A stretch of 37,784 nucleotides of DNA from a virus. This document shows positions 1 to 37,784 of the stretch, piece by piece; position 1 is the stretch's first letter; the number at the start of each line of letters is the position of its first letter. The DNA is taken from the IMG/VR virus record IMGVR_UViG_3300044730_001220, positions 1 to 37,784 of that record. One strand, 5' to 3'. The notes beneath the pieces are model-generated. The model ran no database searches. It saw nothing but the letters and a program-made list of their open reading frames with translations, and was not told where the DNA came from. The position numbers and the translations under genes are program-made.

Positions 1-2
1 GA

Positions 3-21
3 GTCGAGGCTGTGCCTCGGC
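3..21 (+). other. Small perfect hairpin in the 5' non-coding leader
   Basis: Bases 3-10 pair with 14-21 (CGAGGC/GCCTCG core, one G-T pair) around a TGT loop. It lies in the first 183 bases, where no frame shows the codon pattern of the downstream genes. I infer the end of, or the space after, an upstream capsid-region gene. It may form a structured RNA together with the larger hairpin at 81-164. Confidence 0.4.
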
Positions 22-80
22 TCCGTTTCGGGGCAATCCCGGTGTTCGCTACGGCGACCACCTGGGTATTCAGCCCCGGT

Positions 81-172
81 ATGCGGTGCGATTCTGTGTC
101 CGAGGCTCGCGGACGACCTGCGTCAACGGTCGGTATGCCTCGGGTACTAGGAATCGCACCGCGTCGTTTTTT
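81..172 (+). terminator. Long three-tier hairpin followed by a T run
   Basis: Bases 83-94 pair perfectly with 151-162 (12 bp), extended by 82-163 (wobble) and 81-164. Inside, 100-106 pair with 137-143 (7 bp) and 114-118 pair with 128-132 (5 bp). A run of six T follows at 167-172, then the Shine-Dalgarno of the next gene (TGGAGG at 174-179). This could be an intrinsic terminator or attenuator after the capsid gene, or a processed structured leader. The large first loop is unusual for a simple terminator. Confidence 0.5.
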
Positions 173-183
173 CTGGAGGCAAC

Positions 184-486
184 ATGGCCCGTCGCAAATC
201 ACCGACCGCAGAGGCCCCCTCGCTGGAGTTCGCGGGCGAGGTGGCCCCTTCGCTGGTCGAGGACTCTATCGACGCCCACAGCCCCGCTAGCGGCCCTGTT
301 TCGGCCCCTGTGGTCGAGGCCCTGCCTGCGTTTGTGGGTTGGGAGGTCGTGTCCGACTGCGCGGTGACCCTGTACGGGGTACGGCAGGTGTTCCACGCGG
401 GGCGTCGGTTCCCTGCGGACGCCTACTCGGAGTTGGATATTCAGACGTGGACGCGGCTAGGCGCGAAGATCGCGCGGGTGGGGTAG
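184..486 (+). CDS. Small structural-region protein, unknown
   Basis: This 100-residue protein is not recognised by sequence. The ATG follows TGGAGGCAAC, a good ribosome binding site, and the stop lies three bases before the next start. The first 45 residues are Ala/Pro/Ser/Glu-rich and look disordered. Residues about 50-100 form a compact part with the pattern CAVTLYGVRQVFHAGRRF. Its place, first in the head-tail connector run and just after where a capsid gene would lie, suggests a small head-associated protein. That is inference from position only. Confidence 0.6.
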   Translation: MARRKSPTAEAPSLEFAGEVAPSLVEDSIDAHSPASGPVSAPVVEALPAFVGWEVVSDCAVTLYGVRQVFHAGRRFPADAYSELDIQTWTRLGAKIARVG

Positions 487-489
487 CAG

Positions 490-909
490 ATGGCGTTGAC
501 CGCAGAGGAAAAGGCCCGCACGCGCTACCACCTCGGGTATCCGAACGTCACCCGCATGACCACGCTGTTTGCCAACGTCCCTGCGGCGCGGCAGACGGGA
601 TTCCTGCTGGAACAGGCGATGGACGTGCTGCTCCCGGACGGTGAGGCATTGGTGCGCGAGCTGGTCTGCAAAATGGACCGCATCGACTGCCAGCTGATTG
701 ACTCGGCGGAACGGATGCAGGCGTCTGCGGTCGGCAACCTCAAGATGCGGAACGACGAGCAGAACGCGCTGGAGGAGTTGTACCAGCGATTCGGATTCCG
801 CCTCGCGGACGTGCTCGGGGTGCCCGTGTACCCGCTGTCCCGCCGCTACCAGGCCAACCTCACGGGCGGCACCACGCCGACCGCTGGCAACCTGCGGACG
901 CTGATGTAG
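490..909 (+). CDS. Probable head-tail adaptor protein
   Basis: This 139-residue, mostly helical protein fills the first connector position of the order adaptor, head closure, neck, tail terminator. It begins with MALTAEEKARTRYHLGYP and has a long helical middle (residues about 30-100) typical of small adaptor proteins that sit under the portal. No catalytic motif is seen. The gene starts three bases after the previous stop and is followed, after 10 bases with GGAGG, by the next connector gene. The assignment rests on gene order and length rather than a recognised signature. It could instead be another head-completion protein. Confidence 0.5.
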   Translation: MALTAEEKARTRYHLGYPNVTRMTTLFANVPAARQTGFLLEQAMDVLLPDGEALVRELVCKMDRIDCQLIDSAERMQASAVGNLKMRNDEQNALEELYQRFGFRLADVLGVPVYPLSRRYQANLTGGTTPTAGNLRTLM

Positions 910-919
910 GAGGCTCGGG

Positions 920-1456
920 ATGTCCTGCTCCACACCACGCGACCCATACCAACCGCTGACCCCGGGCGAGCTGTCGCGCACGCTGACGCAGCGGCTGGTT
1001 CCCGTCGTTGACCGAATCCGTGCGGTGGGCGTGCGTCTCGGCATCCGTGCCTACGAGGTGCGAATCGTTCGCACGGCATGGACGGGCGAGTATCGCGGCG
1101 AGGGCATGGAGTACGTGGTCGATGACCAGCCCATCACGCCGACCCCGCTGGTGGACGGGCTGGAGGGTATCCAGCAGAGCACGCAGGACGTGGGGCAAAT
1201 CGAGCAGGGGACTGTGCGCGTCTCGGAAATCTCGGGGCGGTACAGCGCGGATTTCCTGCGGGGGTGGGGCCTCGACAGCCAACCCCCGGCGCAGAACGAG
1301 CAGGTCTACTACGAGGTGCGCTACCCGACCCCGGACGGTGACGGCGTGCGCCGCCGCTTCGTGCTGAGGGCAGGGCCTGCGTACATCTCCGACCGTGCCG
1401 AGTGGCAGATGACCTTGGAGAAACAGGTCGAGGACCGCTCCCCGGAGCGGTTCTGA
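920..1456 (+). CDS. Probable head-closure (connector) protein
   Basis: This 178-residue protein is the second gene of the connector run. The ATG is preceded by GGAGGCTCGGG. The TGA stop overlaps the next ATG as ATGA, so the genes are translationally coupled. An N-terminal helical part (residues 13-40) is followed by beta-rich segments, including an aromatic strand near residue 125 (EQVYYEVRYP). That agrees with the small beta-rich stopper proteins of myo- and siphophages. I do not recognise a named family. The function is inferred from position between the putative adaptor and the HK97 gp10-like neck gene. Confidence 0.45.
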   Translation: MSCSTPRDPYQPLTPGELSRTLTQRLVPVVDRIRAVGVRLGIRAYEVRIVRTAWTGEYRGEGMEYVVDDQPITPTPLVDGLEGIQQSTQDVGQIEQGTVRVSEISGRYSADFLRGWGLDSQPPAQNEQVYYEVRYPTPDGDGVRRRFVLRAGPAYISDRAEWQMTLEKQVEDRSPERF

Positions 1457-2031
1457 TGCCAACCACCGTGCGGATGGACATTGGAGACTTGACCGCGGCG
1501 CAACGACGCCTCGCGGACCAGTTTCCGACAGCCATGCTCGCGGCACTGGAGTCGGTCACGGCATTTGCAGAGCAGGAGTTGGTCGCGGAGTCCAACCGCC
1601 TTGCGTTCTTCAACGGCCAATACTCGCGCGGATGGAAGCGAGACAGAGCATCTGGGTCTGGCACGCGGTATCGCGCGCGGGTCTACAACCCGACCCCCTA
1701 TGCCCCCGTGATTGAGTTGGGGCGCAGGCCGGGACGTGCGCCCCCGCCCGCGGACGCCCTGCGAACCTGGGTGCAGCGTGTGCTCGCACCCCCGCTCGAC
1801 CAGCTCGACCGCACGGTGGAACGTGTGCGCTGGGGGATCGCCCGCAAGGGGACACCCGCCAAGCGCGTCATGGCAAGCGTGATGGACCGAATCCAAGACC
1901 GCGTGCCCCGTATCTTTGCCGACGAGCTGTTTGCGACGATGACCCGGGTCACCAACGAACGGCGGCGCGCGTCCATGTCCCGGCTCAAGCGTGACGCCAA
2001 GACCGGGCGCTACCAGAAAGGCGGACCCTAA
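1456..2031 (+). CDS. HK97 gp10-like neck / tail-completion protein
   Basis: The product is 191 residues. The start is placed at the ATG overlapping the upstream TGA, not at an upstream in-frame codon, because the overlap is typical here and the upstream extension lies inside the previous gene. The signature YAPVIELGRRPG followed by a proline-rich turn and helix (about residues 76-105), then an RKGTPAKR patch near 130, is the familiar pattern of HK97 gp10-like neck proteins that join head and tail. The C-terminus is strongly basic (RRASMSRLKRDAK). The TAA stop shares bases with the next ATG. Confidence 0.65.
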   Translation: MPTTVRMDIGDLTAAQRRLADQFPTAMLAALESVTAFAEQELVAESNRLAFFNGQYSRGWKRDRASGSGTRYRARVYNPTPYAPVIELGRRPGRAPPPADALRTWVQRVLAPPLDQLDRTVERVRWGIARKGTPAKRVMASVMDRIQDRVPRIFADELFATMTRVTNERRRASMSRLKRDAKTGRYQKGGP

Positions 2032-2729
2032 TGGCTGCATGCCCTCCCCGACCTGCCCCGGTCAGCCCCTCGTGGGACGGCCCCGCGCCATTCCTCTACG
2101 GCGGGACAGACGTGTCCCCGGTGCTGCGCTCCAGCGCGGTCCCAACGCCGACGACCCGACAGGAGTGCGACGCCCGCACGGCGTTGACCCGCGGCCTCGC
2201 GCGCTATCTGGCGGGGCTGGAGGTGCAGGGCAACGCGGGGCGCGTGCTGGCGTTCGGTGGGCGCGTGTACGAGTCGTGGGCCGACCCCGAGGTGCAGGCG
2301 ACGTTCCCCTCTGCGGTGGTGCTCGGCAGCGGTCCTGCCCGATATGACGCCTCGCGGCTCGTCCCCTCGACCGTGGGACGTATCGCGCTCCCGGACGGGC
2401 GCGCTGTGCTCGCAGCGTCCGAGATGGAGCTGACTCTGAGCGTGGACGTGTGGGCGACGGATTCCCGCGCGCGAGCTGCGCTCGTCGGTGGGCTGGAGTC
2501 GGCGCTGTGCCCGAACGAGTGGCGATACGGATTGCTGCTCGACCTCCCATTCTACTTTGGCGCGCGCGCCGCCTACGAACTGACGGCGGTCGAATACCAG
2601 GACAGCGAGGAGGGAGCCACGCGCCGCTACCGCCGCGCGCTGATTTCCCTCGTCGGCACGGTCCCCGTGTACCGACTCACCACGTTGCCTGAGGCTCGTC
2701 CGCGACAGTCGTTGACCGTCGAGGAATAA
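2031..2729 (+). CDS. Probable tail terminator / tail completion protein
   Basis: This 232-residue protein lies directly before the sheath gene, the usual place of the tail terminator that caps the tube and sheath. An unstructured Pro-rich start (residues 1-30) leads to a helical segment and then a beta-alpha domain. The segment MELTLSVDVWATDSRARAAL near residues 125-145 resembles terminator-type proteins, where a strand measuring local length is followed by a helix. The ATG overlaps the preceding TAA. A 36-base gap with AAGGAGG separates it from the sheath gene. Confidence 0.5.
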   Translation: MAACPPRPAPVSPSWDGPAPFLYGGTDVSPVLRSSAVPTPTTRQECDARTALTRGLARYLAGLEVQGNAGRVLAFGGRVYESWADPEVQATFPSAVVLGSGPARYDASRLVPSTVGRIALPDGRAVLAASEMELTLSVDVWATDSRARAALVGGLESALCPNEWRYGLLLDLPFYFGARAAYELTAVEYQDSEEGATRRYRRALISLVGTVPVYRLTTLPEARPRQSLTVEE

Positions 2730-2765
2730 GACGCGCTCGGACACGGATTCCAAGGAGGCTGCCCT

Positions 2766-4799
2766 ATGGGTGCTGGATTCATTCGACGGTACACGACGCT
2801 CCCCGCGCTGGAGACGATCACGCAAATCGAGGGCGTGGTCGTTATTGACGGCACGCCTCCTGCCTCGATTCAGGGCGTCGGCTCGGGCGTCGTCTGCGGC
2901 GTCGGAGAGTGCGCCGACGTGAGCTACGGCGTGCAGGTGTCTGGCGGCAACGTCACCACCTACCCGCAGCCCGTGCAGGTGACGACGGACGCCGATTTGC
3001 AGAGCAAAATCGGTGGGTTCGACAGCACACTGGGCGATTTCGGAGACGCTGGCGGTAACCTGCTGGCCGACCTGCTCGGGCGTCGGTTCGCTGCTGGTCT
3101 GACCGTGATTCCGGTCAACACCGCAGCCACCAAGGCCGTGCGGTTGTTCCGCCAGCTGCCGCTCGCAGCGGCGCTTGCCGACCCGACGCCTATCGTGCCG
3201 GTGCAGGCGTACACGGTGCCTGCGGGCACGTTGTTCCAAACCTCGGGTGGTGCGACCCCCACGCGGAGCGCCGCCGCTGTGACGTTCAGCGCGGACGCCT
3301 ACTACGCCTCGGGCACGGGTCTGGACCGAATCAGCTGGAGCGTTGCAGCGTTGACGCAGCTGTTGCGCCGCACCTCAGGCTCCTGGTACGCCGACAACGT
3401 GCAGGTCGGGGACGTGATCACGATTGGCTACCCAGTTGGGCCGTTTGACGGTGCCTACGGTACCTATCGGATTTCGTCTATCACCAACGCAACCGACCTG
3501 GTGGTCGAGGCGTTGAACGGTGCGACGTTCTCGTCTGCGACTGTGGGTGGGTCTGCCGTCAATATGCCGTGGCGCGTGTCTCCTGCGGCAACCGCCGACA
3601 CAGGTGCGGTCGTTGCGGCCACCGCTGCCGGGTACACCGTCCCTGCGCGCCCCATGTCGGCCAGCGTCTCCCCGGGCACGGCGCTGCCTGCGTTCGGTGC
3701 CCCGCTGCCGGGTGTGACGACACTGGCCTCGGGCTGGACCCCTGACGTGGGTCTGTCGTTGCTCGCGCAGCAGGGCGTCGGCAACGGGCTGACCTACGTG
3801 GCAGGGCTGCACGCGGCCAACGCTGCGAACAGCGCGGAGCTCAACACCGCCTACAGCGCGGCCATGCAGGCCCTACTCGCGGACGCCGACCCGGCCTCCA
3901 GCGTCAACATCGTGTTCTGCTCGCGGTCCTCGCGGTCTATCGCCTCGGCCCTCAAGACCGTGGTGACGACCCGCAGCGACTCGGGGCGCGGCATGGTGGC
4001 CCTGGTGGCTCCCGGCCTGTCCTGCGTCACCCGCGCCGCTGCTACGAGCTCGGCCACCGGGTCGGCCACCGACTCGTCGTTCGGTGTGGCTGCAACCGAC
4101 GCAGCTGGCCGCAGCGACCGCGTGGTGTTCAACTGGTTGGGCGTCAAGCTGTCGATCCCTGCTGCGGTCGGGTCCAGCATCCAGCTCGCCTCGGGTGCGT
4201 ACACCACGGACGGTGTGATCGACGTGTCCCCCGTGGGGCACTGCGCCTCCACCCTGTCGCAGCTCCCCCCGGAGCGGAACCCGGGCGAATACTCGGATAT
4301 CACCGCGTCGGCCCTCTCGACGGTGCTGGGATTCCAGACCGCCGCCCCCACGCTGTCGGTGAACGACTACACCCTGCTCAAAGCCGCTGGCGTGATGTCG
4401 CTCCGCAACGACCGCACCACAGGCTTCGTGTGGCAGTCGGGCATCACGTCCTCGCTGACGGCTGGCCGCAAGAATATCGCCCGTCGCCGCATGGCCGACT
4501 TCATTCAGGACAGCGTGGGCGAGCGGTTGAACATCTACGCCAAGCAGCTGCTGACGCAGGACCTCAAGGACACAATCTATCAGGAGGTTGACGGGTTCCT
4601 CGCGGGTCTGGAGTCGGTGGACCAGCCTGCGCGGCAGCGAATCTCCCGCTACAGCGTGGACCCCACCTCGGGGAACACCGACGCGCTGGAGGCCGCGGGC
4701 GTCTACGTGATCGTCGCCAAGGTGCGGACGCTCGCCTCTGCGGACGACATCGTGTTCAACACGCAGATTGGTGAGTCCGTGGTGGTCAGCGACGGGTAG
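2766..4799 (+). CDS. Contractile tail sheath protein
   Basis: This 677-residue protein is the largest of the late module. The N-terminal part has the sheath-type opening with an early target-like statement (residues 20-60, Gly/Val-rich) and TYPQPVQVTTDADLQSKIGG, which matches the common sheath pattern before the first core domain. The last 140 residues contain LRNDRTTGFVWQSGIT, a long helix with ARRRMADFIQDSVGERLN, and a closing strand VYVIVAKVRTLASADDIVF. This is the conserved C-terminal sheath domain that packs on the tube. A middle insertion (about residues 150-300) is variable. The next gene is the tube, as expected. The start follows AAGGAGGCTGCCCT. Confidence 0.88.
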   Translation: MGAGFIRRYTTLPALETITQIEGVVVIDGTPPASIQGVGSGVVCGVGECADVSYGVQVSGGNVTTYPQPVQVTTDADLQSKIGGFDSTLGDFGDAGGNLLADLLGRRFAAGLTVIPVNTAATKAVRLFRQLPLAAALADPTPIVPVQAYTVPAGTLFQTSGGATPTRSAAAVTFSADAYYASGTGLDRISWSVAALTQLLRRTSGSWYADNVQVGDVITIGYPVGPFDGAYGTYRISSITNATDLVVEALNGATFSSATVGGSAVNMPWRVSPAATADTGAVVAATAAGYTVPARPMSASVSPGTALPAFGAPLPGVTTLASGWTPDVGLSLLAQQGVGNGLTYVAGLHAANAANSAELNTAYSAAMQALLADADPASSVNIVFCSRSSRSIASALKTVVTTRSDSGRGMVALVAPGLSCVTRAAATSSATGSATDSSFGVAATDAAGRSDRVVFNWLGVKLSIPAAVGSSIQLASGAYTTDGVIDVSPVGHCASTLSQLPPERNPGEYSDITASALSTVLGFQTAAPTLSVNDYTLLKAAGVMSLRNDRTTGFVWQSGITSSLTAGRKNIARRRMADFIQDSVGERLNIYAKQLLTQDLKDTIYQEVDGFLAGLESVDQPARQRISRYSVDPTSGNTDALEAAGVYVIVAKVRTLASADDIVFNTQIGESVVVSDG

Positions 4800-4823
4800 T
4801 GCTAGGAACCCGACCGCGCCGCG

Positions 4824-4881
4824 CCGCCCACACCGGGCGGAATAGGGCCGACACTCACCGCACCCGCGGGCGTGTCGGCCC
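4824..4881 (+). other. Paired hairpins between sheath and tube genes
   Basis: Two stems fill the 102-base gap. Bases 4824-4829 pair with 4835-4840 (CCGCCC/GGGCGG), and 4845-4854 pair perfectly with 4872-4881 (10 bp). No T run follows. Such a structure could tune the ratio of sheath to tube transcripts or mark an RNA processing site. The pairing is directly visible; the role is inferred. Confidence 0.5.
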
Positions 4882-4901
4882 GCGCTATTTCGGGAGGCTC
4901 C

Positions 4902-5333
4902 GTGCCATCTTTGCGTCTGAAAGGCCAGGAAGTTAGCGTCCAGCTCATCAAGGACAATCTCGTGCAGGCCGACATCACGGATGTGCGGTCTTTCGAGGTG
5001 GCGATCCAGATGGAAACCATGTCGGAGGGCTACCTCGGGGAGCTGACCGACCGCCGCGACGACGTGTTCCGCGGGTGCTCGGGGACCATCGAGTTCCACA
5101 TCGAGAACACCGCTGCGTTCGACCTGTTCCAGAGCATCGTGGACCGTGCCAAGCGGCGCGTTCCCGGCACGCAAATCAACGTCAAAGGCGCGCTGCGGTT
5201 CCCGAACGGGCAGCAGAAGCTCGTCGTGGTCAACGACGTGTATTTCGGTGAGATTCCCTTCAACGTCGGGGGCCGCACGGAATACGTGTCGTTCTCCCTG
5301 CCGTTCGAGGCGTCTGACATTCGGTTTATCTAG
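4902..5333 (+). CDS. Tail tube protein
   Basis: The product is 143 residues, placed between sheath and assembly chaperones, the normal site of the tube gene in myophages. The GTG at 4902 is chosen because GGGAGG lies four to five bases upstream. The longer open frame starting at 4872 would begin inside a hairpin and has no ribosome site. The protein is beta-rich with one central helix (AFDLFQSIVDRAKR, residues about 72-85), a fold plan typical of tube proteins. The C-terminal strand ends with YVSFSLPFEASDIRF. Function rests on length, fold pattern and strong synteny. Confidence 0.75.
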   Translation: MPSLRLKGQEVSVQLIKDNLVQADITDVRSFEVAIQMETMSEGYLGELTDRRDDVFRGCSGTIEFHIENTAAFDLFQSIVDRAKRRVPGTQINVKGALRFPNGQQKLVVVNDVYFGEIPFNVGGRTEYVSFSLPFEASDIRFI

Positions 5334-5387
5334 CAAGGCCCGCACGTCCCACACGCAATCGGCGGGAATCCCGCCACGAGGTAGCCA

Positions 5388-5747
5388 ATGGAAGGACTGA
5401 ACAGCGATACCCGAGTGCGATTCACCTACACTGTGCCCGAGGCGCTGGCCCGTGAGTCGGGCGTGTCCTCGGTCACGATGGTCCACCTCACCGCGATGGA
5501 CGAGATGGCGGCGACCAAGCGCGCTGGGATGGACGCGATGCGGGTGGCCTACGAACTCGCCAAGGCCAGCCTGTACGCGCTCGACGGCAAGGGCTTCTCC
5601 GCGGTGAACAGCGAGAAAGACATCAAGTGGCAGTCGATGCACCCCAAAATCCGCGCGCTGGTGGTGCAGGCATATCAGCGAATCCACCAGCCCAAGGAGG
5701 ATGACGCCGTGGATTTTTTGGGGAGCGAGGTCGTGTCAGCGGGCTAG
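5388..5747 (+). CDS. Tail assembly chaperone, short (unshifted) form
   Basis: This 119-residue helical protein sits between tube and tape measure, where the lambda gpG-like chaperone is encoded. It is rich in helices (TAMDEMAATKRAGMDAMRVA, residues about 33-52). Most ribosomes should stop at the TAG at 5745-5747. Near its end, codons GAT TTT TTG carry a slippery heptamer, so a minority of ribosomes should continue in the -1 frame. The short form normally coats the tape measure during tail assembly and is absent from the virion; that is family knowledge, not seen here. Confidence 0.75.
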   Translation: MEGLNSDTRVRFTYTVPEALARESGVSSVTMVHLTAMDEMAATKRAGMDAMRVAYELAKASLYALDGKGFSAVNSEKDIKWQSMHPKIRALVVQAYQRIHQPKEDDAVDFLGSEVVSAG

Positions 5748-5968
5748 ACCTCGCCACACTGGCGTGCGCGATGGGTCGTGAAACGCCCGCAGAACGACTC
5801 AGTTCCATGTGGAGGCTGGTCGCGTTCTGCGGGCGGTACGGACACCAGGACGCGGCGACCCTGCTGCAAATGACCACCGCCGACTTGGTGGCGTTTGCGA
5901 AGGCACTCGGCAAGCTGATGGGCGAGGAAAAGGACAGCCTGCACGAACGGGCGGTCACTGGGGGCTGA
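5388..5968 (+). CDS. Tail assembly chaperone, -1 frameshift fusion form
   Basis: The predicted product joins 5388-5720 to 5720-5968, giving 193 residues: 111 codons in frame 0, then 82 in the -1 frame. After the shift the reading frame is open across the short-form stop and runs into the sequence MGRETPAERLSSMWRLV and on to a TGA just before the tape measure start. The -1 extension is helical and could be read separately from ATG 5771, but that ATG has no convincing ribosome site. This gpG/gpGT-like arrangement is widespread in long-tailed phages. The shift itself is predicted from the heptamer, not measured. Confidence 0.72.
5694..5720 (+). promoter_or_regulatory. -1 programmed frameshift signal (SD-like stimulator plus T TTT TTG)
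   Basis: The heptamer T TTT TTG at 5714-5720 is in the correct register (GAT TTT TTG in frame 0), so both tRNAs can re-pair on TTT after slipping back one base. A perfect Shine-Dalgarno-like AAGGAGG at 5694-5700 lies 13 bases upstream. Upstream SD-like elements at about this distance are known to stimulate -1 shifting in E. coli dnaX. No start codon for a separate gene would use this SD productively, which supports a stimulator role. Confidence 0.75.
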
Positions 5969-5969
5969 A

Positions 5970-7598
5970 ATGTTTGGCGGCGGGCTGACGCGGCAAGTCG
6001 AGACGGTATTCACGGTCGCGGATAAGGCGTCTGCCCCCGCCCGTGGAATCGGTGCGGCGTTCGGTTCGCTCGCCCGCTCGGCAACCTCCGTGCAGGGTAT
6101 TCTCGGCGGCATCGCAGTCGGGGGTGCGCTCAAGTCCGTAATCGACCTCGGCTCGTCTTTCGAGGAAACCGCGCTTTCCATCGCTGGAAACATCCGGGCG
6201 TTCGACCTCGCCCCGACGTTCCAAGCGGCGCAGGCTGCGGCAACCCGCGCACTCGACGTGATTGACGCCAAGGCTGCGAAACTCCCCGGTGAGGCCGAGC
6301 AGTACGTCGAGGTGTTCAAGACGGCGCTGCCCAAGGCAATCGAGTCTGGTCTGACCGATATGACCAAGATCGCGGATTTCACCTCGCAGTACACCGCGGT
6401 CGCAATCGCCAATCAGATCGACTCGACGCAAGCCGCCAACGACCTGTTCCGTATGCTGTCGGGACAGGCGGGCCTCGACGTGCGGACGTTCACGTCGCTC
6501 CAGCCGCACCTCAAGATGACGGCCAAGGAGTTCAACGCGCTGAACGCCGAGCAGCGGCGCATGGCAATCGAGAACGTGCTCGGCAAGTTTGCGGAGCCGC
6601 TGGAGGCAGCGAGCAACACATTCGGTGCCAAGTCGGGCGAGCTGATTTCCACCTTCCGCAAGCTGGCGCGCGAGGCGTCGGTCCCGCTGTTTGAGGGGAT
6701 GAAGCGCACGCTGGAGGAGATCACCCGGTACATCAACACGAACCGGGACTCGCTGCTCCAGATGGGGCGCACCATCTCGGAATCCGTGCTCGCGGGGCTG
6801 CGCGCTATTCCGCCCGTGCTCAAGTTCATGTCTGACCACATGGACGCGATCAAGACCGCTGCGATGGTGTTCGCAGGTATCTGGACTGCTGGCACGCTTG
6901 CTGCGGGAATCAACAGCATCATCACGCTGATGGGGAGCCTCGCCACGGCGGTCACTGCGGTCAATACAGCGGCGTCGGCGGGCATCCTAGGTAAGTTGGT
7001 CACGGGGGGTGCTGCGGTTCTCGGCGCGCCCGCGGCAGCTGCCGCGGCAACTGCTGCGGCACCCGCTGCGATTGCCGCAAGCATTTACGGCCTCTACAAA
7101 CTGCACGAAAACTTGTCGGATCAGCAGGCTGCGGACTTTTCCGCGCGTGTTGCCCGCGCCCCCAAGAGTGCCACGCTAGAGGCAATCGAGCGCGCTGCCG
7201 GGATCACGGCGGGCACCACCTGGACAGGTGGCATGGCCGACATGGTGCGGGATTTCCTGCCCGGGTTGCGCGGGGCCTACCAGCAGTCGTTGCTCGGCAC
7301 GACGGGCTTCCGCCCCGAGCAGGTGCTGTCGGTGGCGCAGTCGTTTGGGTATGCCGCCGAGGAGGTCACCCGGCTGGCAGACGCGACCAGCGTGGCAAAC
7401 AAGGTGGCGGCGGTCGGCGCAACCGGGAAGGGCAAGGGCACCTCGGTCAACATCCAGAACGCGCGCTTCGACATCAAGCAGTCGTTCGCGGAAGGATATG
7501 ACCCCGACCGCATCGCGGTGGCGTTCACCGACACGCTGGCGAAGCTGGGCGAATATCGAGGGCAGTCGGCGTTCTCGCTGTCGGGGGCCATGCCATGA
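5970..7598 (+). CDS. Tail tape measure protein
   Basis: This 542-residue protein follows the chaperones, as tape measures do. It is helical and Ala-rich. The N-terminal half (residues 1-290) is coiled-coil-like. A hydrophobic stretch at about 293-330 and an extremely Ala-rich segment at 350-378 look membrane-active, as in other tape measures that insert into the host envelope during DNA delivery. At the usual 1.5 angstrom per residue the tail would be roughly 80 nm, short for a myovirus but similar to Mu-like phages. The ATG begins one base after the fusion chaperone stop, and the end overlaps the next gene by four bases. Confidence 0.85.
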   Translation: MFGGGLTRQVETVFTVADKASAPARGIGAAFGSLARSATSVQGILGGIAVGGALKSVIDLGSSFEETALSIAGNIRAFDLAPTFQAAQAAATRALDVIDAKAAKLPGEAEQYVEVFKTALPKAIESGLTDMTKIADFTSQYTAVAIANQIDSTQAANDLFRMLSGQAGLDVRTFTSLQPHLKMTAKEFNALNAEQRRMAIENVLGKFAEPLEAASNTFGAKSGELISTFRKLAREASVPLFEGMKRTLEEITRYINTNRDSLLQMGRTISESVLAGLRAIPPVLKFMSDHMDAIKTAAMVFAGIWTAGTLAAGINSIITLMGSLATAVTAVNTAASAGILGKLVTGGAAVLGAPAAAAAATAAAPAAIAASIYGLYKLHENLSDQQAADFSARVARAPKSATLEAIERAAGITAGTTWTGGMADMVRDFLPGLRGAYQQSLLGTTGFRPEQVLSVAQSFGYAAEEVTRLADATSVANKVAAVGATGKGKGTSVNIQNARFDIKQSFAEGYDPDRIAVAFTDTLAKLGEYRGQSAFSLSGAMP

Positions 7599-8734
7599 GC
7601 CAAGACGTTCCTGCGTTGGTCATCCAAGAGTTGAACGGATACAAGCGGCGGCTGGTGCTGACTGAGCGCGCGGTGTCCTTCCGCCCGCTGCCGTTTGAGG
7701 GGACGCAGAATGTCGAGGTGACCTGGTACCCTGGGTATCCTGTCGCCACGGCGCAGCCCCTCGGCCCGCAGGAGAGCAGCACCACGATTCGGGGCGCGTG
7801 GCACGACCGATTCCTCGGCGTGGTGACTGCGGGGGAAGCCCCCGCGCTGGCTGACGGTGTTCCCGTCCCAAGCGCCGCGGAGTTGGTCGAAATCCTCGAC
7901 TCGATCCGCATCCTTGGCAGCGAGATTCGGTTCAGCTGGCACATCTACAACCGCGTTGGCTACCTTACCCGCGTCTCCGCGAACTGGCTCACCATCCACG
8001 ACGTTGAGTGGGAGGCCGAGTTCACCTGGACCCGTCGGGGGGACGTGTACCCGCCGACCCTGCTCGCGGCCAAGACCCGCCCCGTGCTGCCCGACATCTA
8101 CTCGGCGCAGGCTGCGCTGCTGGATGCGATCAACGAGTCCCCCCTTGGGGCGATTCGCTCGGGCCTCCGCAACGCGAGCAACGCGACCGCGACATTCTTC
8201 TCGGGCGTGAACGACACTGTGGGGGCCGCGCTCGGGTCGGTCGCGGACGGGGTGCAGGCCCTCGCTGCGCTGTCGCAGTCGCTCGCCCTCGGCACGACGG
8301 CCTACTCCCAGGCGATGCGGCAGACGGCGGGTGTCCTCGCGGGCGTGCAGGCCAGCTACACCACCGCAGCCGCTGCGGTGGACGAGCTGGTCGTGTCCTC
8401 GGTGGTGACTGCGGGAGCGGTGCTGTCAGTCGGGGAGCGTATCGCGCTCGCGGCCTCGCTGACCTCGGTGGCGAACGCGATGCGGTCGGCCTCCCGCACG
8501 ACGCTGGAACAGCGCGAGGCGGTACAGGCGGCAATCCAGCCTGCACCCGACGAAATCTACACCGCGCGCGATGGGGACGACCTGCGCCGCGTCTGCACCC
8601 TGTATTTCGGGTCGCCCGACTCGTGGATCGACCTTGCCCGGTACAACGGGCTGACGGTATCCACGCTGGAGGCGGGACAGACGGTGCGCGTGCCGCCGGG
8701 TGGTTTCGAGTCCTCGGGGGTGGCCCTTGGCTGA
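7595..8734 (+). CDS. LysM-containing baseplate protein (Mu gpN-like position)
   Basis: The product is 379 residues. The N-terminal domain (residues 1-165) is beta-rich and starts with the conserved-looking LVIQELNGYKRRLVLTERAV. A long Ala/Ser-rich helical linker (170-310) follows. The last 60 residues form a LysM-like module (EIYTARDGDDLRRVCTLYFG, then PDSWIDLARYNGL and the closing GQTVRVPP). LysM modules in baseplate proteins bind peptidoglycan or serve as protein-protein clamps around the hub. The order after the tape measure corresponds to the DNA circularisation/tail protein position of Mu. Overlaps of 4 and 8 bases with its neighbours suggest translational coupling. Confidence 0.7.
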   Translation: MSQDVPALVIQELNGYKRRLVLTERAVSFRPLPFEGTQNVEVTWYPGYPVATAQPLGPQESSTTIRGAWHDRFLGVVTAGEAPALADGVPVPSAAELVEILDSIRILGSEIRFSWHIYNRVGYLTRVSANWLTIHDVEWEAEFTWTRRGDVYPPTLLAAKTRPVLPDIYSAQAALLDAINESPLGAIRSGLRNASNATATFFSGVNDTVGAALGSVADGVQALAALSQSLALGTTAYSQAMRQTAGVLAGVQASYTTAAAAVDELVVSSVVTAGAVLSVGERIALAASLTSVANAMRSASRTTLEQREAVQAAIQPAPDEIYTARDGDDLRRVCTLYFGSPDSWIDLARYNGLTVSTLEAGQTVRVPPGGFESSGVALG

Positions 8735-10466
8735 TTACCGCCCGTCCTGCGTCGTGGTGCTCGGGTTCCAGTTCGACACCGCCTACACGCGCGCGTCGGA
8801 CGCCTCCCCGTCGTCGTCGCTGGACGGCCCCACGGCGGCGGGAATCCAGCCAATCAACACCGAGCCGCTGTTCGTCCAGACGGTCGGCGGGCAGACGACG
8901 CACAAGCTCGCGTTGACCCCGCTGACGGCCACGGTGGAGTTGCCGACCCCGCGCGAGGCTGCGCGGTTCTCGGTGTCGTTCAACTGGAAGGACATGCCCA
9001 TCGACCCGCGCCTGTTCACCGCCCTGCGCGCCGACATCTACCTCGGCGTTCGCACGGCGGAACAGGTCGCGCGTGCCCTGCGCGGCGATTACGCGGGGGC
9101 CTACCCGGCGCAGGTGCCGACCACCTCTGCGAACCGCCTCCTGCTCGGGGTGGTGGACGAGATCGCGGTCGATCACACGGCGTCGGGCAGCGTGGTGTCC
9201 ATGAGCGGGCGCGACCTGCGCGGGTTGTTCCTCGACTCCCCCGCACCTGCTGCGTTGTTCACCCGGCTGGACTTGCGGAAGGACATCGTTTCGGTGGTGG
9301 ACCAGATATTCCGCCTGCACCCGGGTGGCGCGAACCTGTACACGCGCTGGTATCCCGAGGAGTGGGCCGACTACCCGGGCAGCAAACCGCCCTCCCCCTA
9401 CTCCGTGGACGGGGCGACCCGTGTGTTGCTCGGTGCGGACGGGACCGACAGCAAATCGGGGGCGCGCGCCGAGGACGTGACGTTCTGGGGACTGATCACC
9501 AACTACGCCAACCTGTGCGGCGCGCTGGTGTATTTCGACGGGGAGAAGCCCGTCCTGCGCCGTGCGCGCTCGTACTACCAGCAGCTGACAGGCCCCACGG
9601 GATTCGCTGGGCAAGCCCCCCGCACGGTGCAAGACGCCGAGGGTGCCTCCCGCGTGATTCGGATTCGTGAACTGCGGTACGGACGCGACGTGTCGAGCGT
9701 GAACTACCGCCGCAAGTTGGCTGGTGGATTGAAAGCCAAGGCTGTGACTGCTGTCGGATTCGACACGACCGGGCTGTCGCGCGGCAAGCAACGGCTGATG
9801 GAGGTCACCTACCCTGCGGGCATCGTGATTCTCGACACGGGCAACCCCGACGAGAGTGCGGCCACCAAGGCGCGAAACGTCGGGGCTGGCAAACAACCGC
9901 AGCCGGGTGTGACCGGGACGGGCAACGCTGTCTCCTACACCGACGTGATTCGTGTCCCCTGCCCCGGACTCGTGAACCGCGCGCAGCTGGAGGAGATCGC
10001 CCGCAGCGTCTACGAGGAAATCGGGCGCGGGGAGATGGGCGGGACGTTTGAGACGCGCAACCTTGGGTCGTTTGGAGACGAGACGGGGCGCGACCCTGAC
10101 CTGCTGCGGCTGCGTCCAGGTGACGCCCTGCGCCTTGGCATCGACGCCCGCACGTCGGACGTGAACGCCCCGGCTGTCTCCCCGTTGCAGGACGCTGCCC
10201 GCCAGCCGTTCGCCTCGCGCGTGGCCGACCTCGTGGCGCGTGGGTACGACCAGGACACCGCGCGGGCGATTGTGGCGACCGAGCAGCGGGGCGTCCCCGA
10301 GTTGCAGCCTGTGTTCCGTGTGGCAACGGTGCGCTACGACTACGACCACGCGACGGGCGTGCGTATCGCTGGAGATTTCCAGACCTACGTCGAGGCGACC
10401 CGCGCCAACAACACCGCGCCCACAATCGTCACGGGCGTCGTGCGGCAGGGGAGCGGCACGCCATGA
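8727..10466 (+). CDS. Baseplate hub protein (gpD/gp27-like)
   Basis: About 579 residues; position between LysM protein and spike matches the baseplate hub, which forms the trimer carrying the spike. The start is taken as TTG 8727, behind a G-rich ribosome-like stretch and overlapping the previous stop. GTG 8700 is an alternative adding nine residues. The N-terminal beta domain (residues 1-110) is followed by a segment like hub proteins (SMSGRDLRGLFLDS, about 160-173) and a long mixed C-terminal region with DVSSVNYRRKLAGG near 325. The C-terminal helix-strand part near residues 490-530 could be an adhesin-like insert. No enzyme motif is seen. Confidence 0.65.
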   Translation: MADYRPSCVVVLGFQFDTAYTRASDASPSSSLDGPTAAGIQPINTEPLFVQTVGGQTTHKLALTPLTATVELPTPREAARFSVSFNWKDMPIDPRLFTALRADIYLGVRTAEQVARALRGDYAGAYPAQVPTTSANRLLLGVVDEIAVDHTASGSVVSMSGRDLRGLFLDSPAPAALFTRLDLRKDIVSVVDQIFRLHPGGANLYTRWYPEEWADYPGSKPPSPYSVDGATRVLLGADGTDSKSGARAEDVTFWGLITNYANLCGALVYFDGEKPVLRRARSYYQQLTGPTGFAGQAPRTVQDAEGASRVIRIRELRYGRDVSSVNYRRKLAGGLKAKAVTAVGFDTTGLSRGKQRLMEVTYPAGIVILDTGNPDESAATKARNVGAGKQPQPGVTGTGNAVSYTDVIRVPCPGLVNRAQLEEIARSVYEEIGRGEMGGTFETRNLGSFGDETGRDPDLLRLRPGDALRLGIDARTSDVNAPAVSPLQDAARQPFASRVADLVARGYDQDTARAIVATEQRGVPELQPVFRVATVRYDYDHATGVRIAGDFQTYVEATRANNTAPTIVTGVVRQGSGTP

Positions 10467-11062
10467 GGGCAACGACCATCCCAGACGTGTCCCGCATCGC
10501 GCGGGCGCTCCAGCGGCCCGGGATCGACCCGCGTGCGTGGGTGTCCCTCGCGCTGGTGCAGTCGGTCGTGGTGGACGCGGACGGGGCGTTCTGCGACGTG
10601 CTGCTGGTGCCGTCGAACAGGAGGCACACCGCACGCCTCGGCGCAGCCTACGCGGGCAGCGGGTGGGGCATGTACGCGCCGCCCCAGGTTGACGACGAGG
10701 TGGTGGTCATGGCCCCGGACGGCGACCCATCTGCGGGGCTGGTGGTCGTCTCCCGCGTGTGGTCGCGCGTGGACGCCCCGCCGACCGAGGCGCAGCAGAA
10801 CCCCGAGGACGTGGTGCTGGTGGTGCGGCCCGACCGCTCGCTGCGCCTGTCTGTGTCGGGGGGCGGCAAGGTCTACATCGGCGGGTCGGACGGCACGAAG
10901 CCCGTGGCATTTGTGGACTGCTCGGTCGAGGTAACGCTGTCCCCTGCGGACTTCGGCACGATGGTCGCTGTTGCTGGTGCCACCCCGGTCACGGCAACAA
11001 ATCCTGTGACGCTGACTGGGAAAATCACGTCGGGTTCTGCCGTCGTTGAGGTGAAGCCATGA
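10463..11062 (+). CDS. Baseplate central spike protein (gpV/gp45-like)
   Basis: This 199-residue protein begins with an OB-fold-like region (residues about 28-110; WVSLALVQSVVVDADGAF, then a strand containing DDEVVVMAPDGDP). That is the usual pattern of spike N-terminal domains. The C-terminal 60 residues alternate short Val/Gly/Thr strands, consistent with a triple beta-helix tip that punctures the outer membrane. No His-x-His iron-binding tip motif is present. The ATG overlaps the hub stop as ATGA, and its own stop overlaps the next ATG. Confidence 0.7.
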   Translation: MRATTIPDVSRIARALQRPGIDPRAWVSLALVQSVVVDADGAFCDVLLVPSNRRHTARLGAAYAGSGWGMYAPPQVDDEVVVMAPDGDPSAGLVVVSRVWSRVDAPPTEAQQNPEDVVLVVRPDRSLRLSVSGGGKVYIGGSDGTKPVAFVDCSVEVTLSPADFGTMVAVAGATPVTATNPVTLTGKITSGSAVVEVKP

Positions 11063-11868
11063 GCGGTGGTTGGGGACTAGGTGGGTGGGGCACGAGCCTC
11101 TACGGAACGAGCGTTGCGCCTGCGCTGGAGTACGCTTTCGCCACGGGCGACCGGGGCGTGCGCGTGCATCTGTCCGCGCCTCCGCAGGCTCGGGGAGCAG
11201 CCTACGCAGGGGACGCGCTCAACCCGGCCACCTGGCGGGTGACGCGCGACGACACGGGGGCTGACCTCGTGGTGGCCTCGGTATCCAAGTACGACACGCA
11301 GACGTTTGACCTCGTGGTGCTGTTCCCCCTGGGGAACGCCGACGTGTCGCACACCGTCGTCACGGTGGGCCTCCGGGACGCTGCGGGCGTGCGCGTGCCG
11401 ACCAGCAGCGCGGCGTTCGACGGCTGCACGCTGGCCCCGCTGGTGGCCCCGCCTGTGGGCACCGTGGGCGACTTGCGGAACGCCCCTGCCCCTGCCCCGA
11501 CAGGCTCTGTCGTTGATTCGGTCGGCGGCACGCTGGAGGTGTCGTCGGACGGCGACCTGCGGCTGGATGGGACCGAGGCGACGGTGCGAAAGCTGATCCT
11601 GCGCCGACTGACCACCCCGCTCGGCGGGTTCGCGCACCTCCCCGAGTACGGATTCAACCTGCCCGTCAAAGGCGTCATCCCGCCCATTCAGATTCCCGCC
11701 CTGCGTGCCGATATTGCCGCGCAGGTGAAACGCGAGCGCGAGGTGCTGGAGGCCGCTGTGCAGGTGCAGCAGGCCGCGACGGGCGTGCTGACAATCTCGG
11801 TGCAGGCCCGCTTGCGGACGGGGACCGCAGTGTCCGTTTCGACGCGCGTGATTCCCTCCGCGGCGTAA
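11059..11868 (+). CDS. gp25-like baseplate wedge protein with extra N-terminal domain
   Basis: The product is 269 residues. The C-terminal 100 residues carry the gp25/gpW pattern: EATVRKLILRRLTTPLGGF near residue 173, then a tyrosine turn and a helix with VKREREVLEAAVQVQ. In T4 and P2 this small protein joins the sheath to the wedge. Family members are usually 110-150 residues, so the first 150 residues here are extra. They begin with a Gly/Trp-rich stretch (GGWGLGGWGTSLYG) and a beta sandwich with a fibronectin-like feel. The extension may dock the following J-like wedge protein; that part is guesswork. Confidence 0.7.
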   Translation: MSGGWGLGGWGTSLYGTSVAPALEYAFATGDRGVRVHLSAPPQARGAAYAGDALNPATWRVTRDDTGADLVVASVSKYDTQTFDLVVLFPLGNADVSHTVVTVGLRDAAGVRVPTSSAAFDGCTLAPLVAPPVGTVGDLRNAPAPAPTGSVVDSVGGTLEVSSDGDLRLDGTEATVRKLILRRLTTPLGGFAHLPEYGFNLPVKGVIPPIQIPALRADIAAQVKREREVLEAAVQVQQAATGVLTISVQARLRTGTAVSVSTRVIPSAA

Positions 11869-11880
11869 GGAGCAACACCT

Positions 11881-13059
11881 ATGGACCGCCCCAGTTTCCA
11901 AGACCTGTTCCGCATCGGACGCGACGAGCTGCTGGCCCGCAATCCCCGGTTGACCGCCGTGGACCGCGAGGGATCGGACGCCAACGCTATCGTGGCCGCA
12001 GGTGCCGCGCAGGCCGAGGAGGTGCTGTCGCAGGCGGTTGCCGTCGAGGCTGCGTCGTTCCTCGACAGCGCCGAGGGCGACGACCTCGACCGTCTGGTGT
12101 ACGACCGCTATGGGCTCGTTCGTCAGCCCGCCAGCGCCGCCCTCGGGGCGGTCGAGTTCTCCATCGGGGCAGGGGGCGCAGCGTTCACGATCCCCTCGGG
12201 AACCAAGCTGCAAACGCTCGACGGGTTGCAGTTTGAGACGACCCTCTCGGCGCTGTTCCCCGCGCTGTCCACAGGCCCCGTGTCGGCCCCTGTGCGCTCG
12301 GTGCTGGCAGGTGCTTCGCAGCAGGCGGGAATCGGGACAATCACCCGGCTGGTGGCTGCGGTGTCGGGCGCTCCCTCCGACCTCTCGGTGACCAACGCCT
12401 ACGCGACTGCAGGTGCCGCCGACCAGGAATCGGACGCGCAACTGCGGGACCGTGCGCGTCGGTTCTGGTCTACCGCTCGGCGCGGCACCCTGCGCGCCAT
12501 CGAGCAGGCTGCGCTCGGGGTGACAGGCGTGCGGTCGGCCACCGCAATCGAGGCGCTGGACGGCGGCGGCAGGCCCGCCCGCTTCTGTTACCTCGTCATC
12601 GCGGACCAGTACACCGACCAGCTCGCCATGCTGACGCCCCCGGCGACCTACCAAGTGCAGGCGCAGCAGCTCGCCAACGCGGTGTACCTCGCGCTGGAGG
12701 ACGTGCGCCCTGCGGGCGTGTATGTGCAGGTGCAGGTGGCGCAGGTCATCCTTCAGTCCGTGGTGCTGTATCTGGCGTTCGCTGCCGGGTCGGACACGGA
12801 ATCGCTGGCGATCCAAGCCCGCGCCGCCGTGGTCAACCAGATCAACTCGCTGGCCCCGGGTGCCCCGCTGATCCGCGCCAATCTTTTGACGGCGCTCGCC
12901 TCGATCCCCGGCATCATCGTGTCGGCCTCGACGGTTGCCTCCCCTGCGGGTGATGTGTACCCCGGCCCCGGGCAGGTGCTGCGGTCCACGCTGGCGCTGG
13001 TGAGCGCGGGCCTGTCCTCGACGCAGCCGCTCCCCACTAGCATCCCATCGAGCTACTGA
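11881..13059 (+). CDS. Baseplate J-like wedge protein (Mu gp47-like)
   Basis: This 392-residue protein has the J-like plan. The N-terminal helical region contains SAEGDDLDRLVYDRYGLVR (about residues 62-80). Then comes the beta domain with AFTIPSGTKLQTLDGLQFETT (100-120) and the helix SDAQLRDRARRFW (about 184-196), a hallmark in Mu gp47 and P2 gpJ relatives. J-like proteins form the wedge dimer arms that open at contraction. The last segment is consistent with the usual C-terminal domain. The end overlaps the next ATG by one base. Confidence 0.82.
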   Translation: MDRPSFQDLFRIGRDELLARNPRLTAVDREGSDANAIVAAGAAQAEEVLSQAVAVEAASFLDSAEGDDLDRLVYDRYGLVRQPASAALGAVEFSIGAGGAAFTIPSGTKLQTLDGLQFETTLSALFPALSTGPVSAPVRSVLAGASQQAGIGTITRLVAAVSGAPSDLSVTNAYATAGAADQESDAQLRDRARRFWSTARRGTLRAIEQAALGVTGVRSATAIEALDGGGRPARFCYLVIADQYTDQLAMLTPPATYQVQAQQLANAVYLALEDVRPAGVYVQVQVAQVILQSVVLYLAFAAGSDTESLAIQARAAVVNQINSLAPGAPLIRANLLTALASIPGIIVSASTVASPAGDVYPGPGQVLRSTLALVSAGLSSTQPLPTSIPSSY

Positions 13060-14174
13060 TGCCGACGATCCCCTGCCCGGTCGAGTCGCTGACCCAATCC
13101 GACCTGCTGGACGTGGTGCAGCGGGTGCTCCCCCCGGAGTACCTGGGGCCGATGCTCCCTCCCGCCTCGGGTGCGGGCTGGGAGGTGTTTCAGTCGCAGG
13201 CCGCGCAAGAGGCACGCGCCTCGCAGGGTGTCGAGCACCTGGGGTGCGGGTTGTTCGTGCTGACTGCTCCCGACGGGGCCTCGGCCACGGGCACTGTCAC
13301 CCTGTCACGTCCGACCGCAACGGCGGGTGCGCTGACCGTCCTCGCGGGGTCGCTGTTCGCTGGCCCGGGCGGGCGCGTGTACGTCGTATCGTCCAGCGTG
13401 GCGATGGGCGCGCTCGCCCTGACCGTGACCGTTCCCGTGGTCGCGGCGGCGCAGGGCTACGAATACAACCTGCAAGCGGGGCTGGTGCAGCAGGTGATCC
13501 GACTCGACACCGACCCGGTGTTTGCGGACCCAACGCTCACCATCTCCAGCAGCATAGCGATGTCGGGCGGGGTGTTCCCCTACCTCGACGCCCTCGGGGC
13601 TGACCGAGGTGTCGCGCGTCGCTCGGGGGAGTCTGCGGACGCCTACCGTGCGCGCCTGCGGCAGCTCCCCGATACGGTATCCCCTGCTGCCATTGAGCGG
13701 TTCCTCGAAAGCTACTGGAACACACGCTTTCCCGCGTACCCGGCCAGTATGGTCGAGGCGTGGGAGGCGTGGCAGACGTGCGCGGACGCCCCCGACGTGT
13801 CGGTGGGCGCGTACAACGCGACCGACGCCCTCTGCTACGACGACCTGCGGCCCGAGCCGCCCCTGCGTGGGCGGTATCTGACCGAGGAGGAGGCTGCGGG
13901 GGCGTTCACGATCCTGCTGCCGAATCTGCCCGCCGTGTCCGACGAGGCCCTGTGCTACGACGCCCCCGAAACCTCGGTGGCGACTCTGGCGACACCCGCA
14001 GGACACCGCGCCATGACCGCCTACGACCTGCCCGACTCGACCGCGGTGATTCCGTGGCAGGGTGCTCCAGACGGGGACGATCTAGGGTGGTCGGGCGCAT
14101 ACGCGGCGTTCTGGGCCGCACTCACCGAAATCAAGCCCGCCGGGGTCGTCGTGGACTTCTGGCTCGTGGGGTAA
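13059..14174 (+). CDS. Second baseplate wedge / gp48-like tail protein
   Basis: The product is 371 residues, immediately after the J-like gene, the slot of Mu gp48 or P2 gpI, whose products link wedges to fibres. The middle (residues 80-175) repeats a J-like beta pattern (GSLFAGPGGRVYVVSSSV, then a strand and AAAQGYEYNLQAG), followed by the helix ADAYRARLRQLPDTVSP (about 200-216). The C-terminal half is richer in Tyr, Asp and Pro and has no recognised family. It may be a J/gpI chimera. The next gene begins three bases after the stop. Confidence 0.55.
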   Translation: MPTIPCPVESLTQSDLLDVVQRVLPPEYLGPMLPPASGAGWEVFQSQAAQEARASQGVEHLGCGLFVLTAPDGASATGTVTLSRPTATAGALTVLAGSLFAGPGGRVYVVSSSVAMGALALTVTVPVVAAAQGYEYNLQAGLVQQVIRLDTDPVFADPTLTISSSIAMSGGVFPYLDALGADRGVARRSGESADAYRARLRQLPDTVSPAAIERFLESYWNTRFPAYPASMVEAWEAWQTCADAPDVSVGAYNATDALCYDDLRPEPPLRGRYLTEEEAAGAFTILLPNLPAVSDEALCYDAPETSVATLATPAGHRAMTAYDLPDSTAVIPWQGAPDGDDLGWSGAYAAFWAALTEIKPAGVVVDFWLVG

Positions 14175-14177
14175 CGA

Positions 14178-15401
14178 ATGTCGAATGGTCCTTTTGATCG
14201 CATCCTGCTCAACACCCGCGAGAAGGTGTTGTCCCCCGATTGGAACGCTGAGTTCTCGCAGCAGGACCGCTCGATCCTCGACACCATCGCGCAGCTCTCG
14301 ACGCGGCGCACCTCTGCCGCCAACTCGTTTGGTTTGGTGACGGACGGTTTCGTCGGTGACGGGTTCTCGGTTCACGCCACGTCCCCCGCATCGCTGAACG
14401 TGATTGTGTCTGCGGGCCTCGCGTTCGTGGCGAATCCCTACGCGGTCGGGGCTCGCAGCAACATCGGCGGCATCTCGGGGGTCAACGCCCTGTCCGCGCT
14501 GGTGCCTGTGTATCTGTCCGGGTCGCAGTCGTTCACCGTGCCGACCGCCCCGAGCGCAGGAAACGCCCGCATCGACATCATCGAGGTTCGTGCGGATCAC
14601 CTCGTCGGCGGCGCAACCTCTCGGCAGGTGCTCGACCCTGCTACGGGCGCGTTCGTCGCCACCTCGGTGAACAAGCTGCTGTCCTGGGACGTGTTCGGTC
14701 GCATTGGGTACGTCGCCGCAGGCGGGTCGTCCACCGAGCCTCTGTCCTACAAGCAGGGAACCGCGGCGACTGCTGGCACCGAGGTCGAACCGTCTACCAC
14801 CGCGGGATACGTCAAGATTGCTGCGATTCGTGTGGCCGCGAGTGTGACGACTATCGAGGAGAACAAGATTCTCGACTACCGCCCGCTGTACGCGCAATCT
14901 GGGCAAATGACCGTCTCTGGGCGGTGCCGCGTGTACGTGTCGGGCGGTAACTGGTTTATTGACAACGCACGAATCAGCGCACCTCCCGGGGTGGACGCAG
15001 CGTTTACTCTGCGCCCTGTAACGCCCACGATTCTTGAGGACTTGAGCTTTGTGATTCGTGTCGGGAACGCAGCTGCTTACGAGGTGCAGTCCGTGTCGAT
15101 CAGCACGGAGCAGGACTCCGCAAATCCGACGCGCATGTTTCAGGCGCAGGGCACTAGCCTCGGCACCACGACGGTAGACACCACGCTGCAAACCCAGCTG
15201 GTAAACGCCACGATCACGTCGCCTGTTGTTGCGGCTGCGGTTGGGCAGGTGCTGCACATCGAGACAATCGCTGCGGGGATGCTAGAGCAGTCGGGAGCTA
15301 CGCCTGTAACGCTCAACCTTAGTGCCGCTGCGGGAAACGTGCCTACAGCAGCAAACCCCGCCTACATCTCCATCAACGTCGATCTGCTCCGAGTCGCCTA
15401 A
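14178..15401 (+). CDS. Fibre-attachment / structural protein, N-terminal conserved
   Basis: This 407-residue protein is beta-rich, Ser/Ala/Thr/Val-heavy, and opens the fibre and decoration gene run. The N-terminus (FDRILLNTREKVLSPDWNAE) is helical and charged and likely contacts the baseplate. The rest has the repetitive strand pattern of distal tail or fibre proteins. A region near residues 125-150 (NARIDIIEVRADHLVGG) resembles sequence seen in phage structural proteins that carry a conserved Asp-rich strand before a receptor-binding part. Receptor specificity cannot be inferred. Confidence 0.5.
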   Translation: MSNGPFDRILLNTREKVLSPDWNAEFSQQDRSILDTIAQLSTRRTSAANSFGLVTDGFVGDGFSVHATSPASLNVIVSAGLAFVANPYAVGARSNIGGISGVNALSALVPVYLSGSQSFTVPTAPSAGNARIDIIEVRADHLVGGATSRQVLDPATGAFVATSVNKLLSWDVFGRIGYVAAGGSSTEPLSYKQGTAATAGTEVEPSTTAGYVKIAAIRVAASVTTIEENKILDYRPLYAQSGQMTVSGRCRVYVSGGNWFIDNARISAPPGVDAAFTLRPVTPTILEDLSFVIRVGNAAAYEVQSVSISTEQDSANPTRMFQAQGTSLGTTTVDTTLQTQLVNATITSPVVAAAVGQVLHIETIAAGMLEQSGATPVTLNLSAAAGNVPTAANPAYISINVDLLRVA

Positions 15402-15413
15402 CAGGGGGTCGCC

Positions 15414-16670
15414 GTGGCCGCATCCATCACAATCAACGGCGTCCCCGGCCCGCTGCTGACGGCGACCGCTGGGCAGACAATCACGGTCAACGACGTGGGC
15501 GGGACCGCTACGTCGTGGGCGTGGGCGCTCGCCTCGATCCCCCCGGGCTCGACGGCTGTCCTGCTCGCCCCGACCGCGCAGACGACGACTTTTGTCGTGG
15601 ACGTGGAGGGCACCTACCTCGTCCAGCTGATTGTGGACGACACGCTGCCTACCGAGTCGTCGGCCACGACAATCGTGGCGATTCCGTCCAAAACGAGCGC
15701 GCAGCGCGTGCCCGCAGTCGGGGAGACGGTCGAGTCGGGCGTGCGGGGGTGGGACACGGGCGCGGGCAGCTACCTGCGCCTGCTCGACACCCGGCTGGAA
15801 AACCCGGGTGTTGTCGCCTGCGTTGCCGAGAACGGTGTGCTGGCCGCAGGGCAGTTTGTGTCAGTGGCGCAGGACGCCTCGGACCCGTTTGCCAAAGGTG
15901 CTGTTCCTGTACTGCTCAGCTACCCGGGTGAACGTGTGTTGCCTATCGCCACCGCAGCGGCGGGAACCGGCTGGACGGTGCAGAACCAATCCAACGTGAT
16001 TGGGATTTGCCTGGGCAACCCGAGCGGTACGTCTCCGACACCGCTCGGGCAGGTCGCGCTCGTGCGCGTGTCCGGGATTTACGAGGGGTTCACCCTCGGG
16101 TCGTGGGCTGCAACCACGGACTACCCGTACCTGTACCTCGACGGCGCGGGCAACGTGACTGACGTGCTGCCCGCTGCGACGGGGAACGTCCCACCGCGAA
16201 TCGTCGCCAAGGTGGTTCGGTGGCACGGGTCTACGCTGGCGAGTCCCTGCGACATCTACGTGTACGGCACGCGACAGGCCCGCACTGTGCAGCTGGAGTT
16301 TGGCGTCGGCGCAACGTGGACCGCCACAACCCCGGTTTACCCGGGGTTCAACGGGTCGGCGGTCGCTGCCGTGTCTGGCGTTGCACCTGGACGCTACCCA
16401 CCGCGAACGATTCTGGACCAGTGGGAACTCGCGGGTATTCGTGCGTGGGCGCAGGTTGCGGGAACCGGGGACGTGACCCTACAGGTGGTACGCGCGGACA
16501 CCCTCGCAACAATCGGCGGCGCGCTGACGCTGACCGCAGGTGTGCGCGGAATCTCCAATGACCTGTCCGGGCTTGTTCCTGCCGACGTTCCGTTGTCTGT
16601 GCAGCTGACGCTCGCCTCAGGGACAAGCCCCGGGCAGCTGTCGGTCGCCATCGACCTGTGGGAGCCGTAG
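15414..16670 (+). CDS. Structural protein with N-terminal PKD-like domain
   Basis: The product is 418 residues. GTG 15414 is used because GGGGG lies just upstream and the frame is closed soon before it. Residues about 8-90 fit a PKD/immunoglobulin-like fold: a strand with TVNDVGGTATSWAWAL, then PPGSTAVLL and the closing FVVDVEGTYLVQLIVDD. Such domains on virions bind host surfaces or carbohydrates weakly. The middle (115-270) has alternating short strands, and the C-terminal 110 residues form another beta domain. It is probably a surface decoration or fibre protein. Confidence 0.5.
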   Translation: MAASITINGVPGPLLTATAGQTITVNDVGGTATSWAWALASIPPGSTAVLLAPTAQTTTFVVDVEGTYLVQLIVDDTLPTESSATTIVAIPSKTSAQRVPAVGETVESGVRGWDTGAGSYLRLLDTRLENPGVVACVAENGVLAAGQFVSVAQDASDPFAKGAVPVLLSYPGERVLPIATAAAGTGWTVQNQSNVIGICLGNPSGTSPTPLGQVALVRVSGIYEGFTLGSWAATTDYPYLYLDGAGNVTDVLPAATGNVPPRIVAKVVRWHGSTLASPCDIYVYGTRQARTVQLEFGVGATWTATTPVYPGFNGSAVAAVSGVAPGRYPPRTILDQWELAGIRAWAQVAGTGDVTLQVVRADTLATIGGALTLTAGVRGISNDLSGLVPADVPLSVQLTLASGTSPGQLSVAIDLWEP

Positions 16671-16671
16671 C

Positions 16672-17451
16672 ATGGCGACACGCTATCTGACCGGGGTGGT
16701 GCAGGACGGCGGCAGGACGGCCCCAGGCGTGCCCTACGACCCGCGCACGACGCTGACACTGGTGCAGGGTGCCTCCTACACGCTGCGCGTGCGCGTGGTG
16801 CGCTCTGGGGGCGCTCCCGTGCCCCTCGCGGGCAGCACGGTCACGCTGACGGCGCGACGCAGCCCCCGCGACACGTTCCCGGTGTTCGCGGTGGACGCAG
16901 ACCTGTCGCCGGAGCTGGGCGCGGAGTGGGCGACCGTCGAGTTGACCCCCGAGGACACGGCAGGGGTACGCGCGGGGACGTATTGCTGGGACGTGTGGGT
17001 GCAGGACGCCCTCGGTGGGCGCGAGCCTGTGATTCCGATTTCGCCGCTGGTAGTGCAGGCGGCAGTCGGTACAGGGACGGGGGCGGTGGTGGCGGAACCA
17101 ACGGCAGCGGCAAACGTGCAGAAATCTATCCCGGGCGTGTACGCAATCGGCACGCTGATTGCCTACTCGGGCGGGGCCTACGTGACCGCCGACAAAGGCT
17201 CGGCGGGGCGCGCACGGGCAATCGGTGTGGTGGTCGCGTTCGGGTCCACCACCTCGGTGATTCAGGAAACGGGATACGTGTCGGCGTTCTCGGGGCTGAC
17301 CCCGGGCCTGCCCATTTACGTCGGCTCGTTTGGCAGCTATACGCAGACCCGCACGACAACCCCCGGCACGTTCATGTCGATTTTCGGGGTGGCGACGGGA
17401 GCCGGGACCGCGCGTATCGACCCCTCCGACCTCATCGTGGAGATTGCCTAA
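16672..17451 (+). CDS. Structural protein, fibre region, unknown family
   Basis: This 259-residue protein has an N-terminal beta domain (residues 25-130; strands around SYTLRVRVVRSGGAPVPL and GTYCWDVWVQDALGG) resembling small Ig-like baseplate-upper modules. After a Gly/Ala/Val linker, the C-terminal 100 residues contain GLTPGLPIYVGSFGSYTQ, MSIFGVATGAGTARI and the end DLIVEIA. The same arrangement ends the product at 17826-19073, so the two may share a domain. The gene starts one base after the previous stop, and its stop overlaps the next ATG. Confidence 0.5.
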   Translation: MATRYLTGVVQDGGRTAPGVPYDPRTTLTLVQGASYTLRVRVVRSGGAPVPLAGSTVTLTARRSPRDTFPVFAVDADLSPELGAEWATVELTPEDTAGVRAGTYCWDVWVQDALGGREPVIPISPLVVQAAVGTGTGAVVAEPTAAANVQKSIPGVYAIGTLIAYSGGAYVTADKGSAGRARAIGVVVAFGSTTSVIQETGYVSAFSGLTPGLPIYVGSFGSYTQTRTTTPGTFMSIFGVATGAGTARIDPSDLIVEIA

Positions 17452-17822
17452 TGGCCCGCAAACCCAAGTCCGTGGAAACCGCTCCCGCTGTCCCCCCTGC
17501 CGAGGGCCTGTGGGTGACGGAAGGCGAGATGCTGCGCCTCCAGAACGCGATGCTGCGCGGGGAGGCCGCACGGCTGCGCGCCGATAGCCTGCGTGTGGCT
17601 CGGGCTGCGCTGCTGGCGCGGATTGACCCGGAGGGTCATCTGGTGCGGCTGGACACGCAAATCTCGGTGCTCGTCGCTGCGGACGCGCAGGCCAAGGTCG
17701 ATTTCGACGCGGTGCGTAGTGCCATCGGGGAACGCCTCGGAATCAATATAGAGGCGGCAGCGATTGACCCCGCATCGGGGGCGGTCGTTCTACCCGAGGC
17801 TCCGACGCCTCCCGGAGAATAG
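17451..17822 (+). CDS. Small helical protein in the fibre region
   Basis: The product is 123 residues. The real start is the ATG overlapping the preceding TAA; a much longer open frame extends upstream only because G+C-rich DNA lacks stops. The protein begins ARKPKSVETAPAVPP (disordered, basic), then is strongly helical with Arg/Leu/Ala heptads (residues 25-95). It could be a fibre assembly chaperone or a small structural linker. No recognised domain. The next gene follows after three bases. Confidence 0.5.
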   Translation: MARKPKSVETAPAVPPAEGLWVTEGEMLRLQNAMLRGEAARLRADSLRVARAALLARIDPEGHLVRLDTQISVLVAADAQAKVDFDAVRSAIGERLGINIEAAAIDPASGAVVLPEAPTPPGE

Positions 17823-17825
17823 CCT

Positions 17826-19073
17826 ATGGCGATTCGCAATCTTCTTTTCCTGTCCTCGCAGGGTTTCGTTGCCGAGCAGACAAACGTCCAGGTCGATACC
17901 GACAACGCGCTGGTGCGCGTTGGCAACGGGACGACGAACTACAAGTTGACGGGAGTCGCTGACGGTACTGCGTCCACCGACGCGGCCACCTACGGGCAGC
18001 TGCTCGCGGTCGAGCGCGGCCTCGATTACAAACAGGAGGTCAAGGCCATCGTCTCCGCGATCACCACCCCTGGTGGCGCGTCGGCTGGCGACCGCTACCT
18101 CGTGCTGGTGAGCGGCACGGGCAGCGCGAACGTCACAAACGGCATCTACTACCTCGCCAACGGTGGTGACGCCAACCTCACCCGCGCGACCGACATGGCC
18201 GCTGGGTCGGACGCCGCTGGTGCGTTCGTGTACGACGCGGGAACTGGCCTCCAGTACGTCTGCAACAACGCCAAGGGGTCGGCTATCGTCGGCACCAGCG
18301 CGCTGACTTTCGTCTCCTACGGCGCGGGCAGCAGCTACACGTTCTCGGCCCCTCTCGCGGAGGCTGGCGGCACCGTCTCGCTGAACTACGGCAACGGTTT
18401 GGAGGTCGTGTCGAGCGCCCTCGTCGCCAAGGCTTACGCCGCTGGCGCGATCACGGTGGACGGGAACGGCATCGGCGTGAATATCACGGCGAACCGCCCC
18501 ATCTACGTGAACAGCAACGCGCTCGACCTGCGCTACGGCAGCACGCTGGGAATCGACGGCAGCTACCAGCTCAAGGTCGTCGGTGTCCCCTCGCAGTTTG
18601 AGATTGGCGGCTCGGCCACCTCGGCCAACGTCACCGCCGCCAACCTCGGCACGCTGACCGCGGGCTCGGCCTCCGACGCCGGTTCGCTGCACAGCCACAA
18701 GATCGTCAAGGAAACGATCACCAGCATCCCCAGCACCGCGGGCTTCGCCGCTGGTCTGGCCGTGCGTTTCGATTCGGCCAACAAGATCGCCCTCGCCACC
18801 AACGCCACGGATGCCGGATCGCACGTCATCGGCATCATCGAGTCGTTCGTGACCGACACCAGCGCCGTTATTGTCAAGGCCGGACAGGCCAACCTCGGCA
18901 CCCTCGCCGGGACGCTGGCTGTGAACGACCCCGTGTACCTCGGGACCAGCGGCACGAACGTGGCATACAGCTCCGTCGGGTCGGGCGCGTTCGCGGTGCT
19001 CCTGGGCTACGTGCAGGACGCCACCAACCACCTGATCGACCTGAACCCGCGCGTGGTCGGGCAGAAGGCTTAG
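17826..19073 (+). CDS. Probable tail fibre / receptor-region protein
   Basis: This 415-residue, Gly/Ala/Ser/Thr/Asn-rich protein starts with AIRNLLFLSSQGFVAEQTN and continues into short-strand repeats. The sections NGIYYLANGGDANLTRATDM (about residues 105-124) and a segment with YGNGLEVVSSAL (about 194-205) are typical of trimeric fibre shafts. The C-terminal 80 residues hold GTLAVNDPVYLGTSGTNV and a closing VLLGYVQDATNHLIDLNP, the module also seen at the end of the 16672-17451 product. The function (adsorption fibre) is inferred from composition and position. Confidence 0.55.
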   Translation: MAIRNLLFLSSQGFVAEQTNVQVDTDNALVRVGNGTTNYKLTGVADGTASTDAATYGQLLAVERGLDYKQEVKAIVSAITTPGGASAGDRYLVLVSGTGSANVTNGIYYLANGGDANLTRATDMAAGSDAAGAFVYDAGTGLQYVCNNAKGSAIVGTSALTFVSYGAGSSYTFSAPLAEAGGTVSLNYGNGLEVVSSALVAKAYAAGAITVDGNGIGVNITANRPIYVNSNALDLRYGSTLGIDGSYQLKVVGVPSQFEIGGSATSANVTAANLGTLTAGSASDAGSLHSHKIVKETITSIPSTAGFAAGLAVRFDSANKIALATNATDAGSHVIGIIESFVTDTSAVIVKAGQANLGTLAGTLAVNDPVYLGTSGTNVAYSSVGSGAFAVLLGYVQDATNHLIDLNPRVVGQKA

Positions 19074-19306
19074 ACGGGCGACTCGCCGCAATACCGCTTC
19101 GGATTCGCGTCCTCCCTCGGGGGCACGAGCGGCACGTAGCGGGAGAGGCGCAGCGGGATTGAGCACGCGGCGCAGCGCGGCGTGGCACGCGAGGCATACT
19201 GCCGGGACGGGCGCGGGGTATAGACCCTGCGCCCGTTCGTGCGCCCCGAGCAGGGGAATCGCGTGTAGATACGAGGGCACCCCCGGAGGGATTCTATGCT
19301 GATCAC
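19070..19306 (-). CDS. Possible small antisense gene with Cys pair (low confidence)
   Basis: A leftward frame is open through a 222-base gap that has no good rightward gene. Its codons there have strongly G/C third positions. The C-terminal part shows RCAACSIPLRLSRYVPL followed by KRYC, reminiscent of a small zinc-binding protein with CxxC and a third Cys. The stop (TAA on the minus strand, 19070-19072) interlocks with the stop of the fibre gene. The start is unclear: GTG 19306 lies inside the next gene, and no ribosome site is convincing. It may be spurious. Confidence 0.3.
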   Translation of the reverse strand: MISIESLRGCPRIYTRFPCSGRTNGRRVYTPRPSRQYASRATPRCAACSIPLRLSRYVPLVPPREDANPKRYCGESPV

Positions 19307-19577
19307 CTTGCAAGCAAACGAAACCGCAGAACTTGTGCAATCCGTGGCCCCCGGCAAATCGCTGGGGATTCGTGCGTGTGGTTACCCGGACGGCACGGTC
19401 GCCGTGGTCGTGCGGCGGCTCGACGGCACCGAGGTCGCGCGGCAGGATTTCCACCTGTCCCCGATGGACGGCGCGTATTGGACCCCTGCGGCTGACGGCG
19501 CGTGGATTGTGGCGGTTGCCTACACGCCTGCGGTGGACACGTCCTCCTACGGACTCTGTGAAATCGTGGAGGCGTAA
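19296..19577 (+). CDS. Small beta-rich structural protein, unknown
   Basis: This 93-residue protein has an ATG preceded by GGAGGG at a good distance. It alternates short beta segments (AETAELVQSVAPGKSLGI-like opening, VAVVVRRLDGTEVARQDF in the middle) and ends with SYGLCEIVEA. The pattern suggests one compact beta-sandwich, possibly a fibre accessory or small baseplate module. The TAA stop overlaps the next ATG (TAATG), so the two are probably translated together. Confidence 0.55.
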   Translation: MLITLQANETAELVQSVAPGKSLGIRACGYPDGTVAVVVRRLDGTEVARQDFHLSPMDGAYWTPAADGAWIVAVAYTPAVDTSSYGLCEIVEA

Positions 19578-20821
19578 TGCTGATTCGCAACTGGCAGACG
19601 TTCCCGAACAGCTCCTACGCAATCACCGCGCAGAAAGACCCGCTGTACTGGATCAAATCGGTGCTGACGAACACGAACAGCGCGGGCAACACGCTCCCCT
19701 CGGCCCGCGTTTGGACCGTGGTGTCGAGCAGCAACGCGACGACGACGAGCAACAGCGACCTGTGGACCTCCCCTGCCGCACTCACCCGAGCGGCAGCGGG
19801 TGTGGCGCACTCGTGGATTGTGCTGCAAAACACGACGCTCGGCGTGTATATGATTTTGGATTACGTGCATTCCACCGTAAACTACGTGTGCGATGTCATT
19901 GTTTCAACGGACGCGCCGACAGGTGGCACGACAACGGCGAGGCCCACCGCGTCCAACACGTTCTCGTTCGTGGCGTGGGCGTTCGACCGTCCGACGCTTA
20001 CAGCGGAGACGCGCTATTTCTCGATGACATCCGACGAATACGGTGGGTTCTGGCTGCACCACCACCGAGCAAACGGCGAGCAGGTGATGGTCGCAACATT
20101 GGCCGTTGGTAAGGGGGCACAGCCCAGAACGGTCACGTCGCTTGCTATACCGCCGATGCTGAATGGCGCGCAGACAGCGGAGCTGACGGGCAGCCTGATT
20201 TACGCTTTCCAGCACGGGGGCAACCAAACGTCGAACGCCCACCTCATGACGCCCACCGGAACGAACACCCCGGCTAATATTTTTGCGGGTAATGGCGGAA
20301 AAGTCCGGGCGCTCAGTTTTTCTGGGGGGGCCCTTACTGGGTCCGTGCAGTGCGTGATGCCGCCTAGAGCAACATCCGGTGCTGCGACAGAAAGCGTGTA
20401 TTTTGGAACCGTTGGGGGCGGTGCGCTCGGCCAAGGACTTGTGGCTTGGCCCTTGATTATCTTCAGGAATGACACGGGTGGTGGGTATATTAGCACATTC
20501 GTGGTTCCAGATGCTTTCGTGTCTCCAGACGCGATGTACTATACGGTGACGACAGCTGGGACCAATGGACCGTACATGCACCTCAGAAAGCCGAGTGGTG
20601 CAATCGCGTATAACGCAACATCGAACCCATACGAGGGTGTGTACTGTAATGGAATCATCGCCCCTTGGGGCACCCAGACTGTCATACAGGGCTCGACGAA
20701 CACCGACTCGGGCTTGTCTGGTTATCGCCAGTTCCCTCTCCCCGACCCGGGGCAGCAAACTGGGAACCTCGGGAAAAATATCACGGCAGCGCGGGGTACC
20801 CGCGGCGTCGGGGGGTGGTAA
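19577..20821 (+). CDS. Large fibre-region structural protein
   Basis: This 414-residue protein has no recognised family. It is rich in Thr, Ser, Asn, Gly and aromatic residues (MLIRNWQTFPNSSYAIT at the start; NPYEGVYCNGIIAPWG near 350), as expected for a receptor-binding or fibre-tip protein. From about base 20270 to 20660 the DNA is visibly richer in A/T and codon third positions are more mixed than in neighbours, suggesting that the C-terminal half was exchanged by recombination. That is common at host-range determinants. A glycine/arginine-rich end (RGTRGVGGW) closes it. Confidence 0.5.
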   Translation: MLIRNWQTFPNSSYAITAQKDPLYWIKSVLTNTNSAGNTLPSARVWTVVSSSNATTTSNSDLWTSPAALTRAAAGVAHSWIVLQNTTLGVYMILDYVHSTVNYVCDVIVSTDAPTGGTTTARPTASNTFSFVAWAFDRPTLTAETRYFSMTSDEYGGFWLHHHRANGEQVMVATLAVGKGAQPRTVTSLAIPPMLNGAQTAELTGSLIYAFQHGGNQTSNAHLMTPTGTNTPANIFAGNGGKVRALSFSGGALTGSVQCVMPPRATSGAATESVYFGTVGGGALGQGLVAWPLIIFRNDTGGGYISTFVVPDAFVSPDAMYYTVTTAGTNGPYMHLRKPSGAIAYNATSNPYEGVYCNGIIAPWGTQTVIQGSTNTDSGLSGYRQFPLPDPGQQTGNLGKNITAARGTRGVGGW

Positions 20822-20824
20822 ATC

Positions 20825-21586
20825 ATGGCTTCATTCGGTCGAGAGATATTCCCCGTGTTGGACGCGGAGGGTGCGCCGCGCACCGGGCTCGCTGCGTCGA
20901 TTACCTGGAACACCTGCCAATCAATCAACAGCAGCGGGACAGCCACAGCTGTCACTGGTGGCGACCGTCCGACGTTCACCGAGATTGGCACGACCGGCAT
21001 CTATATCGTCGGTGCGGGGGCGAACAACGGCGCAATCCCTGCGGACACCCGTCTCGTCGGGTATATCGACTGCGGGACAGGCTCGGTGCCGCGCTACCGA
21101 TATTTCGACAGCAAATACTCTGACCGGCAAGAGCCCGCGTTGCAGTCCGACGTGTCGATCCTCACAGACGGCACCAACGGCCTTGCGGCAATCAAGTCGC
21201 AGACCGTGACGAACGGTACAACCGCGACGAACACCTACAATATCGTGAACAACGGCACCTACGGGAACAGCGCACTGAACTCGACGCTGACCACAATCTC
21301 GGGCTACGTCAACGGCGGCAGCGGCTCGGCGTACTCGCTGCTGACGGACGGCACGTTCGGCCTGTCGGCAATCCGCACGCAGGCTGCGAACGCTGCGGCC
21401 CACGCCCTGTTCGTGAAGAAATGCAACGTCAATAAGAAGGCGATGGATACGACGGCGGCGGGTGGTCCTGAATACGTGGTGTTTGACGACGACGGCACCA
21501 CGAAGATTGCGCGAAACAAGACGTTCGACCAGAACGGGCTGGCCTCCGCGACCAATATCTTCAGCCAGAACGGGAATATCGCCTAA
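20825..21586 (+). CDS. Fibre-like protein with internal repeats
   Basis: The product is 253 residues. After an N-terminal beta domain (residues 1-95), two related blocks appear: LTDGTNGLAAIKSQ (about 114-127) and LTDGTFGLSAIRTQ (about 178-191), with a diverged NNGTYGNSALNSTL between them. Repeats of the LTxGTYGLSAL type are common in trimeric phage tail-associated shafts. The last 50 residues (YVVFDDDGTTKIARNKTFD) form a short beta hairpin domain. The TAA stop overlaps the next ATG. Confidence 0.55.
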   Translation: MASFGREIFPVLDAEGAPRTGLAASITWNTCQSINSSGTATAVTGGDRPTFTEIGTTGIYIVGAGANNGAIPADTRLVGYIDCGTGSVPRYRYFDSKYSDRQEPALQSDVSILTDGTNGLAAIKSQTVTNGTTATNTYNIVNNGTYGNSALNSTLTTISGYVNGGSGSAYSLLTDGTFGLSAIRTQAANAAAHALFVKKCNVNKKAMDTTAAGGPEYVVFDDDGTTKIARNKTFDQNGLASATNIFSQNGNIA

Positions 21587-21966
21587 TGCCGACGCCGATT
21601 CCCCCTATCAAGGCCGTTGTCGCGGTCGGATATGTAGCCCCCCGCGTGGCACTCAAGCGGGGCGACCTGCGGCCTATCCTCTCGGCGTCGATTGTCTCGG
21701 CGGCGGGGGCGGTGGACCTGTACGGGACCGTCGTGCTGCTGCGCTGGTGGCCGACGTGCTGCGGGTGCTCGGAGCCTACAGCGGCGTCGATTCAGGAGCG
21801 CACCGCTACGATTTACGACTCCGCGCGCGGGGTGGTCACCTACGCCTGGCAGGCAGGGGACACCGACACCCCGGGTGTCTACTCGCTGGAGTGGCGCGTG
21901 ATTTACCCGGGGCAGGTGCAGCTGACCGCGCCCGCCGACAACAACGTCGAGCTGGTGATTTACTAG
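21586..21966 (+). CDS. BppU N-terminal-like (Ig-like) tail protein
   Basis: This 126-residue protein fits the baseplate-upper/receptor-binding N-terminal domain pattern: an opening KRGDLRPIL, then AVDLYGTVVLLRWW, a helix-free linker, the central VVTYAWQAGDTDTPGVYSLEW and a last strand before VELVIY. In lactococcal and other phages this domain anchors receptor-binding proteins to the baseplate. Here it stands alone with almost no extension, so it may be an adaptor. An unusual WWPTCCGCSEP loop carries three Cys. It lies last in the fibre run, just before lysis genes. Confidence 0.6.
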   Translation: MPTPIPPIKAVVAVGYVAPRVALKRGDLRPILSASIVSAAGAVDLYGTVVLLRWWPTCCGCSEPTAASIQERTATIYDSARGVVTYAWQAGDTDTPGVYSLEWRVIYPGQVQLTAPADNNVELVIY

Positions 21967-21976
21967 GGGGGCTGCG

Positions 21977-22210
21977 GTGAACTCGACGGCGATTCTGGGT
22001 GCGTCTGTCACGATTGCGCTGGCGATTCTGGGCAGCGCGTGGCGTATCGGACAGGAGACAGGTCGCCTCGGGCACGTCGTAGACGAGCTGGTCAAAGGCA
22101 CGGACCAACTGCGGCAGCAGCACGAACGCCTCGCCGCACAGCTGTCGGACCTGCGGACCCAGATCGCGCTCTTGGAGCAGCGGGTCAGCGCCCGACACCA
22201 CGAGGGCTAG
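21977..22210 (+). CDS. Small membrane protein with coiled coil (lysis region)
   Basis: The product is 77 residues. GTG 21977 follows a G-rich ribosome site. Residues about 4-22 (AILGASVTIALAILGSAW) form one membrane helix, followed by a charged coiled coil rich in Leu, Gln and Glu to residue 70. The plan is like phage holin-associated or XhlA-type proteins, with a reversed topology possible. It begins the lysis cassette and ends one base before the next ATG. Whether it is a holin, an antiholin or a spanin partner cannot be decided. Confidence 0.55.
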   Translation: MNSTAILGASVTIALAILGSAWRIGQETGRLGHVVDELVKGTDQLRQQHERLAAQLSDLRTQIALLEQRVSARHHEG

Positions 22211-22211
22211 G

Positions 22212-22649
22212 ATGGACCCGACACCGCACTCGCTCGCCTGGGGGGCAACGGTTGTCGCCCCGGTGTTCCTCGTGACCGCAGCTGCAACGGAGGCGCAAAT
22301 GGACGGATTGGACAGCCCGGAATCAGCACAGACCATCATCCAGCTGGCGTTCGACGCCGTGGCCCGAGGAGACGCGCGCGTGGTCGCTGCGCTCGCGGCA
22401 GTCGGGTCGGTGTGGGCACTGCGCCGCTGGGGCGCGCAGCACCTCCCGTGGTTAGCGACTGACCGAGGTGGCGCGGTGCTGTCCCTCGCGGTGGGTATCG
22501 CCGGGTCGGTGCTGCACGGCCTTGCTGCGGGGCAGGGTGTGTCTGCGGACCTGCTGTGGCAGGGCGTGCAGACCGCGCTCGCCGCCTCGGGTCTGTGGAC
22601 GGTGGGACGCAAACTGACGAAGCCCGCGCAGGGCGAGGTGAAGCCGTGA
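22212..22649 (+). CDS. Putative holin (multi-span membrane protein)
   Basis: This 145-residue protein has hydrophobic segments near residues 9-26, 57-70, 86-105 and 114-131, separated by short charged loops (RRWGAQ, TDRGG). It ends with a basic/acidic tail (KLTKPAQGEVKP). Small multi-span proteins between a coiled-coil membrane protein and a spanin pair are usually holins. No recognisable endolysin gene lies beside it, which is unusual. The TGA stop overlaps the GTG of the inner spanin (GTGA). Confidence 0.55.
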   Translation: MDPTPHSLAWGATVVAPVFLVTAAATEAQMDGLDSPESAQTIIQLAFDAVARGDARVVAALAAVGSVWALRRWGAQHLPWLATDRGGAVLSLAVGIAGSVLHGLAAGQGVSADLLWQGVQTALAASGLWTVGRKLTKPAQGEVKP

Positions 22650-22954
22650 GAATCGTGCTGGCAGCGGTGGGTGCGGCGTTCGCCGCAGCGTGGGCGTTCG
22701 TGACACAGGGCAAGGCCAAGGACGCCGAGATTGCCTCGGTGCGGTCTGCCCTGGCGGCTGCGCTCGCGGAGCGGGACGCCGTGGTGCGGCAGCTCGCGGA
22801 GACGCAGGCCGCGCTCGACGAGGCCAAGGCGCAGATCACCCGGCTGGAGGAGGCCCACCGTGTTCAGATTCAAGGCTATGTGCAAGCGATTGCCAGCAAA
22901 ACCGACCCTGCTGCTGTTCGCTCTGACCTCGACCGCCTGCTGGCGGGCGGCTAG
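22646..22954 (+). CDS. Inner-membrane spanin (Rz-like)
   Basis: The product is 102 residues. GTG 22646 overlaps the previous stop and gives an N-terminal membrane helix (IVLAAVGAAFAAAWAFV, residues 3-19). A long periplasmic coiled coil (residues 24-85) with regular Leu/Ala/Glu heptads follows. This is the Rz-type plan: it spans the periplasm and fuses inner and outer membranes with its lipoprotein partner after cell-wall degradation. The outer-spanin frame begins inside its last quarter at 22878, a normal overlapping Rz/Rz1 layout. Its TAG at 22952-22954 forms a palindromic CTAG shared with the stop of the antisense nuclease gene. Confidence 0.75.
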   Translation: MRIVLAAVGAAFAAAWAFVTQGKAKDAEIASVRSALAAALAERDAVVRQLAETQAALDEAKAQITRLEEAHRVQIQGYVQAIASKTDPAAVRSDLDRLLAGG

Positions 22955-23237
22955 GCCCGACGACGGCTACCGCCCCGCCCCGCAGGTCGTGGTGCGGACG
23001 GAGCGGTGCAAACTGCCTCTGCCGCTGGAGCAGCAGGGGTGGCGCGTGGTGCCGACACGAGACGGGTGCCCGCCACAGTTCGCGCTTTGCCTCGACGCTC
23101 CTGCGGGGGCGCGGCTGGCGGCGCGGCTGGAGGCGTCTGTGTGGTGGTCACGCGAGGTGTGGGCAGCTTGCGGTGAGGGGACTTGGCCGCTGGACGCGCC
23201 TGCGGTGCATCTGGAGCCGTCGCCACCCAAGCCGTGA
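22878..23237 (+). CDS. Outer-membrane lipoprotein spanin (Rz1-like)
   Basis: The product is 119 residues in a different frame from the inner spanin, starting at ATG 22878 within it. It opens with a basic N-region (MCKRLPAKP), a hydrophobic segment (TLLLFALTSTA) and Cys21, a slightly degenerate lipobox. The mature part has four further Cys and Pro-rich stretches, for example CPPQFALCLDAPAGARLAA. That is consistent with an outer-membrane lipoprotein that touches the inner spanin, and with a Gram-negative host. From 22951 to 23237 it overlaps the antisense nuclease gene by 287 bases. Confidence 0.72.
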   Translation: MCKRLPAKPTLLLFALTSTACWRAARPDDGYRPAPQVVVRTERCKLPLPLEQQGWRVVPTRDGCPPQFALCLDAPAGARLAARLEASVWWSREVWAACGEGTWPLDAPAVHLEPSPPKP

Positions 23238-23562
23238 GCATCTCCAGCCACACGTCGAGGTGGAGCATCACCACAGGCTCGGCGTGATCGTCGCGGCACA
23301 CCGCGACCGGATGCGCCCGCGCACCAGACCGACCGATTGCAGCGACCGCCTGCGCGAGAGCCGCGCGGGCGTTCGTTTTTTTGCCCCGCTTGCACTCCAG
23401 CCAGATCGGCACCCCGGGCGACAGCACATCGGGTTCCTCTGCGCTGCCCCCACGCGGCTGCGCGAGGCCCCGCTTGGCGTCGATCCCCAGACGCGCGCGC
23501 AGCAGGCTGGCGACCTCCCGTTCCCATCCGTGCCCCTTGACCCTGCTCGCTCTACCGCCCAC
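22951..23562 (-). CDS. PD-(D/E)XK nuclease, Holliday-junction-resolvase-like
   Basis: The product is 203 residues, starting at GTG 23562 behind AGGGGAGG. Residues 1-110 show the nuclease core: GHGWEREVASLLRARLGIDA, with Glu16 (or Glu14), then EEPDVLSPGVPIWLECKRG giving Asp45, Glu56 and Lys58, the PD-x(n)-ExK metal site. Arrangement and size are close to Hjc-like or VRR-type phage nucleases, so it may resolve recombination or packaging junctions. Residues after about 115 are Pro/Ala/Arg-rich, probably disordered, and are encoded opposite the outer spanin. It is the last gene of a leftward operon. Confidence 0.7.
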   Translation of the reverse strand: MGGRASRVKGHGWEREVASLLRARLGIDAKRGLAQPRGGSAEEPDVLSPGVPIWLECKRGKKTNARAALAQAVAAIGRSGARAHPVAVCRDDHAEPVVMLHLDVWLEMLTAWVATAPDAPQARPAAKSPHRKLPTPRVTTTQTPPAAPPAAPPQERRGKARTVAGTRLVSAPRATPAAPAAEAVCTAPSAPRPAGRGGSRRRA

Positions 23563-23671
23563 GGTCGATCCTCCCCTCGCGGCGCACGCGCCACCACAGA
23601 CGCGCGCGAAACACCGCGAGCGTGACCTCCCACCGCGCGCAGCTCCAGGCGTACCGCAGCCGGGTCAACAC
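23552..23671 (-). CDS. Very small basic/aromatic protein
   Basis: A 39-residue frame starts at GTG 23671, overlapping the stop of the upstream leftward gene, and ends inside the start of the nuclease gene. Its sequence is Trp/Arg-rich with a probable amphipathic helix (WEVTLAVFRARLWWRVRREG, residues 14-33). Overlaps at both ends are what real coupled genes look like in this phage, and the codon third positions are G/C-rich. No function can be assigned. It could be a leader whose translation couples the nuclease. Confidence 0.5.
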   Translation of the reverse strand: MLTRLRYAWSCARWEVTLAVFRARLWWRVRREGRIDRGR

Positions 23672-23925
23672 AACGCAGCCCCGGGCACCGGGATCGGGGC
23701 CGCAGGCGTGATCGGCGGTGAGAACTCCAACCGCAGCTCAGGGCACCCAGGCACCCGCGGCAGGGCGTACCCAGACGACGCTGCCCGGTACAGCGCCCCC
23801 GCGAGTGTGTCCTCCCGATACGTCCCCTCGGCCCACGTCGGGCGCAGTCGCCGCACCTGCTCGACCGTCCCTGCGTACCACCAGCCGTTCGTCAGCTGCA
23901 CACTCGCTCCGCGTTCCGCCAGCAT
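23665..23925 (-). CDS. Unknown small protein, first gene of leftward cassette
   Basis: This 86-residue protein starts at ATG 23925 with AGGAGG eight to nine bases upstream on the minus strand. It opens MLAERGASVQLTNGWWYAGTV, has a compact central part rich in Arg, Trp and Tyr, and ends in a Pro/Ala run. It is not recognised. A copy of the conserved bipartite motif lies just upstream in the correct orientation. The gene therefore probably heads an operon with the 39-residue protein and the nuclease. Confidence 0.6.
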   Translation of the reverse strand: MLAERGASVQLTNGWWYAGTVEQVRRLRPTWAEGTYREDTLAGALYRAASSGYALPRVPGCPELRLEFSPPITPAAPIPVPGAALC

Positions 23926-23946
23926 TTCGCACCTCCTGTGCGGGGT

Positions 23947-23972
23947 GTATTGCCCCCGTGCGCTGTAGGTTT
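23947..23972 (-). promoter_or_regulatory. Bipartite phage promoter-like motif, site A
   Basis: On the minus strand AAACC (23972-23968) is followed after 10 bases by GGGGGCAATAC (23957-23947). The ATG of the leftward cassette lies 21 bases further on. This is the only leftward copy, and it serves the only clear leftward operon, which argues for an orientation-specific promoter rather than a random repeat. A short stem (CGGGG/CCCCG) could form around it in RNA, but most other copies lack this. Confidence 0.62.
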
Positions 23973-24048
23973 GTCATCCCTGCCCGCTCTGGCAACCCCC
24001 CGCGAGTGCGTTTGTCGAGAGGGGTGCTGCTGTCCGTGAAGATAGTTG

Positions 24049-24077
24049 TTGCACCGTGTGGCACCCTATGGCATAAG
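24049..24077 (+). promoter_or_regulatory. Possible host-type (sigma-70) promoter of the rightward early region
   Basis: TTGCAC at 24049-24054 and CATAAG at 24072-24077 are separated by exactly 17 bases. They match the -35 and -10 consensus only partly (three and four of six). Transcription would start close to 24084, exactly where the duplicated leader begins. The 229-base divergent gap 23926-24154 contains no gene. In a G+C-rich genome such a pairing is noteworthy but not proof. Confidence 0.4.
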
Positions 24078-24083
24078 TCCTTC

Positions 24084-24133
24084 CACCAAGGGGGCGTGCA
24101 TGGTGCAGCCCCTACAAAAGCAAGACCGCCCCC
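24084..24133 (+). repeat. Leader repeat, copy 1 (50 bp)
   Basis: This 50-base stretch is identical, base for base, to 24471-24520. It contains a stem (24089-24093 with 24109-24113, plus TGCA/TGCA around a TGG loop). It is followed by a second stem, GCCCCC/GGGGGC (24128-24133 with 24136-24141), just before the ribosome site of the 102-residue gene. It looks like a duplicated structured 5' leader. Confidence 0.85.
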
Positions 24134-24154
24134 GAGGGGGCAGGGAGATTCCCG

Positions 24155-24463
24155 ATGTCCATCACGATCCGTATCCACCTCGACCTTGGCCTGCTGGACG
24201 GCATGGCCGACGACAGCGACGCTGGCAAGATCGACGCCCGCGCGTCTCTGCGCGCCTACGCAGACGAGCTGGACGCCCGCCTGTGCCGCACCTACCCGAA
24301 CGCCGCGGAGATCAACGTGACCTACTCGACCCGCACTGGTGGCAACGAATCTCGGCAGGTGCTCGACGCGGAACTCAACGCCGACGAGACGCAGTACGAG
24401 TTGATCGACATGCTGATGTACGCGCTGCACGCCGACACCGACAAGTGGCTGCGTTTCGAGTAG
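24155..24463 (+). CDS. Tandem paralogue 1, unknown acidic protein
   Basis: This 102-residue protein starts at ATG 24155 after GGGAGATTCCCG. It opens MSITIRIHLDLGLLDGM, has a helix with LRAYADELDARLCRTYP (about residues 31-47), then a strand-turn TYSTRTGGNESRQVL and an acidic helix to the end. It is clearly related to the next gene (matching opening, AYxDxLxARLxxxYP and RTGG). No known domain is recognised. Its place as the first rightward gene after a divergent promoter region suggests an early host-takeover protein. Confidence 0.65.
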   Translation: MSITIRIHLDLGLLDGMADDSDAGKIDARASLRAYADELDARLCRTYPNAAEINVTYSTRTGGNESRQVLDAELNADETQYELIDMLMYALHADTDKWLRFE

Positions 24464-24470
24464 CACCACA

Positions 24471-24520
24471 CACCAAGGGGGCGTGCATGGTGCAGCCCCT
24501 ACAAAAGCAAGACCGCCCCC
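24471..24520 (+). repeat. Leader repeat, copy 2 (50 bp)
   Basis: This is an exact second copy of the 50-base leader at 24084-24133, placed between the two paralogous genes. Downstream, the GCCCCC/GGGGGC stem is kept although its loop differs (CTC instead of GA), which suggests selection for the structure. The ribosome site AAGGAGAGTCCC then precedes GTG 24542. Confidence 0.85.
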
Positions 24521-24541
24521 CTCGGGGGCAAGGAGAGTCCC

Positions 24542-24832
24542 GTGTCCCTCACGATCCGTGTCCACACCGACCTCGACCTGACCAGCAACCTGCTCGACCC
24601 CGCCGACGCCGGTGCCTGTCTGGTGGCCTACTGCGACCAGCTCTTTGCCGCGCTCCGCGCTGCGTATCCCGACGCCCGCGTCTACTGCACGTTCGCCCGC
24701 CGCACTGGTGGCGGCGGCAGCTACTCCGTCGAGGATGCCGAGGGGTGCCCCGACCACCACGAGCGCGACCGCGTGCGCCAGATCGCCAACGACGTGTACG
24801 AGACGTGGGAGTGGTTCCGCCCCGCCAACTAG
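24542..24832 (+). CDS. Tandem paralogue 2, unknown acidic protein
   Basis: This 96-residue protein starts at GTG 24542, at the same distance from the repeated leader as in paralogue 1. It opens MSLTIRVHTDLDLTSNLLD and shares the helix AYCDQLFAALRAAYPDA and the RTGG turn with the upstream protein, but has diverged in the C-terminal half (YETWEWFRPAN). Gene plus leader were therefore duplicated as a unit and have since drifted in the coding part. Function unknown. Confidence 0.65.
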   Translation: MSLTIRVHTDLDLTSNLLDPADAGACLVAYCDQLFAALRAAYPDARVYCTFARRTGGGGSYSVEDAEGCPDHHERDRVRQIANDVYETWEWFRPAN

Positions 24833-24844
24833 CACCACACACCA

Positions 24845-24869
24845 AGGGGGCCGCGTTGTGCGGCCCCCT
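24845..24869 (+). terminator. 10-bp G+C hairpin, third leader-like element
   Basis: Bases 24845-24854 pair perfectly with 24860-24869 around GTTGT. The stem is preceded by the same CACCAAGGGGG word as the two 50-base leaders, so it is a diverged third copy of the element. No T run follows, so it may act as an attenuator, RNA stabiliser or processing signal rather than a classical terminator. Confidence 0.55.
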
Positions 24870-24890
24870 CCCCCAAGACAGGACACACCC

Positions 24891-25142
24891 ATGCGCCCCG
24901 ACGCCAAAGCCTACGCCGCTGCACGACTGATTGAGACTGCAAACACGCTCGCCAACGCCAGCCTCACCTACGCAAACGCCGCCCCCGCAGAAGCAGAGCA
25001 GGCCCGCAAGGCGTGGCAGAAGGCGCACCGCGATTGGTGTGACGCGCACAACGCGCTGTACGCCAACGCGCGCGAGGTCGCCCTGCGCGACGACCACGAA
25101 CGCGGGTGCCTCTCCCGCGTGGCCCCCCTCTCTGACGACTAG
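24891..25142 (+). CDS. Small helical protein, unknown
   Basis: The product is 83 residues. ATG 24891 is chosen because it follows the hairpin and a short leader (GACAGGACACACCC); the longer open frame upstream lies over paralogue 2. The sequence is nearly all helix, Ala-rich, with charged heptads (EAEQARKAWQKAHRDWCDA, about residues 34-52) and an acidic end. It resembles no family I know. It is the third gene in the leader-gene cassette and may share its regulation. Confidence 0.5.
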   Translation: MRPDAKAYAAARLIETANTLANASLTYANAAPAEAEQARKAWQKAHRDWCDAHNALYANAREVALRDDHERGCLSRVAPLSDD

Positions 25143-25188
25143 CAGGCCCCCCGTTTCCCCACACCCCCACGACAAATCAGGTGACCAC

Positions 25189-25767
25189 ATGGACAAGCTC
25201 ACGCAGGACCGCATGATTCTCGCCGCCACGAAGGTCGGCAGGAAGTTGGCTCGGCAGTACCAAATCACGGACGCCCGCGATTGCACGCAGACAGGAATCC
25301 TCGCGGTGCTGGAGGCCGCGGACAAATACGACCCGGCCAAAGGCACCCCCGAGACGTATGCGGTGTCCGTGGCGTACCCTGCCGTCGCCCGGTCGATCAC
25401 CAAATCGCGCCTGCCGGTGTCCGTGCGGTGGCGCGACCCCGAGCAGTATCGGGGGATCAAGGGTATCGCTCGCGCCGACGAGCAGGAGTCTCTGGCGGTG
25501 CCCGCAGAGACGCGCACCCCCGAGGCGCAGCTCGACCGCGACTACGCTGGCGCGGAGGCGGCTGCGCTGCTGGAGGGGCTGGTCGGAGACGACCCGGTGC
25601 GCCGTGCGGTTGTGTCGGTGCTGCTGGAGGACTGCGGACGCGCGGAGGCCCAAGCGCACGCAGGGGTCAACTACACGACGTTCGGAGAGGTTGAGAGGGC
25701 GCTGCGGCGGCGGGTGCGTTTCGACCCTCGGGCGCGCGATTGCTGGGATCGACTCGCGGGCAACTAG
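25189..25767 (+). CDS. Phage-encoded sigma-70-like factor
   Basis: The product is 192 residues. ATG 25189 is preceded by only a weak ribosome site (CAGGTGACC). Residues about 8-75 follow sigma region 2: a helix, then DCTQTGILAVLEAADKYD and PAKGTPETYA, the usual core-binding and -10-reading pattern, ending in ITKSRLPVSVR. Residues about 123-180 look like region 4: a helix with LLEGLVGDDPVRRAVV, then AEAQAHAGVNYTTF and a basic helix ERALRRRVR. Region 3 is short. It may direct host RNA polymerase to the bipartite motif found in this genome; that link is inference. It could instead be a sigma-like regulator without promoter activity. Confidence 0.7.
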   Translation: MDKLTQDRMILAATKVGRKLARQYQITDARDCTQTGILAVLEAADKYDPAKGTPETYAVSVAYPAVARSITKSRLPVSVRWRDPEQYRGIKGIARADEQESLAVPAETRTPEAQLDRDYAGAEAAALLEGLVGDDPVRRAVVSVLLEDCGRAEAQAHAGVNYTTFGEVERALRRRVRFDPRARDCWDRLAGN

Positions 25768-25787
25768 CCCGCAAAGGAGCAAACACA

Positions 25788-26000
25788 ATGGCTGGAATCC
25801 ATCAAGACAACATCATGCGCGCCAAAGGCTATCTCACCATCTCCGACGTGGAGAAAATGACCCAGGCCAACCGCTCGACCATCTATCGGTGGGCCAAGCG
25901 CGGCCTACTGACCACGACCGCGCTCGGGCGCGCGGTGTATTTCGACGCGGCGAGCGTGCGCGACCTGCTCGCCGCAGTCCCGCAGGAGGGGTCGTGCTGA
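25788..26000 (+). CDS. Small helix-turn-helix DNA-binding protein (excisionase/MerR-like)
   Basis: The product is 70 residues from ATG 25788, behind AAAGGAGCAAACACA. Residues about 15-60 form the winged HTH of the excisionase/MerR type: GYLTISDVEKMTQANRSTIY, then RWAKRGLL, a wing (TTTALGRAVYF) and DAASVRDLL. It probably binds DNA as a regulator or origin factor; no integrase is nearby, so an excision role is unlikely. The stop overlaps the helicase start by seven bases, which suggests coupling. Confidence 0.72.
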   Translation: MAGIHQDNIMRAKGYLTISDVEKMTQANRSTIYRWAKRGLLTTTALGRAVYFDAASVRDLLAAVPQEGSC

Positions 26001-27361
26001 TCGAGGTTCACACCGTCGAGGCCCGACTCGCCCGCGCAGACGAGCACGAGAAAGAATGGCTGCGCGACTATCTGACGTTCACCACCAAGGGATTTGCGGG
26101 GCGTGATGGCGGCGTCGTTCGGATGCTAAACGTACTGACTGACCGATTCCCCGCCGGATTCGTGCCCCTGGTGCGCGCGGCAGCGGCGAAAGACGGGCGG
26201 CAGGTAGACATTCTCGACCTGCGCCCACCGGGGATCGCACCGACCCCCGGGGCAGACGTGGAGTGGCTGCGCGACTACCAGCGCGAGGCCCTGCGTGTCG
26301 CGTTGGAACGCGAGCGGGGCATCCTGTGGCTTCCGACCGGAGCTGGGAAAACTGAGCTGGCGTGTGGACTTGCGCGAAGCGTGCCCGGGACATGGCTTTT
26401 CCTCGTCCACCGCCTGTCCCTGCTGGGGCAGACAATGGCAAGGTTTGAGTCTCGACTCGGGGAGGCTGCGGGCACTGTGGACGGTGACTCTGGGACGTGG
26501 CGGCGGTTCACCGTTGCGACGTTCCAGACCCTCGCTCGGCGGCTCAAGACCGACCCGGCCCTGCGCGCCAAGGTCGCCAGCGTGGACGGTATCATCGTGG
26601 ACGAGGCCCACACCCTGCCCGCCGACTCGTTCTACGGGGTCACGCTGGCCTGCACGAACGCCCGGTATCGAATCGGGCTGTCGGGAACGCCCCTTGCGCG
26701 CGGGGACAGGCGCAGCGTCTACACAATCGGGGCACTCGGCCCGGTGATTCACCGAATCCGCCCCGAGGTGCTGATCGAGCGCGGGGTGCTGTCTCGCCCC
26801 AAAATCCACCTCGCGGACGTGCTGCACGACCCCCCGGAGGCCGTGACCTGGCAGGGTGTCTACGCGGAGTGCGTGGTGCGCTCCCGTCGGCGCAACCTCG
26901 CTGTGCTGTCTGCGATCCACCAATCACCGCGACCGTGCCTGGTGTTCGTCTCCGCTGTGGAGCACGGGCACGAGCTGGTGCGGCTGATGGGCAAGCAGGG
27001 GATCACCGCGGAGTTCACCTGGGGCGACGACTCGGAGGAGCAGCGGCAGGCGTCGATTCGGCGGCTTGTGCGCGGCGACATCGAGGTGCTGGTGTGCTCT
27101 GTGATCTTCCAGGAGGGGGTCGATATTCCCGCACTGCGGAGTGTGGTAATCGCGGCGGGCGGGGCCTCGGGTATCGCGGCAATCCAGCGTGTCGGACGCG
27201 GGATGCGAATGGCCGAGGGCAAAGACGAGTTCGTGGTGTGGGACGTGTCAGATAGGGGGCATCGCTGGCTGGAGCGGCACACTCGCGCCAGACGGAAAGC
27301 CTACGAGGCGGAAGGGTACGAAATCGTGTCGCAGCAAATGGACCTGCGGGAGCTGAAATGA
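25994..27361 (+). CDS. Superfamily 2 helicase, UvsW-like
   Basis: The product is 455 residues from GTG 25994 behind GGAGGGGTC; the longer upstream frame runs through the sigma and HTH genes and is ignored. A 90-residue N-terminal domain precedes the helicase core. Motifs seen are Q-like DYQREAL, Walker A PTGAGKTE (Lys119), DEAH at 203-206, SGTP near 231, and motif VI with QRVGRGMR near 400. In T4, UvsW remodels branched DNA and helps switch from origin- to recombination-dependent replication. The close RecA, SSB and clamp genes fit that role. It overlaps the clamp start by four bases. Confidence 0.8.
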   Translation: MLIEVHTVEARLARADEHEKEWLRDYLTFTTKGFAGRDGGVVRMLNVLTDRFPAGFVPLVRAAAAKDGRQVDILDLRPPGIAPTPGADVEWLRDYQREALRVALERERGILWLPTGAGKTELACGLARSVPGTWLFLVHRLSLLGQTMARFESRLGEAAGTVDGDSGTWRRFTVATFQTLARRLKTDPALRAKVASVDGIIVDEAHTLPADSFYGVTLACTNARYRIGLSGTPLARGDRRSVYTIGALGPVIHRIRPEVLIERGVLSRPKIHLADVLHDPPEAVTWQGVYAECVVRSRRRNLAVLSAIHQSPRPCLVFVSAVEHGHELVRLMGKQGITAEFTWGDDSEEQRQASIRRLVRGDIEVLVCSVIFQEGVDIPALRSVVIAAGGASGIAAIQRVGRGMRMAEGKDEFVVWDVSDRGHRWLERHTRARRKAYEAEGYEIVSQQMDLRELK

Positions 27362-28455
27362 ACATCACGGTCAAGACAAGCGAGTTGAAGGAAGCGGTGG
27401 GTGCGGCAGCGGGAATCGTGCTGCCCAAAATCGAAACGGCGGCAACCCTGCTGGTGCGCGCGGGGTCGCTGTTCGTCATCGTGGGGCGCGAAACCGCCCA
27501 ATACGAGGCGAAGATTCCTACCCACGACGCCACCAAGGACGCCGTGGTCACGGTGTCTGTGCAGCGGCTCGCGGGCGTGCTCGGTGCGCTCGCAGACGAC
27601 GAGGTGACCCTCGCCACCAAGGGCAAGCGGCTGGAGCTGCGGTCGGGTGCGGTGTCCGTGGCGATTCCCACGACTGACGCCGAGGGCGCGCAGCGAGTCG
27701 AGGTCGGCACGCCCCCGGAGACGGCAGCCCGCTGGCTCCAGCTGGCCCCGGCGCTCGCCTCGGTGGCACACGCAATCAGCAAGGACGACACGCGCTACTA
27801 CCTGAACGGAATCAACGTGGGGGTCACCACAGGCGGGTCGGCAGTCGTCGCCACAGACGGACACCGGCTCGCAGCGGTGCGTGCCTCCGGGGACGCCTAC
27901 GCGCTCGGCCCCGCAGCCGTCACGCTGCCAGATTGGGCGGTCAAGCTGCTGTCCCGCATCGGTCGAGACTCAGGCGTCGTCTGGGTGCAGGGGGACACCG
28001 TGCGGTATCACGACCCTCGGTGCGCCGTTATCGCGCCGCTGGTGGACGGGGCGTTCCCGGATTGGCAGCAGGTTGTCCCAAACGATTCCTCGTTCCAGAT
28101 ACACGCGCAGGTCGATTCCGACGCGCTGCGCGAGGCAATCGAGCAGGCCCGCACCTGCGGCGTCACCTCAATCAAAACCACCTGGACCGTCGATTCCGTC
28201 ACGTTGGAATCGCACACCGAGGACGCTGATTTCACCACGTCAATCGCATTGGCGGGTGCGGATATTGGGCGCGATTTCTCCAAGGTGACAATCGCTCTCA
28301 ATCCCGAATACGTGCGCGACGCCCTGCGCGCAATCTGCGCCCGGTCGGTCGCCCAGGTGTCTATCGCGGACGCCTACTCGCCCGTGGTCGTGCGCCCCTA
28401 CCCGACGACCGAGGGCAGCAGCGCCCTCGCCGTGGTGATGCCGATGCGCCTCTGA
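27358..28455 (+). CDS. dnaN: DNA polymerase sliding clamp, DnaN-like
   Basis: This 365-residue protein has the length of bacterial beta clamps. Visible marks are the N-terminal strand/helix MNITVKTSELKEAVGAAAG, the central VVATDGHRLAAVRA (about residues 162-175) and DGAFPDWQQVVPN (about 230-242). The C-terminal ALAVVMPMRL is the standard end of beta clamps that forms part of the peptide-binding pocket. It should encircle DNA and tether the phage polymerase. Phages with family A polymerases only sometimes carry a bacterial-type clamp, so this is notable. A terminator-like hairpin follows. Confidence 0.85.
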   Translation: MNITVKTSELKEAVGAAAGIVLPKIETAATLLVRAGSLFVIVGRETAQYEAKIPTHDATKDAVVTVSVQRLAGVLGALADDEVTLATKGKRLELRSGAVSVAIPTTDAEGAQRVEVGTPPETAARWLQLAPALASVAHAISKDDTRYYLNGINVGVTTGGSAVVATDGHRLAAVRASGDAYALGPAAVTLPDWAVKLLSRIGRDSGVVWVQGDTVRYHDPRCAVIAPLVDGAFPDWQQVVPNDSSFQIHAQVDSDALREAIEQARTCGVTSIKTTWTVDSVTLESHTEDADFTTSIALAGADIGRDFSKVTIALNPEYVRDALRAICARSVAQVSIADAYSPVVVRPYPTTEGSSALAVVMPMRL

Positions 28456-28481
28456 CCACCCCACCCAACCCCGCTCGACCG

Positions 28482-28512
28482 CACCCCGGCAGGCCCTGCG
28501 CCCGCCGGGGTG
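28482..28512 (+). terminator. Hairpin after the clamp gene
   Basis: Bases 28482-28490 pair perfectly with 28504-28512 (CACCCCGGC/GCCGGGGTG) around a 13-base loop. The stem begins 26 bases after the clamp stop and is followed by TTGCGTTC, a weak T-rich tail. It probably ends or attenuates the early rightward transcript before the origin-like region. Confidence 0.55.
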
Positions 28513-28734
28513 TTGCGTTCTGTGGCGGCGGAAGGCGGGACCGCCGCTAGGGCACCTGTGGCGCGCGTTCTGCCCCCCAACCTAAGCCACCCACGAGACG
28601 AGGGGTGAACGCCGCAGGGCACCCGCCTAGCGGCCACCGTTTCGGGGGTGGCGTCGGAGGGTGCGCGGCGCTGTCGGGGTCTGCCCCCCGTGGCGTGGGC
28701 TGGCAGGGGGGGTCGCGCGTGTGCGGAGATGTGA

Positions 28735-28782
28735 ACGCGTGCGCGCGTGTACGTGTGCGCGTGCAGGCGCATGTGCGCGCGT
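28735..28782. repeat. Alternating purine-pyrimidine tract (Z-DNA-prone)
   Basis: Bases 28735-28765 (31) and 28767-28782 (16) strictly alternate purine and pyrimidine, mostly CG, GC, GT and AC steps, with one break at 28766. Such tracts readily adopt left-handed DNA under negative supercoiling. It directly adjoins the A+T-rich block, so it could act as a supercoil sink or barrier beside an unwinding site. Confidence 0.7.
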
Positions 28783-28858
28783 TCATATATTAGTATTTAT
28801 TACTACTAAACACTAAAACACCAAAACTAGGGAAACACCATTGGTGTCTAACAAAGAG
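28783..28858. other. A+T-rich block, candidate DNA-unwinding element
   Basis: From 28783 to about 28830 only roughly a quarter of bases are G or C, in a genome that is otherwise strongly G+C-rich. It contains three close AAACAC words (28808, 28816, 28833) and the odd palindrome ACACCA-T-TGGTGT at 28835-28847, which could be protein-binding sites. Its contrast with everything else in the window is the reason to suspect an origin. Confidence 0.65.
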
Positions 28859-28936
28859 CGATGGGGGGGTCGGGGGGATACGCAACACACCCCCCCAAAA
28901 GGGGGTGTGTTGCTCCCCCCGACTCCCCCCCATCGC
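28858..28936. repeat. Long interrupted inverted repeat (33 base pairs)
   Basis: Three collinear stems share one axis: 28858-28869 with 28925-28936 (12 bp), 28870-28877 with 28915-28922 (8 bp) and 28882-28894 with 28901-28913 (13 bp). Only small bulges interrupt them, and the apex is CCAAAA. One arm carries G runs of seven and six that might also form a quadruplex with other G runs. It could be a cruciform single-strand origin, a primase-loading structure or a very stable RNA. Confidence 0.8.
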
Positions 28937-29006
28937 GCGATTCTCGAATCGCGCCGCGTTGCGGCGCTCCGAGAACCGCCCCTTCTCGGGGGGCTGCGCC
29001 CCCCGA
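28937..29006. repeat. Array of four consecutive hairpins
   Basis: After the long inverted repeat come four stems: 28937-28942/28947-28952, 28951-28957/28961-28967 (7 bp, GTT loop; two bases shared with the first), 28969-28975/28983-28989 (7 bp) and 28986-28994/28998-29006 (9 bp, TGC loop). Some compete for the same bases, so they cannot all form at once. The density of structure is far above that of any other intergenic DNA here. Confidence 0.75.
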
Positions 29007-29033
29007 ACCCCCCCTGGGTTGCGAGGCGAACAG

Positions 29034-29060
29034 AAACCTCGGGAGGGGTGGGGGCAATAC
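29034..29060 (+). promoter_or_regulatory. Bipartite phage promoter-like motif, site B
   Basis: AAACC at 29034-29038, 11 bases, then GGGGGCAATAC at 29050-29060. The base after the motif is T, not A as in the other four sites. ATG 29081 of the next gene lies 20 bases downstream behind GAGGAGG. Lying at the right edge of the origin-like region, it could also give transcripts that prime replication. Confidence 0.62.
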
Positions 29061-29080
29061 TGGCTGCGAGGAGGCAGCGC

Positions 29081-29776
29081 ATGGACGCGACCGAGGGGCT
29101 TGGGGTTGGGCTGGTGGGCGGCAGCGGGGCAGCGGTGGCCCTCGCTGCGGCGTGGGACTCGCTGCCGCCGTACCCGGGGCCGAGCGTGGTGCCCCCGGTG
29201 ACGATTCCCGACCCACCGACGCTGCCTGCGGACGCTGGCGACCGGGAGTGCGCGCAGCTCCTGGTGCGGGCCTGGGTGGGCGCTTCATTCGCCCGATATG
29301 GAAAACGCATCTGGACGGGCGGGGACGTTACCGCTCGCCGCGATTATTCGACGCTGGTCAAAGCCGCTGACCTGATGCGGAAAGAGCAGATGCCGCCCGC
29401 AGCCTGGGTGGCGTTCTCAATCGACTACTGGCGCAAATACACCCCGAAAGGGTGCGACCGAGACGAGCCTCCTGCGGCCCGCTGGGTATTCGCAGGCAAA
29501 CGGCTGACCGAGCAGGCGGGGTGGTTCCGCTCGGAGTGGTGCCAATACCGCGGCGGTCGGATTCAGCTGGCAGGAGCGCACGCGGAGCTGCTGCGGAGAT
29601 ACACCCGGCTGACGGTGCTGGTGCGCCGGGGAGTGCCGACCGCCGAGGCCGTGGCAGAGACGTTCCCCCCGCCGGGGGACGACTACGAGACGCTGGCCGC
29701 ACTTGCCAGCTACGAGAACAAGCGCAAGCAGAACGCGCTCCGCGAGGCGGCAGCGCGAGGAGAATGGCTGTGGTGA
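29081..29776 (+). CDS. Unknown protein upstream of replicative helicase
   Basis: The product is 231 residues from ATG 29081, behind GAGGAGGCAGCGC and site B. An 80-codon upstream extension of the frame crosses the hairpins and is not coding. The first 50 residues are Gly/Ala/Pro-rich. The rest is helical with many Trp, Arg and Tyr residues (YGKRIWTGGDVTARRDYS near residue 70; AARWVFAGKRLTEQAGWF near 130) and ends GEWLW. Placed between origin-like DNA and the DnaB gene, it may be an origin-binding protein or helicase loader; no motif proves this. No other loader gene is visible in the window. Confidence 0.55.
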   Translation: MDATEGLGVGLVGGSGAAVALAAAWDSLPPYPGPSVVPPVTIPDPPTLPADAGDRECAQLLVRAWVGASFARYGKRIWTGGDVTARRDYSTLVKAADLMRKEQMPPAAWVAFSIDYWRKYTPKGCDRDEPPAARWVFAGKRLTEQAGWFRSEWCQYRGGRIQLAGAHAELLRRYTRLTVLVRRGVPTAEAVAETFPPPGDDYETLAALASYENKRKQNALREAAARGEWLW

Positions 29777-31122
29777 ATCGACCGAACCTCGCAATCGTGA
29801 CCCCCTCTGGTGCCTCGACCACCAAACGCCGTGACGCCTACGAGCTGGACCCCTCGTTCCTCGACGCGGTTGCCTACTTGTGCTGTGCCTCCCCCCGGTT
29901 CTGGGCGCAGATCGGGCGCGAGATCGACGCCGAGCTGGTGCCCGACGACACCGCGCGGCTGGTGATCGCCACCTGTGGGCGTCTGGCGCGCGACCTGGGG
30001 CGCGGCCCCGACTCCCCGGTGCTTGTGCTCCAGCAGATTCGCGCGGGCGTTTCGACAGGCAAAATCGCGCATAACGACCTCGTGGCTGCGTCCGAGCTGC
30101 TGGACCGTGTGGAGGACGTGGGCGTCCCCGCTGAGGACGGCGTGATTGCCATGCTCGCCCCGGTACTGCGCCGCAAAATGGAAGCCGACGCCCTCCAGCA
30201 GATGATTGAAGCCTACGGAAAGCGCGCGGACCTGACCGAGGTCATGGAGCTGGTCGCTAAATCGCAGCGACTTGGAAAGGTTGACCTCGACACGGGCACC
30301 CGCTTGGGTATGGGTTCATTTGCGGAGATTGCCAAAATCCGCCAGATGGAGCGGCTGACGACGGGAGTGATTGACCTCGATATCCCGCTCGACGGTGGCC
30401 TCGGGCGCGGTAGCCTCGGGGTGGCGGTCGGTGGCCCGGGCGACGGTAAGAGCATGTTCCTGTCGCACGTCGCAGCCGAGGCGTTGTGCCACGGCCTGCA
30501 CGTCGTCTACGCCACGCTGGAGCTGCCCGAGGCCGTCGTGCTGGGACGGCTCAAGGCCAACCTCACGGGTTGTTCCATCTCGGAGATTATGGACGGGCGA
30601 CACGACCGCGCCGCGCAACGGCTGGAGGGGATGCTCCCTTACCTGGGGGCGTTCACGACCAAGTACATGACCCCTGGTGCGACGACCGTGACAGACCTCC
30701 GCATCTGGGTCGAGCGGTGCGAGGAGGCCGCACAGCGCCCGGTTGACCTGCTGGTGGTGGACTACGCGGACAAGCTCGGCGCACCCAAGGAGCAGAACGA
30801 GTACAACGCCATGAAGATCGTCTACGAGGGCCTGCGCCATTTCGCAGTCGAGCGTGGGCTGTGGGCTTGGACCGCCTCGCAGGCTACCCGCGCCGCCGCC
30901 AAAGACCGCGCAGAAGGCTCGCGCAAACTCGACCTCAACCACATGGCCGACTCGATGCACAAGGGGCGCGTGGCTGACTTGGTTGTGTCATTGAACGCCC
31001 GCGACGAGGGGCAGCAGATGGAGTTCTACGTCGCCAAGAACCGTATCGGGCGCTCGCGTGTGACAGTCGGCCCCCTCCCCTGCGATTTCGGGACGGGGCG
31101 TATCTCCCCGGTGAACCGATGA
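29770..31122 (+). CDS. dnaB: Replicative DNA helicase, DnaB-like
   Basis: About 450 residues. GTG 29770 has GAGGAG seven bases upstream; ATG 29764 is possible but too close to it. The N-terminal 160 residues are helical, as in the DnaB collar. The RecA-like core has Walker A GGPGDGKS (Lys227), a strand VVYATLELPE typical of DnaB motif 1a, Walker B LLVVDYADKL, and the region WTASQATRAA leading to the DNA-binding loop. The end YVAKNRIGRSR carries the arginine-rich element. It should unwind the phage fork as a hexamer. It overlaps the preceding gene and the primase gene (ATGA). Confidence 0.85.
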   Translation: MVNRPNLAIVTPSGASTTKRRDAYELDPSFLDAVAYLCCASPRFWAQIGREIDAELVPDDTARLVIATCGRLARDLGRGPDSPVLVLQQIRAGVSTGKIAHNDLVAASELLDRVEDVGVPAEDGVIAMLAPVLRRKMEADALQQMIEAYGKRADLTEVMELVAKSQRLGKVDLDTGTRLGMGSFAEIAKIRQMERLTTGVIDLDIPLDGGLGRGSLGVAVGGPGDGKSMFLSHVAAEALCHGLHVVYATLELPEAVVLGRLKANLTGCSISEIMDGRHDRAAQRLEGMLPYLGAFTTKYMTPGATTVTDLRIWVERCEEAAQRPVDLLVVDYADKLGAPKEQNEYNAMKIVYEGLRHFAVERGLWAWTASQATRAAAKDRAEGSRKLDLNHMADSMHKGRVADLVVSLNARDEGQQMEFYVAKNRIGRSRVTVGPLPCDFGTGRISPVNR

Positions 31123-31991
31123 CCCGCCAACAGCGAGTCGAGGCTGCGCTGGAGCAGGCCCCCGCAGCGAACGGGCAGGGATACGCGCGCGCAAACTGCC
31201 CGTTCTGTGACGAGCGCGTGGGCAAGCGGGACCGTACCCGCTGCCTGTCGATTCACGTTCAGACCGGGTTCTACGGGTGTTTTCGCTGCGGAATCAAAGG
31301 CAAGATGCGTGGGCCGCAATATCTGGAGGTCGAGGACTTGCGGGACGCTGAGACGCCCGCAATCGCCCCGCACCAGGCGATAGCCCCGCCGGACAGCTAC
31401 GCCCCGCTGTGGCGGGAGCCGTACTCAATCGACCGGGACTATGCCCCCGCGCGGCGGTATCTGATCGACCGGGGGCTGACTCGCGCTACCGCCGCCGAGT
31501 GCCAGATTGGGGCCTGCCTGTCGGGGCGGTACGCAGGGCGGGTGATCGTCCCGGTGCTGGACGTGGAGCGCGAGACGTGGCTCGGGTTCGTCGCGCGCGA
31601 CTACACGGGACAGGCCGAGCGCAAGTACTTGTACCCAAGCGGTATGGTGAGAAACTTGTGGAACCACCGCGCTTTGCTGCAAAAGACGACCGAACCCGTC
31701 TACGTGGTCGAGGGGGTGTTCGACGCGATTGCCCACTACCCGCACGCGGTCGCGGTGCTCGGCAAACCGACCAACGAGCAGTTTTCCGCGCTGGCTGCGG
31801 CCTGTCGCCCCGTGGTTGTGGTGCTGGACGGTGACGCCTGGGAGGAGGGGTGGGCGCTGGCGATGCGCCTGCGCGTGGACGGGGCCGAGGCGGGTGCGGT
31901 TCGTCTGCCCCCCAAGATCGACCCCGACGAGGTGGACCCCTACTGGCTGTGGGAGGAGGCCCGCGCCTCCCTCGGTAAAATCCCGGCGTGA
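31119..31991 (+). CDS. dnaG: DnaG-like primase
   Basis: The product is 290 residues, short for DnaG but normal for phage primases. A zinc-binding domain has Cys27, Cys30, Cys54 and Cys57 (CPFC and CFRC). The central part resembles the RNA-polymerase fold. TOPRIM motifs follow: YVVEGVFDA with Glu198, then VVVLDGDAW with Asp237 and Asp239. There is no extra C-terminal helicase-interaction domain beyond a short helix. It makes RNA primers for the phage fork. The gene is coupled to the DnaB gene by a four-base overlap and followed by motif site C. Confidence 0.85.
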   Translation: MTRQQRVEAALEQAPAANGQGYARANCPFCDERVGKRDRTRCLSIHVQTGFYGCFRCGIKGKMRGPQYLEVEDLRDAETPAIAPHQAIAPPDSYAPLWREPYSIDRDYAPARRYLIDRGLTRATAAECQIGACLSGRYAGRVIVPVLDVERETWLGFVARDYTGQAERKYLYPSGMVRNLWNHRALLQKTTEPVYVVEGVFDAIAHYPHAVAVLGKPTNEQFSALAAACRPVVVVLDGDAWEEGWALAMRLRVDGAEAGAVRLPPKIDPDEVDPYWLWEEARASLGKIPA

Positions 31992-32004
31992 CCGGGGGCA
32001 ATAC
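31978..32004 (+). promoter_or_regulatory. Bipartite phage promoter-like motif, site C
   Basis: AAATC at 31978-31982, 11 bases, then GGGGGCAATAC at 31994-32004. The first element differs by one base from AAACC. The site overlaps the primase stop region. ATG 32041 lies 36 bases downstream and is preceded by GGGCACGGAG (32022-32031), a ribosome site identical to that after site E. Confidence 0.6.
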
Positions 32005-32040
32005 ACCACCGCCCGACCAATGGGCACGGAGACACAAGCC

Positions 32041-32664
32041 ATGACCCCCCTACTGATTCGATCCCTCGACATCGACGCCCCGATCCTCGGGCAGACGCGC
32101 CGCGTGACCTACGCAGACGGTGCGCTCGCCCTGCACGTCCCCTCCGACCAAATCGAACCTGTGCTGGCTCTGCTGGCGGGAGTCGCCCCCGTTGAGCGGA
32201 ACCCCTGCCGTGAAATCCCCGTGCCCACCGACATTGGCCCGCGTGGCCCTGTGGTGTCTGCGCCTGCCCCCGTCATCCCCGCAGCGTCCCCCGAGGTCGC
32301 CGCCATTGTCGCCGCAGCCTACTCACCGCCTGCTGACGACCCCGCGCTGGAGTTCCCCCCGCGTGGTGCGTCGATGGAAATGCCCGTCGCTGCGTCGCCT
32401 GTGCTGACCCCCGCCGAGATTGCCTCGGCCCCCGCGCCCCACGCTGCCGTCGGGGCGGCGACGGGCGGGGTGGCCGACGCCCTGCGCGGCGCGACCAAAC
32501 TCGCGGAGGTGGTGGCCTACCTGGTCGAGCAGCAGGGTATCCGCGAGCTGGACGCCCTCGTCGCAGAGTGCCAGCGGCTCGCCCCCGAGGTGCCCCTGTT
32601 GGGCAAAATCGCCAACCTGCCGACCCGAATCGAGCGCACCCTGTCGGTGCTGGGGCTGGCATGA
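32041..32664 (+). CDS. Unknown two-domain protein before the polymerase
   Basis: The product is 207 residues. ATG 32041 is preferred to ATG 32020 because GGGCACGGAG sits nine bases before it. Residues 1-45 form a small beta domain (LIRSLDIDAPILGQTRRVTY), 50-140 are a long Pro/Ala/Val linker, and 145-207 are helical (ALRGATKLAEVVAYLVEQQG and LIAxL-type helices). A tethered helical domain beside polymerase and primase suggests a replisome adaptor. No clamp-binding peptide is recognised. It overlaps the polymerase start by four bases. Confidence 0.55.
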   Translation: MTPLLIRSLDIDAPILGQTRRVTYADGALALHVPSDQIEPVLALLAGVAPVERNPCREIPVPTDIGPRGPVVSAPAPVIPAASPEVAAIVAAAYSPPADDPALEFPPRGASMEMPVAASPVLTPAEIASAPAPHAAVGAATGGVADALRGATKLAEVVAYLVEQQGIRELDALVAECQRLAPEVPLLGKIANLPTRIERTLSVLGLA

Positions 32665-35144
32665 CGCCTCTGCCCCTTTATACGGGGGACGTGCGGGCGG
32701 TGGTCGAGCAGACCCCCGCCCGTTCTGTCTCCAAGGACTGCTCGGCCTGCGAGCTCGCCACGACTGCGCGCACGATCTGCACCCCTGGGGACGGCCCCGA
32801 GGACGCCCCTGTGCTCGTGGTGCTACCTGGGGTGTCCGACGCTGCCGACCGCGCAGGTCACGTCGTCGCTGGCACGGTGCCCGAGTGGGTCGCGCGCACG
32901 CTCGGGGCGGGTGGGGCTGCGATCCGATACGAGGCCGCGATGCGGTGTCGAGTCGGCGGGTCGGTACCCTCGGACACGATGCTGCACGCCTGCCGCCCGT
33001 ACACCGCAGGCAGTCTGCCCGGGCGCAAGCGAATCATCGCGGTGGGGCAGGCTGCACACCGTCTACTGCTCGGTCGCGCCCTCCCGCTGACCGTGCGCCG
33101 TGGGATCGCCCTGCTGTCGGACGGCACCCCGGTCGTGATGCTGGGCGACCCCGTGACCGCGATGAAGAACAGGCTCTTGCGCGCCCGGTACGAGGACGAC
33201 CTGCGCTGGGCGCTCGCGGTCGAGGCCCCCGCAGCTCCGTGGGGGCTGGTGACGCAGGTGGTCGATACCGCTGCGGACTCACAGGCGGCGTGCGACGAGG
33301 CCCGGTCGTGGCCTTGGGTGGCCCTCGACGCGGAGTGGGCGGGGGTGATCGACGACCCCGACCACACGCTGCTGTCGATTGCGATTGGGACGCAGGGCGA
33401 CCGCTCGTTCGTGTGGGACCGAGCGGGCCTCGCAGACCCTGCCGTGGCAGAGCCGCTGCGCGCCCTGCTCCGCGACCGAGCGGTCACGGTCGTCGGGCAC
33501 AACGCGAAGGCGGATTTTCGCGCCCTGCGCGCGTGGTTGGGCGGCTGGCCCCGGGGCAAATGGACGGACACCCGGATGCTCCGCAAGGTGCAGGACGCCG
33601 AATCGTCGGGCGCGCTGGACGACCTCGCGGAGACGGTGGGGATGGGGGGCCACAAAGCGGAGGCCCGCGCTGCGCTGGATGCAGCGAAAGCCAAGATTCG
33701 CAAGGGCGCGCGCAAATCCGCGGCTGCGGACCTGTTCGCGGAGCGCAGCGATTACGGGTCGATGCCGCGCCTGTACGAGTCCCTGCCCCGAGACGTGTTG
33801 CTCAGGTACAACGCCCGAGACACCGTGGCGACCGCGCGACTGTACGTGTCCGAGCTAGCCGCGCTCGACGCCGACGACCCGGCCCTGCGATACGTGCTGG
33901 AGGGGCTGGTCGTCCCCGCCACGCTGGCGATCTGCCGTATCGAGCAGGCAGGCGTCCCCTGCGACCCGACAGGTCTTGGGGCAGTGGACGCGCTGTGGGC
34001 GGTCGAGCAGCAGCAAATCGAGGCTCGACTCGTGACTGCCAGCCCGAACCCGTGGAAACCCGGGAGTCCCCGCGACGTGGCGCGCGTGCTGTACTCGGAG
34101 TTGGGGCTGCGCTGTCCCGGCAAAACGGACAGCGGTGCCCCATCGACTGACGCCGATGCCCTGGACAAACTGAAAGGCCAGCACCCGGTCGTGGACGATT
34201 TGATTGCGTGGCGCAAAATCAGCAAGCTGCGCGGCACGTATTCACAGGGGATTGCGGAGGAGATTCGACCAGACGGCAGAATCCGCGCTTCTTTCCTGCT
34301 GGATGGGGCGCGAACAGGTCGCATGAGCTGTAACTCGCCAAACCTCCAGCAAGTCCCGCGCGGGGACACAACAAGCGGAAAAATGCTCCGCGACGTGTTT
34401 GCGGCCCGTCCCGGGTGGTCGCTGGTACAGGCCGACTACTCGCAGCTGGAGCTGCGGGTTGCGGCGGGTCTGGCGCGGGACGAGGAGATGATTGCTGTTT
34501 TCCGCTCCGGGGTGGACTACCACCTGCGGACGGCGCAGATGATCAGCAAACAGGCGTGGGGAATCGAACCCGAGGAGGTCACCAAAGTCCACCGCACCGC
34601 GACGAAAGCCGTGAACTTCGGCCTGCTGTACGGGTCAGACGACCGATCCCTTGCGGAGACACTGGGCGGCACGGTAGCCGACGCTGCCAAGGTGCGCGCC
34701 GCCGTGCTCGGGCGTTTCAAGGGGCTGGCGCAGTTCATCCAGGGGTGCTTGCGGGACGCCCGCACGACAGGCGGGGCATGGACGGTTTGGCGGGGTCGCA
34801 AAGCCCGCCGCCGCCCGCTGTGGGGAATCGCGGACCCGGACGAGTACCTGCGCGGACACTACGAGCGCGCGAGTTGGAACACCCCGATTCAAGGCACTGG
34901 CAGCGATATTTGCCTCGACGCCCTTGTCGAGATCGTGGATTGGATCGAGGCAGACGGGGTGCCCGCCGAGCTGGTGCTCCCCATCCATGACTCGCTGATG
35001 ATTCACTGCCAAGACGACGCGCTCGACGAGGTGATTTACCAAATGCGCCGCATCATGGAGAGTCGGTGGTGCGGGGACTGCCCGCTGGCCGTTGATGTGG
35101 AGGTCGGCAAATCGTGGGGCAGTCTGGAGAAGCTGAAAAAGTGA
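32661..35144 (+). CDS. polA: Family A DNA polymerase with N-terminal UDG-like Fe-S domain
   Basis: This is an 827-residue, three-part protein. Residues 20-185 resemble a family 4 uracil-DNA glycosylase: Cys27 and Cys30 (CSAC), a Pro-Gly loop at 56-57, then Cys96 and Cys111 fourteen residues apart, the spacing of the 4Fe-4S cluster. The glycosylase catalytic motifs look degraded. Residues 215-395 are a 3'-5' proofreading exonuclease (Asp223/Glu225, Asp285, Tyr383/Asp387). The polymerase has motif A DYSQLELR (Asp592), motif B with Lys649 and Phe653, and motif C IHDS (Asp777). It replicates phage DNA. ATG 32661 overlaps the previous stop. Confidence 0.85.
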   Translation: MTPLPLYTGDVRAVVEQTPARSVSKDCSACELATTARTICTPGDGPEDAPVLVVLPGVSDAADRAGHVVAGTVPEWVARTLGAGGAAIRYEAAMRCRVGGSVPSDTMLHACRPYTAGSLPGRKRIIAVGQAAHRLLLGRALPLTVRRGIALLSDGTPVVMLGDPVTAMKNRLLRARYEDDLRWALAVEAPAAPWGLVTQVVDTAADSQAACDEARSWPWVALDAEWAGVIDDPDHTLLSIAIGTQGDRSFVWDRAGLADPAVAEPLRALLRDRAVTVVGHNAKADFRALRAWLGGWPRGKWTDTRMLRKVQDAESSGALDDLAETVGMGGHKAEARAALDAAKAKIRKGARKSAAADLFAERSDYGSMPRLYESLPRDVLLRYNARDTVATARLYVSELAALDADDPALRYVLEGLVVPATLAICRIEQAGVPCDPTGLGAVDALWAVEQQQIEARLVTASPNPWKPGSPRDVARVLYSELGLRCPGKTDSGAPSTDADALDKLKGQHPVVDDLIAWRKISKLRGTYSQGIAEEIRPDGRIRASFLLDGARTGRMSCNSPNLQQVPRGDTTSGKMLRDVFAARPGWSLVQADYSQLELRVAAGLARDEEMIAVFRSGVDYHLRTAQMISKQAWGIEPEEVTKVHRTATKAVNFGLLYGSDDRSLAETLGGTVADAAKVRAAVLGRFKGLAQFIQGCLRDARTTGGAWTVWRGRKARRRPLWGIADPDEYLRGHYERASWNTPIQGTGSDICLDALVEIVDWIEADGVPAELVLPIHDSLMIHCQDDALDEVIYQMRRIMESRWCGDCPLAVDVEVGKSWGSLEKLKK

Positions 35145-35152
35145 CCGCCCGA

Positions 35153-35185
35153 CCCCGCCCCCGCAGAAACCCGCAGGGGGCGGGG
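35153..35185 (+). terminator. 12-bp hairpin after the polymerase gene
   Basis: Bases 35153-35164 pair with 35173-35185, with one bulged A at 35175; the loop is AGAAACCC. The right arm supplies the first four G of motif site D, and the AAACC element sits in the loop. No T run follows. It may attenuate polymerase transcripts and physically couples a terminator-like structure to a promoter-like motif. A second stem, ACCACCGC/GCGGTGGT, follows at about 35200-35219. Confidence 0.55.
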
Positions 35186-35192
35186 GCAATAC
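35167..35192 (+). promoter_or_regulatory. Bipartite phage promoter-like motif, site D
   Basis: AAACC at 35167-35171, 10 bases, then GGGGGCAATAC at 35182-35192, continuing as AC. GTG 35243 of the next gene lies 50 bases downstream behind AAGGAGG. The motif is kept intact although surrounded by hairpins different from those at other sites, which argues that the sequence, not the structure, is selected. Confidence 0.62.
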
Positions 35193-35242
35193 ACAAACGA
35201 CCACCGCAGGGGCGGTGGTTGGGCCAAGCCAAGGAGGCCACC

Positions 35243-35713
35243 GTGAGCACCGCATTGCTGCACGACCTGTCCGTCGATCAGTACCTGTCCCAATCCGTCA
35301 CCGTCGAGCCGTTGCAGCTGGAGGAGGAGTTCGTTCGCCTCCCTGCCGACCTCGCCTACTGGCACGCCCGCGCCGCGGACGCCCTGCGCGACTACCAGCT
35401 CGCCAAGCTGGAGCAGGACAAAACCGAAGCGAACCTGCGGATTGTGGTGCGCGAGCACATCATCGCAACCGGGGGCAAGCCGACCGAGTCGCAGGTGGAG
35501 TCGGGCGTGATGCTGCGCCCCGAATACTCCGAGGCGCGCGCCCGCACAATCGAGGCCGAGGTCGAGTACCAGCGGCTGCGCGGCGTGTGCGAGGCTGTGC
35601 GCGTCAAGCGTGACGCGCTCGTCGCCCTCGGCCAGCAAGCCCGCGCGGAAATGTCTGACCCGGTCGTTCGTCAGCAGGTCGCAGACCGCAAAGTCGGTTT
35701 GCTTTCTCGCTAG
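35243..35713 (+). CDS. Helical protein, possible UvsY-like recombination mediator
   Basis: The product is 156 residues from GTG 35243, five to six bases after AAGGAGG. It is almost entirely helical. A segment rich in aromatic and charged residues (LAYWHARAADALRDYQLA, about residues 38-55) precedes a long coil (EARARTIEAEVEYQRLRGVC), ending in RDALVALGQQARAEM. The pattern and place beside SSB and RecA resemble UvsY-type mediators that load recombinase onto SSB-coated DNA. No definitive motif exists for that family, so the call is tentative. Confidence 0.5.
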   Translation: MSTALLHDLSVDQYLSQSVTVEPLQLEEEFVRLPADLAYWHARAADALRDYQLAKLEQDKTEANLRIVVREHIIATGGKPTESQVESGVMLRPEYSEARARTIEAEVEYQRLRGVCEAVRVKRDALVALGQQARAEMSDPVVRQQVADRKVGLLSR

Positions 35714-35749
35714 TCACCATTCACGCACGCCACACAGGAGCACAACCAC

Positions 35750-36514
35750 ATGGGCAACCTCGCACGCTACGGATCATTCGACATTGGAGAGGCCGACAAG
35801 GCCGCAGAGCAGGTCAAGGCTGGCGGTTCCAGCGATTTCATGAAGATGAAGGTGGGGCGCAACGTCGTTCGCATTTTGCCGCCCGCTCTTGGTCAGCGCA
35901 CCCCGTTCGTCACGGTTCACCAGCATTTCATCAAGCTGCCGACCGCTGCAAAACCCGTCGTTTTCGCCTGCCCCCGGATGCACAACAATCAAGTCTGCCC
36001 TGCGTGCAACCAAGCCGACAAGTTCCGTAAGTCGGGTCGTTCCGAGGACCGCAGCGCGATGTTTGAGCTGCTGCCCAAAATGCGGTTGTTCGCCAACGTG
36101 ATTGACCGCACCGACGGTGCAGTGAAAATCCTTGGATTCGGAAAGACGATTTACGAGCAGCTGATTGCGCTGCGCCGGGACCAGGACGCCGGGGGCGACT
36201 ACACCGACCCGGAAAACGGTTTCGATATCATCATCGAGCGCACGGGAACCGGGGCGCGCGACACGGAATACCGTGTGATGCCCGCTCGTAAACAGTCCTC
36301 GATGGGCGACCTGTCGATTCTCGACGCCCTGCCCGACCTCCTGCGGTTTGCCGAGGTCAAGCCGCTGGCCGATATTGAAGCGATGCTGCGTGGTGAGGAA
36401 CCGCAGCGCCGCGACCAGGGCGGGCGCACCTACGACGCCGAGGCCCTGCCCGCCAAGCCCCGCGGTCGCAGCGTCGAGGATGACGTGTACGGCGACAACA
36501 ACGCGGGCTGGTAG
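35750..36514 (+). CDS. Single-stranded DNA binding protein, gp32-like
   Basis: This 254-residue protein has the gp32 plan. Residues 1-30 form a basic/Gly start, then a core with KVGRNVVRILPPA, aromatic strands and a zinc-type cluster CPRMHNNQVCPACNQAD (about residues 75-91). The C-terminus is acidic and disordered (SVEDDVYGDNNAGW), as in SSBs that recruit partners through their tails. It should coat single-stranded DNA at the phage fork and during recombination. The ATG follows GGAGCACAACCAC. A hairpin separates it from recA. Confidence 0.78.
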   Translation: MGNLARYGSFDIGEADKAAEQVKAGGSSDFMKMKVGRNVVRILPPALGQRTPFVTVHQHFIKLPTAAKPVVFACPRMHNNQVCPACNQADKFRKSGRSEDRSAMFELLPKMRLFANVIDRTDGAVKILGFGKTIYEQLIALRRDQDAGGDYTDPENGFDIIIERTGTGARDTEYRVMPARKQSSMGDLSILDALPDLLRFAEVKPLADIEAMLRGEEPQRRDQGGRTYDAEALPAKPRGRSVEDDVYGDNNAGW

Positions 36515-36538
36515 CCGCCCGCACGACTGACCCACACA

Positions 36539-36575
36539 GGGGCGGGAGCCACCACGGCCCCCGCCCCATTCGTTT
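36539..36575 (+). terminator. Hairpin with short T-rich tail between SSB and RecA
   Basis: Bases 36539-36550 pair with 36556-36567 (one A-C mismatch, eleven good pairs) around ACCAC. ATTCGTTT follows. It looks like an intrinsic terminator or attenuator that would let SSB be made in excess over RecA. The RecA ribosome site TAGGAGG starts right after it. Confidence 0.6.
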
Positions 36576-36589
36576 AGGAGGCAAACACA

Positions 36590-37600
36590 ATGGGCCGCAA
36601 AAAAGCAGACCAACCCGCTGACGTGGTGCAATCCCTGCTCGACGCAATCCGCACCGCACACGGCAAGGATTCCGCGCTCCGATTGCAGGACGGGGCACCG
36701 ACCGACGTGTCCGAGGTGATTCCCACCGGGGTCGAGCTGATCGACCGTCACCTGCTCGGCGTGGGTGGATTCCCTGTCGGACGCCTCGTGGAGCTGTACG
36801 GGGAGGAGGGGACCGGCAAATCCTCGCTGGTGTTCTCGGCAATCGCTGGTGTGCAGGCCCTCGGGGGCCTCGCGGTAATGGCGGACACCGAGCAGGCCCT
36901 CTCGACCGAGCGCGCCGAGGTGTTCGGCGTGGACCTGTCGAGGGTTATCCTGCTCCAGCCGTCGAATATCGAGGACGCGCTCAAACAGATGGAAACCACC
37001 CTCCAGGCAGTCCCCGCAGGCGTCGGCCCCGTTCTGCTGATTTGGGACTCGGTGGCTGCGACCCCAACCCGGCAGGAGGTCGAGGACGGGCTGGACAAGG
37101 GCACCGCGATGGGGGTGCGCGCGCGCGTGTTGGGCCTCGGGGTGCGCGTGCTGCTCCAGCTCGCCGTGGAGAAGCGCGCCTGTTTACTGTTCGTCAACCA
37201 GGTGCGCGAGAAGATCGGGCTGGTATTCGGGGACAAGTGGACCACCCCGGGTGGGGCCGCAATCAAGTTCGGCGCGACGATTCGCCTGCAACTGATGGGG
37301 GGTAAAGCGGTCAAAGAGGGTGACAAACATCTCGGGAAGATTGTCACGATTCGCACCACCAAGAACAAGCTCGTGCCCCCCAACCGCACCGCGCGTGTGC
37401 GTCTGGACTACGAGACGGGCTGGAACGACTGCTGGACGACGCTGGAATACGCGAAAGACGCGCAGGTTATCGGGGATCGCGAGCGCGGGGCGAAGGCCTG
37501 GGCCAAGGCGAGGCACGGCCTCGGGTGGGTAGACTCTCCCGACGCCCCGCTCCCGGGGGCACCTGTGGACGAGGGCGAAACCACGGCATCGGACGAGTAG
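36590..37600 (+). CDS. recA: RecA-family recombinase
   Basis: This 336-residue protein has the RecA core. Walker A is GEEGTGKSS (Lys77), VMADTEQALS matches the region after strand 2, VLLIWDSVAA is Walker B, and the DNA-binding loop region and LLFVNQVREKIG follow. The GDKWTTPGGAAIKF segment corresponds to loop 2 and the conserved Pro-Gly-Gly-x-Ala. The acidic tail (DEGETTASDE) is typical. It should catalyse strand exchange for repair and recombination-dependent replication. The ATG follows TAGGAGGCAAACACA. Confidence 0.88.
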   Translation: MGRKKADQPADVVQSLLDAIRTAHGKDSALRLQDGAPTDVSEVIPTGVELIDRHLLGVGGFPVGRLVELYGEEGTGKSSLVFSAIAGVQALGGLAVMADTEQALSTERAEVFGVDLSRVILLQPSNIEDALKQMETTLQAVPAGVGPVLLIWDSVAATPTRQEVEDGLDKGTAMGVRARVLGLGVRVLLQLAVEKRACLLFVNQVREKIGLVFGDKWTTPGGAAIKFGATIRLQLMGGKAVKEGDKHLGKIVTIRTTKNKLVPPNRTARVRLDYETGWNDCWTTLEYAKDAQVIGDRERGAKAWAKARHGLGWVDSPDAPLPGAPVDEGETTASDE

Positions 37601-37617
37601 CTCCACACAGGACGAAA

Positions 37618-37643
37618 AAACCCAACCGGGCAGGGGGCAATAC
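37618..37643 (+). promoter_or_regulatory. Bipartite phage promoter-like motif, site E
   Basis: AAACC at 37618-37622, 10 bases, then GGGGGCAATAC at 37633-37643, continuing AC. ATG 37694 lies 50 bases downstream, preceded by GGGCACGGAG at 37679-37688, the same ten bases as after site C. The motif lies inside the terminator hairpin of recA. Confidence 0.62.
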
Positions 37644-37665
37644 ACCCCCGCCCGGTTGTTCTTTT
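37624..37665 (+). terminator. Intrinsic terminator of recA containing the promoter-like motif
   Basis: Bases 37624-37631 pair with 37650-37657 (8 bp) and 37633-37637 pair with 37645-37649 (5 bp), with one bulged A. The loop is CAATACA and a T-rich tail (GTTCTTTTCC) follows. The apical G5 stem and loop are the core of motif site E, so one stretch can both end the recA transcript and start the next. Confidence 0.72.
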
Positions 37666-37693
37666 CCCTCTACCCACCGGGCACGGAGCGCAA

Positions 37694-37784
37694 ATGCTGA
37701 TTGAGATTCCAGAATCCCTGACTGACCAGCTGTGGGATTTGGCACCGAAAACGCTGTCCCCCGAGGTGCAGCTCGTCGTCCCGC
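37694..37784 (+). CDS. Partial gene running off the right end
   Basis: Thirty codons are visible from ATG 37694 (opening MLIEIPESLTDQLWDLAPKT), with a good ribosome site (CGGAG) and motif site E upstream. The frame is open to the edge of the window. Too little is present to name it. Its promoter context suggests co-regulation with the replication genes. Confidence 0.6.
   Translation, partial: MLIEIPESLTDQLWDLAPKTLSPEVQLVVP

Follow-up and report, generated by a model that had tools for sequence, protein, structure and literature searches.

The gap between the sliding clamp gene and the helicase-primase-polymerase operon of an uncultured phage is a genuine non-coding region that is maintained in structure and stands out as exceptional within its genome. 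We tentatively interpret positions 28735-29062 as the main early-replication origin of the phage, of the R-loop or DNA unwinding element (DUE) type, combined with the promoter and leader of that operon. "Origin" is thus a plausible label for the locus, and much of this anatomy is also explained by a role as transcription leader.

A gap within the replication genes of an uncultured phage

The window (the whole stretch of DNA analysed, 37,784 nt) is taken from the record of an uncultured virus. Two relatives are present in IMG/VR (records IMGVR_UViG_3300042471_001244 and 3300043395_002741): G001, which is 99.5% identical to the window over the shared part, and G002, at ~84% nucleotide identity the sole diverged relative that reaches the locus. 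Both extend over about 34 kb of further genome, which brings the distinct genome to about 72 kb. With tail sheath and baseplate wedge families and a T4-like terminase large subunit, this is a contractile-tailed phage. No DNA similarity was detected to 50,697 annotated phages and 72,556 plasmids, and Rfam and tRNA searches gave no matches. Scans of viral contigs with the clamp, SF2 helicase and DnaB, as single proteins and as alignments, yielded nothing beyond the two near relatives and one unrelated clamp, while a PolA alignment scan returned 18 distant polymerases whose neighbours were not the same.

The gap lies inside a replisome cluster, with the SF2 helicase and clamp before it and the 231-aa protein, DnaB, primase, PolA, gp32-like SSB and RecA after it (Table 1), a position that speaks for an origin. 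All flanking genes run rightward on one strand. The rest of the genome, as seen in the relatives, encodes SbcC- and SbcD-like (gp46/47-type) proteins and ribonucleotide reductase; the gene for the latter (L009:842-2500) runs opposite to the prevailing direction. Together these genes make up a nearly complete phage replisome plus a recombination set in the style of T4. A second sigma-70 region 2-like protein was found as a weak match at L008:18809-19633, and with two sigma-70-like proteins the promoters of this lineage may depart from the host consensus. The 231-aa neighbour had no credible Pfam or PHROG match, and its structure model was of low confidence (pLDDT 42), too poor to serve as a search query; its position suggests a possible initiator or loader.

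Other parts of the genome also contain unusual features. In G001 (L008/L009), a TET-associated glycosyltransferase (TAGT), a methyltransferase-like protein and two weak ParB-like matches are clustered (e.g., L009:7102-8004, 4518-6200, 7991-8782 and 6338-7003), which suggests hypermodified DNA in this lineage. A repeat of roughly 70-110 bp precedes small genes (window 24034-24182, L008:16279-16409, L009:3759-3828, L011:17916-18003 and L012:3764-3918) and is possibly a leader or promoter shared by the phage and its relatives. The longest stretch of the window without a called gene (22955-24154, 1.2 kb) ends in this repeat.

Table 1. Features of the gap and the genes around it (window positions, except where L009 is given)
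Feature	Position	Strand	Remarks
Sigma-70-like protein (region 2-like)	25189-25767	rightward	
HTH protein	25788-26000	rightward	
SF2 helicase	25994-27361	rightward	
DnaN-like sliding clamp	27358-28455	+	
Non-coding gap between clamp and hyp/DnaB/primase/PolA operon	28456-29080		625 bp; second longest gap in window
Hairpin just 3' of clamp stop	28482-28512	+	-14 kcal/mol as DNA
Z-DNA-prone alternating purine-pyrimidine tract	28735-28782		31 + 16 nt; longest in window
A+T-rich block, candidate DNA unwinding element and/or promoter region	28784-28857		30% G+C
AAACAC words	28808, 28816, 28833	+	3 of 8 forward copies in window
ACACCAA/TTGGTGT inverted repeat	28818-28824, 28841-28847		
Palindrome ACACCATTGGTGT	28835-28847		13 nt
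Giant hairpin 1	28858-28936		34 pairs with small bulges, loop central; -43.6 kcal/mol as DNA, z=-11.3
Hairpin 2	28938-28978		outer stem pairs in G002 despite 3 two-sided changes
Hairpin 3, TCGGGGGG-CTGCG-CCCCCCGA, with C-rich tail	28986-29014		identical in G002
Shine-Dalgarno GAGGAGG of 231-aa gene	29068-29074	+	GAGGAGG also in G002
231-aa protein without known family	29081-29776	+	overlaps dnaB
DnaB-like replicative helicase	29764-31122	+	
TOPRIM primase	31119-31991	+	
Family A DNA polymerase (PolA)	32661-35144	+	
gp32-like SSB	35750-36514	rightward	
RecA/UvsX	36590-37600	rightward	
SbcC- and SbcD-like palindrome nucleases	L009:8824-10440 and 12240-13331		giant palindrome in same phage

Three extremes of the sequence coincide in the gap

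The locus combines the easiest melting, the longest Z-prone run and the strongest hairpin of the sequence in hand. In the Z-prone tract, alternation is unbroken for 31 nt (28735-28765) and a further 16 nt follow at 28767-28782; over 47 nt, 44 of the 46 steps alternate. Sixty dinucleotide shuffles of the whole window produced no run longer than 23 and at most 39 alternating steps per 47 nt, and in the two relatives runs reach 21 at most.

The adjoining block has a G+C content of 24% in the 50 bp at 28780 and of 29% in the 72 bp at 28782. Elsewhere in the ~72 kb of the window, G001 and G002, no 50-bp stretch is lower than 40%, and no other gap in these ~72 kb has a comparable A+T-rich block. The block is also the window's least stable 60-mer (z=6.3). 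The AAACAC words in it are irregularly spaced (8 and 17 bp); together with the inverted repeat and the palindrome (28808-28847) they are candidate protein-binding half-sites.

Beyond the block lie the hairpins. The 100-nt stretch over hairpin 1 was the most stable of 4,928 from the window and its relatives. The stem-loop of hairpin 3 itself spans 28986-29006, and weaker pairing between its C-tail and a G-run extends to about 29054. None of hairpins 1-3 has a U-run; each is followed by G/C-rich sequence and absent from the terminator scan.

These elements agree with the original prediction, which had listed 47 nearly continuous alternating bases, a block of about 25 percent G+C, AAACAC words with a 13-base palindrome, a 33-bp inverted repeat and further hairpins in a region that separates clamp from helicase/primase genes and codes for nothing recognisable. 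Only its promoter-like site B was not recovered, as a sigma-70 scan found no promoter in the A+T-rich block, where a lone TATATT occurs at 28786. The phage's own sigma-like factors may differ in specificity.

The coding potential of the gap was assessed from substitutions between the window and G002, in the part of the gap that G002 reaches. By codon position these number 10/12/5 in the stretch before 29081, against 13/17/76 within the gene. The lack of third-position bias upstream of 29081 supports both the non-coding status of the gap and the ATG start at 29081. The same counts rule out that the open frame through the hairpins is an N-terminal extension of the 231-aa gene.

Hairpin conservation and contig ends

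The G002 contig starts inside hairpin 1 and the G001 contig ends at window position 29064, and therefore only the hairpin half of the locus can be compared. Within that half, the hairpin block is conserved as structure in G002, contrary to what would have refuted the prediction. All 34 nt of hairpin 3 with its tail are the same in G002, whereas the flanks on either side are 70-85% identical. In G002 the outer helix of hairpin 2, nine pairs of which one is a mismatched A.C in the window, stays paired through one G-U change and three two-sided changes. This pairing is lost when the partner strand is slid by one to three columns. In a shuffle control, a weak one with two sequences compared, 77 of 500 shuffles scored equally. 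Template switching that corrects quasi-palindromes can also give the appearance of covariation without selection. For these reasons, we regard the changes in hairpin 2 as moderate evidence of compensation. Hairpin 1 is partly present in the G002 contig, where its fold is weaker.

By rough arithmetic, two contig ends would fall within ~330 bp of a 72-kb genome by chance about 1 in 10,000 times, which makes it most likely that both of the relatives' assemblies broke because of the hairpins. Strong hairpins can thus cut phage assemblies, with two of the three contigs of this lineage stopping at the locus. The coinciding ends, together with the large palindrome and the SbcC/SbcD-like genes, would also fit a genome end or processing site, namely a telomere-like palindrome that a protelomerase resolves, or a site of packaging or recombination at which the SbcCD-like nuclease of the phage cuts. 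We consider this very improbable. The window reads straight through the locus, a search for the protelomerase family PF16684 found no match in the three, possibly incomplete, records, and the T4-like terminase large subunit leads us to expect headful packaging, in which no end is fixed. The breaks are explained if assembly failed at a very strong G/C hairpin.

Resemblance of hairpin 3 to a repeat in a metagenome-assembled genome

Of about 85,000 species genomes scanned, a single one, a MAG titled Proteobacteria (L015 in G004, JAJPHT010000020.1), contains an exact match to the 28-nt core of hairpin 3. In this MAG the core belongs to a composite G/C palindromic repeat with at least 65 near copies. 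These are often arranged in inverted pairs, and the GCGCTGCGGCGC hairpin stands just upstream of some of them, as in the phage. Among 390 genomes drawn from the MAG's phylum, no other one has the motif. A gene for archaeal RNA polymerase subunit H indicates that the MAG is probably a mislabelled archaeon; a search for archaeal SSU rRNA in it was empty. Its archaeal RNA polymerase subunit, at odds with its title, also ruled it out as the phage host.

The shared 28-nt piece, with its many copies, inverted pairs and adjoining hairpin, raises the alternative that a mobile or dispersed REP/BIME-like palindromic element acquired from a host makes up the hairpin half, with the A+T-rich block as a separate promoter. 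This seems unlikely, as the hairpins occur in both phages only at the same locus and are thus old there. Hairpin 3 is found once in each phage, with no dispersed copies elsewhere, and a search for it as a widespread viral element found it in no other viral contig, even with degenerate positions allowed. Because the phage clamp and PolA are of bacterial type and the MAG has an archaeal RNA polymerase, the likeness is probably convergence of G/C palindromes, and transfer from a host is less likely.

Replication origin or control region

The prediction of a replication origin is favoured by the three compositional extremes, the surrounding replisome cluster and the conservation of the hairpins. 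Several signals sought alongside it did not appear. The cumulative GC skew, proposed as a check, has no turn at 28.8 kb, and GC3 skew is -0.01 on both sides of the locus. We found no DnaA box with up to one mismatch in 28456-29081, no IHF site at the locus, no regular iteron array among the AAACAC words and no initiator gene of a recognised family. The phage T4 origins oriF and oriG depend on a promoter and an A+T-rich unwinding element that lie within about 100 bp (PMC3016281), and the T4-like protein families encoded here match such a system and favour the R-loop or DUE type. The T4 origins share no common motif, and the missing motifs therefore do not exclude an origin here.

The main rival to a combined origin and promoter/leader is a pure leader, in which the gap serves only transcription and translation control. 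The clamp operon would end in a terminator, and the A+T-rich block with its palindromic half-sites would act as promoter/operator. Ahead of the helicase operon, a long structured 5' leader of three G/C hairpins would set mRNA stability or attenuation. Such a regulatory reading fits the position, the hairpins and the co-directional genes nearly as well as an origin. The hairpin after the clamp stop codon is a possible terminator without a U-run, the palindrome could be an operator, and the Shine-Dalgarno sequence and start codon lie just past hairpins retained as structure. The unchanged skew agrees with it, and unusual promoters are to be expected in a phage with two sigma-70-like proteins. 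Against this stand the empty sigma-70 scan, the missing U-runs after the hairpins and an A+T-rich block that exceeds the needs of a promoter and is unmatched by other gaps. We judge pure control to be possible, if on balance improbable.

From the sequence features and their extremeness, the non-coding status, the hairpin conservation and the gene context, we infer how the favoured origin might work. Rightward transcription would start at or in the A+T-rich block, perhaps through a phage sigma-like factor, and negative supercoiling would open the Z-prone tract and the block. The transcript might then stay hybridised as an R-loop, or an initiator might bind the AACACC half-sites, and the opened strand would let the phage DnaB and primase load. 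The adjacent G/C hairpins could fold on the exposed strand or in RNA, and so fix the place of loading or elongation. Later replication would be driven by recombination through the RecA/UvsX-like, SbcCD-like and UvsW-like proteins. A stricter version, in which the Z-DNA tract, A+T-rich block and structure-conserved hairpins form one composite origin, with the hairpins as a loading or stop signal for the phage-encoded DnaB/primase in a so far unstudied phage lineage, appears doubtful. If the locus is an origin, it offers a compact site for studying how a phage that has both a clamp/PolA/DnaB replisome and T4-like recombination proteins begins to copy its G+C-rich genome, and an example of Z-DNA, unwinding and hairpin elements side by side.

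Comparison with known systems

REP/BIME palindromic repeats (PMC2817692) are likewise G/C-rich palindromes, and one of the phage hairpins resembles a dispersed repeat in one MAG, but the phage hairpins occupy a single locus with no copies elsewhere. Iteron origins of the T4 oriE or lambda type also place short repeated words by an A+T-rich block near replication genes, as AAACAC does here; these three copies are unevenly spaced, however, and have no recognisable initiator gene beside them. Compared with structured 5' leaders and terminators of GC-rich phages, the locus shares hairpins between co-directional genes with a Shine-Dalgarno sequence directly after them, whereas hairpin 1 is far longer and more stable than any other hairpin in these genomes and has no U-tract. 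T4 oriF and oriG combine a promoter with an A+T-rich DUE and are primed by an R-loop. Here the promoter is only a candidate, the block is bordered by a Z-prone tract and giant hairpins, and a DnaN-type clamp and family A polymerase replace the T4 proteins in a G+C-rich genome. Still, both have a short A+T-rich unwinding block of tens of bp, and the phage carries a gp32-like SSB, a RecA/UvsX-like recombinase, an SF2 helicase and SbcCD-like proteins, as T4 does.
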